Shown here: positions 1-64,000 of the stretch, piece after piece | Numbering within the stretch: the first letter of the stretch is position 1 | Layout of the letters: every line of letters begins with the position of its first letter | From: Lepidurus packardi | Taxonomy: Eukaryota > Arthropoda > Branchiopoda > Notostraca > Triopsidae | Direction: 5' to 3' | Assembly: GCA_023053545.1 (NCBI GenBank) | Contig: JAKZAN010000002.1 | Span: 2,216,375-2,280,374 of the forward strand | Length of the DNA stretch: 64,000 nt | Position numbers and translations under genes: made by a program | The notes under the pieces: generated by a model | Seen by the model: the letters and a program-made list of their open reading frames with translations, nothing else | Databases searched by the model: none | What the model was told of the DNA's origin: nothing

Positions 1-1749
1 ATCCTTACAGCGAGTTTTTTATTGCCGCAGATATGGGTGTGGCCGCCGATAATATGTGGCATCAGAAATATCGTTCTAGGTAATATAAACTCAGGGTGTA
101 CAATTTTATTTCAAATTAAGTTGTATATTTGAACAGAAAATCCATGATTCCAAGCTTTTTTACTGCCGACCAAGTAGGCAAGTTAGTTACGGCAGGGAAA
201 AGCATTCGTTTCCTCCGAGAAGCATGCCACGATAAAGCTTCTATTCCTGGTTTGGAAGTATTGAAAGACAAACTTAAATCCTCTGAAGGTACACATGCAA
301 TTCTGGAGATTATTGTCCTAAAAGTAACTGATTTGAACAGGTTCTTTGGCTAATATCGAGTGGGAGGTGCTAAACCAAGTCTACATTGTCACTTCCAAGC
401 ATTTATTGCAGGTGCTTTGCGACAAGTACAAGATGAAGTGCCATTTGCAAGCCCTAAGACAGTATTTGCTGCTTGGACAAGGGGATTTTGTCCATCAATT
501 GATGTATTTGCTCGAGTAAGTTAAATTGTGTATTTAGCGAACCAATTAAGCTAAAGTACATTTTTGATAGACCTGAGCTAAACAAACCTGCGACATCAAA
601 TATTAAAGCTAACTTGGCTTGGACGTTAGACACATGCATTCGGTCCACAAATAGCCAGTACGACGATCCTGATGTGCTTAAACGCTTAGATATTCGCACT
701 GAAGAAGGCGATGCCAATCCTGGTGATATGGGTTGGGATATTTTTGTGCTGCACTACCATGTGGATGGACCTCTATCGATTGTAAACTCATTACAGTCCC
801 CTTTAGTCGTGTTTTAAGTTTTCTTTCTCACCTAGATAATGACCGAGGAAGTGAAAATGCGTTATGCTGAATTATTCAAGTTCCTGTGGCGTTCTAAACG
901 CATGGAGTGGATGCTGTGCAAATTAAAGCAAGAACAGATCACTGTCGGACGTACCTTACGCAATATTCCTGGTATTAAACAAGCTTTTTCTCTCTTGAAT
1001 GATATTTTAGTGTGGATTTTGTAGAAATGGCGGGCCTATTGCATCGAGCGGGGTTGCTATTGTCAGAAATGATCCATTTTGTGCAGCAAATGGCCTATTA
1101 TGTTACCTTTGAAGTGATGGCTTGTTGCTGGGAGCAATTGCGGTTGGATATAGAAGAAGCTCAAGCTTTTGACGATATCTTAACCGCCCATCACAACTTC
1201 CTAGAGACGGTTCGGACTCGACTTTTACTTGACGAGCAATCTGAGGTAATTTTTTCTTATATATTGAAGCGTTCGAATTATCTTTTGAGTACTTCATTTT
1301 AGAACCTAAAGTGCCTGCTAATCAGTGTGCAAAACTGCTTTAAGGATTTCGAGCAAGATCAAGAGACTTTACACACTCTCGCTTTCACTGCTTTGGAAAA
1401 CAGCCAAAAGCGGTGTGAAACTTTTGATACCGCAACTGAAGTAGATTACCTTACCAGAATCAAAGAAGAGAAGGGTAAATTGGGCTGGAAGCATCGATCC
1501 TATCAAGTACTTGGCTGTCATGTTTGGAAATCTTGTAAAATTGTAACTTTTTTGGGGGGTATTTCACAGACTGCCGTTAATGAATTCCTGACCGAGTTAT
1601 CGAAGCACGTGGATCCTACCTTACAAGGGCTCAGTTTCCGGTTGGATTTCAATGAGTTTTACCATCGGCAAGACTCGAGGTTATCTATGTCATTGACTTT
1701 CGGTCATCGCCGCCTAACGACTGCTTCTAAGCATACGCAAATCTTGTGA
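1..1749 (+). CDS. tubgcp3: Gamma-tubulin complex component 3 (GCP3), C-terminal part, 5' end outside window
   Basis: GCP3 belongs to the Spc97/Spc98 family of the gamma-tubulin ring complex, which nucleates microtubules at centrosomes. I read exons at about 1-79, 137-288, 341-515, 571-781, 836-971, 1025-1245, 1303-1506 and 1570-1749 (stop TGA). Reading phases close across all junctions and give 451 residues, roughly half of the usual ~900. Recognisable GCP3 segments are LLLGQGDF, PELNKPAT, NPGDMGWDIF, HYHVDGP, FLWRSKRMEW, MIHFVQQMAYYVTFEV and LSFRLDFNEFYHRQ, in the family order. Introns are 52 to 63 bases. The 63-base intron 1507-1569 contains no in-frame stop, so a naive reading frame runs through it; splicing it out restores the family alignment around the LSFRLDFNEF block. 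The part lying in this window is the C-terminal GRIP2 side that binds gamma-tubulin. The call is firm; the exact exon edges are by eye. Confidence 0.9.
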
Positions 1750-2036
1750 AAACGTGTCACAGCTCCACTCCTTCTTATTTCCCAGTTCAGTTTCAGTTAT
1801 TCTTTTGCTCTCTAACTGTCTTTCAGGTGCCATTTTACCCGAAGCGAAAAAACCGGAAGGTTTTCATATTTGCTGTTGTACTAACTTGTTGCATACAAAG
1901 ATCGAAGTCATTCTGACAACTTTTCCGAAATTTCCGAAAATAACGAAAAGTAGCGAATTTGCATTTATGTTAAACAGATTGGAAGCAAATTCAGTACGTA
2001 GAACAGTAGAAAAATACATATTCTCTTAAGAATGCA
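1750..2036. other. 3' flank of tubgcp3, no gene seen
   Basis: AT-rich sequence directly after the tubgcp3 stop. An open stretch of 91 codons exists at 1754-2029, but it resembles no family I know and overlaps what should be 3' UTR. I see no clear AATAAA signal here. Confidence 0.5.
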
Positions 2037-2195
2037 ATTGTAACTACCAGAGTACCTTATGGTGCAGCGCTCAAACTAAGAGCTATAGAAGCTGTAGAAT
2101 CTAACGGTAATAACCTATTAGAAGCAGCACGTCAGTTTGGAGTTCCTACGAGCTCAATTAGTGATAACTCTGAAAATGAATTCTATGGATTTTAG
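2037..2195 (+). pseudogene. CENP-B-type helix-turn-helix fragment, Tigger/pogo-like transposase remnant
   Basis: A 52-codon open stretch without ATG contains the pattern ALKLRAIEAVESNGNNLLEA followed by ARQFGVPTSSISD. This is the pattern of the N-terminal CENP-B/Psq helix-turn-helix of pogo/Tigger transposases: a basic start, K.IE..E..GN, then AR.FGV..S.I.D. It ends at a TAG at 2193 and no DDE catalytic part follows. The stretch 2262-2320 contains repeated CGTTATATTCG-like words of the kind seen in Tigger terminal repeats, so both may be leftovers of one element. The domain resemblance is seen in the sequence; the element assignment is inference. Confidence 0.5.
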
Positions 2196-2332
2196 GAAAG
2201 TACACAACTTAACATTTTAACCTTCGCGTCTTGTACTTTTTACTACTTTTTCTACCAAATTCGTACCCCTCGCGTTATATTCGGACAACGTTATATTCGA
2301 GTATATACGTTATATAGAAAAGTAAAGGTTCA

Positions 2333-2833
2333 AAACTGAATTTTTTAAAAAGGAGTAAGGTCTAAAAAAATAAAAAAAAAGTCCATCCTCTGGCAATGGG
2401 ACACCGCACGAGGCGGTTAATGCTACTATGCGGGTAATGCTCACTGCATGGCTTTGAGCGGAGCCCGCAATTCGCGGCGCGAAGAAAAAGTCATTTTTGT
2501 GATCGAGCTTGTAAATTAACCAAAGCACATAAGGACTTGTTTAAACATTCTAAAAAAAGATAATGGTGCCATCCCTACGAATAAAATGTCCGATTTTGAA
2601 TGCGCTCATAGGTAAAGGCGCTAGCTCTAAGGCAACTGACCCCCATGTTATAAGGATAGGAAAATTTTAAATTTGGAGCAAAGGGGAGGAGCTTAAACCG
2701 CTAAATAATTAATTACTAGGTTAATTACATAATTGACAGGGATCTTTCAGCCAGAACACTTAATTTGTTCTGTTCTATAACATACTTTTTTGGGTTTTTT
2801 TAGACCTTACTCCCCCTTAAAAAAATCCGAGTT
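2333..2833. mobile_element. MITE-like element with ~45-base terminal inverted repeats
   Basis: The left end (2333-2382) and the right end (2789-2833, reverse complement) share a 19-base exact core, GGAGTAAGGTCTAAAAAAA, within about 45 bases of imperfect inverted repeat. The outermost shared bases read AAACT. The 400-base interior has no coding capacity. Size and structure fit a non-autonomous DNA transposon. I could not define a convincing target-site duplication, so the outer borders are approximate. Confidence 0.6.
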
Positions 2834-2854
2834 TAATTGACTTCTCGTCTATAT

Positions 2855-2867
2855 TGCCATCTAGTGG
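2855..2867 (-). promoter_or_regulatory. CTCF-like core motif
   Basis: On the minus strand this reads CCACTAGATGGCA, which fits the bilaterian CTCF core consensus CCASYAGRKGGCR at every position. It lies in debris between tubgcp3 and Dab. A single 13-base match is weak evidence; function as an insulator is inference. Confidence 0.3.
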
Positions 2868-2904
2868 AAATCTTATAATACACGACTGCGAAGAAGGGGA
2901 AAGA

Positions 2905-2917
2905 AAGAGGCGGAGAT
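2905..2917 (+). repeat. Target-site duplication, left copy
   Basis: AAGAGGCGGAGAT here is repeated exactly at 4052-4064. The two copies bracket the truncated non-LTR retrotransposon. Confidence 0.65.
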
Positions 2918-3737
2918 CAAAGATCAGTTGATAGCCTTCGCCCTGCCAAAGTACTCGTCTGTAATGGCAGCAGAGCTTGTTGGCATTAAAGAGGCAATAA
3001 AAACAATCGAAAATGTAGAGATGGCTACCTACGTAATACTCACAGACTCACGAGCGGCGGTCACAGCTATCAAAAAGTACGGTAACAAAAAATACTTCCG
3101 GCTAGTCCAAGAAATACAAGACTCACTTTTAAAACATAAAAAGCAAGGGAGAACTATAGTTATACAATGGATACCAGGACACGAAGGGATAGCCGGAAAC
3201 GAAAAAGCTGACTTAGCAGCCAAACTCGGGAGGGACACGGACTGCCAAAACGAACGGGGTTTAACAAGTTCAGAGTTAGTTACGGTATATAGAGAAAAAA
3301 ACGAGCAAAGGATTTGTAGATACCTAAAAGAAGAATCCCAACAAACAATAGTGCAACACGCTCGAAGATTAAAACCCCTTCCATGGCTGGACCATCCCAA
3401 CAGAAGAGTCTCAGTAGCTTTACTAAGATTAAGATGCAACCATGCCAAAGTGGGAGCATGGTTGTATAGATTCCAACTAAAAGATACGGACAATTGCGAA
3501 GGGTGCGGAATGCGAAACGACACGGTCGAACATAAATTGTTACACTGCTTAGAATACGAAAATGAAAGAAATATCTGGAAAAATAAGGTGGAAAAATTGA
3601 AAGTGGACTTTAGACTAGAAAACTTACTGGGCTTTGGAAACATAGACCAGGAGAGACAGTATAAAATGAGAAACCTACTAGTGGAGTATATAAAGCTTAC
3701 AAAAATCATCAACATAGTATAAAAAAAAAAAAAAGAA

Positions 3738-3769
<32 letters not shown>

Positions 3770-4051
3770 AAAGGCTGACACATATCGCTAGTCATGGTGT
3801 ATTATTGGCAATTTGGATACAAGAGCACCAACAAAAGTGGGGAATAGTAGTGGTGTCGGGACTAGTAGACCTCTAAGCACGTCCATTCCAAACAACCATT
3901 GTAAAGTCCAAAGATAACCCAAAGAACCCAGGGATGAATAAACCTAAGAATCAGAGAAGGAACCGAAGAAAACTCCAGTTTGAAAGCGGCAGTCGACAAT
4001 GCACCCGATAGATGGCGCGGATCGACTATAAACGACAAGAAGAAGAAGAAG
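2918..4051 (+). mobile_element. 5'-truncated non-LTR (LINE) retrotransposon, RNase H type
   Basis: The element is bracketed by a 13-base direct repeat (2905-2917 and 4052-4064) and ends in a short GAA tract (about 4037-4053), as expected for target-primed reverse transcription. Only the 3' part of the element is present: the RNase H and zinc-knuckle part of ORF2 (2928-3722), an internal A-rich tract (3720-3761), then about 280 bases of 3' sequence. RNase H after reverse transcriptase is typical of the I/R1/Jockey-like clades. The near-perfect open frame and intact duplication suggest a fairly young, dead-on-arrival copy. Confidence 0.75.
2928..3722 (+). pseudogene. LINE ORF2 C-terminal fragment: RNase H plus CCHC-like knuckle
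   Basis: The 264 residues retain three of the four RNase H acidic landmarks: E in AAELVGIKEAI (about residue 16), D in ILTDSRAAV (about 41), and the HEGIAGNEKADLAAK block (about 86-100) with the fourth Asp. The usual first motif (TDGS-like) is missing because the element is cut off upstream, so this fragment cannot be an active RNase H. The C-terminal part has C-E-G-C...H..LHC (about residues 193-210), the zinc-knuckle-like motif seen at the end of many arthropod LINE ORF2 proteins. The start codon given is simply the first in frame; the protein originally began far upstream. No RT is present. Confidence 0.8.
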
Positions 4052-4064
4052 AAGAGGCGGAGAT
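4052..4064 (+). repeat. Target-site duplication, right copy
   Basis: AAGAGGCGGAGAT, identical to 2905-2917, directly after the GAA tract that ends the non-LTR element. Confidence 0.65.
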
Positions 4065-4383
4065 AATATTTTCTTTCTTGCTGTTCTCTGGATGCGGACG
4101 TCAACAAGCTGTGGTGGTTTTGCATATTAATCAATCGTTTGACCTCATCATTTGATATAACTTGTGAATGCAGCTGACTAATATGTAAGCTCAATCATCG
4201 TCATTTGCTTTTCGAAAACATATCCCTTCTGTGTAGTTTGCTTTATCAGTGGTTTCACACACGAAGCGAAAGAAAACTCAATGAGCACATCGCGCATTTT
4301 TCGCATGTCGAAATAATAAGTTTGTGTTGCACTAGGTAAATTATGTGATCGTTCACGGCTTGTTTGGGCAATAGTTCGATATT

Positions 4384-7300
4384 ATGGATGAAGATTATGA
4401 TCGCGACGATATGCGGAGAAACGACAGAGGTCACAACAACAGGAGACATTTAGGGGGAATGGCTATGAAACGAGAACTTGTAATGAGGACGTTTATGTTA
4501 GGCAGGAAAGGTAAGTAAATCTCTTTTTACGCAGATAATGTATAACCAGTTTGAGTGTACACGTTTTCTCGTTGGTTTCGTTTAGGCACAGAAAAAACTA
4601 TCGAGATTAACGACCCAATGAGATTTGCCGGCGATGGCGTGTCATTCAAAGCCAAATTGATTGGAGTCTTAGAAGTAGCAGCTCCTCGAGGTGACCGATT
4701 ATGTCAAGAAGCATTAGCAGAACTCAAAATGGCGGTCAAAGCTGCTGGCGAACACAAACAACGTATACTCATTTGCATTGCTTTAGACGGACTTAGATTA
4801 CGCGATGAGCGCTCTGGAGTAAGTTAAAAGTCAATCAATGCTTGCGTTTTTAACAGTTTCAACGGGATGTTTACTTACAGGATTGCTTATATCATCACCC
4901 CGTGCACAAAATTTCATTCATTGCCCAAGATATGACGGATACTCGTGCGTTTGGTTACATTTTCGGGTCACCGGACCAAGGCCATCGCTTCTTTGGCATT
5001 AAAACCGATAAAGGCGCAAACACGGTATTGGAATTAAGCTCTTTATCCTCCTTTTTACGCATGATAATCTCTTCCTGAAAGGTGGTAATGGCTATGCGGG
5101 ATCTATTCCAAGTAGTTTACGATTTAAAGAAGAAGGAAATCGAGCGAGCACGTCTCCAAGCCGAAAACCAAGCTCTGAGAACGGTAGGGACCCCTCTCGT
5201 GATCAAACATTAGTTACCTAATATTAAACATTGATATCTTGTTTTCTAGAATGGGTCACATCTGGCCACATCTAGAGATAGTTTAGACCAAACTTCTAGC
5301 CATGCTGATCCCCAGTATGGTGATTTACTGCACCTCGAGTCCGAGTTAACAAGCTTGCAAGAAGGATTGCATCGTTTCGAAAACTTTCCTCAACCAGCCT
5401 CAGGTTCTTTCGATCCCTTTGAAGAGTTTGGGATGCATTCTTCAACCGAACCTGTTCCAATCAAACGAGCCGAGAATGGCCTCAAGACTAAAACAGAGCC
5501 GAATCCTTTTACTATGGCTCCCTTTCAGGAAAAAGTCCACGCTCCAAGTCCTTCTCTTACATCAAGCCTTTCCTCCAAACCTCGGACTTATTTGAAAGAG
5601 CTACGCCCTCATTCCAAAAGCCCGTTTCCCAACTCGGAAATGCCCCTCTACCCACCCCCCCTGCCTCCTCCTTTAGCGCATCGCTCGCCCTCCAACAAGC
5701 GGGAGGAGGCCAAGAAAATGTCGACTGCCGTTCCGCGTCCTTCATCATCCAATTCACCCGCCTTGCAACCCCCACAAGCATCACCCTTACGTACCACCTT
5801 CTGTACCAACTTCAACGTGGACCTTTTCCATCACAACGACTCATTCGTTGCGTCGTTTCCTGTCTCCATGGCGGCAAAACCGCCCCCTTCCTTGGCTGTC
5901 GACTCTCCTGCATCCAGAGCCAGTCAAGATCCGCCCTTCGGAGATAAATATGCCGTTTTTGCTGGCTTATCAGAGGAAGTTGTACATCAGCAACCTAATG
6001 AACCTCACGCGTCGTCCACCCACCTTTTTCGTGGCCCAGCTGCTAACTTATCGACCAGCAACACAACTTTCGAAGCCGATTTCGGAGACACGTTTGATTT
6101 CAATGCTGAAACTGAATTTCAAGACAGTGCAGCTAAAGTAGGAAACCTTTTAAAAAGAAACTAATTTAAGCAGTATCTTAATTGTTACTTCTGATTTTAA
6201 GATCGATTTTAAGTTTTTATTAATTTTCATGCATTCCTTGAATTTTAATTACTTTTCAGTTTAAGTTAATTTGTGTTCATTTCATTCATTTTTCGGTTTC
6301 ATTAATGGACTCGCTTAGATTAATGTTCTAGGCTTTGTTTGTTCATTCAAGTTCCTTCGTTTGCTCATGAATAATCCGTGTCTAAATCTCTGTCCATCTG
6401 TTTTAACATGTGTTATTTCGTTTGTTAATTTATTCCATGGGTACTAATGTATTCGTTTTATTTGGAAACCGCAGAACAACGAGTCGCCTGTTTTTGACAT
6501 CTTCACGGAATTAGACCCCTTAGGAACGGGCAAAAGCAAGCCTTACGTGGACAAGAAGGACTTTTTCAAGGATTTGAAAAAACCTTTGGAAAAACCCGCC
6601 TTGAAAGTCTTGGCAGGCGAAGAAGAAAGACTGGCCGTGAATGTTCCCAAGGATCTGCAAATGGTTCTGGAAACGAGTTACAAACAAGAACAAACACCGC
6701 GCTCAGCTTCCCTATCTCGTCCAGCACCCAAGCCGGCCGAATTTGATTTTGAAATTGAGGACACAGATCCCTTTGGCAGTATCCACTTTGTTCCACCGCC
6801 TGAAACGGACCCTTTCGACACCGACATCACCTCTGCAGGGGTGTTTTTCACCCCAGCGCCTGCGTTACCTTCTTCGCCGCTGTTGAATGCGAAAAGGAAG
6901 CAGTTCCAAGCTGCAGAATCTCTCTCGTCCATATCCTTCCATGCCACTTTGCCGCGTGGACCACTCAAAGTGACTCTTCCCGTCAAGGAAGACGCTAACG
7001 AACCCAAAGAAGGGCGTAAATTGTCTCCTTTAAGGCGGTCTGACACCGGCAGCCCACTTTCGAGCCGCAAACAATTCACTTTAGATGACAGTTCACCATT
7101 AGCGTTTCCCACGTTACAACCTCCTCCACGACATGAGAAAACCACGTCCACCACCTTGCCTCGCCCTTTACGTCAAGCCTCCCTTACCCGCCAAACGCCA
7201 GACACGCCCCCTTTACCTCCTTTACCCAGAATGGAAGATCTGACGCTCTGGCGCATTGAAAGTGCGCAGGATAAGGAACTCCGTGCTCAAGAGCAAGCCG

Positions 7301-9225
7301 AGCAGCAGCATTCCAGTCAAGATTCCTTGAACGAGCCTCCAGACCCGCCCCCTCGTCCACCATTGGTCAAACCACCCCCCTTACCACCCAAAGGCCAGCC
7401 GCCTTTGCCACAACGCCCTTTGGCGGCCACAATATCGCTCAGTTCTTCCAATGAAGACGAAACCAACTCCTCAACCAGTTTTGGGAACGTCGTAAACACG
7501 CCCACTCCGCCCTTGCCCACTCCTTTACGAAAATCTCGGGAGCGGCAGAAGTCACCATTGATTAAAACCGATTCGAGCCTTTCGGTGACGTCTTCCAACA
7601 CGGAAACCTGTTCGAAAGACAAAACGGTGATGAAAACCTCCATGAAGAAAAAAAAGCAAAAGGCAAAAGTGGAGCGGGCGGATTTGAGCCAGATTTCACT
7701 AGTACAACTGTCCAGTATGTCCATTTCGCAGTTGGCGGGCACGCTGGAACTGCCGGCAGAGCGTTTAACCGCGATGACCTTGACGGAACTGGCGCTGCGC
7801 TTGAATCAGCTCTCAGCGGCTCAACATGATGATGAGGAGGAGGAAGAAGAGCAAGATAATGGAGAGGAAGACGAAGAGGATGAGCAAGAGTACGTCACCC
7901 TGAGTGACGCTCCCGAACCAGAAGATGAGGACATAGAGAACGAAGAAGAACTGGAGAATGAAGACGAAGTGCAGAACCTGGTTCGCGCGGTCACCGATTC
8001 CCCGCCTTCCACACTCACCGATCAAACCGAGCCGCAGTCAGCGAAGAACCTCGATGAGAGCGCGGAAGACAAGTACGCGGCCTTGAGGGAGATCACGTTC
8101 GTATCGGAGCCGGAAGTGGCCTCGGCAGAGCAGAAGTGGCCCACTTTCGACTCCCCGTTGGAGGAGGAAGTCGCCGAGCGACGTGACTCGACTTCAGTTC
8201 CGGCGTTTGCCGACTTCGCAGATTTCCCACAGGCCGAATTGGCTGAAGTGAGTAAAACCGACCTGGAAGATGCGTTTGATCAAGATTCAGATTGGGCTAA
8301 TCCGCAGTCTGTTTCCCGACCCGACTCGGTTCCGTTACCTATACCGACTTCCGCGACCGCAAGTCCTAGTTTCAATTTCACGTCGACTTTCGACGACGAC
8401 TTTGGAAGGCAAACGCCCGCCGAAATTAACGGAGTCAGACCAAAAGCTACCACACCGTCGTTCCCCAGGCTGTCTAGGACGTCCGAAAGCGAGAAATTGG
8501 GCAAGAAATTGACACATTCCACGCGTTTAATGAGTCGGAGAGAGTCGTGGAACAGCGGTGCCGGAAGCGACACAGAGGCAGACGTTTTTGGTCAACCAGC
8601 GTGGTCGGCTGTGGAAGAACCCGACGCTGATCTGAGTTTTGGACGCGAAAACGTCTTGAGATCTTCTGGGGGCAGCTCGGGGAAGAGCGAAATGCGGTCG
8701 CAGTCCCAGCCGAGGCCTTCGACGCACTCTCCGCGATCTTGGGTAACGCTGGAAGTGGACGCTGGACCGGAATGGATTAGTTCTAAAGGTATTTCTCGTA
8801 AATCTTCATCGTCTTCGCATTACTCGCAACAGAGGACGTCACCGAAGCTGGAGCCACCTGCGTTTGAAGATTCTTTTGTGCCGGAAGATAGCACGACAGC
8901 TCCTTGGGCAGAAGTGGAGGAGGAGAAAGCGAGGGCTGAGGAGGAAGAGGACAAATTTGCGGATTTTGGTGCCGTTTTTGGCAATTCCAAGCGTAATGGG
9001 TCGAATGGGAAGGTAGGGACTGATTCGGACGCCGTTCATTTGAAGAAGTCGCAGTCCGTGAATATATTCAAGGCGGAAGGCGATCCATTCGACGATGACT
9101 TTTTCCAGAAGCAGAGCAAAGTGGATACTGTGAGTAATGCGGGGTTTCAAGCGGTGGTGGAGGATCCTTTTGCCTGGGTGCAACCTTTTGACACTTTTCA
9201 TTTTCAGGATGAGTTTGATGCATAA
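4384..9225 (+). CDS. Dab: Disabled (Dab), PTB-domain endocytic adaptor
   Basis: Six exons, 4384-4510, 4586-4818, 4881-5024, 5082-5183, 5250-6137 and 6475-9225, join in phase to 1414 residues. Residues about 50-190 form the Dab-type PTB domain (KAKLIGV, HPVHKISFIAQD, TDTRAFGYIFG, DLFQVVYDLKKKE), which binds NPxY tails of lipoprotein-type receptors and phosphoinositides. The long disordered tail carries clathrin/AP-2 style DPF motifs (FDPFEEF, TDPFGS, TDPFDTD, GDPFDDDFF, EDPFAW), an NPF for EH domains, and several proline-rich SH3-type stretches. A leucine-rich helical segment (residues about 898-945) and a very acidic run interrupt the tail. The start ATG at 4384 is the first before the splice donor at 4511 and puts about 50 residues before the PTB. 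In flies Dab acts in receptor endocytosis and Abl signalling; that role is inferred by homology here. Confidence 0.92.
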
Positions 9226-10214
9226 TCCCAATCCCCGTCATTGAACTTGCAAATTCGTAGGGGAAAAATTAAACTTGACCGAGCAGTGAAACTTTCGCGT
9301 GGGTGCAGCAATTCATTGAGTGACCAATTGTTTTGGAAAACGCCAGAGCAAATCATTCCTTCGTAACATAATTTCTTACCCTTTTGTTTAGGCTATTCTA
9401 CTTGTTACGTTGTTTTTTACTCTTTTTGTCTTCTCAGTTACTAGGTCGGATGCACAGAGAAACTTTTTAATACTCACTTGAATCATATTCATTAGCTGAT
9501 TTGATAGGATTTACAAAGCCGATCTAGGAAGAATAGGGATAGAAAAATTTTCTTTTAATGTTTAGGTAGACTTTTTAAAGTGTAAGTTGACTCGAAGGCC
9601 AGTTTTGATGACAGACTTTCTCAAAATATGTTGCAATCTTATGTTTACGCGCTGTTTTGTAAGCGCTTAGGTATTGTTAGCTCTTGACTTTTGCTTTTGG
9701 GACTCCACTTTTATTTTATTATGTTTATGCAGTTGACCTTTTTGCATGCCATATTACTCGGCCTTTTTTGGTGTTGTGTATACTGCTAGTCGTACTTTTG
9801 TGATTCTTCCATACACATTGCGTATGAGTTCGAAGAACTCTTGTCATTCATTTTAATTAGTATTTACGCGGGCATTTTTTGCGCCGAACTTAAGAATTTC
9901 CCGCCGTTCATTCAGTACTGCCATCTTTTATCTATTTCATCTATGAAAATTGTAGGGTCTTATTTTTTTCCTACGGAACTTGTTTTGCTCCAGTGTCATA
10001 CAATTAATTGCTGTGATCAAGTTCAGCAAATAGTAAGTTTACTCGGGTCTGATTCTCAAGTTCTAGTTGAATTTGTTCTAATGTTTTTTTCTTTTTGTAG
10101 GGTTGTATCAAATCGGAAGAAGTGCAAACTGCAATTATATAAATATAAATAACAATTATAGTATGACATTTCATCGCTGTATATAAAACAACGCCGAATC
10201 AGGGTTGATCCTAA
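9226..10214. other. Dab 3' UTR and intergenic sequence, no gene seen
   Basis: AT-rich, 989 bases. It probably holds the Dab 3' UTR and the short promoter of the Mpv17-like gene. An open stretch at 9841-10152 resembles nothing I know. No repeats stand out. Confidence 0.5.
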
Positions 10215-11086
10215 ATGGCCCTGCAGATAGTATTACGCTTTTCTAGGAAAGCTAGAGATCAGTTATTTGGTCGTTATCTATGGATAACCAATACTGTCAG
10301 CTCCGGTGTCTTACTCGGCGTTGGGGACTTCATCCAACAGAATATCGAAAGAGCCCGAGGTTTCCACCAAGGCTTATCGTTCGACCTTGAAAGAAATGGT
10401 GAAATAATACTAAGAATTATATAAATCAATTTATTTTATGAACTGATCGTATTTACTTTGTTTCCAGGTCGAATATTTACTGTCGGATTATCTCAAGGCC
10501 TGCCAAACCATTGGTGGTACACATTTTTAGATAGGATTTTACCTGGCACTCAACTTAGCACTGTATTCAAGAAGATCTTAATGGATCAGTTCATAGCCTC
10601 GCCGTTGTTCTCCTGTTCCTTTTTCCTTGGTGTAGGCGTATTAGAAGGCCATCAAGTCCGATACTGTTGGGAAGAATATAAACGCAAGTTTATCTTCGTC
10701 TACTTGGTAAAATTTTTATTTGACTAATAATTACAGGTATTTTAATGTGAAGTTTTTGTGTAGACTGATTGGGCTGTTTGGCCAGCTACTCAGTTTGTCA
10801 ATTTCCTGTACGTGCCTCCTATATACCGGATATTGTACATCAATTTTGCCACTGTGATTTGGAATGTTTTCATGTCCTATGCCAAACACTACGTAAGACC
10901 TATACTTTTCTTGGAAAATGCATTGAAAGTGACTTAAATGTTGAGTTTTTGTCACTTTAGGATCAACTGATGTTGAAAGGAGACGCAGAACTAGAAAAGG
11001 AAGATTCGCTTCGAGTTACCTCCGGTAAAAGTAGTCAGATAGCTGACACTGACGTTCCCAAGTTGAAAAAAAAAGAGTCGCTCTAG
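10215..11086 (+). CDS. Mpv17/PMP22-family membrane protein, closest to Mpv17-like 2
   Basis: Four exons, 10215-10398, 10468-10706, 10764-10892 and 10961-11086, join in phase to 225 residues, the usual family length. The family signature is clear: LFGRYLWITNTVSSGVLLGVGD near the start, NHWWYTFLDRILPG, KKILMDQFIASPLF, then W-AVWPATQFVNFLYVPP and NFATVIWNVFMSY close to the end. Four hydrophobic membrane segments are expected. The opening FGRYL..TNT block resembles Mpv17L2 more than Mpv17 itself; Mpv17L2 is an inner mitochondrial membrane protein linked to mitoribosome assembly. The C-terminal 40 residues after KHY are charged and end in KKKESL. Which paralogue it is remains a judgement; family membership is firm. 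Confidence 0.88.
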
Positions 11087-13550
11087 TCCAAGTTATGAAC
11101 ATTGTTTTAACCTTTCAAACCTTGCATCACCCCCTCCTACCCCGACAAATCGTACAAAATACTCGTCGTCTTTCCGGATGACTGCTATAAATTACACGAG
11201 GTGTAGGTAAAAGAAAAGAGACCTTTCATTTTAGCGAACCTTTTTGATCCATCGTCAGGTCATCACCATGGGACGTGCAATGGTTGTAAGAACCAATAAA
11301 GAAAAGGGAAGGGGGGGTCGCGTGAGCCACTATAGCTCCGAACTCGTAATCCATGGTATTGTACTATTACGCGAGCCCAGAGCAACCTTGATCTTGACCC
11401 CAATTCTATGTCGGTGAGTGTAAAACAAGAAGAGGAGAATGGGAGAGCTGAAAAGCAAAAAGGAAAGCAACCTTCAAGTACAAGCAGCCAAAGCAAAACG
11501 CCAGAGTGTGGAATAGACTTGAGTAAGAGTAAAATCAATGACAACCCATAAACTTGGAGTCTGGGGGGGGGGGGTCTTTCGAGACGACCCAAGCTTCCGG
11601 AGGTTGTGCTCGGAATTCATCCGCCCCCGGGCTACTTTTTATTGCAGCGGAGTCGGTGTGGATCGTCTCTGTTGTCTGGGTTCACGTCATTTTGCTGGAT
11701 TTTCTCTCCTTTCTCCGAGCTTTTTCGTGGGTATAGCTGAAGCTCGTTTCTATTCTTTCCCCCACGTATTTTACTTTTTTTTTTGTGCATGTGCCGCCCT
11801 CGAAGAAATTATTTTGGAAGGCAACTGGACTATAATCGTTATCTTTCTTTTCTTTTTTACCTCTTGCTCTCCCAGGTTGTGCCGTTCTGCCCAAAAAGCA
11901 CCACGGAGCGTATTTTTTATTTTTACAACGTTTCCCTAAGCATCCCTGGCCTCGTGTTTACGATACGCGGGGATACTCCCTACGTCGTTTTCATTTTTAC
12001 GTTTTAACGTATTCTCTTGCAACACAGCCATCTCGGGAAGCTGGGGTGATCCCATTTACATTTCTTTTCTACTTTATTTATTTTTATTTTTTTAATCTTT
12101 GTTTTGCTCTCTTTTTTTTTTCTTGGCCCGTAACCATTTAGCATTCAGTTGCCTAGTTGCGACCATAAAGATCTCCCGCTTCTTCTTATCGCGCTCATTA
12201 TGTCCGGGCTATGAGTCGTTTGTCATGAGTGCAGTTTGCTAGCACGTGCATTGCATTGTGGGCAAGAGAGGCGAATCGGCTTTCCCTTTTGTCATCACAC
12301 AACCCAGGGCTCGGCGAGTCATATCACGTGGGTTCGAGTGCTCGTATGCAAATGAAGGACAAGGAAATCCTGCGGGTACTTTTCAAAACGTGTATATCAA
12401 ACACCAGCAAAACGACCCATGCATCGATGCCTTCATTGCCTGGCTACCGAGATACGGGAGGAGAACCTTTTGTCTTTTTTGTCCTTTCTTTTTCTTCCTC
12501 CGTGAACAATCCCGCGAGTTATTAATAGATCATTTTTTACATCCCTTTCTTGAAACGTACCCTTCTCACAAGTGGGGGTGGCCTTTTCCTTTCATTCCAA
12601 GCCAATTGTGAGTTTTAAATGACAAGCTTGAAAAATTTCAACATCTCCTGCGCCTTTCTGATCGAAATTTGATAGTTTCTAGAGAATACACAGAAATTTG
12701 CGCCAAAGTAGTTTAAGTGATTACCCTCTTGGCGCCAGATGGCGTAAGACGCTCGACCTCGTTGAATTCCCTTTTTGGTTTTACATTTTATCTTGCAAGG
12801 GAATATATATTCCCCTGTTACATGCAACGATCTTTTGAGTGCAGTTTCCAAGAAATGTTTGGAACGTTTCAGAAATATAGTGTGCCAACTAAAAAGGATA
12901 AAATTAAGCGTTGAAAGAAAGGCGCCAAAAACGCGCCGAGCATGAAATACAGAAAGGTTTCGCTGTGCGTTGGTGGCGCTGGCGCTGCCTACCACAACGT
13001 TCACCCGAGCAGGAAGCCACGATGAGAGCTCGGTATCTTTTGTGATGAAAACCATGGATTACTCTGTATTCTTCACGTAGTTTAGCGTCAGTTTGCAACC
13101 TTGGATTACGTGTCGAGAGTGTACAGCGGAAATCGGTAATTTTGTGCTAAGAAATTGCAGTTGTAAGCGTGTTTGGGGGTGTGTGTGTCAAATGCCAAGC
13201 AAGCCAAAGCCAGCCTCGGCCAGCCAAGGCGTTTGGTCGTGGCGTCGAGCCTAGGATATATACGCCGTGGCGGGCATTGCAGCAATCCTTCGCTTAGGCC
13301 AGGCTTTGGTGCTGTTCCCTCTGCACTGCGGATGCCAAAAACTAGTGTCCACAAAGTTTTTTCCACACTTACGATGACAATAAACCATTGCTGCGACTCG
13401 TTGCCCACTCAGGAATATTGCAGATTTAAAATAGCCAGCCGTGCAATTGAAAGTTAATTGTTTTGTTTTTTCTTTCCTCCCTCCCCCTCCATCCAGTTTT
13501 TTGGGAGGTTCTAACGTTGGTGGCTTGTACAAAGTGAAACAGTGCGCAGA
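11087..13550. other. Intergenic region and probable ARID1 5' UTR/promoter
   Basis: 2.46 kb without a supportable gene. It has pyrimidine-rich runs, a G11 run near 11563-11573, and a palindromic CGCCAGATGGCG at about 12731-12742 that partly resembles a CTCF core. The sequence just before the ARID1 start at 13551 is probably its 5' leader. Short open frames here overlap on both strands and look like chance. Confidence 0.5.
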
Positions 13551-16500
13551 ATGGCTTCTGCCTCGGAGACCGACAATTTTCCCAATGGCCCTGCAGGAAC
13601 TACATCTCTCTCCGTCTCCAACGATAATAACACGAACGCCAGTGAAAACTTGAAGAACGGGCTCGCGTCAAACTCCAATTCAAGCAACAACAAACCCCCG
13701 GTGGGCTATCCCAACATGTCTGATCATAATAACGTTGCCAATCAACACTCGGGAGGACCGCCACCTGACATGAATAGCGCCAATTCACAGCCAGGTTATC
13801 CACCACCTCCAGGAAGAGAAGGGGGTGGGGGTTCAGGTCCTCAAAATAATGGACATCATCCCATGGATGCGGGGGATCCGAAACATTGGGGTTCCGGGCC
13901 TGGTCCTGGCAGTATCACTCCGCAAAATTCCAACTCTGCGAATCCAGGCGGCTATGACACGATGCCCTATGCCTATAATCGCCCTTACGAACCCTCTTCG
14001 TACATGCACGCCATGCCCAGTCACAACAATGTGCCCGACATTGCCAATAGCTTCCCGTTCTCTCAATACTCTCCGCAAGCACCCCGGAGTCCGTACGGCC
14101 CCGTTGCCAGCAAACCCATGGCGTATATGAACACGAATCCTCGGCCGGGTCCTGGTGCCGGGCCGCCATCCATGTCCTCCTCATATGCACCAGGTTACCC
14201 ACCTCATCATCAACCTCGCTATATGGGCGGGCCACCTGCTCCTCATCCTCCCACACCCACTCTCAATCAGTTACTTCAAAATCAGCGCTACCCAGGACCA
14301 CTCCCACCTGGGCATCACCCCCCTCCCCCGCCTTCTTCAAACGCTTACTCCAGCGGCCCTGGACCGGCCACGGATTACCCTCCAAAAGATAGTTGGATGC
14401 AACACCGGATGCCCTATTCCCAACAACCCATGTATCGTCCGCAGGATGTGCAGGTAAGAAACCTAACCGACACAACAATTTGCACCTTCCATCCGTTTAG
14501 AATCGCTTCTTGTCTTCAGAAACATTCAAAAGATACTCAAAACTTGATGTGTTAAGTTCTTTGATCTCATTTCAATGAGCTTTCTAAGTAAAGGACAAGA
14601 TTGAGCGTTTAGGCAGACTAGGTTTTGTTAACTATGTGTAACCAAATGGTTGATAGCTGTACAAAAAGTTAGACTGGAAAGTCCTAAAAGAAAGCACAAG
14701 TTTTAGGATCTTGGCAAGATAGTCTTGCCAAATTTGGATTCTGATGTTTAAATCTGGGATTATAAGAACGTCGATTTCCTTTCAGAGGTCTTCCAATAAA
14801 CCTAGTAAGATGTCCAACAAATATCTAAATAGACAATAATTGCAAAAAGGAACAATTCGTCGCATGTGCAAGGTTCTGGTGTAACACACAAGTTGAGGCA
14901 TCGTACAAGGATAACCGTCCCAATGTCTTATTCAGATATTTAAATCTGGGATTATTAAAAGATCTATAGCCTTTTAAAGCGGCCCCAATAAGCTTAATTA
15001 GGGTGTTAGTCAAGGTGGGGTTCAGTTCAGATGCAATAGATAGTAATTTAAAAAAAAAATCTTCATAGTCACCAGGTTCAAGAGAAACGTACGAGTTGAT
15101 AGCAGTGTGTGGCTTGGCTTGAGCCAAACCCGTGCCGGGCGTTTTGGATAAAAGTCTTTGGGAAAAGGGGGTTCTGGTTCTGATCATTGGGAGATGCCAG
15201 GAAGTCAAATTTGTAATGTGCCCGTTTCCATGAGTGGCACAAAAACCCACGTGGACATGTTTACACCCGGTGCGGCCCTGACGTCATGCTTCTGTTGAGG
15301 GAATGTCGAAGGGTTTTGAGCAAAACAGGGGAAGCATGGGGAAGTGGATTCCCTCCTCCCCACAAAAGAGGTGGTATTGAGTAGGAGGTGATGGTGATAG
15401 TGTAAAAGGAAAAGAAGAGATAGAAAGGAGGGTGAACGTCATAAAGAAAAGTAGAGGAGAAGAAAGAAGAGAGATGGGGATCATCACGGCATCCTTCTGC
15501 GTACCTCTCCCCTTCCCCCAGAAGAAAAACTTGCATCTCTCCAATCGAAACCCACAGTTTTCGTTTGACGAACTTAATCACAGTACCATTGAGTTTTATT
15601 TTATTACTTTTATTTCTCTCTTTTTCATTCTTGCGAAAAATTCTGTGTTGACTTCACTTTAAAACCCGAACATTTTCGAACGTTTTTGTCTTTCAAAATA
15701 TGTAGGGATTACGATTTGCGGCCGGTGGTCCGCCAACAGTGAACTTTTGTCTTTTTTGCCAACAATGAAAATGGCTAAGGTCGTTTCTGGGGGGCAAACG
15801 AAGTTTACATCTCGTGACAGTATTTTGAGGTAAAACATGACCAACGTCTTACTATTATAGTAAGAGATTAAGAAAAATTAAAGTAAAAACGTGGTGGTAA
15901 TCAAGGCCGCTTTATATTGGGGAGTCAATGAAGGGGTCAGCGAGTCCATCCCTAGTTTGAAGGATTCCCAATGAGGGAGGCTGAATGGGTTGCTAATGTT
16001 TAAGCCCTGCTTATCATCCTTCACAACATTGGAAATACGTGCCTATTAAATGAAAATGAAAGGAAAGAAGGAGGGGAAAAAGAACCGAAAAAGGAAAGAA
16101 TGAGGGGGGGGGGAGGGGGGCTCCACGCAGTCTAGCGTTTTTGGACTTTTTGTCTTTTATCAACGACAAACGGTATGTTCTAGTTTCCTTTGCTCCCCCT
16201 CGCTCCGTTTTCCCTGTAAAGCTTAATGAGATGCTGCACACATCCCCGAATCGTGATTGGTGACGTCACCATCGTACTTGCTCCGAAGTTTGTGGGAACT
16301 TGCGGGATATGCAAATGTCATGCTGAGGCGAGAGAGGGGATCTCTTGAATTGGCATTATGCCTCTCTCTCTCTCTCATCCGCACACACTCCTTGTTTTGT
16401 TCCTCGTTTTAAGCGTTCGTTTGAGTCTATTACTTTTCCGCTTTCAAATGTTTCATGTTCTGTTCTCTCAGAACCTTGACCTAGAGCGAGTAATTGTTGC

Positions 16501-19500
16501 ATAGCTAATGAAGGGAAAGAGTAAGAGCGTACAGGTGTTCTCGATTCTCTATAATCGTATTCCAATAGGAAGTGGGCTTTAGATAATGTCAGTTCTAAAA
16601 GCGGCATATGTGGGGCGATGTCAGTACGGCTATGACTTATTGTCAGTAAAAAGTAAGGTAATTTTGTCAAATGTAAAATAAAAAAGGTTTTTTATTTTCG
16701 GTTTTAAGAAGAAGAAAAAACGATTTGGGGAGTCGTTTGGATGATGTAGGACTTGGGGTTGTTGAGTGTGGGTTAAGAAAATCGTAATGAAAGAAGAGAC
16801 AAAAGATAATTTCAAAGTTGCGAGTTTGGTTGATGGTGTAGGTCACGCCTGCCTGAATCGTCTCGAGCTTGGGGGTCGCTTTTCATCCTAAAATGAGGCG
16901 TTATTATTTCTGCCTTTTCGTGCAATTTAGATGAAGAGCTATAGGTCGTCTCGCCGGGTTGGGGAGCTCGAGTTGGAGCATATAAGTATGGTGGGAGAGA
17001 CATATATGTATAAGCCATAGCTCTTTGCCAGGCGAGCAGTAACGAATTCAGGCAACGGAAAGCGGCGAGAGTAGGAGAGCTCGAAAGCCCATTGCCGCCG
17101 TCGAAAGGAACGAAATGCGAGAACCCCCCAGACACATACATACACTCGGGCGCGCACACACACATCCGTGCCATAGAAAAAGAAGTACCACCGAAGGGGG
17201 AGAGAGAAAAAATGTCGGATCGAAAAACAGCGAAAATAACGTCCCTTTTGACGACGAAATACTCAGTACTAACAGCGGCCATTTTGGAAGTCTGGCCGAC
17301 CAATGGAAAGCGAGGAACGGCTGCCCGTCACGGCCAGCGAGCAGCCAATGGCAGCGCAGCCGTCGGGATCCTTGGCGCTTTGTCGTTTCTTGTATAACGC
17401 AGCGTTTTGAGCGACATGGCTCTCGTCATTTTGTGTACAGGCGAGGCCCCAGCGGCTCCGGGAAACCGGGGAGTTCAGCCAGCGAGTGAAGCAAAGTGGG
17501 TAACGAGGGAGAGAGAGCCGCTCGCCAGGGCAACGACTACACTATGGGCGAGAGGGAGGGAGGGATTCGGAAACTGATGGCAGGCGTTTCGTATGTTCGC
17601 CAGAGAGCTGAAAGGAAAAGGGGCTCTAGCTTGACGCGCGGGTTTCCATTTTCTCGATGCCAACAACCGCGGACCCCACCCCGCTTTTCCTTCGGGGTTC
17701 TCGGAGGGAGCGAAGCTGGTTCCTTCTCTTTCCTTTGCGTTTTCTTTATAACGTTATATATTGCGGGGGGCCCCCTAACAACAACCCAGAAAGCCGGTTG
17801 GGTTGAAATGTTCGCTACGCTGCTGGCGCCCCTAGCAGAAGGATGAAACGATAACGTTCGAGGCCAACAACAAAGTCGGTTGTCTCTTACCCTAAGCTGC
17901 ATTCCCACTAGTCTCTCCAGTTTCTCAGCAAAAAACCTTTCCAGCGACAGTTTGCTGAAGCCTAAAATGAAAACCTTTTTTGCCATTGTTGAAGCCTAAA
18001 ATGATTTAAACAAGCAACACGCAAATGACGTACTTAAAAGTTTACTTTTGAGATTCGCACAGGATAAACAGTTTATGAAATAGTCTCCAGTATTTTTATA
18101 AAGGAATACATAAAAAAAATTACGGAAGGCAGATGTGAACGTAGCTTAGCTAAGAGGCAACCTAAAAAGCGTTAGAGATGGGAAATTGCCTTCGCTTCGG
18201 AGATGGGAGGGGAGGTTAGGCCCGGCAAAAAAGTAGAAAGACATAAGAAGACAGGACTAGGGTTGTTAAGATCTTCTTCCCTTGGCTTGGAGAAGGACAA
18301 GGAACCGTAGATTTAGAAGTTGAGACCGGAGGAAAACCTTGGGTTGGGGTCTTGTGTGTGTTTGAGTGTGTGCTTTGCCTCGCTGGCTTCGTCTTGGCAC
18401 GTCTCGCTGTCCTGGCAGGCAGGCACGACACGCGGGATGACAAAGCAAAAGGGGGAACCTTTTCTGGCTGCAACAAAGAGGAAAAAGACGAAGAGAACGG
18501 GAAAAACAGGCATAGGGGCAGGCCGGACAGCTGAAATTTTTTTGACAGTTCCTTTTTGTTGCACAAGTCTTTCAGTTTCTTTTAAAAAACATCCTAAAAG
18601 TAAGCAGAAAAAGGGAGGGGGATGAATTTGCCAAAGCAGCATAACTTGTCTGCTCCGATGGGAAAAAAGGAAACATAAGTGAGATTAAAAAAAGGATAAG
18701 TAAAAAAGGAAGGAAGGAAGAACTGGTCCGAAATCTAAAACTTGGCGGGAATTTCTCAGGCATATTTCCCAAAGACGAATTTTCCTAACGTTCTTTTTAC
18801 CTGGGGAAAATTCAGGTAAAATGTGAATTCAGCTTGGAAGTATATGTCAGGTTTTTGTAACTAAACCAGACTTGTTATGGAATTGAGTCGATTTAAGCGT
18901 AGAAATTAACTCTTCATTTCGTTTATCAGTCTGTAACTCGATTTGGAGGCCATTGTTGTTTTCTATTGTAAACCATTTTTGTGGTCTAGCTACGTAGCGA
19001 AATGTCGGTTCTCATTGTTGGCTAGAGCAACAAATGCCGTTTTTTTAGTGTTGGTTTGGGCAAAAATACCGGTTTTCATTGTTGCGCTCCGTGGTTGATT
19101 TAGGAGAGATGGCCACAACAAAAAGTATGAAAGAATGTGGAGCAAGATTGCGACGGTGAGCAAGAGCAAATTCCGTTCTGCAAATTTAGCGAAAGAGAAG
19201 TCGAGGTTTGGTTGTCACGCTTTTTGGTGTTGAGGGAAATTGGCGGAATTTATTCATTTTTCCGCAAAGGTGGGTGCTGGATCTCTTTCTTTTCCTTCTC
19301 TAAACCCCAACAGCACAAGAGGAACCTGTAGTAAACTCGCGTTACCTTCATTTTTTGCGTTTCATGAGAAAAGCATATTAAGGGGGTCCGTAAACTTTCT
19401 AGAAAACCGTCAAGTTTATATTTTGCGAACTTGACAACTTTGGAGGGGGGGCATTACAGTATTATTAGAGTAGTACTGTAAGAAAAAGGTTTCAAAACCT

Positions 19501-22500
19501 TGGCCAAGTGAGATTGGCCCCTTTTTCATTTGCATGAGAAATGTCGAGATTTACGAGTTCGTTATTACCAGGAATGAAACTGAACTACACACGCCACCCA
19601 AAAAAAAAAAAAAAAAAAAAAAAGATCCCAAGCGAAATTTTTTGCAACGTAAATTTTTTGGTACGTGCGTATTAATATGTGAAGGCCACGGAGGAAGAGT
19701 GAGATACATGCCAGGTTTTTCTCGAGCAACCCTTGCGAAAAGAAAACGCTACTAATGATTCAGACTAGGTATTTACTGCATTAGGGGACTTTTTGTATGC
19801 TGATTAAATGTTACTCTAGGGAAGCAGAATTGCCGAACGTGAATGAAAGCTGTTTCACACTTTGGAGCTGACGTCATTTCAAACGACGAAAGGCGATTCC
19901 GGGACCGAGAATTGAGGGGCAGGGGGGTCGTATGACCTGCCATTCAAAAAATGTTCTTCTCACCCCTCGCCATTGTTTGCTTCCTCTATTCCACGCCTCG
20001 TTAGTGGCCATAGTTATCCCTCTCTTTTTCGGGAGCCAGGAATGGGGGGAAATAAGACAGGTGTGACGTCAAAGGCACTTGTAAACACTTTGGCTTCTCA
20101 AGTGTGATATTTCTGTACGAACATGCATACTTTCACGGTTATTTTATTCACACGATTTAATTTTGCTCGATAATAATATTAAAGAATAAAAATAGTAATA
20201 AAATGAGTCTCCTGCAGCATTGTGACACGGAAATTCGGCTCATTGAGTGATCTGGGAATCGCATTTTCAGCCGGCTGTTAAGTCGGCTGAAGGTTGAAAC
20301 CAATAAAGAGACAAAAGGCAAATATGAAGTGAAGTAAAGGGGTTACTCGAAAAGGAGTTGCTATTGACACAAAGATGCCCTTTTCCACACGTGGGCAAAT
20401 ACCAAAAACACCAAAGTCTCGACCCAAATTCTACCTGAAATTAAAAGAAGGGAATTGTCAGAGTGGTGACAAGTTTTTGTTCGAAAAGCGGCATGTTTTG
20501 TACCATAAAAGGTGTCAAAGGCGTTTGTCTAGCCAAAAAGACAGGTCGGGTGAGGTCATATCGCCTCATATCGGAACATCAACGCAACATTTTGCGGTAT
20601 TTAGCGTTGAGACTTGCTGGCAAGCTTACAGTTTGTTGAAAGATAGCTTATTGTGGTCATATAATGCATGTTTATGCTTGCACCGCCTTTTCCTATCGTT
20701 TATCTTTGGGCAAATTGCAGGTAACTCGTCTGAAAATAGACGTAAGCTCGCGAAAATCGCTCTAGAGTGCGTGTACTGCTTAGGTGATGCAAATTTTGCG
20801 ATTAAGGAAGAATGTGTCGCGACTTCGCGTTTTTTAGGGCTCAAGAGTTGAATTGCATTCGTTTAAGGTTGTAAATGTTATTTTAACATGCGATATACGC
20901 ATTGGCGATGAGGGAAAATGAGCCAGTTTATGGAATTGCTTCTAAACAGGTGTGTTTAATCGATGTTAACCAAGTTTACTCCTAATTCGGGGTCGTTGGA
21001 AACGTGGTATTGGCATTTTCCATATGTCAGTCAAGCAATTAAGGCTTGTTTGTACCCGGAGTGTGTACACCAACAGGAATTATGAACCGACTGGTTGAAT
21101 CGCACGCAATTTTTATTGGTAGAAGGGCAGGGTATTGCGGCTTGCCAATGAGTTTGGGGCCATGAAAGCGATGTAACTACCTCAACACTCGTATTTTATC
21201 TCTTTTTATCGCACACGGAGCCCCAAACAGAGCCCTTTTCTGCCTTCTCCAAAAATTGACCTGCCTGGACTCTTTCTCCGGAAATTCTTAACAGCACTTA
21301 TCCACTGCCATCGCTCTGTTTGGTCAAGTAAACGTAAATAAGCACTTAATGTAGCCTTCGACTCTGTTTCTTTCTTTCATGAAGTAGTCTGTACGTTTAT
21401 TTTGCTTCCAATCCTCCCCGTGCACCACCCACCCACCCCTCAAAGAAAGATCTTCTAGAATGTAAAGGAATGTCACGCCTTGCTGATACTTTTATTTTTT
21501 TGGACGTTTAGGAGTCGTACCATAAAAATAAAACAAGGCCTGCAAAGTAGTCGAGAGGAGCTGATCAACACCACTTTTCTTCTTTGACCCAACACGGGGA
21601 CTTTTTTAGGTTTTCCCACCTAATTTTCAGTCTTTAGGACATCTAGGTTTCGCTCGTATTTGTTGTCTGAGAGAAAGGCGCATTTTTTGAATGTTAAAAG
21701 AAAAGAAAAAACCCGGCGAGAAAATATAGGATGAAAAGGATCGTATAAAAAAGGTGTCTTCGTTCGTGGAACCAAAGCAATTGAGGTACTAGATTTTTCA
21801 GGTCCCCAAGGTTTTAGGCTCCGCCCCTTTCGCAATGGCCGCAGCCGCTGAGCTGAGGGGAAAGCCACGCCCGCTTTCTCGTTGTTCTCTACCTAATTCC
21901 CCTCGTCTTTTCTCTGCATGGATGTGTGTGTGTAAGAGAGAGAGAGAAGGGGATGGTTGTGTGTATGTGTGCATGGTATGGCGTATGCGATGCGCTGGAT
22001 AGGTTGGCTGGCCGGGGCGTTTGGGTCGATAGACCAAAACCTTAGCTGTGTTAGCTGTGCTCAACGCCCGACGGGCATTTCGGGCCGTTGAACGCCAAAG
22101 CGAGGGAAGGTATTATAGTGGCTGTGCCAGGCCAGGCTGGCGCCGAATGCTTGGAAGCAAAGTATACGGGGAAAAGATAGTAATAGTAAAAAAAAGGAAC
22201 GGACAAATACACAAAAGTGTTGTCTTTTTTTGCCCCCTCCAAAACACTAAACCAAATTCAAGCACATAACAAAAAAGAACACACGTCATCCGGGAACATT
22301 GTGAAGTTATTTTCGTCCGGGGGACGCACAAATTCATAGGTGCGAACTTCACAGTTGCAAGAGTTTTGGCGGGAAAAAGGGGGAAAGGCGCGAGTAAGTT
22401 TGAATCTACCAGGCCAACCATAAAACCCCTCGCCTGGTCCCTCGGTTTTCCCTTCTTTTTCTTTGCTCCCATCATCTGCTTGCGGAATGCCGTTTTCCCT

Positions 22501-25500
22501 TTTGGCCCGGGATAATTATCCGCGCCTTCCTCCCTTTTGCCCCGGTTCGTTATTTACCCTCCCGGTTCCCTAAACCCTCCCTTTTACCATCCCTCACTCC
22601 CCTTACCTCCCCCGTCCCCCTTGTAAGCCCGCAACTCGCAGCGCTTTCCCGGCTCCCTCTCTTTTCGTTCGCCCATTCTTATTATATCCTTTTGCCTGTG
22701 CCTTCCTTTCGTGTTCGTGGGACGTGTGTTGGTTGGGTCCGTTCCGTTCGTTTCGTTTCGTTCCCTGGGCTGGGAGAGTGCCTTTCAAGCTGGTGCTTGG
22801 GATATATACGTGGAGCTACCGACAACGATAGACTCAGAACTTTGATGTGGCGTTAGCTGCGATAAAACATATAACGTTTTGAGGTCGGGAACAAAAGTGA
22901 TTTATTTGTGGTATTTTTGTTAGCAAAATATGTGAGTAGACACCTTTTTACTTGTGAATTTTGGAAGGAATCCTTTTGAAAAGGAGCCTTGGGTAAGCAG
23001 AGTAAGGGAGTGCGAAGGAGGAAAAGAAGGTTCCTGCTGTATGGGTGATTCATTAGGAGGAAGAAGTTGTTCATTACTGGAATACAAAGTGTGTAAAATT
23101 TACAATGTTGAGACCCGGCACCGGCAGTTTATACCACGTGGGTTTTATGTGTGTACCTTTTCTTGTCGGCAGAGGAAAAAGGAAAAATGGTGTCAATAAT
23201 GAGAGCGAGGAGGAGGTTAGGGGGAGAGGGGGGAGAGATAAGGAATGGGAAGGTCGAAGGTGGAATGTATATAGACTTGTTTCTGTGGCAAGCCGAAAGT
23301 CTCTTACATTTCTCTACGCGAGTTAGGATTAGGCGGGTTATTGGTTTTTGAATTTTAGCAAATTATGTTGCCTTTCTCTTCATTGTTGCCAATCGAGGTT
23401 TTTTTTATTAGAGAGACAAGTTAGTGTGATGGATGAAGGTTTTATACGTGCGACAATGACAGATGAGCAAAGATAAATAGAAGGTGTTTTTTTCATTTTT
23501 GCCATTTCGTTTCTTTTTTTGTAGGAGCCAATCGAGAGTACCAACAGCGGAGCATTGAATGCCACGCCCAATTTAAGCGGGCGGGGAAGCCCCGCCCCTA
23601 ATATTGCGCCACCGTTGGGCTCGTCCGTGTCCACGTCCAGCAATAGTTTGCCGCCCCCTCCGCAACCGTCACAGGCCCAGCAACAATCGCAAAACTCGAT
23701 CGCCACGCCCACTGTGGTTCGCCCCGCCCCTTCACCGACTGGTTCCACTGGCTCCAACTCGCGGTCCATGTCCCCGGCTATTGGTAAGTTTTTTCCCCCC
23801 GTGGTTTGCAATCTTGACCTAATAGATTATGCAAAACGTGTCGTTCGTAAGTCTATCTATTGTTTGTACTTGTTATAATGTATGCAAGCGAGAAAAGAAA
23901 ATAAGGATAGGGACCTTTTTACAGATCTTGAGAAGCAAGAAGGAAAAATAGAAAACCTAAAGAACGAAGATTGTAAAATGGGAAAAGAGAAGGAGAGGAG
24001 AGTAAAAAGGTGGGAAAAAATCAGGAGATCAGTGGGAGGGCTCATATGCATCCCACACGGTGACCTTGGGGAAAGCCCTCTTTTTCTATCTTCTCAACTC
24101 AAACTAAGACATATTTATACCCCACACTGTCAAGGAACACCGTCGTTCTTTTCCTTTTTTAACAAGGTTTTTTTTTCGCCAGTCTTAGCAAAGTTTGGGA
24201 CGGAAGGGCAGGCTAAAAATACAAAAGGACAACGGTTTTGACGCTAAAAAAGAAAAGCCCACAACATTGCGTGATAGTATTGGAGTGTATCGTAAGAGCT
24301 TAAGGAATGCACGTTTTTCTAGGACAAGGGAATTTGCCTATGCCACCGAGACCTTCCAGTAGCCAGTCGGACAGCAGTGGTCAACCTCCTCGCATGAGTC
24401 AGTCTCCCATGGCTACCCAAAGTAAACTCGAGCGCACTTTTTGGAAGTGTCTTGAAAATTGATTTTTAAACAATTTTCTCTTGTATTAAACAGGCCCGTA
24501 TCAATCGTCGATGCCACCACCGCCACATATGGGCGTGTATGCCAATAAAATGGCCCCAGGACACCCCGGATTGTCACCGTACCCGCCTCCAGGACAGTAT
24601 CCGCCTACAGGGTCATCTGGCGCAGGCGCTTATATGCCCCGCCCTCCTTCCTCGGGATATCCTTCGGGTGGCGTTCCGGCAGGGTATCCAAATCAGCCTC
24701 CGATGGGTAGTCCTTCCCAAGGCACGCCGTCACCGTCACCAGGACCGCCCCAGCCGCAAGGACCAGGAACAATAGTGCCGCCCAGTTCTGCCCAGCCGCA
24801 CCCGCAACCGGGGGGTCCGTACCCGAATCGACCCATACAACAATATCCGCCTTATCCTGGGCCGCCTGTCAGCCAATACCCACCTCAACAAGTAACGAAA
24901 AATAAAGACTTGGGAGTGAATGATTTAGGAAGAAATTTTAACGATTTAGCGAATAAAATACAATTTCGCGAATACATTTTAATGCTTTTCTGTCAATTTT
25001 AAAGGGTTGGGGAGTTCCGGGACCACCTACTGGACTAGGTTCAATGCCGCCTGGGAAAGGAGTAGGTCCACCGCCACCGCCTCCTTCGCATCAGCAAGCT
25101 ATGATGGGTTCAGGCCCACCTACGCCTGCGCAACAAGCTCCGCGACCTCACACACCCCCTCATCCGTATCTGAAACAACATTTACAACAGAAAATGGGAG
25201 GATATGGGCATCCACCAGGACCAGGACCTGGTGGACAACCTCCCCAACCACCCCCACATGGACACCCCCAAGGACAGGGTCCGCCCCCAATGATGGCGTT
25301 CAGCACGGGAATGCTGTCGCCCAATATGGCGTCGCACGGCCAGCATCCTCCAGCTGCGTCCTCTCCTGGTAAATTTAGCCGTAAAGGAAGGATTTTTGTA
25401 TTGCAAGCATAAATTCGTCATTGTTAGGTATGGGAGGAGGTCCAGTTACTTCATTAGTGACCACCGGACCTGACGGCGCTGCTTTAGATGAAGCTTCGCA

Positions 25501-28500
25501 GCAATCAACCCTCTCCAATGCGTCTGCAGGTAACATACCTGTCTCATCAACTCTGAAAACAATTCGAATGCTTAATTTTCTTTCCTAAATTGTAACGTGT
25601 TTCAAATGCCATATCTTTACATAAACACACCACTAATATAATCAACCAGTTATTGCTCTGATATGATCATAATCGTAATTATATTTCACTAAAATGTTAT
25701 CCTTTATGTCTCACGAAAGTCGGAAAGCGTCTTTTAACCCGAAGAAATTGGGAATTTTACGACTCCGTACTAATTTTCAAAATAATTATTTTAATCTAAA
25801 AATAGAAACCAAAGACTTCAAATATCCTAATGCAGGTTAAACAGTTTTTGGTACAAAATTAATTAAATTGGTATTAATTATCGTATTGTTATTTTCAGCA
25901 TCGGGTGATGAAGCTCCTTCCACACCGCGATCACGCAAGGATAACGCGTCAGGACCCAACATGCCATCCTCTATGAGCCATGGCCACGCCCCTCCGCCGC
26001 CTTCCCAGTCGCAGTCACACCCAACCACTCCCCAATCTACTGTTCCTTCTCCAGGCGCAGCTTCCATGACTGGGAGCGCACAGGAAGATTACGCCGATTT
26101 GAACAGCCCTGGCAATCAAGGCAATTGGAGTCGAGCTCCAGCTTCACCCGTAAGTTTCACACCATGTTTCCAGTTATTTAACTTTGTATACTTCCCCCAT
26201 TCAATTAGTCTCTCTTTACTTGTACATTTAAAGAGGGGAAGAAAGGGAAAGAATTTTCTCTTGGTAGAGAAACTTCGGGATCGAACTTACTGTCTGTTTA
26301 GGGGAACCAAAGTTTTATAAGTAATTAAAATACTAAAGAGATCGCATGCTATTTCGACACTTTTCCTTTGGGAGAGGGAAAAACAATAAAATTTGTACGG
26401 TTTTGCCTGATTCACTTGAGGTTTCAAAAATAAGGGTGTGCATCTTCTTCTACGTGGATGCGTGGAACAAACGCATGGGCTCGTCAAAGGGGCGTGCCTT
26501 TGAGTCTTTGAAGATTTTTTTTATTTGCGTTCTGGGTGATTCTGGGACCGTTCTCTATTTGTTTGTCTCTCCACGTGTTGCAGGTATTCAACCACACGAC
26601 CGGCACCGATCCCTACAAACACAAGGTGCTTACACGTACTCTATTTTACATGTGGACCAACTTTTTGGGCATGTTTTAATTTTTTCTCCTTTTTTCTTGC
26701 TTGCAATCTAAAATTGTGCACGATGTTTTTTTTTATAAACTTCCGAATGATCCTTTGGGGCAAATAAAAATTGTTTTGGCATAACATATTTATTGTAAAA
26801 TCGCTAATGAGATTAAGTAGCTTTTGTTACCCCCTTTTTTGGTGGGGTAGTGTGAATGCTTAATTAACCATTAGCCAATGCAAACGATTGGGAATTTCAA
26901 CCATGAACTAATAATGTTGGGTGGAAACTAATAGTCTTGTCTTTTTCGGTGGGGCGCGTGTAGAAAAGCGGATCTGGGGATAGTTTAAGTCGGTTATATG
27001 AATTTGATGAAACTCCAGACCGGCGCGTGTTTTTGGACCGATTGTTGCGTTTTATGGAAGATAAAGGAGCGCCCATAACGGCGTGTCCTACCATTTCTAA
27101 AAATCCCTTGGATCTCTATCGACTTTATCATTTGGTTCGCGAGCGAGGTGGATTCGTCGAGGTATTTTTTTTTTCTTTCTTTTTTTTTTTGTGGTCCTGG
27201 GGAGAGGAAAGTATAACTGATGGCTCCCGATTTCCATAGGTGACGAAAAATAAAGCCTGGAAAGATATAGCGGGGATTTTAGGCATCGGAGCCAGTTCCA
27301 GTGCCGCATATACCTTACGCAAACATTATACCAAGAATTTATTGCCCTGGGAATGCAAGTATGATCGTGGAGGCATCGATCCCCAACCCATCATCAATCA
27401 AGTGGAATCTTCCACCAAAAAGAAGGGCAACAAAGGCATTTCCGTGCCGTCACCAGGTAAATCACGCAAGAGCACTTCACTCCCAATCCTTAGGAAACTC
27501 GAGTCTAAAAGTGTTTTCTTAAAACAACGAAGGTCAATGAAAAAAAAACACTGAAAAAGACAAAAAAATAGGATGCAGAAAGAAAGGAATTATAAAACAA
27601 ACGATTAACATCCCGTTTTTGTGTGTAGGATCGTCCAATTCACAAGATTCATTCCCCACGGGCGGATCCAGTGCCATGGATGGGTACTATGGATACCCGT
27701 CAGGTGAATATGGAACGCCTATGATGCATCGAGGACCGCCCCAACAAGGTATTTTCCTTATTTGATCATATGCAAATTTTGTTGATTTTTTTAGTTCATT
27801 TTTGATTGTTTTATTTCCATAAGTTTTAATTACTGCGTACATTTCCAGTAAAAAGACAGAATTAGCATTTAAAATTTTTAAATTATGCAGGATCGTTAGC
27901 AGTATTTTTTTTCCCAGAGATTTTGCATACATGATTAGCGATGCAAATTTTTTACATACAAAATTTTTGAGGGTTTGCGGAGAAATAGTTCCATATCTTT
28001 GAAAGGCTATTCTTGGAACTTGTTGGCATAAATCAGATTAGCGCGTTCACGCAGACATTAGCAAGGTTGTCAGTCAAGTGAAACATAAGGGAGGGGCTTG
28101 CATGATGCAAGCCAAGGAAAGATATTGTTTCTTTTTGCCCAGAATTTACGTTTGCTTCCTGACTTTTTCGTTTCTTTGTAGCCAATATGAGTGAAAATGT
28201 AGCTCTTTCCAATCCCTTTGAAGATCACCAAGGTGGAGGCGCGTATTCACGTCAAGCGATGAATAACAATTACCCTAATATGTATGCCAACAACATGCCT
28301 GGCCGACCACCAGGTAAACAACACGCAGTTTTATAATTATTTCTCCCGTTTTTCTTTACTGTCTCTTCGTGTCATTTTCTTTTGCCCATTTCTATTAGCG
28401 CTTTTGTTCTGTTATTTCTCTCGATTTGTTAACTTTATTTAGTAAATTCTCTTTATTTTCCCCCCACTTTTCGCTTAATTTCATATTTTTGCATCTTTTA

Positions 28501-31500
28501 ATCATTTGTGTTATTCTTTTCAAATCTCCTCTTTATTACATACATTCTTTTGAACGATTCCTTCCAATTTTCCCTGCATTATCGTAATCTCACTTTGTAA
28601 TTACTTGTCCCCCTGAAACATGAAAATATTAATCAACTTTCGTTTTGATTCCTAGGCATGCCCTCGGGTTATGGCCCCACCCCTCCGCAAGGACCCTATT
28701 ACGGTCCCGGCCCTGTCAATCACGAGTACCCGGGTCAATCAGGTCCCATTCAAGGTGGCCCTCCGCCTCAGCATCCACCTCAACAACAACATCCGGCTCC
28801 GCCACCCAACGCGGCTGCTCCCCAGCTGTCACACGGTCCTCCGTCTGGCCCCCCTGCTCCCCAACAAAACCAAGCCTACCCGCCCGCTCCAGGCTACCCT
28901 CCGCCACCGCGCACGGTGTATCCGCCTTACCCCACACAAGAAGAACGCATGTATGCACCACCCCCAGGTCCGCCGCCTCATCCACCTCCAACGAGTGCAC
29001 CACCCGGCTCCGGTGCAGGGCCAGATCCTTACGGCCGCTATGGCGGAACCCAGTACAGTAACGCTGCTGGTCCTGCCCCTGGGGCTCGACCGCCGCCCCA
29101 AGCAGCGCCTAGTCCCGCTCCATCGTCGTCACCAGCGCCGCCTAATGCTCCTAATCCGCCTTTACAACAGCAGCAACAGCCTCAACAACCACCTCAGCCG
29201 CCACCGGGGTTGAACCAAGCACTCCCTCAGCCACAACAATCTCTTCAGCCGCCGGGACATATACCCCAGCCTTCATCGCCCGCTTCGAGGCCGCCAGCCA
29301 GTCCCGCCCCCATGCCACCCGCAGCGGCTAGTCCGGCTCCGCCCACAGCAGGACCGCCCAGCAGTGCAGGCTCTCAGCCGCCTCCACCGACTCTTTCAGC
29401 CGCCAATAACCAAATTCCAGCGTCAGGACCGGGTACTGGGAACGCGCAGGCGCCGTACCCGCCCCAAGATGTCTACCAGCAAGACCCTTACCAGGTATGG
29501 ATCTTCTTTCCCCCCTTTTTTTTACTCTTCTGTTCAAGTTTCCCCCTTCTTCTTTCGTTGTTTAGGAGGGGGAATTTTTTTGTTTGATATTCGCACACGG
29601 ATTTTTTAACGTGCGCATGCGCGACGCATGACAACTGATGCTTTGAATTGAGTTGCCGCTTTTTGAAGTGGCAGATGTTAACCATTTTTTGTTTATGATT
29701 GTGTGGCTGACTCTGACCCCGTGCATGGTTTGTTTTTGTTAATTTGCATTTTTGCGTTCGCGTATCTTGGTTGGGCAGCGGACGGGTTTGCGCCAATTGC
29801 TGGCCTCCCCGCCCTCCCAGGGCTCCGGTAACATCATGAGTATGAACAGCAACAACCCTAGCGCCAGCAGTACTAGCCACACTAGCAGCAGCAAGAGTCC
29901 ATTGGCTCAGCAACTAGCCGGCAACCACAATGCTGTCCAAGTATGCCTTTATGTCTTGTCCTTGTTTGGCTTTTTGCGCGTAGAACATTACCAAACGATC
30001 GAATTAACAATCTTGCATGGCTTTTGGTCGGGATTTGGTGATTATCCCTTGGTTTTCTAGTAGTATCTTTGATGGGGGATTAAGTAGAAGCGTTTTTATT
30101 ACATTATTGTTTCGCTTTCTTAAAGAAAAGCAAAAGAACTTGAAAAACTTTCGTTAGATTTTTTCTGGGAGAATGGGCATTTTGTGTGTTGTTTCGACGT
30201 ATATGTCGTCGTAACAAAATCGTCTGCAAGTAGGGAAGAAATTTGGATTCAAAATAACCGGATTTGTTATAGGGTTATCCTGGACCGATTCCTGCACCCG
30301 GAACGCCCCCAAGCCAGTCGCCGTTTATGGCCATCCAATCCCCTGTTAAAGGGAGTGTACCGCCCCCTGCGGGAGCGACTACAAGACCACCGAATCCTCA
30401 GCAGCAACCTGGAGGCCAACCGCCGCAGCAACAGCCGCCTTTTGCACCGTATGGTCAACCCAGACCAGCCTACGGTAAATATTGCACTCCCAACTTTAAT
30501 TTTTGTGGGAAAAATAATCAAAGCAAACCCGATTTTATTCATAGTTTGTAGAAAAATAATTGTGTAGCTGTCTTAATGATAGTTGCTTAGTTTAAATTAA
30601 GACTTAAAGGGCAGTGGCACCAAAAAACAATTTTGTCTTAAAAAAGGAGAAACATCTAGTTTCCTATTATGGTTATTTTTATCATGCGCGAAAAATGTCT
30701 GAGATATTAGGAAATTTTTGCTATTGGCCGCCGCGCCGTGACGTGACCCTGTGACACTGCTTTGGTGAACCTTCGCGAGTCAGTAACTCGTGAACGGCTA
30801 CTCAAAAAAACTTGAAACAAAATTCCCTGTTCTTAGAATAATGTGTACAATGAAGGATCCATCAGAATCGCAATATGCGATTTGGAGGCTGTTGTACTTT
30901 AAAGATATTAAAGGGAAAATGGTATTATTAACGTTTCCTTGAAGCTAAGATAGCATAGCTATACTATATTATGCAGAGATAATTAACTAAATTGACAATT
31001 AAATAAGCAGTAATAGAGGAGCCATTAAGACCAAATTTACGTGGCAGTTATTGAATGAAATCTCTTCTTTAGATCGTGGGAATGGGAGTGGGTACATGTA
31101 TGGTGCGCCTTTCAATCCAAGTGAAGCCTGGAGAGGCGGTAGTCCGTATGGATCCCCGCAATACCCTCCCCAAGGTTCCAGTCCAGGTCCTGCCCCACCT
31201 ACTGGTCCTCAACCGACTCCGCCTCCTTGGGCTCAAGCAGCGGGACCACCTGCTCCTCCCCCTCAAGCATCTTCGCCCGCGCGGCCCATGCAGCCCAGCC
31301 AATGGGCGGAGCAACAGCAACGTTACCAAGCCCAGCAGCAGCAACAACAACAGCAGCAGCAGTCTCCACAAACTTATCCACCTCAACAAGTATGAATTTC
31401 CCTACCTAATTTCCTGGTTTTCATGCTTTCCTTTACGTGTTAGCATAGTTAATTGAACTCATGATTAATTATAATACTATTAATAATTAATGCCATTACG

Positions 31501-34032
31501 GGAATTTTAATGAATTTGTTGCATGAAATAGGGTCAAAATACTTGGAATGTGAACATGGGTGGACCCATGCGAGGACAAGGACCCCGTCAACCTTTCCGA
31601 CCGGATTCCAAAGGCTATCAAATGGCCCCCTCTCCAGCTACCAAGGTACTTGTAATTGTCGTAATAACTCCCTGGTAATGGTCATAATAGCTCTCTCTCG
31701 GTGCTACATTGTCTTGGCACTGCTATTGTGTCAAGTTTTATGGGTTCTATAGCTCTGGATTATATGTTTTTTTATTACGTCTCAGGGTCCTATGGGTCAG
31801 ATGATGAGCTCGTACGGGGTCAGTAAACCTGTTCCCATGTTTCCCGTGGACAGCATAGAAGCCATAACACCTGTCTTGGTGAAGCGGCGACGGCTGAACA
31901 AGAGTGACGTCGCACCTGTGGATCCCTGGCGCGTGTTTCTCGCCCTCAAGTCGGGTTTGCTGGCGGAAACCACGTGGGCGCTGGACACTCTCAACATCTT
32001 ACTCTTTGACGACTCGTCGGTGGCGTACTTTGGGCTCAATTACCTGCCAGGCCTCTTGGAAGTCCTCTTGGAGCATTTCCGGCGTACCTTGTATGACATG
32101 TTTGGCATTCTCGAGGACATGGAGTGGAACCACGCCGCCTCGCTGATGGAGAACAAAAAGAGGGGCGGGGCGAACAGTACCAGCCAAAATGGCAGCGGTG
32201 AGGTGTGGTGGCAGAGGACATCAATGCGAAGGCGAGGGAAAGTTGTGTTGGCTCCCGGCGAAGATGACAGCAGCAACTCAGTTGAAGAACCGGACTCGGC
32301 CGAGTCGGACATGGGTCAGATCCATGCCGCAGATTTAGTCGGGGACAAGACGCTCGTGCTGGAGCAGCCTTACGCACCCTGGAGTGCGCGGCAGCATCGC
32401 AGCATTAAAATAGTGCCACGCGAAGACGACATTTTCGTGTCGGACCGAGTGAAAGCTTGGGACGTGTTTGAAAGGAAAACGTTCGTCGTGAGCGACCTGG
32501 GCGCGGACGATTTAAGTCATATTCGGACCAAATTTGACGCTGAGTTAGGCTTGGTGCCCTTTGTCCGTATTCTCCGCGGGAAAACCAAAAACAAAAGTAA
32601 AGCAGAGGGCGAAGTCGACGAGGAAGAAACAGGGCAAGATAGTCAGAGTACGTTAGGTTCGTCTTCCCCGAGTTCGGCGGCCAGTAACGAGAACAATATC
32701 AAGAAACCGGGCTTTTCCCTGGGCGCTAAGAGAAATTGTGTCAAGAAAACGCGCTCTTTAGCGGACGTTTTGTCCCGCATTAAGAAAGAACCTTGGGATG
32801 GAAGCGGTAGTGAAGTTCTCCACTGCGCAAGTACAGAAAAAGCGGTCGTGGAGGCCATTCCCTCCAAATCGGATGAGTTTGCCACGGACATGGAGATCGA
32901 AGAGGCCGATCAGGCCCCGCGGGAGGAAGTAGGCCTGGCTCCGGCGGTCTTAGAGCGAATCCGGGACCCACACGGCGTGCTCAAGCGCAGGCGCGTCGAA
33001 GAGTACGAAGACGAGTGTCTGATGCGCGACGAAGCGTCGCTGTACCTTTATACGGATACGCAGGAATCGCTCGCCAAACGGTGTTTGTGCATCGCCACTA
33101 TCCTGCGGAACTTGACGTTCGTGCCAGGGAACGAGGCCAGTTTTTCCCGGAACGCGGCCTTTTTAAACCTGGCGGGCAAGCTCCTCCTTTTACATCACGA
33201 ACATCCCTTGCGCTCCACCAAGCAACGAAATTACGACCGTGAGGACGAGTTGGACTACAGCGACTCGTGTACTAGTTTACACGAACCCGAATGGTGGTGG
33301 GACGCCTTAATCGTCCTCCGCGAGCACGTCTTGGTTATCTTGGCCAACATTAGCGGGCAGTTGGATTTATCGCTTTATCCGGAGGAAATCGCGCGTCCCA
33401 TCTTGGACGGCCTCTTGCATTACGCTGTGTGTTCCTCTGCGCAAGCGCAGGATCCTTTACAGGCCTATGGCCCATACTCTTTTTCCCTCGTTTCGTGGCA
33501 GCGGCTGAGTTTGGAGGCGCTCTGCAAACTTTGCGTGACGGAAGCCAACACGGATTTGATTTTAGCCACGCCTCCGTTTGAACGGCTGGAAAAGTTGGTG
33601 GCGCTGTGCGGCAGATCCATCTGCCGGACAGAGGACCAAGTGTTGCGCGAGTTCGCCATCAACGTGCTCTTTTACTTTGCGGCGGCCGATTCCGGGATGG
33701 CGCATGTCTTGGCCCACTCGGGGAACACGCTCGCTTTGTTGGTGGCGTTTATCGAGCAAGCGGAAGCCTCCGCCTTAGCCGTGGCCTCCCAACACGGCCT
33801 CCAAGCGCTGAGAGAAGCGCCCGAGTCGATGGGCACTTCCTTAGACATGCTGCGCCGCGCCGCGCATATCTTGTACTATGTGGCACAGCACCCCGAGTGT
33901 CGGCCTCTGGTGGGGAAATTGGAACCACGGTTGTTGGCGCTGGTCATGTCACAAATTATGGACCAAGGCGTGGCGGCTGTTTTGGCCCGAGCGCTCTATT
34001 TATGTACAGCCAGTCCGGACAACAAGTGCTGA
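13551..34032 (+). CDS. osa: ARID1 / Osa (BAF250), SWI/SNF (BAF) chromatin-remodelling subunit
   Basis: Eighteen exons: 13551-14453, 23525-23783, 24323-24421, 24494-24891, 25005-25368, 25428-25529, 25899-26149, 26584-26625, 26964-27161, 27240-27456, 27629-27748, 28182-28313, 28656-29494, 29779-29940, 30273-30474, 31073-31389, 31532-31645 and 31786-34032. All phases close and give 2321 residues, close to human ARID1A. The N-terminal two thirds are Pro/Gly/Gln/Ser-rich and contain TLNQLLQ, an ARID1 hallmark. The ARID DNA-binding domain is at about 810-915 (RVFLDRLLRFMEDKG, LDLYRLYHLVRERGGF, AYTLRKHYTKNLLPWE). The last exon encodes the BAF250_C domain (VDPWRVFLALKSGLLAETTWALDTLNILL and onward). 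The protein is the defining subunit of BAF rather than PBAF. The ATG at 13551 starts MASASETDNF; the first intron is 9 kb, and a 42-base microexon (26584-26625) precedes the ARID exons. Confidence 0.95.
14734..15006 (-). repeat. Diverged direct repeat pair in ARID1 intron 1, coding-like on minus strand
   Basis: Two copies of about 85 bases, 14734-14815 and 14923-15006, share TTTAAATCTGGGATTAT exactly (14747-14763 and 14939-14955) and drift apart around it. On the minus strand the second copy lies in an open frame (14825-15250). The repeats would encode similar short segments (NNPRFKYLNKTLGRL and IIPDLNIRIQIW), as expected of a decayed repeat-containing protein or mobile ORF. The family is not recognised. 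Confidence 0.45.
15279..20071. promoter_or_regulatory. Cluster of four perfect CRE palindromes (TGACGTCA)
   Basis: Exact TGACGTCA occurs at 15279-15286, 16261-16268, 19869-19876 and 20064-20071, all in ARID1 intron 1. The full palindrome is the classical CREB/ATF site. One copy per about 65 kb is expected by chance at even base composition, so four in 4.8 kb is enriched. Each BEL element copy further on also has one (59843-59850 and its mirror). Binding is inferred. Confidence 0.45.
17279..17349. promoter_or_regulatory. Promoter-like cluster: YY1-type CCAT site and two CCAAT boxes
   Basis: CCATTTTGG at 17279-17287 is followed by CCAAT at 17300-17304 and again at 17345-17349, in a CpG-rich stretch of about 700 bases. 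The arrangement looks like a TATA-less promoter inside ARID1 intron 1 and could start an alternative transcript. No open frame or splice donor could be tied to it with confidence. Confidence 0.3.
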
Positions 34033-35302
34033 CTCCTCCCCCCACCCCTGTGTGTGCTTTTTTTGGGTGAGGGAATAGGTAGAAAAACAACAGTCATCGT
34101 TATCCGACACAAAAACTGCTAACTAAGTTGAGGGGAGTTTCCAAAAAAAACTAGAAAAACCGGGAAAAATTTGGGACTTAACCGTGAATTGAAAATGGAA
34201 TGAAAGGTGTAGTGAACAGTACGTAATTTTTAAATAATGGTGGGACCTGGTGACAGTTTTGGGGAAAGAAGATAAACGGGAAGAACAGCGGATTTAAAAG
34301 GTGGTCGACTTTTATTTTGTTGTTGTGATGGTGTACCGTTGGAGGTAGCCCTCTTTTTATGATTTTCTTGTGTTGCGTGCTTTAACGCAGCAAAGAAAGG
34401 AACCGTTTTTGTTTCCTTTTTGTTTGTGTATGGATCGGACAGAAACCAATGGGATTTTTTTCTGGATTTTTTTAATATTTTTTTTCTTGGGTTGGATTTG
34501 GGGGTTGGAAGCAAGTCGGTGTTGTTGTACAAACAAACTAAAAAAAGGGACAACAATATCGTTTTGGAAAAAACAAACTTGGATCTATCAACTTGTCACA
34601 ATTTTGGATTCGGCGAGAGGGTTTGGAACTTGCGAACTGCGTAATTTTAAGAAAAACCCTTTTGAAAAGGTAATGGGGGTTTCGTGTGCAAGTGGAAGGC
34701 GCGTTGTGATTTGCTCACAACTTCATGGTGGAGAAAGAAATGCAGATATGAAGAAGAATTGAAATGACATGGCTCGCTGTATTACAGGAATTGTGCCCTG
34801 TTATTCCTTTCATGAATTTCTGTCTCGCCAGAAGTTTGTAATATAGAGCCCCTTATGCCCCGCGTATACGCGCTATTTTTTTGTATTTGTTTACTTTACA
34901 CCTGACAAACATTTCAAAGCAGAGACATACACAAGACAAACATTCGTGCTAGCTGTGGATGTAGAAGCAGGAAAAAAAGAGAAAACCAGGGATGAGACAA
35001 AAGGAAGTTTTAAAAAATCCAATTGACAAAAGCGAAAAATTAAAACTAAGGCAGAAAACAGTCCAATTACAGCGCTGTAATGTATGGGCACATTTACCGG
35101 AGAGCAGGAGGAACTCCATCATGTGTGTTGTTTCTCATACGTGATTAGAAAGCGAAATAAATGTTTATATATGATTTGGGCGTCAACTTTTTCATTTCAA
35201 ATCAGCCTCGAAATTTCCCCAGACCTGCCGCGCCACCGTACGGACATATTGAGCATTGAATTGCCCCCGTCCAAGAGTCGAAAGCATTACACAGTCGTGA
35301 AA
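34033..35302. other. ARID1 3' UTR and transportin-1 promoter region
   Basis: 1.27 kb without a gene. Long T-rich runs suit a 3' UTR. An AATAAA at 35156-35161 lies only about 140 bases before the transportin start, so the ARID1 transcript may end almost at the next gene. Nothing else stands out. Confidence 0.5.
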
Positions 35303-38300
35303 ATGGCGTGGCAACCTGAGCACGATGGATTATTGCAAATTTTGCAGTTATTAAAGGAATCCCAGTCGCCAGATACAGCTACGCAACGAGCAGTCCAGCA
35401 GGTAAAATGGTTTAAAAAGTTTTCTGGAGTTTTGAAGGGAAAAATTGTCAGTTTATGAACGGATTCCTAGTTTGGGGCAACCCAGCGCTTTCTGTTGCCG
35501 TTTTTCCATCCGGTATTCAGTCCTTGTTACGTAATTTGTCGGTCTTTTTGGTTGTAGAAATTGGAGGAGCTGAACAAGTATCCCGATTTCAATAGTTACT
35601 TGATCTTCGTTTTGACGAAGTTGACATCAGAAGATGAACCGACTCGCTCTTTGAGTGGCTTGATCCTCAAGAACAATGTTAAGGCACATTTTCACAAATT
35701 TCCCGCCCCGGTGGCAGAGTTCATCAAGAGCGAATGCCTTTCAGCTGTTGGCGATCCATCGCCTTTAATTCGGGCTACTGTGGGCATTCTGATTACGACG
35801 ATTGCTTCCAGAGGTGAACTGACCAATTGGCCTCAACTTCTACCCAAGCTTTGTGAACTGCTCGACTCCCAAGACTATCACGTCTGCGAAGTAAGCTTCT
35901 AAAACTACTTTTTCGTTTTGAGTTCTCGAAGGGCTAATCTTGTCGTCTTGCTTTTCGGTCTATTCAGGGAGCGTTTGGAGCTTTGCAGAAGATTTGTGAA
36001 GACTCTGCCGAACTTTTAGACACTGACGCCTTGAATAGACCTTTGAACGTCCTCATTCCCAAGTTCATCCAGTTTTTCCAACATTCAAGTCCTAAAATTA
36101 GATCTCACGCCATTGCTTGTGTCAATCAGTTTATTATTGGCCGCGCCCAAGCATTAATGGTCCACATTGACAATTTTCTACAGGTAAGAAAATCCATAAT
36201 TTCTCCTTAGAGAAAGTATCATGTCTTTTCTTGTATGGATAGAGTTTGTTCCATTTGGCTTCGGATGAGGACCCAGAAGTAAGGAAGAATGTCTGCCGGG
36301 CCTTGGTCATGCTTCTGGATGTGCGAATGGATCGATTGATGCCTCACATGCACAATATTATTGACGTAAGTTAAACATGATTGGTATTGCAAAAGAAGCT
36401 AGCTTTAAAAAGCATATCTTTGTTTTTATTTCAGTACATGCTACATCGTACCCAAGATCAAAATGAGAATGTGGCTCTGGAAGCTTGTGAGTTTTGGCTG
36501 TCTTTGGCTGAGCATCCTATTTGTCGGGACGTTTTGGCTCCAAACTTGCCGAAACTAGTGCCCGTTCTAGTGCGAGGAATGCGCTACTCTGAAATTGATG
36601 TCATCCTACTCAAAGTAAGCCAAACTTCGTTTCTTACTTGAATTTCCCTTCCGTTTGTAGTAGTACCAATTTCCTAATAAATTACTGATTTAATGCCCAT
36701 CTGTCCCTTTCGCTTTCAAAAGGGCGACGTGGAGGAAGATGAAATGATTCCAGACAGAGAGCAAGATATTCGTCCACGTTTCCACAAATCCCGCACTCAT
36801 CAGATACGGCACAGTATTGGTTCCGATGGAGGCACCGGTGAAAACGGCGAGCCAGCTCTCACAAGTGACGACGAGGACGATGATGATGGAATGGACTCGG
36901 ACGAAGCTTTATCTGATTGGAATCTACGTAAGTTTGCAACCGGCCTTTTGTTCGAGGCCTTTCTTAAAGGGCTATAGCCACCAAAACCACATGTTAGGAT
37001 TGAATTGATACTTATAGCTCATGTTATTCGAAGAACACTGAACCTTGTTTTAAATTTAGACCAGTTTAAAATTTAGTCTAGTCAACCTTAGTTTATCTTG
37101 CAGTATACATAACAAAGGGTCAATTATACACGAACAGAAGCAGACAGTTGATTACTCGCAAACCACGTGACGGGGCCAGCCAGTGGCAATATCGCCAGAT
37201 TCAAATCTATCGTAATGTCTTGTGCAATAACAAAATTCAATTACTAATTTTAGTAGGATGGAAAAGATACATATCGTAAGAAATTAGAGTTTCACTCTTA
37301 TGGGTAAGATGGAAGTTGATTTTTGGCTAGAGCCCTTTAACCCTTCACTGGCCCTTTAAGTATTGCGGCGGGGTATAGTCTTGTATGTCCGGTATGGTCT
37401 AGTGGTTAGGATAGCTGGCTCTCACCCAGCAGGCCCGGGTTCGATTCCCGGTACCGGAACTTTTTATTACCTTGAATTCTCACTTTATTAATCTTTAATA
37501 CTTTGATTAACTATGCAATTATTTACTAGTGTTCTTTAATTATTAAACTAAAATTTTTGTTTTTTGATGAGGTTGTATTCGATTTATATTTTATTTTGTC
37601 TACAGGCAAGTGCAGTGCAGCTGCCTTAGACGTTTTAGCCAACGTTTTCAGAGACGATTTACTGCCCGTGTTGTTGCCAATATTGAAGGAAACGCTGTTT
37701 CACCAAGAATGGGAAGTCAAAGAGTCTGGAATTCTGGCTCTGGGTGCCATAGCTGAGGGTAAATTACCTCATTGCAATTTTTCTAGTTTCTCATCAATTA
37801 GCAGAACATTTTTTTTAAACAGTCTTTTTAAAAATCTCTTCAAATTGCTAACGTTAATTTATGTATGCATTTCTTGTTGACAATAGGTTGTATGAGTGGA
37901 ATGATTCCTCACTTGCAAGAACTGGTGCCCTACCTTGTCAACTGCTTGTCGGATAAAAAAGCTTTAGTTCGTGCTATAACGTGCTGGACCTTGAGTCGGT
38001 ATTCGCATTGGGTGGTTGGCCAGCCACACGACATGTTCCTGAAGCCCTTAATGACAGAAGTAAGCCTAGTGTGCTTTACAAAGGCTGTAAAAGGTGGACA
38101 CTAACTGGTTTTAAACGTCTTGTAGTTGCTGAAACGTGTCTTGGATGCGAACAAGCGCGTCCAGGAAGCAGCGTGCTCGGCATTCGCCACTTTAGAAGAG
38201 GAAGCTTGCACCGAGCTGGTACCTTACTTGGGATTCATTCTGGAAACGCTGGTTTTTGCCTTCAGCAAATATCAGGTAGCAATTTATCATCTCAAACTTG

Positions 38301-40628
38301 GTCTGTAAAGCTACGATAAAAGAGATTTTCTTTTATTTAGTACAAGAATTTGTTGATCCTTTACGATGCCATTGGGACGTTGGCTGATTCCGTGGGACAT
38401 CACTTGAACAAGCCTGAATACATCAACTTGCTAATGCCACCTTTAATCAGTAAATGGAACGTCCTTAAAGACGAAGATAAGGATCTGTTTCCGCTCCTCG
38501 AAGTAAAGCTGGTTTTTTTTTAGTCGAAAGTGGAGTTATACAGATCTTTTTGCGTTCTTTCGTAGTGCTTATCGAGTGTGGCTACAGCCTTGCAATCTGG
38601 TTTCCTGCCCTACTCTGAACCGGTGTATCGAAGATGCGTATCTTTAGTAGAACAGACCCTCAACCAGCACATAGTACGTACTAGAAACCCTCTTCCAGCG
38701 AGAAAGTCGATGCATTGACGGGTATTTTAGGCAAACTTGCAGCAACCCGAGCAGTTTGAAGCCCCAGACAAGGATTTCATGATAGTGGCGCTGGATTTAT
38801 TGTCGGGACTGACAGAAGGCTTGAATGGGCAAATGGAACATCTGGTAGTGTCGTCTAACATAATGCAACTGCTCTACCAATGCATGCAAGATCCCATGCC
38901 GGAAGTACGACAGTCTTCTTTTGCCTTACTAGGCGATTTAACCAAGGCTTGCTTTCAACACGTTCATCCCTGCATTAGTAAGTATCTCTTCCCCTACATT
39001 AGAAAATTCCTTCTATCGATAGAAAATTCCTTATATTTTCAAGTCTAATCTGAAATTCTCTTCAATCTGATACTAAATCTGTTTTTTTCTTTCGTTGTAG
39101 ACGACTTTTTACCTATCTTGGGACAGAATTTAAATCCGGAATTCATCTCAGTGTGCAATAACGCAACTTGGGCTATTGGCGAGATTGCTGTAAAGCTAGG
39201 TAACTAATTAGTTAACTCATTTAAATTAACCCCTTCGGATTTTATAATGTTTTCCTTGTTCTAGCTGTCCATGAAATGCAGCCGTATGTGACAGTATTTT
39301 TGAACCAACTCACGTCTATAATTAATCGTCCCAACACGCCGAAAACTCTACTGGAAAATACGGGTAAGTGCTAGCTTCTGGCCTGTTATTTTTCCTTACT
39401 AATTTTTTATTATTATTCTTATTATGTTTTATTTCCTGCCAAATCGTTTGAATTAAAAACACTAACCATGTTCCACGTATTTGAAAGTAATCTGTAAACA
39501 TTCTGTGGAGCTAAGTTTCTTGGATTTTTTCCTACTTACTATTGTGTGATCGTCCAGTCCAATTCAGTTGCACTGGTAGATTCATTTTTTTCTTTGGTCC
39601 ATAGTTTGAATGGCTCCGTCATAATTTTCTATGGGTTTGTTCTTATTATTCTTATTATTATTCCAACGTTTCTCATTGGTTGTTTTTGTTTTTTTGTTTC
39701 TTTCCTTGTTTTTTTCGGTACCTTACATTCCTTTGGCTCCCCGTTGGTTTATTACCTTTGGTTACACCCTTAACTTCGTTCGACCATCACCGTGGACCAT
39801 CACAACCTCTAACCTGTCCATTCCAACGCCCCTTCCCCCCAAAAAATCAAAAAAAAAATCGTCGAAATGCGCCCAACCCTTATAACCATTGTATAGCCAT
39901 CACGATCGGGCGCTTAGGTCTTGTCTGCCCCCAGGAAGTGGCTCCTTCTTTGCAACAATTCGCCAGACAGTGGTCTGTAAAACATTTATATTTTTTATAT
40001 TCCGAGATATTTTTTATTCTTATTTTGTGATTTTTTTTATATATATATTTCCGTGTATTTTTTTCCTTATTTTTATTTCCCGAAACGCTTTCACCCTTAG
40101 TTTTCTTTCTCGTTGTATGTTTGCTTGTGAGAGCGCATGTTTTTCTGACATTTTTCAACATTCCCACAAAGAGTTTATTTTCCTAAGGCTATTAATACGA
40201 CATTGTGGTTTCTGTCCATAGGTGTCTCTCCTTGAGGAACATCAGGGACAACGAAGAGAAAGATTCCGCCTTTCGTGGCATGTGCCATATGATAACCGTT
40301 AACCCTGCTGGAATAGTTAACGATTTCATCTTCTTTTGTGACGCCGTGGCCTCATGGTCCAATCCCAAAGCTGATTTGAAAGAATGTTTCCAAAGGGTAA
40401 AAATTTCTACAAACGTTCTATCCCTTATAAACGAATTTGTAGAGTTGAAAAAGAATGTCTTTGATCGCGTGTTTACTTTTTCGTACATATATTTATTTGT
40501 GTTTCTTCTTATTATTACAGATTTTACATGGGTTCAAAAGCCAAGTGGGTGACGAAAACTGGAAACGATTTTCGGATCAATTCCCTCCTCCGTTGAAAGA
40601 ACGTATGACCTTGCATTATGGACTGTAA
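35303..40628 (+). CDS. Tnpo1: Transportin-1 (karyopherin beta-2), nuclear import receptor
   Basis: Seventeen exons: 35303-35401, 35558-35890, 35968-36183, 36243-36365, 36435-36614, 36723-36927, 37606-37758, 37887-38059, 38126-38275, 38341-38502, 38566-38673, 38731-38977, 39101-39199, 39265-39363, 39897-39972, 40222-40396 and 40521-40628. They join in phase to 901 residues; the human protein has about 890-898. The chain aligns with transportin end to end: [99 protein letters not shown], and a terminal [10 protein letters not shown]. It is built of HEAT repeats; the acidic loop (about 360-380, [17 protein letters not shown]) is the one that couples Ran-GTP binding to release of PY-NLS cargo such as hnRNPs. 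The donor after exon 15 must be GTCTGT (39973) to keep the frame. Intron 6 hosts a tRNA gene. Confidence 0.95.
37388..37458 (+). tRNA. tRNA-Glu, anticodon CTC
   Basis: The 71-base sequence folds as a full cloverleaf. The acceptor stem TCCGGTA pairs with TACCGGA. The D arm carries the A box (TGGTCTAGTGGTTAGGA). The anticodon stem GCTGG/CCAGC encloses loop CTCTCAC, with anticodon CTC at 37421-37423, and the T arm carries the B box GGTTCGATTCC. The body is that of eukaryotic tRNA-Glu. The gene has no intron and no encoded CCA. It sits within transportin-1 intron 6 (36928-37605) on the same strand and is transcribed by RNA polymerase III from its internal boxes. Confidence 0.97.
37461..37465 (+). 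terminator. RNA polymerase III terminator of tRNA-Glu
   Basis: A run of five T starts three bases after the tRNA 3' end, the standard Pol III stop signal. It should not disturb Pol II reading of the host intron. Confidence 0.8.
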
Positions 40629-42377
40629 AACACTGGCCAGTTGTGCGTATGGGTAAGTTCTATAGTAGCTAAATTGTTGGTTAATTTATATCTTGAGAAG
40701 AGGGAGGGCTCTAAATTTATGAGCTAACGTAATTTCGTTTTTATTACAGGGAATTAAGGTGAAAGCCAGAGAAGAAAAGCGGGCAATAATTTAGGGTACT
40801 TAAAAAATCAGTTTGATTGTGAGAATTAGGGAAGTTTTGTCCGCACTTTTTGCAGCCGTTTAAATCGCTAGCTTATGTTAAGCTGATAAGGAAAGTTGTT
40901 TATGTTTTAGTTTACGTCAAATTGAAATAACCTTGACCACGTTCACTTAGGAATTTAGGTTTGGGTTTAACGTGGCAAAAGCAGATATTTTTTCGTTTTT
41001 TGGGTTGCGTTCTGTATTTTTTTGCTAGGACACTTTCGGAATTCAGAGGAAGAAACAAGTTATGTACCACTAATTAAAGCATGATTAAGGACTAATGTTA
41101 AGTTTAATGTGATAACTATAAGTGAATTTAAGGCCCCTAATTATAACTTTATAAGTATAAGGCACCGTATTGTCAAATAGAAAGACTTTCTGGAACTTAA
41201 GTATCCGGAGGTCTTCTATTTTAGGTTTTAAGGTACTTTCTTTGCTAGAATTACCAAGCTAGGTTTAAGAAAGTTACGGAAAAGAGGCAAGAATTGTTGT
41301 CGAGTTAAAAATAACCAGGTTTTAAGAGGGGCCTAGGTTTGTACAGGAGTATAAAAGAAACTATCCTTTTCAAACTTTACAAAAAGGGGTGGGAATTTAA
41401 GGGAAGGGTTTATTGAGTAACCTAAAGTGATTCTTCCAGATTTTTTCAAAAAGATTTCATTTTTCAAAATGTAGGACCTCATTCAATTTCAGAGTTACAA
41501 AGGGGGGGTTTTGGTCTCCTAGTTAGACTGTGATAAAGTTTCCAAATGCTCACATCCAAGGTTTTCATTCATTTTTGCCTGCGGTAAACTTTTTTTGCGT
41601 CTTCAATTGCTATTTTTTTACGGGATTTTTTTTTTTTTTTTTAGAATTCCCCGTTTTATGAAACTTTGGGAGAATTACAATCTTTGTAAGCTTCTAAAGT
41701 AAAGGGAAGGGTTCATTTTGGTCATCACTTGCAAGGTCTAGTCTGTTTTTTAAGTAAAAATAAGAAAAAAATTAAAAGTTCCAGTGTTTCCGGAGACGAA
41801 ATTCCTAAAGAATAAGAGAAGAAAAGGCCATTTCTGACTGCATTTTGTCCCCGTTCTTTTTTTTACTTTGGGGTTGGGCTAATGTTTTTCCTTATTATTT
41901 TTTAAGTTAATTTTTCCAAAAGGGAAGTGTATTGCTGTACAACGTCAACCTAGGCCGGAGTAACATTTTAGACTATTTTTATAAGCATTGTACCCAATAT
42001 TGTGCTCTAAGAAATAATATTAAGGCTAAGTAAACAAAAAAGGAAGAGTACTGTAAGACGTATTATAATTGACATTTTGAAGTCAGGTATGCCCCAAATA
42101 CTGCGTTTGTGTGAGTTTCAGTGTCGAATAGATTTTTTGCATGATTGCTTAGGAGTTACCAAACACCCCAGCTAAAATTCGTTTCCTTATTTTTTTTTCT
42201 CCCCCCCCCCCCCCTCCTTGCTGCTCTAAGAAATTATTGTTATAATACAATCGTATACGTAGTGTATTTACAAGTGTCCTGAAACGTTTACAATTCTTTT
42301 CTATTTAAAGGGAGGGCGTTTGGGGTTGTGGTCTTGAACTAGACTTCGGCGAGTAGTCACTTCTGCATCTATATTAA
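40629..42377. other. Convergent 3' region between transportin-1 and CEP41
   Basis: 1.75 kb of AT-rich sequence with T-rich runs and a C-run near 42200-42216. It should contain both 3' UTRs, since transportin runs rightward and CEP41 leftward. No open frame, repeat or RNA gene was supported. Confidence 0.5.
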
Positions 42378-43373
42378 TTATTCAAGTTTATTTAGACGCT
42401 TTTTTCCTCCAGTAAATTTTAACTTCTTACTTTGGGTGTGGGATGACAGTTGTCCCAACTTTTGCATGAGAAGTCGTAAATCTTCTTTGGAAAACCGGGT
42501 TTTGTCCATGGTGAATAACCCGTGGGGAAATAGCTGCATGGCTACCTAATTTATCAAGAGGCTTTTAAGTTTAATTTTCTATATACATATTGTTAAAACT
42601 GTACATGTGTTTCATTAATTTTAAAATTATTTTAATATTTGGCATACTTTAGCTCCTCCGCTTAACATGAAAATGTTAGAATAACCGCGCTGGACTAAGG
42701 TGGAAACACATTGGGCTGCTATGATCTCGTCGTAGTCGTAGACGACAATGATTTTTCCGGAAACGTTTTTCTAGGGGAGACAGTGAGTCATTTCTTAATA
42801 CAAAACTTAAGATGCGAAGGATAGATGTGATTCCTACGAAAGCTAGTAATTGGGGCGTCTCGAAATTCAGGGCACGTGCTAGTCTCGTGACAGGGAAATG
42901 GTAGCTGGTAGTTATATGACCTTTTTGGTATTCTTCGACGTCGCGGACGTCCAGTAACAAGTACGGAATGTCAGACTGGGCCTCTGTCGGGGTATCCCCC
43001 AATTCTTGGAGTTCTTGCAGCATATATGCGGTTTCGAGCATCAAGGAAACGAGCAAGGATTGCTTGATTCGCTTGAAGATCTCATCTATACGAAATCTGA
43101 AGCTTTTTTGTACCAAATCCAGTTCTTCGTGGAATTTCCGCAAGTTGAATCCTAAAGGAGAGATAAATAAACTAGACGCGGGGGCAGCTCGAAGTGTGGT
43201 CTTACTTACCTGTGTCTGTCACGTGCTTGACTTTGTCGTATTTTGACGATTTCTAAACAAAAACGTGCTTTGAATGTTGCTTAACTAAAACGTTAGCGAT
43301 CAATAAAACGTACTTTGGTGGTTGAGATGCTCCTTCCCGAACCTTTCGATAAGCAACTCTTGGATCTTTCCAT
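42378..43373 (-). CDS. Cep41: CEP41 (centrosomal protein of 41 kDa), compact form with rhodanese-like domain
   Basis: Five exons on the minus strand, in order 43373-43314, 43252-43210, 43151-42838, 42770-42648 and 42545-42378, join in phase to 235 residues (human about 373). The CEP41 pattern is clear: KYDKVKHVTDTG, then FRFRIDEIFKRIK, PYLLLDVRDVEEYQKGHI, ALNFETPQLLAF, GKIIVVYDYDEIIAAQ, SNIFMLSGGAKV, LFPHGLFT and a last RFSKEDLRLLMQKL. The rhodanese-like fold (about 95-200) has YDYD where active rhodaneses carry the catalytic cysteine loop, so it is probably non-catalytic, as in vertebrate CEP41. The protein supports tubulin polyglutamylation in cilia and centrosomes. The linker between the N-terminal coil and the rhodanese domain is much shorter than in vertebrates. 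Two small terminal exons are easily missed: reading through the intron after LLAF gives a false C terminus. Confidence 0.87.
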
Positions 43374-43568
43374 TATTTTTTACAAAAAACAAGTACCTTG
43401 CTTCGTAGTTTGGTTAAAACATGAAAACAATTCACGTTTAGCCGAGTTTTTAAACCAAATTTTTATGTTTTCCGCTTGGCTCTCGTATTGTATATTGGAT
43501 CAGTTGTTCGGTTAGTTACAGCTGTGTCCACGAGCGGCGCTTTTCTAGCTTGTGTTTTCTCGATCAAC
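43374..43568. promoter_or_regulatory. Bidirectional promoter between CEP41 and RanBP3
   Basis: Only 195 bases separate the two start codons, which point away from each other. A TCAGTT initiator-type sequence lies at 43500-43505, about 64 bases before the RanBP3 ATG. No TATA box is in a convincing position. The shared promoter is inferred from geometry. Confidence 0.6.
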
Positions 43569-46500
43569 ATGGCGGACACAAACGCGGGTAAGTTTGTTAT
43601 TGTCTTGAAAATCTAATTAATTCATATACAAAGCATCTGCCGTTTTAATTTTTCCAACCCAATAAAAAGCACATGAATTACTCTACATCTTCCATAGGTG
43701 CTTCTTCGCGGAGTATTGAAAGTGAACCTTCTAGCGATTCCCCAACCAGTGCCAGTGGGAAGGACTCGACCACCGAGGTATTATTTTCCAATGAAAAGAA
43801 TTCCTTTTGTAGATACAAGATTATTAACCTCAGCTTTACCCTCTGTAGGATTCTGTGTCTGGAACTCTTATAATCGAAAACTGCGAGGCTCGCTCTAATG
43901 GAGCTGGATCTGACGCAAGGGACGATTCCGAGTCAGATTCATCCAGTCAGGCTGAAAGTGAAGCCGGTGGTAAGTCCTTTTGTGTTATTGTTTTTGTTTC
44001 CTTGGTCCTCCCTTCTCTTTTCTCTAGTGGTATCCCGGTAGAATATAAACACTGTAGACCTCAATTTTTAGCCCTTACAAATGTTGCATACCCCAAGACC
44101 TCCCTCTTCTGAAGGGCCAACAGGCTTTAAACCTAGCCGTATTGATTAGTTTGGTAATCAGTAACCGGATTATACTGGTTAAGACAGCTTATGCAAGTGG
44201 ACGCAAGGTATGGAACATTTGGCTGAATTGTTTGGAGCATTGAGTATCTTGTCCCATCCAGTTTCTTTTGCTGCAGTCTTACCAATACCAGGCTGGGCAA
44301 TTGCCTCCTCTCGGAGCACATAAATCCATCCCTTGCGTCAGTTCTCTTCTCATTCATGTCCTGCGAGTGTAACAACTAAGATCTCGTGCTCCAAATCACT
44401 ATAAGTACACAGTTTTAATGCCAGATTTTATCCTGGCTAATTCTGGAAGGAATTCCTGTCGGTTTTTCCAAGGAGCCGCCCCAATGAAGCCACTTTGCAA
44501 TCGCCGAAGTATGTCTGATAAATAACCGTAAAAAGCAAAAGAAACTTCGTGTGTAGGCTGTCTTGAAATAACAAATTGTTTTACTGCTTTCCAGCTTAGT
44601 TTTCCACAAATCGTCAATTTAATGCGATAAGGTTACTTAACATTCCAACTCGAGTTTTACTTTAGATTTGGCTCGCCTCCAAGTAGCTCTGACCTTTTCT
44701 AAAGCCAAAGACCTTGTAAATGCACTTTTGGCTTGAATTGAGACCCTTTTTGATCATGAGCGCATCGCAGCCAAAAACGCAAGGTCTAACTTGACACTTC
44801 CGCTTTTCTTTCAATTCTTGCGCTCTCCTTCGACTCCGAGCCAGTTAAACGAGGCCAAGGACTGTGCAGTACCTCCAGCACCTTGATCCCCCCCACTCCA
44901 AATTCCAAGAGCACAGCGACTGTATTCCTTCTTCAACTACCAAACACCCTTAAAAACGTTGCCTCTGAAGATTCATTGTAGTTCTCCCCACGACACCTCA
45001 TTATTTTCATTGTTGCCTGCAGAAAAATCGCCCTACTGGGTCATGCCATTTAGCACGGGATTTTCATATGAATACTTCCCCACAACTCCGCAAGGGGAAC
45101 CACTTCGTTGTTGGCTAAACCAGGCATTACGTTTACAACTTCCTTAGGGACCAAATAAGCCATAACCGGATAAGAACCGGTTTGTTGTGAGAAAACGTTC
45201 GACGCTGCCCCAGCCACAACTACAGCCCTAGTCTTTAGCCTGTCTTTTGCGGCTTGCAAGCTATGCATATAGCTTACCATAGGTTGCTCTTACGTATATG
45301 TGTATGTATATACACACACACACCTCCCTTTTTGTAAGCGCTTTGCAGGATCACCAAGACGCCAAAGCCGTGTAGATTCGGTCTAATCCGGCCAGCATTA
45401 ACCGATTCATGGTGGCTTTTAGTGCTCATTAAGCGCTTCTTCTTTGTTACCCCCCCCCCACCCCCCGTCTTCTGGATCTGCTTGCTTGCACCTTCGTATT
45501 CAGATCCAGTTAGTTCCCAGAATTCCTGCGCGACGCACCTCGTGAAAAAAAGTTGAATCGTTTCCGGAGTCTCCCCGTGTCACTACACCTTATAAGATTC
45601 TCTCCGGATTCCCTATCCTAAACTAGTTTCCATTTATCAAGTGAGACAAGGGAAAGTCTCGTTTCGGGGGCTTACAACCTGGAGTGTTCTGTTACAAGTG
45701 TTGAAAGCCTTCCATCCGTAAATTTGTGCGCCTGATTTGCTGCCAACGACGATTGAAAAGCTTCGCAGCTGCGAATTTTTCTTCTACGACGTCTTAAAGA
45801 AAACATTTCTGGCTCCGTCGAGCGTCAGACACAAGAAGTTGCTGTATTGTTGCGGAAAACGCAGTTTACAGGCTCCGCCCATTCGGTTGCGGATTGCCTA
45901 CCTTTCTCTAGAAACGTCTATTGTAATTCAACTATCTGGTTTATTTCATTTTTTTGCGAAAAGTAGAAAGCAATGGCTGTCGTCCATGGCGTAACAGAAG
46001 TGTTTGAGAAATCGCGATTGTGGTATCGCGACGATCGATCCGGGCCTTAAAAGACTCACTAGGAAGCTTTTGCGCAGTCTTGTCATGTTTATTGATCTCT
46101 CCGGTTGTTCCTCTGCCCCAAATGACTGGGAAAATTCTAAAAGATCGAGGACACCTTAAATAACTGCGCAGTTATTTAGAAGAACAAGATTTCCGTTGGT
46201 TTTTCATTGGGAAATTAAGAGAAATCGGGATTGCAGCCCTACAGAAATATGATTACAACATTATTCTTTGTAATGGAGACGGAAGTGACCTTGCCAACAG
46301 TCCAGACTTAATCATGTTTCATATTATCGAGACCTTGAAAGAAAGGAATAGGAATTTTTCTTATGAGTTTATGACTAGCCACGTGAAAGGGTTGTCAGTT
46401 TAATTCGGATTGCATGAAAACGTGCGAGCTTTTCTCTTATCTTTTAAACGTGATAGATTTCACTGGTTAAGTCCGGATTCACGTAATGTGTGTGATGAAT

Positions 46501-49234
46501 TAGAGATTTTGGACCCCCTTAAAAACGTCATCGTCACTGTTGTTGTGCAATCTTCTCCAACAAAGGAAACTCATAAAAAACATCCATGTTTTTTATTGGT
46601 ATTTTGTTTCTTTTTTTTAAAGAGAAACGCTTAGAACGTGATTGCTAGCACGTAGGCAAGTCAAGTTTATTTTAATTCTCTCGGACGTTACCCTCGTCAT
46701 AATCCAGGCCCTGTGAAATTTACATAAAAAAAGCATCATGGAAACTTTTTAGGCACGAATTGTTGTTTCCGTCCGGTTCTCGGGGAAGAGTAGAGAGGTT
46801 TACAGGAAAAAAAATATGCACGAACTTCGAGTTATGCCATGAAAGGTTGCTTATTGGTCATTAGAGAGCCTTATAACCATACATATTGGACTTGTTCATT
46901 AGGTCGGTGAGCAAGGAATGTACCCCGGCAACAAAGCTTCTGTTCGGTGCTCAAAATTGGATTTTATTCGTCTTTCGTCCTCGTATTCCATCCCTGGTCT
47001 GGCGTCTTCCGCGATCTTCAAACGCAGCCCCGCCTATTGGTTTCCCCACTCGCAGCCACGCCCCTTTTCTATCGCTCCCAAACGCCGCGTTACAAAAGCG
47101 CCTATATTGGGTCGACGCATCCGGGCTTTAGCGACTGTCGAGTGAACCCCGAATTAGAAAAATTCAACCTTTCTCTCCTACTCTTAAACCTCTATTCGAT
47201 TTTTCACCCTTAAAAGAGGGTAAAAAAGCGACCCCACTGTGGAAAACAAAACAAGAGCAAATCTTTTGCTCCCGGCTTCTCCATATCCGTCAAACTGTGG
47301 CCGTCCAATAGGACTCGTGGGCTGAGCCCTCGCCCCGCCTCCGTCATGAGACTCCCTTTAGCTCGCAGACAACGAAGTAATTTGATTCCTCCGACACCCT
47401 CTCCTTTTATTTTTAAGCATTTAAAATTCCGCGTTTGAAAACTTTACATCCTTAATATCCTATCCTTAATTTTTGAAATTCCCCAAAAAATATTTTATTA
47501 ATTTCTTGGATGATTTTAACAATTTTATTTTATTTTCGTTGTAGCTGCGTCTATCTTCGCAACTTCCAAAATAAGCAATCCTTTCGCAGCCCGCAGCTCA
47601 GATGCAGTCCGTATTGCAACGAACCGAGGCGATGGTCCGTTAGCTCCCAGTCGGCTGGCCGTCTCTAGTTCAACAGCCGCTTCAGGGTCTTCTCCTTTGG
47701 GGTTTGGCGCCTTTGGCCAAGGACATGGAAGGGAAAAAGACAAATTGGTACTCCGGCCATCGCTCTTTGGCACCGCCTCCAGCAGCAGTAGTAGCAGCAG
47801 CAATGGAAACAGTCCTTCCAATGGCAAGAGTTTTAGCTTAAAACCACCCACGTTTAACCCTTTCGTCAAAGGTAAGAAGACAATTTTAAATTCAGTTTTC
47901 TTTTGAATTGTTGTAATTTTATCATTTTTCTTCATGTTTTCTAATCTTCTCTGTTTCTTGATTTGTAGCTGTGGATTCAGTTGACGACATCGAAAATGGC
48001 AAAGGAACGAGCTCGGCGTCGGGAAGACCCATGTTTGGATCCGCAGCAGGATTTCTGTCTACTTCCGTGGCGGTAACTACGTCATCAGCCGTGGCAGCAG
48101 CGGTCGCAGCTGCGTTGGATAGCACATCACCAGCAGCGGCTGGGGAAGATGGAGCTTCCGTTAGTTCGAGCGCAAGAGTACAGCCAACTACCTCCGTTTT
48201 CCCATCGTTAACCACCAACGCCACCACTGTGAAACCTCCCACTTTAACGACCTCCTCCTCCGGGAGCGCTTTTGTCTTTGGTCAGAACTTATCTGCGCGA
48301 GTGGAGAATCCTTCGACGAGCACAGTTGATGATCTCCCTCCTACCGAGCCCTTGACCAATGGCAGCACGGGCTTATTCAACCTACCGCCCACGCATGTAA
48401 GATTTAATATATATAATCTCTGGGAAAGATTTGGAATTTTTGAGTTATTTTGTGGCTGGAATTTTATAGGAAAGGAACGGAGAAAGTCCAGATGCGAAAG
48501 CCACCAAATCTTTGACGGAATCGGCCAAAGAAATGGAAGAATCCCGAGCGGCCAAGAGAAGATACGATGAAGTGGCAGTAGTGACGGGAGAAGAGGATGA
48601 ATCCAACGTTCTTCAAGTAAAATTAATTTTAAAAACGTGTTGGCTATGGGTACTTATACAAACCGTGCAGGTTAGTTGCAAATTGTACGCGTTTGACAAA
48701 GGGAATTGGGCCGAACGCGGCGCAGGAGCCCTTCGTCTTAACGATAAATCAGGATCGAGCACAAACCTTCAATCACGATTAGTAATGAGAGCCCAAGGCA
48801 CACTCCGTCTCATACTCAACACAAAGGTATTGCAAGTTAATTAAATAACTGAATTTGTTCATATTAATTTGTGTACTTCTTATTTTGTGTCCTTAGTTGT
48901 GGCCGGAAATGAAATTGGAAAAAGTTAGTACGAAAAGTATTCGCATAACCGCCATGGATGAGGATAAAGTGAAGATTTTCCTCATTATGGTAATCTAGCC
49001 AAGTTCGTATTAGAGTGTTGGAGGGTTTTAAGTGTATTTCTATTTCAGGCAAGCCCGAAAGACACGGAAGTGTTGTTCCATGCACTTGAATGGCGGGTAG
49101 CGACGATGACGTCGCAGCAAGAGCAGCGAAACGTTATGGATGATTCGGAAGAAGCTGGGAATGAGGCTAGCAGCGAAGACAAAGCAACAGTGGAAGAAGG
49201 AGTTGAGTCCAAACGGAGGAAATCTGCATCTTGA
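43569..49234 (+). CDS. Ranbp3: Ran-binding protein 3 (RanBP3)
   Basis: Nine exons: 43569-43587, 43698-43777, 43849-43969, 47545-47871, 47969-48396, 48470-48616, 48671-48826, 48897-48989 and 49049-49234. They join in phase to 518 residues. The first coding exon has only 19 bases, starting at MADTNAG. The middle is Ser/Ala-rich with isolated FG-type motifs (LFGTA, MFGSA, FVFGQNL). The C-terminal third (about 355-472) is a Ran-binding domain: VSCKLYAFD..NWAERGAGALRLND, RLVMRAQGTLRLILNTKLWP, then FLIM and a closing LFHALEWRV. It ends in a basic KRRKS stretch. RanBP3 is a CRM1 export cofactor that strengthens CRM1-RanGTP-cargo binding. Intron 3 is 3.6 kb and contains decayed foreign sequence. A poly(A) signal AATAAA lies at 49386-49391. 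Confidence 0.93.
45288..45322. repeat. TA/TG/CA microsatellite
   Basis: Alternating TATGTGTATGTATA followed by a CA run, inside RanBP3 intron 3. Confidence 0.7.
46164..46634 (+). pseudogene. Unrecognised decayed coding remnant in RanBP3 intron 3
   Basis: One reading frame stays open for 80 codons (46164-46403), meets a single TAA, and stays open in the same frame to 46634. The first part reads like protein (EEQDFRWFFIGKLREIGI, then NIILCNGDGSD), and so does the continuation (FKRDRFHWLSPDSRNVCDEL). It has no ATG at its start. I do not recognise a family. It could be a decayed transposon ORF or processed gene; chance cannot be excluded. Confidence 0.3.
46970..47345. promoter_or_regulatory. GC-rich, CCAAT-containing stretch upstream of RanBP3 exon 4
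   Basis: Contains inverted CCAAT (CCTATTGGTTTC at about 47033-47044, TCCAATAGG near 47306) and CCCCGCC-type GC boxes. It lies about 200-600 bases before exon 4 and might be an internal promoter for a shorter RanBP3 transcript. This is weak, pattern-only evidence. Confidence 0.25.
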
Positions 49235-49385
49235 TAGCTTTATGTGCTGATGAACTTGAAAGATGGAAAGTTTCGGAAACAAAGTGCGTGCATCAACTAG
49301 ATGTTCTGCGATAAAACAAGAAAAAAAAAAGTAACTTGGAGAAGTACCGTGTACTTGTCCCATATTTTCATCTTGTATACCTACG

Positions 49386-49391
49386 AATAAA
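49386..49391 (+). other. RanBP3 polyadenylation signal
   Basis: AATAAA, 152 bases after the RanBP3 stop codon, with T/G-rich sequence farther on. Confidence 0.6.
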
Positions 49392-49898
49392 AATTTGCAC
49401 GCTGTCGAGAACTGTCCAGACGCCATTCCTACAGATATGTAATCGTATTTATAGCTTTACTGGCAGTTCTTATTCTACTAGTAATCTAATCGTAACTATT
49501 CTGCTGAAGTAAAAAACAAGCCTATTGATTACATTGACTTGGCTTGAAACCTCAAGTTTCTGTTTCTTCGAATGCAAGGAAAGAAAACCACCGTCCACAG
49601 CTTGTAATGCTAATGAGCGCATCAAACTTCCGAAACAAGTCGGCCTTTTTCTTAACAAACCAGAAAAGGATGGTGACGAAGACGATGCTCCATGATGGCA
49701 GCATCTCGCCTTCGAGCCTTACCACCAGCGGTCGAGAAGAACCGCATGAAGTTGGACTTAACACGTGTGCTTTTTAGACCCGCAGTTAATCAAGTTTCAA
49801 CGCCCTATGCACCAACTTAACCCTACCATGGACCGAACTACTAATTTTTTTGTCAGCGGTCCTCTTATTAAAACTTTCAACTTTTTTTCTTTTAGTTT

Positions 49899-49959
49899 GA
49901 AAAAAAAGTACAAAGACGGCAAAGAGCGATGCTCTTGCCGTCTTTGTACTTTTTTTTTC
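49899..49959. repeat. Long, nearly perfect hairpin
   Basis: Arms 49899-49927 and 49931-49959 are reverse complements apart from two one-base slips (AAAGAGC against GCTCTT, and 8 against 9 A/T). The loop is only GAT. The core GTACAAAGACGG pairs with CCGTCTTTGTAC. The right arm ends in nine T. The loop is too small for a normal microRNA precursor, so a fold-back mobile element relic or a transcript-ending structure is more likely. Confidence 0.7.
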
Positions 49960-50245
49960 TAAATACTCATTGTACTAGAATGCTCATTGAACTAGAAGTA
50001 AGAATAAATGCAATTATCTTGCAACGGAACAATTCGCTATCCCTGTCATGTACCGAATATTGATTTTTCTAAGCACTCGTCACAAAACGTAACAAAATTA
50101 AAGTTTCGAGTAAATTTCAAGTACTCATTGAATAAGTAGTCAAGGTTAAATTAAGTTTTCTTGCCAAGGTACTTATCCCTGACCGGAAAAAAAGTCCGTT
50201 AGTTCTTGTCTGACTTTTCTCGCGGCCTTTGATGCATTATTCGCG

Positions 50246-51530
50246 CTAGTTCCTCGATTCCAAGTGCAGGACCGGCTGACGCCAAGCTCCCGGTAGTAAA
50301 GTGCCTTGTGAAGTTTCTCTGTCAAGAAGGTTAGGGCGTTCCATGGAACGCCGAGAACGAATATAATTGCGCAAGACAGGGGTAGCTAAGATGACATTCT
50401 TCACATAACCCGGCTGCAGTCTCATCGGTTGACGATAAACCAATTGAGTATTAAGTTTATGGTTAGCTATACGTATAGTGCTATACATACATGCTCGCTT
50501 ACGTACTTAACTGTACTGAACGTATTAACTTGTGTGCCAATGCGTTTTTCCAAACTTGCCGAGCTCGAGATAAACTGTAGTTAAAAGTCCTTTCTTCCTT
50601 TGCAAGATTCTTGCCTGGGTAATGTCTCATGAAATACTCCGTTAAGTGAAACGCTTCATCTCCAACTATGACAGAGTTGAATCCTTGAGTGATTCCAACC
50701 GACGAATTTTTCTCGGGAAACCCAAGTTTCTTGTCCTCTATACTATATCTTTTAGCTTGAAATAGTACAATATCTCCTATTTGCCGATTGCTTCCCATAA
50801 CATGCTCCTCCTCCAAATACCGCCATCGCTACAGCGACAGCTTGACCCAACGTCGGTAAAACGGAACTTGTAGTCTGCATCCACTAGAGCTAGCAGTGCT
50901 ACACGAAAAGTCTTCTTATAACTGGAATATTCCGACCCACTTAAAAATCGTGCGTTGATATTGACATGCTTGCCGTCTAACGCACGAAGACAGAATGGAA
51001 ATTGCCATTCTACTCTTCGGGCGTGCCCGGCGTCCTAAGAAACTCATTCTTCAAACCAGCGTACAACGCTTGACAAGTTTCTCGTACAATTATAGAAATT
51101 GTACTGTCCGCCATGCAAAATGGAACGCTCAAAAGTGAAATGAGTTTCCTGTTACAAGGTATACAAATGTGACTGCTAAGCGTTCGCCTGCAAATAGGAA
51201 GAAATTAGTTCGCGAACCACCTATGAATCGTAATAATTACTTGACTAATACTATTTCGAGAGTAGAAGTCTTGCTTTTTGATGTACGGTGTCACTTTCTC
51301 GGCTAAGTAATCAAACATCCTGCTTTCCAACCGTAGACATCTTCTGTAGTATGCAGCATCCTCTTGCAAATTAGTAGAAATAAAGGACTTATACACACTC
51401 AATATGACACGTTTCGAAAAGAGAGGCTGAACCCAACATGATCTCTTCTTTTTTCTGCCTCTTCACAGTCTTGTTCTAGAAAAATTGTAAACAAAGCCAC
51501 CCAAACACGTCTTTTCCTATCAGAAGACAT
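50246..51530 (-). pseudogene. PIF/Harbinger DDE transposase, decayed
   Basis: Read on the minus strand in several frames. The N terminus starts MSSDRKRRVW (51530), followed by a frameshift to RSCWVQPLFSKR and the helical block with YRRCLRLESRMFDYLAEKV. The nuclease core follows: FPFCLRALDGKHV (first Asp), LLALVDADYKFRFTDVG (second), and SVIVGDEAFHLTEYFMRHYP (third acidic), then EERTFNYSLSRARQVW. Farther on, in another frame, TPVLRNYIRSRR and TLLPGAWR are the usual C terminus. Stops and frame changes (after TPEE, within the core, before the C-terminal part) show it is inactive. The three catalytic acids are still visible. Terminal repeats were not found. Confidence 0.8.
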
Positions 51531-51539
51531 TTTACTTTT

Positions 51540-52033
51540 GAAAAGAACGCGGTAAGAGTGAAGGTCGATTCTGATTGGCTGACGATTTAGAAAACTTCCT
51601 AATAGATGGGAAAGTCACGCTTATACATCGCAAGTCGTTGGGACCTTTCCCCAGCGGACTAAAAAGTGACCACCAAAAGATAAATATTTTTATCTTCGAG
51701 GAAGCTCCAGAGGGAGCGTTTCTTGTCGATCCTGACAGCGCTTACGAATTGGACGTTCAGTGACGACCAGGGCGGGAAGGTACTTGCGCAAAAAACTCCA
51801 ATGTGTATAAGTGGGGCTTAGTATAGGTCTATAGTTGCTGCTAATGTTAAAGTTAAAGACAAACCCATAGTATAAAGCTTTACACAGTAGGATAACACGG
51901 AAAAACCTACTCGGAACATCAATATTAGGGCTACTGTTTGCCTTATTACAGACCCCGTCTCGTGTGGTTATCTTGTTGAAACGAATAAAAATGTGCAGGC
52001 TATCGGGAACGTAAAAAGATCGTTAGCTAAACC
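51540..52033. other. Spacer between Harbinger remnant and gypsy LTR, nothing recognised
   Basis: 494 bases without a supportable gene. A 62-codon frame at 51575-51763 resembles nothing known. This region may contain the outer part of the Harbinger element. Confidence 0.4.
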
Positions 52034-52202
52034 TGTTATATACCGAACACAACACACGTGGGGGTTCGAACTCACAGAGGAAACCAATGTATTGAATGTT
52101 TGAGTGAACACGCTCGACTGACCCAGTCTGAGAGACGTGGGTCCTTTTTATACCGGGACATGGGGGGGGGGGGGGGGAAAGGGGGTGTGTGTACCTACAA
52201 CA
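52034..52202 (-). repeat. Candidate 3' LTR of the Ty3/gypsy element
   Basis: On the minus strand it starts TGTTGTAGG and ends TATATAACA, the TG...CA form of LTRs. It holds TATAAAAAGG (plus 52143-52152) followed about 25 bases on by a TCAGTCG initiator-like sequence, as in LTR promoters. It is adjacent to the end of pol. The 169-base length is short, and no second copy lies in the window to prove the borders. A G16 run on the plus strand (near 52162-52177) lies inside. Confidence 0.4.
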
Positions 52203-52227
52203 TCACATCATTATCCCTTACTTAAAA

Positions 52228-54439
52228 TTAACACTCAGGGTAGCGACGTGGAGGGCGACACAAGTTTGTTCGGCGGGAGCGACGTGGTTGAGGATCCATT
52301 TCAAGGTCTAACGGGATTTCGATGACCTCTGGCGGATAGTAACGGCGAATCCGTCGGGCGTTCCAGGTTTGTCCGTCTGAAAGCTGGAATACATAATTCC
52401 CCAGGACCTTGGTCACTGTAAGGATGTCACTGTAAGGAGATTGCCCTTGCGGACCATGGATGATGGTCGGCGGACTCGGACCTGCTCTCCGACTTTGAAT
52501 AGGGGTGATGATTTTTGTCGTATGACTTGTGCGTCGAAAGTAACACGGCACGGAGCCCTGATGGGAATGACAGGCCCTGACGGTTGGCTTACTTCGGCTT
52601 CTTTGCGGGGCTCGAACGCCAGGCGTGGACGGCGGTTAAACATCAACTCGGCGGGTGATTTCACGTCTGGATCGGGGCGTTCGGCGCGAAAGCGGGCTAG
52701 CATTTCGGTCATCCCTTTTTTAAAATCAAAAGGGCCACTGGAAAGCGCTTGGGCATGAAATTTGATTGTTCGGTTGAACACTTCAACTTTCCCATTTGCT
52801 TGAGGATGATAGACTGGCGTCCGATGATGCTTGATGTCTCTGCTGCTGAGGAAGTTGGCGAGGGCAGAGCTGATGAATTCGGGACCGTTATCGCTGACCA
52901 AAATGCTGGGGTTGCCGTAACGTGCGAACGCATCGTCAAGAAAGTTAATTACTGTCGTTGCGTTGTGGTTAGCGGCACACGTGATTTCGGGAAAACCAGA
53001 GAAGTAGTCGATAAGCACTATGATGAACTGATGCTTAGATGGAGCGGTTGCGAAGGGACCTGTTACATCAATGGCGACCTTCTCCCACGGACCGGATGGT
53101 GGTGGCACACTGTCGGTTGGGATGCGACTCTTGGGGTCGGACTTCGACGAGTTTTGACAGCCGACACAGTGCTTAATGAAAGTTTCAATGTCGGTTGACA
53201 TGCCAGGCCACCAAAAGGATTCTCGAAGCTTGATCTTTGCTCGAACAATGCCTGGGTGTCCAGTGTGGGAAGCGCTGAGTAGTTGGCGACGTAAATTGAC
53301 CGGGATTACGATACGATCAGATTTAGTGATGCAACCATTGTTTTCGGACAGTTCATTGCGAACAGTGAAGAAGGGGCATAAGCTGGAGTCGTCTCTATGC
53401 TTCTTCGACCAAGTACCATTGGTGATGAGCTTGAGGATGGTTTGGCACGTCTTGTCGCCCGCAGTTTCTGTTGCAATTTGTTCGACCGACAATCCTGGAA
53501 TCGTGACGGATTTAACTGCCAGTGACGTTAATTCAGCTTGAGGAAGGCGAGATAGCATGTCCGGAACGGTGTTGCTGATCCCTGGTCGATGCTGAATGTC
53601 ATAGTCGAACTCGGCTAGCTGTAAGCGCCATCGATCAAATTTGTGGGCTTTGCGACCGTCACCGGACTGAGCCAGGATGGAGACCAATGCTTTGTGGTCT
53701 GTTATGAGAGTGAATCGGCAACCCAGGAGGAAATTGGACCAGTGATTGCAGGCCCAGACGCAGGCGAGTGCTTCGCGTTCGTTTGCTGCATAAACGCGTT
53801 CACGAGGCGTCAGGGTCTTGGAGGCGAAAGCAATGGGTACCAATCGACCATGTTGAAGTTGCGATAAACAGGCACCAATGCCAATGTTCGACGCGTCAGT
53901 GGAGACTACGGTTGGCTGATTGGGATCGAAGATGCTAAGCTTGAGGTCATTGGTCAGCATCGATTTAAGCTTATTGAAAGCAGTGGTGCATTCTTCTGAC
54001 CATTGGAAGGTTGTAACTTCGGTGGTCCTTGTGAGACGTTGAAGAGGATCGGTGAATTCTGCTAAGGAGGGCAAGAACTCGCGAAAGTAGTTGATGGATC
54101 CCAGGAAGCTGCGGACGTCCGTGATGGACGTTGGTTGGGGAGCGTTCCTGATTGCGTCGAGGCTTGCAGGATCAGGTTTGATACCTTTGCTGCTGAGGAT
54201 GTGACCCAAAAACTTGACTTCGGGAACGGCAAAACGACATTTGTCCAAGTTGACCCGAAAGTCTTTGTCAGCAAGTCGGCGTAGGACTTCGTGTAGACCG
54301 GCATCGTGCTCCTCTTGAGTTGATCCAAAAACTAAGATGTCGTCTTGATAATTTACGCATCCACGGCAGTCGACGAGAGTTTGGCTAACCAGTCGCTGGA
54401 AGACGGAAGCGGCATCTGTCAACCCCATTGGAAGACGTT
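52228..54439 (-). pseudogene. Ty3/gypsy pol, 3' part (RT palm to integrase C terminus), cut by BEL insertion
   Basis: On the minus strand the frame enters from the BEL insertion at KRLPMGLTDAASVFQRL and runs through RT (NYQDDILVFG, catalytic YxDD), RNase H (STDASNIGIGACL, NEREALACVWACNHW, TDHKALVSIL) and integrase. The integrase has an HHCC zinc part (SHTGHPGI, CVGCQ) and a core with D in VAIDVTGPF, D in LVSDNGPEF, and E in QANGKVEVFNR. The C terminus includes FKVGEQVRVRRPSSMVRKG. Near 52442-52446 three G occur where the other copy (62155-62160) has four, so the frame shifts and stops at 52413; the original tail is still readable at 52228-52551. The open frame's first ~35 residues (54440-54542) are translated BEL LTR, not gypsy. 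The N-terminal RT part is at 61020-61377. Confidence 0.9.
54435..54439. repeat. Target-site duplication of BEL insertion, left
   Basis: ACGTT directly before the left LTR (54440). The same five bases follow the right LTR at 61020-61024. Both lie in the gypsy codons for the KR-LP stretch of RT. Confidence 0.85.
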
Positions 54440-54758
54440 TGTTACCAACAGTTATGGCCAACACCGTTGGGCAATTGGCGATCGAGGTTCGTGTTAAGGG
54501 AGAAAAGTCAGGTCGAATGTATTTAACTCGAACGTAACACAAACAGCTCCAAACTCAAGTAACACCCACCCAACACCGACACGTCACTTAGATCACCTTT
54601 CATCAAGCCTTTCTACAACCTTCCTTCTCCCTGTTCAATCGCAACTGTCTTTCTCCCTTTCGAGACAACCGCGAGCTCCCCTTTGTCCCTCTTTCTCTTT
54701 CCTTTCCATTCCCTTTCCTTTCATTCTTTCCCCTTCCGGACTGTACTTGTCCGGAACA
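54440..54758 (-). repeat. BEL LTR (3' LTR)
   Basis: 319 bases, plus-strand ends TGTTACC...GGAACA, so both strands give the TG...CA form. Confidence 0.92.
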
Positions 54759-54871
54759 ACGCCGGCCCAGTTTTGTTCCCAAAACTTATTAAACAGCCGA
54801 GTCTTCTGGGGTGGCGTCTTCAGCTTCTTCAAGTAGGCACAGTTTCGTCACGGGTCTAACATATTCACCGC

Positions 54872-57187
54872 TCACAGTCTTGATGACCGCGGTGCGAACG
54901 ACACCATCCGGTCCGGGATGGTTTCAGTAACACGGCCTAAAGGCCACCGCCTTCGGGGACTATTGTGGTCCACTACAATTACGACGTCTCCCGGTCGTAA
55001 ATTTCGCCGAGCCTTAAGCCATGTCCGACGCTCGATCAAGTTGGGAACGTATTCCCTTAACCAACGTCGCCAAAATCCATTAGCAATGATTTGTGAAGAA
55101 CGCCAACGCTTCCGGGAGCTAACTTCCTCCTCGCAGAAGATGTCAGGGGGAATGTTGGGATTAGCCCTTCCCAAGAGAAAGTGGTTCGGCGTTAGCGGCT
55201 GCAGGTCACGATGGTCCAGGCTAACGTGAGTTAAGGGGCGGCTGTTGATAAGCGACTCAACCTCTACCATTACGGTGGCGAGTACCTCGTCGGTTACCGT
55301 TCGGTTTTTTAAGGTAGCACGCAAGGCGACCTTGGCAGAGCGAACCATCCGCTCCCATACACCCCCAAAGTGTGGAGCCGCAGGGGGGGAGAAGTGCCAA
55401 GTAATTCCCCTCTCGGAAACGTCATTTAGCAACTTGTCAGATTTTAGGTTTTGCAAACCTTCTCGTAGTATCCTTTCGCCCGCTACTAAATTGGTTCCGT
55501 TGTCGCTGTAGCAGGTAACGGAGCAGCCACGCCTACCGATGAACCGTCGTAGGGCCATTAAAAACGCGTCGGCATCCAACGATTCGGTGAGTTCAATATG
55601 GACGGCCCGCGTGACTAAGCAGGTAAAAATGCATCCATAGCGTTTGTGTATTCTGCGGTGAATAACTACTTGCAAAGGGCCAAAAAAGTCGACGCCTGTG
55701 TTCGTAAATGCTGGCATGGACGATTGCAGACGATCCTTTGGTAGGGCCGCCATCATGGGAGTTTGCGGCTGACTCCTTGCCTTCCGACAAGTTACACACT
55801 TCCGTACCATGCCTTGTACTGTTGACCGTCCACGTAACACCCAATATGTCTGCTGTAATTCGCAAAGCGTGCGTTCAGTAGAGGGGTGCAATAAACGTTC
55901 GTGGATGTCGCGGATTATCAGAGTTGTGAGTGGATGGTTCGGGCATAAAAGAATCGGGTTGCGAGTATCGGGATCAACTTGGGCGTGCTGGATTCTTCCA
56001 TCCGCTCGGATCAGCCCGTCATGGTCGATGACTGGGTTCAGCTTTGAGAGACGTGAGCTGACCTTAATTCCATTGCCGTCTTGTAAGGCCTTATGCTCTT
56101 CGGCGAAAGAAGAAAGCTGGGCCGTCTTGAGGCATATTATCATAGCCCCTCTCAGCTCCACAGCATCAAGGCATCCGCGTTTTCTGTTTTCGGAGTTTAC
56201 CCGGCAGTTTCGGGCGAAGCGAAGAATGTATGCGACAACACGCCTGATTCGCGCGAGACGGGATGACTTCTCGAACAGGTCGTCTATCTCCTTTGTGGGT
56301 TCCTCTATAAGGCCGGCCCATTTCGTTAGGACGACTTCCGGATCGTGAATCGGACTTTGCTCGAACGTGTCTTGGTTCGACCAGGTGATTTGCGGAGTAA
56401 GCAGGAAGTCGGGGCCGCTGAACCAGCGTTTTCCATTAACGAAGTCTCGAGCCAACAGTCCACGGCTGCATTCGTCAGCTGGGTTCTGCTTCCCGGCAAT
56501 GTGACGCCACTGTGTAGGGTCCGTAAGCTCTAGGATCTCTCTGACCCTGTTAGCCACGAATGTAGTAAGACGATGGGTTGAACGCAACCATTTTAATACT
56601 GTCGTGGAGTCGGTCCAGAGGTAGGACTCCTGTACGGGCATCGCGAGCTCCTTCATAACTGTACAAGACAAACGTGCCGCCACCAGTGCTCCAAGAAGTT
56701 CGAGTCTCGGAATCGTTAGTTGTTTTATGGGGGCAACGCGAGACTTAGACATGACAAATACCACTGACCGTTCTCCAGAAGTGTAGAACAATCTCAGGTA
56801 ACTCACCGCGCCGTATCCTATTTCGGAAGCGTCACTGAACGTGTGGAGTTGGGCGGAGGAAATCGGAGTGTCATCTCTTCTGAAACAGCGGTCGATGGAT
56901 AACGAATTAAGACATTCGCGTTCGCTTAGCCAAGACTCCCAGGTGTTCGCGAGCCCTGATGGCAGGTCTTCGTCCCAATCGATGTTGAGACGCCAAATCT
57001 CCTGGAGGAGGGATTTTGCCACAAGTATCACCGGTGACAGGAAGCCAAGCGGATCGAAAATGATTGATACCGTCCTTAGGACATTCCTTTTGGTGTACTT
57101 GCACTCTCCAATGGTGATCTTGAAAGACAATGTGTCCCATTTCGGCGTTCCATAGCATTCCAAGCGTCCGTTCAATCGGGAGTTCAT
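54872..57187 (-). pseudogene. BEL/Pao pol, RNase H and integrase part
   Basis: Open frame of 771 codons, of which the first ~10 are out of the true frame. It has the RT-to-RNase H linker (SIIFDPLGFLSPV), RNase H (LHTFSDASEIGYGAV, LELLGALVAARL, WTDSTTVL), the HHCC integrase part (HERLLHPSTERTL, CVTCRKARSQ), and an integrase core with all three acids: D in FTNTGVDFFGPL, D in CYSDNGTN, and E in HFGGVWERMV. A BEL-type C-terminal domain (PGDVVIVVDHNSPRRRWPLG) follows. Catalytic residues look intact. It is separated from RT by a one-base frame change near 57150. Confidence 0.88.
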
Positions 57188-58430
57188 CTAGGTCGAGGTC
57201 CAGCTTCGGGTCCAAACGTTCGACGCTTGGAAGAGATCCCATCACCCTTCTAGAGCTGGACAGCCACTTAGTCAGTTTGAACCCACCGCGACGCAACAGG
57301 TTAGATAGCTCACTACAGGTTGCAATCACCTGTTCCTCCGTATTAGTGGAGTCCAGTAAGTTATCAACATACATGTTTGCTTTGATTTTTTCGATGAGGT
57401 CTGGCCGGTCAGGTGAAAAGGCTTCCGCCGTCCTTCGCAGAGCAAACATGCAGATTGAGGGTGATGATACCGCTCCAAAGATTTGGACGGTCATCTGATA
57501 AGTGCGTGGGGCCGACGTCTCTCCGGGTGACCTCCAAAGGAAGCGGAGAGCAGCTTGATCTTCCGGTTTCACCCTAACTTGGTGGAACATTTTTTCCACG
57601 TCCGACGAAACAGCGACAAGACCTTCACGGAGTCTAGTGAGAAGTCCGGGTAAACTGACGATGAAATCGGGACCTCGAAGTAGGCAGCAATTTAGGGAAA
57701 CACCATCGTGTTTCGCTGAGGCATCGAAGACTACGCGTATCTTATCGGGTTTGTTGGGGTTGATCACCCCATGATGGGGAAGAAACCAAGTTCGACCCTT
57801 GGGGCCTTCGAGTTCGTTGGGCTGCAGTGGTCTCGCGTGTCCGAGGGAGATGTATTCGTCGATTACGGCCTCGTATCTTATAGCGAATTCGGGGTCCCGA
57901 GAAAATCTCCTCTCCATCGTGAATAAACGCTTCAGGGCGGAACTTCGATTGTTAGGTAGAGTAGTTTCTGGAGACTTCCATGGCAAGCCGATCTCGAAGC
58001 GTTCTCCGTCATGGTAGATGGAACTCTCGAAGACTTGCAAGGCCTTCGTGTCTTCTGGACTAGCTGGGATATCCTTTTTTGCGATCCCTAGCGTTTCTAT
58101 GGTCCAGAATTTCTCCACCAATCCGTGGAGGTCTTGTAGTTCGGGTGAGGGCTCACATCTAATCATGTTGCAGCTGCCAGGACGCGATTCCGGGGTCCAG
58201 AAAGGGTAGCACCCAACGACGGACCAACCAAAACGTGTTAACATAGCGGTCGGGGCTGATACACCTGGAGGTGGTTCGCGCCAATCGAGTTGTTTGTGCG
58301 CTCTGATCGCATCGTGGCCCACGAGTACGGTAACCTGAGACGCGTCGACTTCAGGTAGGTCGAGATCTGCCAAGTGAGACCATTTCTTCTTTTCTTCGGG
58401 CCAATTAATATACCATCGCGAAACGTTCAC
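56907..58430 (-). pseudogene. BEL/Pao pol, protease-RT part
   Basis: Open frame of 507 codons, in the same frame as the upstream gag-protease and separated from it by one TAA. It starts only because the first in-frame codon after that stop is GTG. RT blocks are KIRVVFDASAKHDGVSLN, LLTRLREGLVAVSSDVEKMF and FLWRSPGE. The YxDD box reads MYVDNLLDS, with Asn at the second Asp position. The last ~90 residues are out of frame after the slip near 57150 and are not real RT/RNase H sequence. Confidence 0.85.
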
Positions 58431-58457
58431 TCGGGGAACGGAGAGTGCCTTTGGAAT

Positions 58458-60653
58458 TTAGATTGTCGTTGTCCGGTCTATGGATTCGATGGAAAAGTTC
58501 ACCCTGTGCGCATCTACTTCCGGATCTTGACCATGATATGTTCCGAGTTGCAGGCGTACCGGATCTCCTTGTAGTCCAAGCTGTGCTGCTGCGTCGTTTC
58601 GGATTAGGGTGACCTCGCTACCAGGGTCAAATAAGGCGAAGGTGTCGAAGTACCTGCCTTCTGCCTTAAGCCTCACTGGGGTTACGTAGAGCAGCGTTCG
58701 GCCGACTGCCCCATTAGAAGCCACAGCGTTGATCATCGGAACGGCTGGTTTCTCTTCGCTGTTCGGTGAGTTTCCAGTTCTGATGGTCGTAGCGGAATTT
58801 GCTTCGTAACTGCTTCGGGGTGCACCATGTAGTAGCTTGTGGTGCAAGGACTTACAGCCGTTAACCTCGCAAATGTCTGTTCGGTTACATTGTCTGCCTA
58901 GGTGCCCATTGCGGAGGCACCTAAAACAGAGACCCTTGCTCTTCGCCACTGAAATCCGCTCGGTTGGCGAAAGACCTGTGAACTTGTCACAGTCTTCGAT
59001 CGGGTGCTGCTCGTTGCAGACAATACATTCATTTGTCGTGCTATCGCGATTGTCGATACTCGTTGCTAGTACGGTCGGGGAGAAACGCGGTTTCGTTGTG
59101 TTGGGAGTCTTCGGAACACTCCCTTCTCGTTTCGTCGGTTCTGGCTTACACGTAGGCCGTACCAGCTTTTCCGCCATGACTTGGTCGGCCAACCATGCGT
59201 CAAAATCAGGAAGCGTCGGGGAACGCGGTCGGAGGCGGAGCATATGGTGTCCCCACTTGCTTCGTAAACGTGGAGGTAACTTCTGGACCAACTGCTCAAG
59301 GGTCGCCACAGACGCAAGCTCTTGACTATATCCGCTGCTATGCAGAGTGTTAATGGATCCGCGAATTTTACGAGAGAAGGACTGAAGGGCTTCAAACTCC
59401 TCGTTTCTGAGCGGTGGAATCTCCAGCATGGTCCGTATGTAGGCGCGGGCGATTAACTGGGGGTGTCCATAGTTCTTGCGGAGTTCCTGGAGCGCTTGTC
59501 GATATAACAACGGGCTGTGTAGGCTTTCAGCTATACTCTCTCTGATCTCGGGAGTCAGCATTTCTCGGAGCATGGCAATCCTTTGCGCGTCATTGGGTAT
59601 GACGTCGTGCACCAGACTCTTGAAACTGTCGATAAAAAGCGTCCAGTTTTTTGGGTCACCATCGAAAGGTTTCAATTCTAGCTTGGGCATGACTCCCATA
59701 ATCCAGGGCGCGTACGCAAAGGTGGAGGGAGGCGGAGCAATGTTGTTGGAGCTGTCTTGTTGAGTAGCCCATGACGTAAAGTCGTCCCTCTGTCGCGTGC
59801 GGTTCGCCCTTAAACTGTCGATCCACCCGTCCGGTCGGGCGGCTGACGTCATGGGTTCAGGTAAGACGGGCGTCCCGTTCAGTGTCGCACCGAAGAAATC
59901 GCCCTGTACTGCCTGAGGCCTAGTCTCCGACCACACTGTTCGAGGCTTCGGGGGTATGAGTGTAGCGTGTCTCATACCGTTTGCCGCTGAGGCAGCCTCG
60001 TCGGGGTAATCTTCGGCTTCAACGGTCTGCAGGTGCTCGATTTCGGCCCTCTTCTGTTCCACCTCGGTAGCAGCCTTGCGTATCTCGCGGTTGCGCTCCA
60101 CATGTGTACGAAGTTGCACGATTTCATGATGATTTCGTTGATTTGTCAGGATGAGGTCGTGAAGTCGTCGGGTGGTCTGAATTTCTTCTTCGGCTGCAAT
60201 CTTCAATTCCTGAAGCCGTATGGCTCCTTGGTCGTGTTCAAGTTTGGCTTCCTGAAGGCGTGTGCTAACGGCTGATTTCGCGGACGTAGAGGAAGAGGAA
60301 ACTTCGGAGGGGGGTCGGTTCTTCAGGTATTCGTCGACCTTGTCCAGGCAATCGTGCAGTTCTTTCCGTAAGCTTTCAGCCCACGTGGCTTGCGAAAGTT
60401 CTGTAATCTCTTCGATCCGGTTATTCAGCCGGAGGCATTGCTCATGCAGGTCGGTGAGTTGGTATCGCAATGTTCGGATTTCTGAACGTCGTTTTTGAGC
60501 ATTTATTGTATCCAGGATAAAGTTTATGTGCTTGGTGTGTTGGGTTTTGCCGATTCTACGTTGAATTTTGAGGCTTTCCACACTAATTAAGTCTATAACT
60601 TCGTCATCCCTCTCGGGGTTCAAAGACGTCGTAGGGATCTTCGCGGTGGCCAT
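58458..60653 (-). CDS. BEL/Pao gag and start of aspartic protease
   Basis: 731 codons from ATG 60653, 24 bases after the primer site. The N-terminal half is coiled-coil-like with DUF1759-type gag features (WTLFIDSFKSLVHD, PPRLRSKWGHHML). A zinc-binding region follows (CIVCNEQHPIEDC, then a CCHC knuckle CFRCLRNGHLGRQC), then a charged linker and a retropepsin-like motif (FALFDPGSEVTLI, about residue 690), in which DPGS replaces the common DSGS. The frame stops at a TAA at 58458, but coding-like sequence continues beyond it in the same frame. Confidence 0.88.
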   Translation of the reverse strand: MATAKIPTTSLNPERDDEVIDLISVESLKIQRRIGKTQHTKHINFILDTINAQKRRSEIRTLRYQLTDLHEQCLRLNNRIEEITELSQATWAESLRKELHDCLDKVDEYLKNRPPSEVSSSSTSAKSAVSTRLQEAKLEHDQGAIRLQELKIAAEEEIQTTRRLHDLILTNQRNHHEIVQLRTHVERNREIRKAATEVEQKRAEIEHLQTVEAEDYPDEAASAANGMRHATLIPPKPRTVWSETRPQAVQGDFFGATLNGTPVLPEPMTSAARPDGWIDSLRANRTRQRDDFTSWATQQDSSNNIAPPPSTFAYAPWIMGVMPKLELKPFDGDPKNWTLFIDSFKSLVHDVIPNDAQRIAMLREMLTPEIRESIAESLHSPLLYRQALQELRKNYGHPQLIARAYIRTMLEIPPLRNEEFEALQSFSRKIRGSINTLHSSGYSQELASVATLEQLVQKLPPRLRSKWGHHMLRLRPRSPTLPDFDAWLADQVMAEKLVRPTCKPEPTKREGSVPKTPNTTKPRFSPTVLATSIDNRDSTTNECIVCNEQHPIEDCDKFTGLSPTERISVAKSKGLCFRCLRNGHLGRQCNRTDICEVNGCKSLHHKLLHGAPRSSYEANSATTIRTGNSPNSEEKPAVPMINAVASNGAVGRTLLYVTPVRLKAEGRYFDTFALFDPGSEVTLIRNDAAAQLGLQGDPVRLQLGTYHGQDPEVDAHRVNFSIESIDRTTTI

Positions 60654-60676
60654 TTTCGGGTGTTAACGGTTTCGGT

Positions 60677-60694
60677 TCCCGGGTTTCGGCACCA
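60677..60694 (-). other. BEL primer-binding site
   Basis: Minus-strand TGGTGCCGAAACCCGGGA, six bases inside the 5' LTR. It starts with TGG, matching the CCA end of a tRNA. I did not assign the tRNA. Confidence 0.6.
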
Positions 60695-60700
60695 GCAAAT

Positions 60701-61019
60701 TGTTACCAACAGTTATGGCCAACACCGTTGGGCAATTGGCGATCGAGGTTCGTGTTAAGGGAGAAAAATCAGGTCGAATGTATTTAACTCGAACGTAACA
60801 CAAACAGCTCCAAACTCAAGTAACACCCACCCAACACCGACACGTCACTTAGATCACCTTTCATCAAGCCTTTCTACAACCTTCCTTCTCCCTGTTCAAT
60901 CGCAACTGCCTTTCTCCCTTTCGAGACAACCGCGAGCTCCCCTTTGTCCCTCTTTCTCTTTCCTTTCCATTCCCTTTCCTTTCATTCTTTCCCCTTCCGG
61001 ACTGTACTTGTCCGGAACA
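60701..61019 (-). repeat. BEL LTR (5' LTR)
   Basis: 319 bases, same ends as 54440-54758. It agrees with the third LTR at 62556-62874 at both positions where it differs from the left one. Confidence 0.92.
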
Positions 61020-61024
61020 ACGTT
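61020..61024. repeat. Target-site duplication of BEL insertion, right
   Basis: ACGTT after the 5' LTR, matching 54435-54439. Confidence 0.85.
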
Positions 61025-61377
61025 TGTACTGGTAAATGCCGGAAGGTGTGATCGTCGTGGTTAGCGGACGACTGTCCGGTGCCAGTGGGATGTGCCAGTA
61101 GCCTTTTGAGAGGTCGATCTTGGAAAAGACGGTAGCGCCTAGCAGTTGAAGGTAAAGGTCGTTGATCCTGGGCAATGGGTGATGTTCCGGAATAACGAAT
61201 TTGTTGAGTGGAGACAAATCGGTGGTAATTCGGATCTGTCCATTACCCTTAGGGACGCAAACGAGGTGATGAGCCCATTGGCACGGCTTGCAGACCTTCT
61301 CCCAGATGTCGTTGTCAACCATGGATTGGATCTCAGAACTGACAGCTTCACGCTGTCACTGAACTGACAGTTGCAGG
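61020..61377 (-). pseudogene. Ty3/gypsy RT, N-terminal part, right side of BEL insertion
   Basis: Minus-strand frame with the gypsy RT opening: EIQSMVDNDIWEKVCKPC, QWAHHLVCVPKGNGQIRI, TTDLSPLNKFVIPEHHPLPR and FSKIDLSKGYWHIPLAP. It ends at SGIYQYK directly against the target duplication. The rest of RT is at 54439 and below. The upstream end stops abruptly at about 61365-61377, where it joins a scrambled junction instead of protease. Confidence 0.88.
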
Positions 61378-61394
61378 ACCTTGGTCACTGTAAG

Positions 61395-61920
61395 TGAGAG
61401 AGAGTGACGAAACTGGAACCGAATTTGTAAGTCGTCTTCGTACTCTTCAAGCTGATTGTAACTACGATAACTTCAACGCTGATATGGACCTGGCTTACTG
61501 CTTAGCACAAAACTGTTTTAACACCGAAGCCCAGAAGCGTTTATTCACTGCAACTACGATATCGTTGGAAACGTATCTCAACATCATCCAAGCGGTAGAG
61601 AACGCTGATGCGAGTACCTTAGCAGTTCGAGGCAGTACAACTCCGGTGCAAACCATAAAGCAGAACATCCAGCGTCAACGCAATCCGAATCGACGTCAAC
61701 CTCAGCAAAACAACCGTCGTAGAGATCCGACGCCAAATAGCACCAAGGCTCCGTGTCGAGGATGTGGTTCTACCAAACATGTCTACCGCTCAGACGATTG
61801 CCCGGCTAAAACCGCAAAATGCTTCCATTGCCAGCGAACCGGCCATTTCTCTAAGCGATGCGAGTCCAAGCGTCGCCAATGTAACCAGTCCCATCAAGAC
61901 CCTCCTGATGAATTGCGTCG
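61395..61920 (+). pseudogene. Ty3/gypsy gag fragment with two zinc knuckles
   Basis: Plus-strand frame (61394-61966) with gag-like sequence (GTEFVSRLRTLQADCNYDNF, AYCLAQNCFNTEAQKRLF), an RRQPQQNNRRR basic stretch, and two knuckles: CRGCGSTKHVYRSDDCPAK, then CFHCQRTGHFSKRC. The 5' end of gag is missing, and at about 61915-61925 the sequence switches to integrase C terminus in another frame, so protease, RT, RNase H and the integrase core are deleted. It probably belongs to the same gypsy family as 52228-54439. Confidence 0.8.
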
Positions 61921-62200
61921 AACGCCCCGATCCAGACGTGAAATCACCCGCCGAGTTGATGTTTAACCGCCGTCCACGCCTGGCGTTCGAGCCCCGCAAA
62001 GAAGCCGAAGTAAGCCAACCGTCAGGGCCTGTCATTCCCATCAGGGCTCCGTGCCGTGTTACTTTCGACGCACAAGTCATACGACAAAAATCATCACCCC
62101 TATTCAAAGTCGGAGAGCAGGTCCGAGTCCGCCGACCATCATCCATGGTCCGCAAGGGGCAATCTCCTTACAGTGACATCCTTACAGTGACCAAGGTCCT
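61921..62200 (+). pseudogene. Ty3/gypsy integrase C terminus, second copy
   Basis: Repeats in plus orientation the segment present in minus orientation at about 52400-52680 (ERPDPDVKSPAELMFNRRPR through FKVGEQVRVRRPSSMVRKG and SPYSDILTVTKVL). It keeps four G at 62155-62160, where the left copy has three, so this copy shows the unshifted frame. It ends at a junction to gypsy RT. Confidence 0.85.
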
Positions 62201-62220
62201 GCAACTGTCAGTTCAGTGAC

Positions 62221-62555
62221 AGCGTGAAGCTGTCAGTTCTGAGATCCAATCCATGGTTGACAACGACATCTGGGAGAAGGTCTGCAAGCCGTGCCAATGG
62301 GCTCATCACCTCGTTTGCGTCCCTAAGGGTAATGGACAGATCCGAATTACCACCGATTTGTCTCCACTCAACAAATTCGTTATTCCGGAACATCACCCAT
62401 TGCCCAGGATCAACGACCTTTACCTTCAACTGCTAGGCGCTACCGTCTTTTCCAAGATCGACCTCTCAAAAGGCTACTGGCACATCCCACTGGCACCGGA
62501 CAGTCGTCCGCTAACCACGACGATCACACCTTCCGGCATTTACCAGTACAAACGT
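62221..62555 (+). pseudogene. Ty3/gypsy RT N-terminal part, inverted copy
   Basis: Same protein blocks as 61020-61377 (MVDNDIWEKVCKPC to SGIYQYK), on the plus strand. It is again interrupted at the ACGTT target (62551-62555) by a BEL LTR, exactly as on the left. Confidence 0.88.
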
Positions 62556-62874
62556 TGTTCCGGACAAGTACAGTCCGGAAGGGGAAAGAATGAAAGGAAA
62601 GGGAATGGAAAGGAAAGAGAAAGAGGGACAAAGGGGAGCTCGCGGTTGTCTCGAAAGGGAGAAAGGCAGTTGCGATTGAACAGGGAGAAGGAAGGTTGTA
62701 GAAAGGCTTGATGAAAGGTGATCTAAGTGACGTGTCGGTGTTGGGTGGGTGTTACTTGAGTTTGGAGCTGTTTGTGTTACGTTCGAGTTAAATACATTCG
62801 ACCTGATTTTTCTCCCTTAACACGAACCTCGATCGCCAATTGCCCAACGGTGTTGGCCATAACTGTTGGTAACA
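62556..62874 (+). repeat. BEL LTR of the inverted copy
   Basis: Mirror of 60701-61019, TGTTCCGG...GGTAACA on the plus strand, followed six bases on by the primer site at 62881-62898. Confidence 0.92.
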
Positions 62875-62921
62875 ATTTGCTGGTGCCGAAACCCGGGAAC
62901 CGAAACCGTTAACACCCGAAA

Positions 62922-64000
62922 ATGGCCACCGCGAAGATCCCTACGACGTCTTTGAACCCCGAGAGGGATGACGAAGTTATAGACTTAATTAGTGTGGAAA
63001 GCCTCAAAATTCAACGTAGAATCGGCAAAACCCAACACACCAAGCACATAAACTTTATCCTGGATACAATAAATGCTCAAAAACGACGTTCAGAAATCCG
63101 AACATTGCGATACCAACTCACCGACCTGCATGAGCAATGCCTCCGGCTGAATAACCGGATCGAAGAGATTACAGAACTTTCGCAAGCCACGTGGGCTGAA
63201 AGCTTACGGAAAGAACTGCACGATTGCCTGGACAAGGTCGACGAATACCTGAAGAACCGACCCCCCTCCGAAGTTTCCTCTTCCTCTACGTCCGCGAAAT
63301 CAGCCGTTAGCACACGCCTTCAGGAAGCCAAACTTGAACACGACCAAGGAGCCATACGGCTTCAGGAATTGAAGATTGCAGCCGAAGAAGAAATTCAGAC
63401 CACCCGACGACTTCACGACCTCATCCTGACAAATCAACGAAATCATCATGAAATCGTGCAACTTCGTACACATGTGGAGCGCAACCGCGAGATACGCAAG
63501 GCTGCTACCGAGGTGGAACAGAAGAGGGCCGAAATCGAGCACCTGCAGACCGTTGAAGCCGAAGATTACCCCGACGAGGCTGCCTCAGCGGCAAACGGTA
63601 TGAGACACGCTACACTCATACCCCCGAAGCCTCGAACAGTGTGGTCGGAGACTAGGCCTCAGGCAGTACAGGGCGATTTCTTCGGTGCGACACTGAACGG
63701 GCCGGCCGTCTTACCTGAACCCATGACGTCAGCCGCCCGACCGGACGGGTGGATCGACAGTTTAAGGGCGAACCGCACGCGACAGAGGGACGACTTTACG
63801 TCATGGGCTACTCAACAAGACAGCTCCAACAACATTGCTCCGCCTCCCTCCACCTTTGCGTACGCGCCCTGGATTATGGGAGTCATGCCCAAGCTAGAAT
63901 TGAAACCTTTCGATGGTGACCCAAAAAACTGGACGCTTTTTATCGACAGTTTCAAGAGTCTGGTGCACGACGTCATACCCAATGACGCGCAAAGGATTGC
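62922..64000 (+). CDS. BEL/Pao gag, partial
   Basis: Opens MATAKIPTTSLNPERDDEV and stays open to the window end (359 codons seen). It matches the left copy (58458-60653) apart from two residues near 63702-63705 (NGPAVLP where the other copy has NGTPVLP). Confidence 0.88.
   Translation, partial: MATAKIPTTSLNPERDDEVIDLISVESLKIQRRIGKTQHTKHINFILDTINAQKRRSEIRTLRYQLTDLHEQCLRLNNRIEEITELSQATWAESLRKELHDCLDKVDEYLKNRPPSEVSSSSTSAKSAVSTRLQEAKLEHDQGAIRLQELKIAAEEEIQTTRRLHDLILTNQRNHHEIVQLRTHVERNREIRKAATEVEQKRAEIEHLQTVEAEDYPDEAASAANGMRHATLIPPKPRTVWSETRPQAVQGDFFGATLNGPAVLPEPMTSAARPDGWIDSLRANRTRQRDDFTSWATQQDSSNNIAPPPSTFAYAPWIMGVMPKLELKPFDGDPKNWTLFIDSFKSLVHDVIPNDAQRI

Follow-up and report, generated by a model that had tools for sequence, protein, structure and literature searches.

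Background

Teng, Kim and Gabriel are said to have described in 1996 the capture of LTR-retrotransposon (Ty1) cDNA at double-strand breaks. LTR retrotransposons can be nested within one another. In yeast, 40 of 56 3'-LTR insertions of Ty1 at breaks carry nucleotides found only in the cDNA (PMC10802722). In retroviruses, joining of one end by integrase and of the other by host enzymes yields deletions and inversions (PMC5041404). Fold-back repair produces short insertions, most of about 5-34 bp (PMC11724301).

We have analysed a 19.5-kilobase mirror-image stretch in the genome of Lepidurus packardi that consists of two inverted copies of one nested retrotransposon pair, an element E inside an element H. 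It begins in a stretch of 64,000 nucleotides (the window) and runs past its right edge. As in ordinary nested elements, E is flanked within H by a 5-bp target duplication of its own; what differs is that the whole nest is present here in two mirror-image copies. The locus is like captured Ty1 cDNA in being 3'-LTR-ended, truncated on the other side, free of a target duplication and joined through fillers; cDNA-only bases at LTR ends may also be shared, with a good case elsewhere in this genome (C232) and a suggestive one at the right end of the palindrome, whereas the two 9.4-kb inverted copies and the nested second element set it apart (PMC10802722). Aberrant retroviral integrations likewise have one normal LTR end and other joints with deletion, insertion or inversion; they are, however, single proviruses and not a head-to-head pair with a 3'-LTR end on either side (PMC5041404). 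Yeast inverted-repeat amplifications and fold-back inversions also show inverted copies that enclose a short spacer, or a templated fill of small size, but their arms are apparently set by replication or local microhomology, and those of the palindrome by LTR ends (PMC4689423, PMC11724301). Among titles and the opening lines of abstracts, a body of literature to which subscription journals mostly do not belong, no recognisable equivalent of a palindromic, head-to-head or captured LTR-retrotransposon cDNA of this kind was found.

Results and discussion

Extent of the palindrome

The left arm occupies 52034..61394 (9361 bp). The right arm (9360 bp in total) occupies 62181..64000 in the window and continues to window-equivalent position 71540, as the adjoining segment L009 (G000:C2:2280375-2290374) carries 7540 further right-arm bases (L009:1-7540). 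Between the arms is a spacer of 786 bp (61395..62180) built of H pieces. The original prediction had paired 59575-61394 base for base with 64000-62181 (1820 bp) at a coordinate sum of 123575, with a spacer of 786 bp between 61394 and 62181 and only two mismatches; all of this was recovered, the mismatches lying at 59870/63705 and 59873/63702. Its expectation of a much longer arm was borne out, since the arm is five times what could then be seen and ends at 71540. The claim that there is no indel holds for the 1820 bp in the window but fails over the full arms, which differ by 5 substitutions and 1 homopolymer indel; 3 of the substitutions and the single-base gap appear when the part in L009 is compared with 52034-59574. 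Chance pairing is ruled out by the BLAST identity of 99.89% over 1820 bp (E = 0) inside the window. From 61395 inward the pairing collapses, with mismatches at 297 of 393 facing positions. No more inverted matches to the window were found at E 1e-8 in the rest of L009 and in L010-L014 (to window-equivalent 124000); the same comparison gave two short same-strand matches in L010. The inverted duplication is confirmed as real in the assembly, and it is young or else homogenised.

Mirror-image reading frames of 152, 80, 78, 73 and 70 codons had also been reported. The 152-codon pair (60864-61322, minus strand; 62253-62711, plus strand) was found again, but the other four were not reproduced under the rule applied, because the list of ATG-start frames of at least 65 aa (6 frames in total) holds this one mirror pair. 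Between stop codons there are six mirror pairs, of 163, 101, 94, 86, 81 and 80 aa. The mirror frames are incidental or portions of the retroelements.

The nested elements

Complete copies of H are ~4463 bp long. The copy on C6 has direct 169-bp LTRs, 100% identical and with TG..CA ends, and the target duplication GTAAC on each side. The other complete copy, on C12, is flanked on each side by CTAAG, and a solo LTR on C48 by CCATG (read from the letters). The 1369-aa frame of the C6 copy matches RVT_1, RT_RNaseH_2, Integrase_H2C2 and rve in that order (Pfam, three pieces), and Gag is represented only by a match below Pfam's cut-off. We take this order of RT, RNase H and integrase to mark Ty3/gypsy, and H is classed on its sequence as a Ty3/gypsy LTR retrotransposon. 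H sites among the matches listed are those on C6, C12 and C48, an LTR piece on C1 and the palindrome; C16 also has a piece of 41 bp, and C4 a stretch at 79%. The palindrome copies are 5'-truncated and rearranged and have no 5' LTR. In the left arm the 3' LTR of H lies at 52034..52210 (minus strand), its exact end forming the outer end of the arm; it measures 177 bp, versus 169 bp in the C6 copy, and has a longer homopolymer. It is followed by the 3' part of the internal region (52211..54439, minus strand) with the end of RT, RNase H and integrase.

E is inserted in H in the same orientation, at 54440..61019 in the left arm (minus strand, 6580 bp). Its LTRs (54440-54758 and 60701-61019, minus strand) are 319 bp long with 2 differences. 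The target-site duplication ACGTT, read from the letters, has its outer copy at 54435..54439, within the internal region of H and in agreement with the empty site in the C6 copy of H, and its inner copy at 61020..61024. The second E copy runs from 62556 through 64000 to window-equivalent 69135 (plus strand), with the 5' LTR and the start of the first frame inside the window. The coding frames of E are split into three open pieces of 734, 516 and 771 aa, with matches to Peptidase_A17 (E 4.4e-51), DUF1759, DUF5641, RVT_1 and Integrase_H2C2. DUF1759 and DUF5641 accompany BEL/Pao, and E is assigned by these matches, its LTRs and its 5-bp target duplication to the BEL/Pao LTR retrotransposons.

Spacer and inner junctions

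Inward from E, the left arm holds an H piece at 61020..61352 (minus strand; L022:4259-4591), a 21-nt filler at 61353..61373 that is common to both arms, and an H piece at 61374..61394 (minus strand; L022:6605-6625). A 4-nt filler (61395..61398) sits at the single inversion junction. On its far side are an H piece that comes from close to the 5' end of the H frame (61399..61905, plus strand; L022:3142-3648), a 9-nt filler read from the letters (61906..61914) and an H piece at 61915..62201 (plus strand; L022:6339-6625), which is a second copy of 52402-52687 and whose final 21 nt fall in the right arm. The right arm continues with the mirror copy of the 21-nt filler (62202..62222) and the H piece 62223..62555 (plus strand), the mirror of 61020-61352. 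The 21-nt filler resembles adjoining sequence (20 nt at 80%, direct) and has a 6-nt inverted match, CTGTCA, found by eye below the 10-nt minimum of the tool. Its junction pattern is confined to the two arms among the genome matches listed, and that of the 9-nt filler occurs once in the genome. The order of the rearranged element, H*, is 3142-3648 / 6339-6625 / 4259-[E]-6985 (L022 coordinates). The last of these junctions is present in both arms, so the duplication is later than that rearrangement. H received E and was rearranged internally; H* carrying E is here called H*(E), and its two copies face each other head to head with the 3'-LTR ends outward. The original prediction was right about a long inverted duplication and missed the nesting, the exact LTR ends and the derivation of the spacer from H.

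Outer ends and arm differences

The outer limits of both arms are the exact outer end of the H 3' LTR, and the repeat-rich flanks beyond 52034 and 71540 differ. No target duplication of 5 or 4 bp is present at the outer ends of the palindrome (AAACC versus TTTTT). Insertion as one unit by ordinary integration was rejected on this lack of a 5-bp duplication; a terminal-inverted-repeat DNA transposon (fold-back element) was rejected on the same lack and on the retroelement domains in the arms. The right LTR is followed by TTTT, as is the 5' LTR of H, entering its likely primer binding site; this match was noticed post hoc, and TTTT occurs at 1.5% of right-flank positions (TTT alone at 4.0%). Past the T run, a wider likeness between this flank and the H leader was discarded, as 35 of 500 shuffles scored as high. 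No extra cDNA bases follow the left LTR end. The right flank also holds GGTTT, the complement of AAACC in the left flank, five bases out; GGTTT lies within ten bases at 0.7-1.0% of positions. A search for the empty site with both 1.5-kb flanks gave, besides the locus, only dispersed repeats among the matches listed (one listing scored 40 of 506 candidates), none of them adjoining. The closest left-flank/right-flank pair among those listed is about 6.4 kb apart on C3 (by eye).

All 5 substitutions between the arms are derived in the left arm, one of them polarised against a single relative. Five of five on one side has a two-sided p of only 0.06, and two of the substitutions are separated by 3 bp. 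The LTR difference at 52076 was considered as a sign of two original LTRs and dismissed: the family base is found in the right arm and in all 6 other aligned H LTRs, so that the change at 52076 is private to the left arm.

Origin of the palindrome

We give about an even chance to an origin in which an incomplete H*(E) retro-cDNA, intact at its 3'-LTR end, was fused to a second H*(E) in head-to-head orientation and became part of the repair of a chromosome break. H*(E) RNA would have been reverse-transcribed incompletely. Minus-strand synthesis begins at the U5 side, and an incomplete cDNA should therefore be complete at the 3'-LTR end and ragged at the 5' end. The ragged end may have been joined to a broken H*(E) that lacked its 5' part, with the 4-nt filler between them; this partner would be the resident copy or a second cDNA of the same particle. 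On the other side of the break, the LTR end would have been attached by integrase acting at one end only or by end joining of the host, which would leave no target duplication, and the spacer would be the part of the longer copy beyond the reach of the shorter one. In the simplest version the right arm would be resident and the left arm new cDNA, which would explain the left-only substitutions. In favour are the exact outer LTR ends with different flanks, the 5-bp target duplications of the C6 and C12 copies of H and of the C48 solo LTR versus none at the palindrome, the three fillers (21, 9 and 4 nt) and the rarity of their junction patterns, the joint on C232, the left-only substitutions, the TTTT at the right end and the precedents from Ty1 and retroviruses. 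Against it stand the lack of another H*(E) source among the matches listed, the left end without extra cDNA bases, the p of 0.06 for the left-only substitutions, the post hoc nature of the TTTT match, the AAACC/GGTTT microhomology, which could reflect the start of a DNA-level copy, and the need to copy intact a 9-kb read-through RNA across E. Direct-repeat LTRs inside an RNA tend to be deleted by reverse transcription. Insertion of the whole palindrome as a single molecule is quite unlikely; the molecule would have been an inverted cDNA dimer formed within one particle, and the result a palindromic insertion by reverse transcription itself. For this the minus strand would have changed template to a second minus strand or folded back onto itself. 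The double-stranded product, lacking a 5' LTR and having a U5-type 3'-LTR end on each side, would have inserted through both ends; the absent target duplication counts against integrase at both ends, not against a cDNA dimer.

Fillers and a single inversion junction are also typical of fold-back or template-switch repair at the DNA level, in which a resident H*(E), at a chromosome break or a stalled fork, would have been copied in inverted orientation by microhomology-mediated replication with short fillers. This explanation is unlikely. It needs no RNA through E, and the two outer flanks carry AAACC and GGTTT in registers that differ by five bases. Such a copy should pass the LTR into the flank, however, whereas both outer boundaries are exact LTR ends, a coincidence of about one in thousands (an estimate from arm length) except under the microhomology reading, which requires an extra 5-nt deletion. 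We regard retro-cDNA as likelier than a plain DNA fold-back because of the nested arms, the base-exact LTR ends and the spacer of shuffled H pieces; a DNA-level template switch is possible but less likely. An assembly artefact, raised in the original prediction, would be a chimeric read or a repeat-induced misjoin, as the near identity of the arms and the repeat-rich flanks might suggest. It is improbable: the 786-bp spacer has two further rearranged junctions and no point-symmetric fold, the arms differ at 6 places, and the inversion junction bears a 4-nt filler and no overlap. A fold-back read would presumably mirror the flank, but here the sequences beyond the two exact LTR ends differ from one another. 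Long inverted repeats convert each other, and two separate, opposed H insertions at neighbouring sites, with loss of the facing 5' ends and spread of E to both by gene conversion, would account for the two exact LTR ends, the different flanks and the lack of a shared target duplication. We consider this distinctly improbable: H is rare among the matches listed, so two neighbouring insertions would be improbable by chance, and the conversion tract must span 9.36 kb to the last LTR bases, since some LTR variants occur in both arms but in none of the 6 other aligned H LTRs.

If the retro-cDNA origin is correct, the locus is a base-resolved natural case of an incomplete retrotransposon cDNA helping to seal a chromosome break and creating a 19.5-kb palindrome, and it ties retrotransposon activity to long inverted repeats otherwise ascribed to replication errors. 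The palindrome is an unusual variant of a known process, a well-preserved accident and no new kind of element.

Other observations

Neither an H*(E) source nor its junctions were found beyond the two arms among the assembly matches listed. C232 holds a truncated E fragment, inverted, inside E; after the 3' LTR of this fragment comes ATTTGCTGG, as it does after the 5' LTR of E. ATTT and the final GG also fit E at this joint, so GCT is the discriminating part. The joint appears similar to that of the palindrome, with a cDNA-type LTR end, and suggests that the palindrome is not a lone freak in this genome.

Nine telomere units were sought at the 6 ends of 3 contigs, and the doubled unit was absent except for CCTAA at one end of C4, where it sits within an apparent satellite. 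In keeping with an animal genome, the window also contains a frame with a BAF250_C (Osa/ARID1) match at 31753-34032.

Extent and divergence of the palindrome

The right end of the window lies in a 19.5-kb palindrome of nested LTR retrotransposons that is well bounded and real in the assembly. The original prediction of inverted arms is upheld, with 1820 bp paired in the window, two mismatches and a coordinate sum constant at 123575. Its guess that the arm was longer proved correct when the assembly (108.6 Mb, 344 contigs; the window is G000:C2:2216375-2280374) was searched and the sequence was read rightwards past the window. In window numbering carried on past 64000, the arms reach 52034 leftwards and 71540 rightwards, so that the left arm (52034-61394; 9361 bp) and the right arm (62181-71540; 9360 bp) enclose a spacer at 61395-62180. 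Five substitutions separate the arms (52076, 55522, 57346, 59870 and 59873), as does a homopolymer at 52177 whose length differs by a single G. Comparison of 71541-124000 with the window at E 1e-8 gave no inverted match and, in L010 (a region of contig C2 right of the window), two short same-strand matches. The palindrome is a rare accident of known processes and not a new class of element.

The nested elements

Both arms carry a 5'-truncated, internally rearranged Ty3/gypsy element, H, with a second element, E, inserted in it; this unit is designated H*(E). E is a BEL/Pao retrotransposon with Peptidase_A17, DUF1759, RVT_1, H2C2 and DUF5641 domains, a target duplication ACGTT and 319-bp LTRs (54440-54758 and 60701-61019) with TG..CA ends. 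The LTR bounds were read from junction letters; the raw repeat is 323 bp, the surplus being chance-matching neighbour bases. At least 7 other places in the genome match the first ~1.45 kb of the arm's inner 1820 bp at 98-99%. Those listed (contigs C6, C16, C4 twice, C58, C96 and C5 of the same assembly) each have an extra 0.3-kb match about 5-6 kb off, and the same search found an additional, broken-up E place on C232. The point of E insertion is intact and unbroken in the C6 copy of H, which confirms the insertion.

H has RVT_1, RNase H, H2C2 and rve domains in Ty3/gypsy order. A complete copy of 4463 bp on C6 (9957523-9961985) has two 169-bp LTRs that are identical to each other and is flanked by the target duplication GTAAC; another complete copy, on C12, has the duplication CTAAG. 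The matches listed also include an LTR piece with 24 further bases on C1, a solo LTR with CCATG on both sides on C48, 41 bp of H on C16 and, on C4, a 79% relative of one internal stretch. Beside the C6 copy, L022:964-2016 holds a 435-bp inverted repeat (99.8% identical, 183-bp spacer) that is kin (79%) to window 2472-2821.

Structure of the centre

In coordinates of L022, the C6 region with the complete H copy, the centre reads rightwards from the inversion junction as a 4-nt filler, 3142-3648, a 9-nt filler, 6339-6625, a 21-nt filler and 4259-4591, at the end of which lies E, followed by H up to 6985, where its 3' LTR terminates. Only the portion from 6605 outwards is mirrored in the left arm. 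One junction is an inversion (61394/61399), and two others preserve orientation. In the genome search the 9-nt junction pattern was found once and the 21-nt pattern in both arms, with no other match found; the duplication thus postdates the 21-nt junction. The spacer and arm copies of 6339-6625 have three variants in common relative to C6 and C12 (alignment columns 80, 112 and 122), which indicates that the shuffled pieces derive from the same H lineage. The spacer copy has one private base (column 4), and the arm copy is without one G kept by the spacer, C6 and C12 (column 242).

Relative age

The two LTRs of E, 319 bp long, show 2 differences in the left arm and 2 mismatches in the right arm as well, compared with 5 substitutions in about 9360 between the arms. 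At face value, these counts would give the palindrome about a tenth of the age of the E insertion, but conversion between the arms, and not young age, could also account for their low divergence. Comparison with other copies places the derived state in the left arm at all five substitutions. The right-arm base is found at 52076 in 6 of 6 other H LTRs (4 of 4 loci in a second comparison), at 57346 in 8 of 8 other E loci (leaving out L009 and L070, which are the right arm itself), and at 59870 and 59873 in 7 of 7 loci; at 55522 it is backed by one relative only, L062, the E locus on C232. The two-sided p for this polarity, calculated over the five substitutions, is 0.06 under equal rates.

Outer ends and origin

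Each arm ends at the exact outermost base of the H 3' LTR, the junctions (marked by a stroke) reading ...GCTAAACC/TGTTATAT on the left and ...ATATAACA/TTTTTGGTTTTCC on the right. The H LTRs of the two arms have variants in common, among them the fourth base from the end and a lengthened homopolymer, that are missing from all 6 other aligned H LTRs, so both LTRs come from the same source. Comparison of the junction letters revealed no target duplication at the two outer ends, which argues against a regular integration by both ends and in favour of either end joining or integration by one end.

In incomplete minus-strand cDNAs of LTR retrotransposons the 3'-LTR end is complete, whereas the 5' end is ragged. 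Two such cDNAs, or one and a broken resident copy, may have been joined at their ragged ends to give the head-to-head structure; the non-mirrored spacer would be a stretch of the longer molecule missing from the shorter one, and the outer ends would have been attached by end joining or one-ended integration. That there was an RNA stage, in what order the molecules were joined and which of the arms is the resident one are points that we infer. Ty1 cDNA capture at breaks in yeast (PMC10802722) and one-ended integration for retroviruses (PMC5041404) are documented.

A DNA copy that starts or stops at random would not readily produce two exact LTR ends, each with a different flank. A microhomology-primed DNA copy, instead of cDNA joining, is favoured by GGTTT in the right flank, while the TTTT after the right LTR favours cDNA; both motifs were noticed after the fact, GGTTT occurring within ten bases at 0.7-1.0% of positions and TTTT at 1.5% of right-flank positions. 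Wider similarity between the right flank and the H leader was not found. Against a cDNA origin count the left outer end, where no cDNA-only bases follow the LTR, and the missing source, no H*(E) copy having been found elsewhere among the matches listed in the assembly search. The internal LTRs of E, which should be deletion-prone during reverse transcription, count against it as well.

On C232 (L062, G000:C232:24900-28900) a truncated E fragment in inverted orientation breaks the first frame of an E copy; after the 3' LTR of the fragment comes ATTTGCTGG, and then host E sequence again. ATTTGCTGG consists of the bases after the 5' LTR of E, reaching into the likely primer binding site, and would therefore be expected at a 3'-LTR end only in extrachromosomal cDNA or circles. 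BLAST stretched the host E match up to the LTR end. The E sequence at the joint is ATTTTGAGG, in which ATTT and GG fit both readings; judged from GCT, which alone discriminates, the joint is a candidate cDNA-type end, the second case in this genome. On C96 (G000:C96:40641-48139) the spacing of matches suggests a second, partial E copy that has one LTR in common with the first. A full E tandem was rejected there, the 57200-57500 stretch being listed only once.

Flanks and other features

An 83-bp stretch (51949-52031), whose end lies 2 bases short of the left edge of the palindrome, is 76% like C2:2289558-2289640, which lies in the same orientation ~1.6 kb right of the palindrome; the similarity stops approximately at the palindrome. 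The right flank harbours a truncated piece (L009:7608-8260) that we take from its motif to be Tc1/mariner-like, and a 257-bp element (L009:8710-8966) with 26-bp inverted ends and genome repeats up to 99%. Elsewhere in the window, 49900-49957 is self-complementary (58 bp, 93% with gaps), and 37388-37460 is a tRNA-Glu (CTC), over which an 84-bp stretch recurs in L010 at 98.8%. A 759-aa open frame at 31753-34032 with BAF250_C (Osa/ARID1) points to an animal genome.
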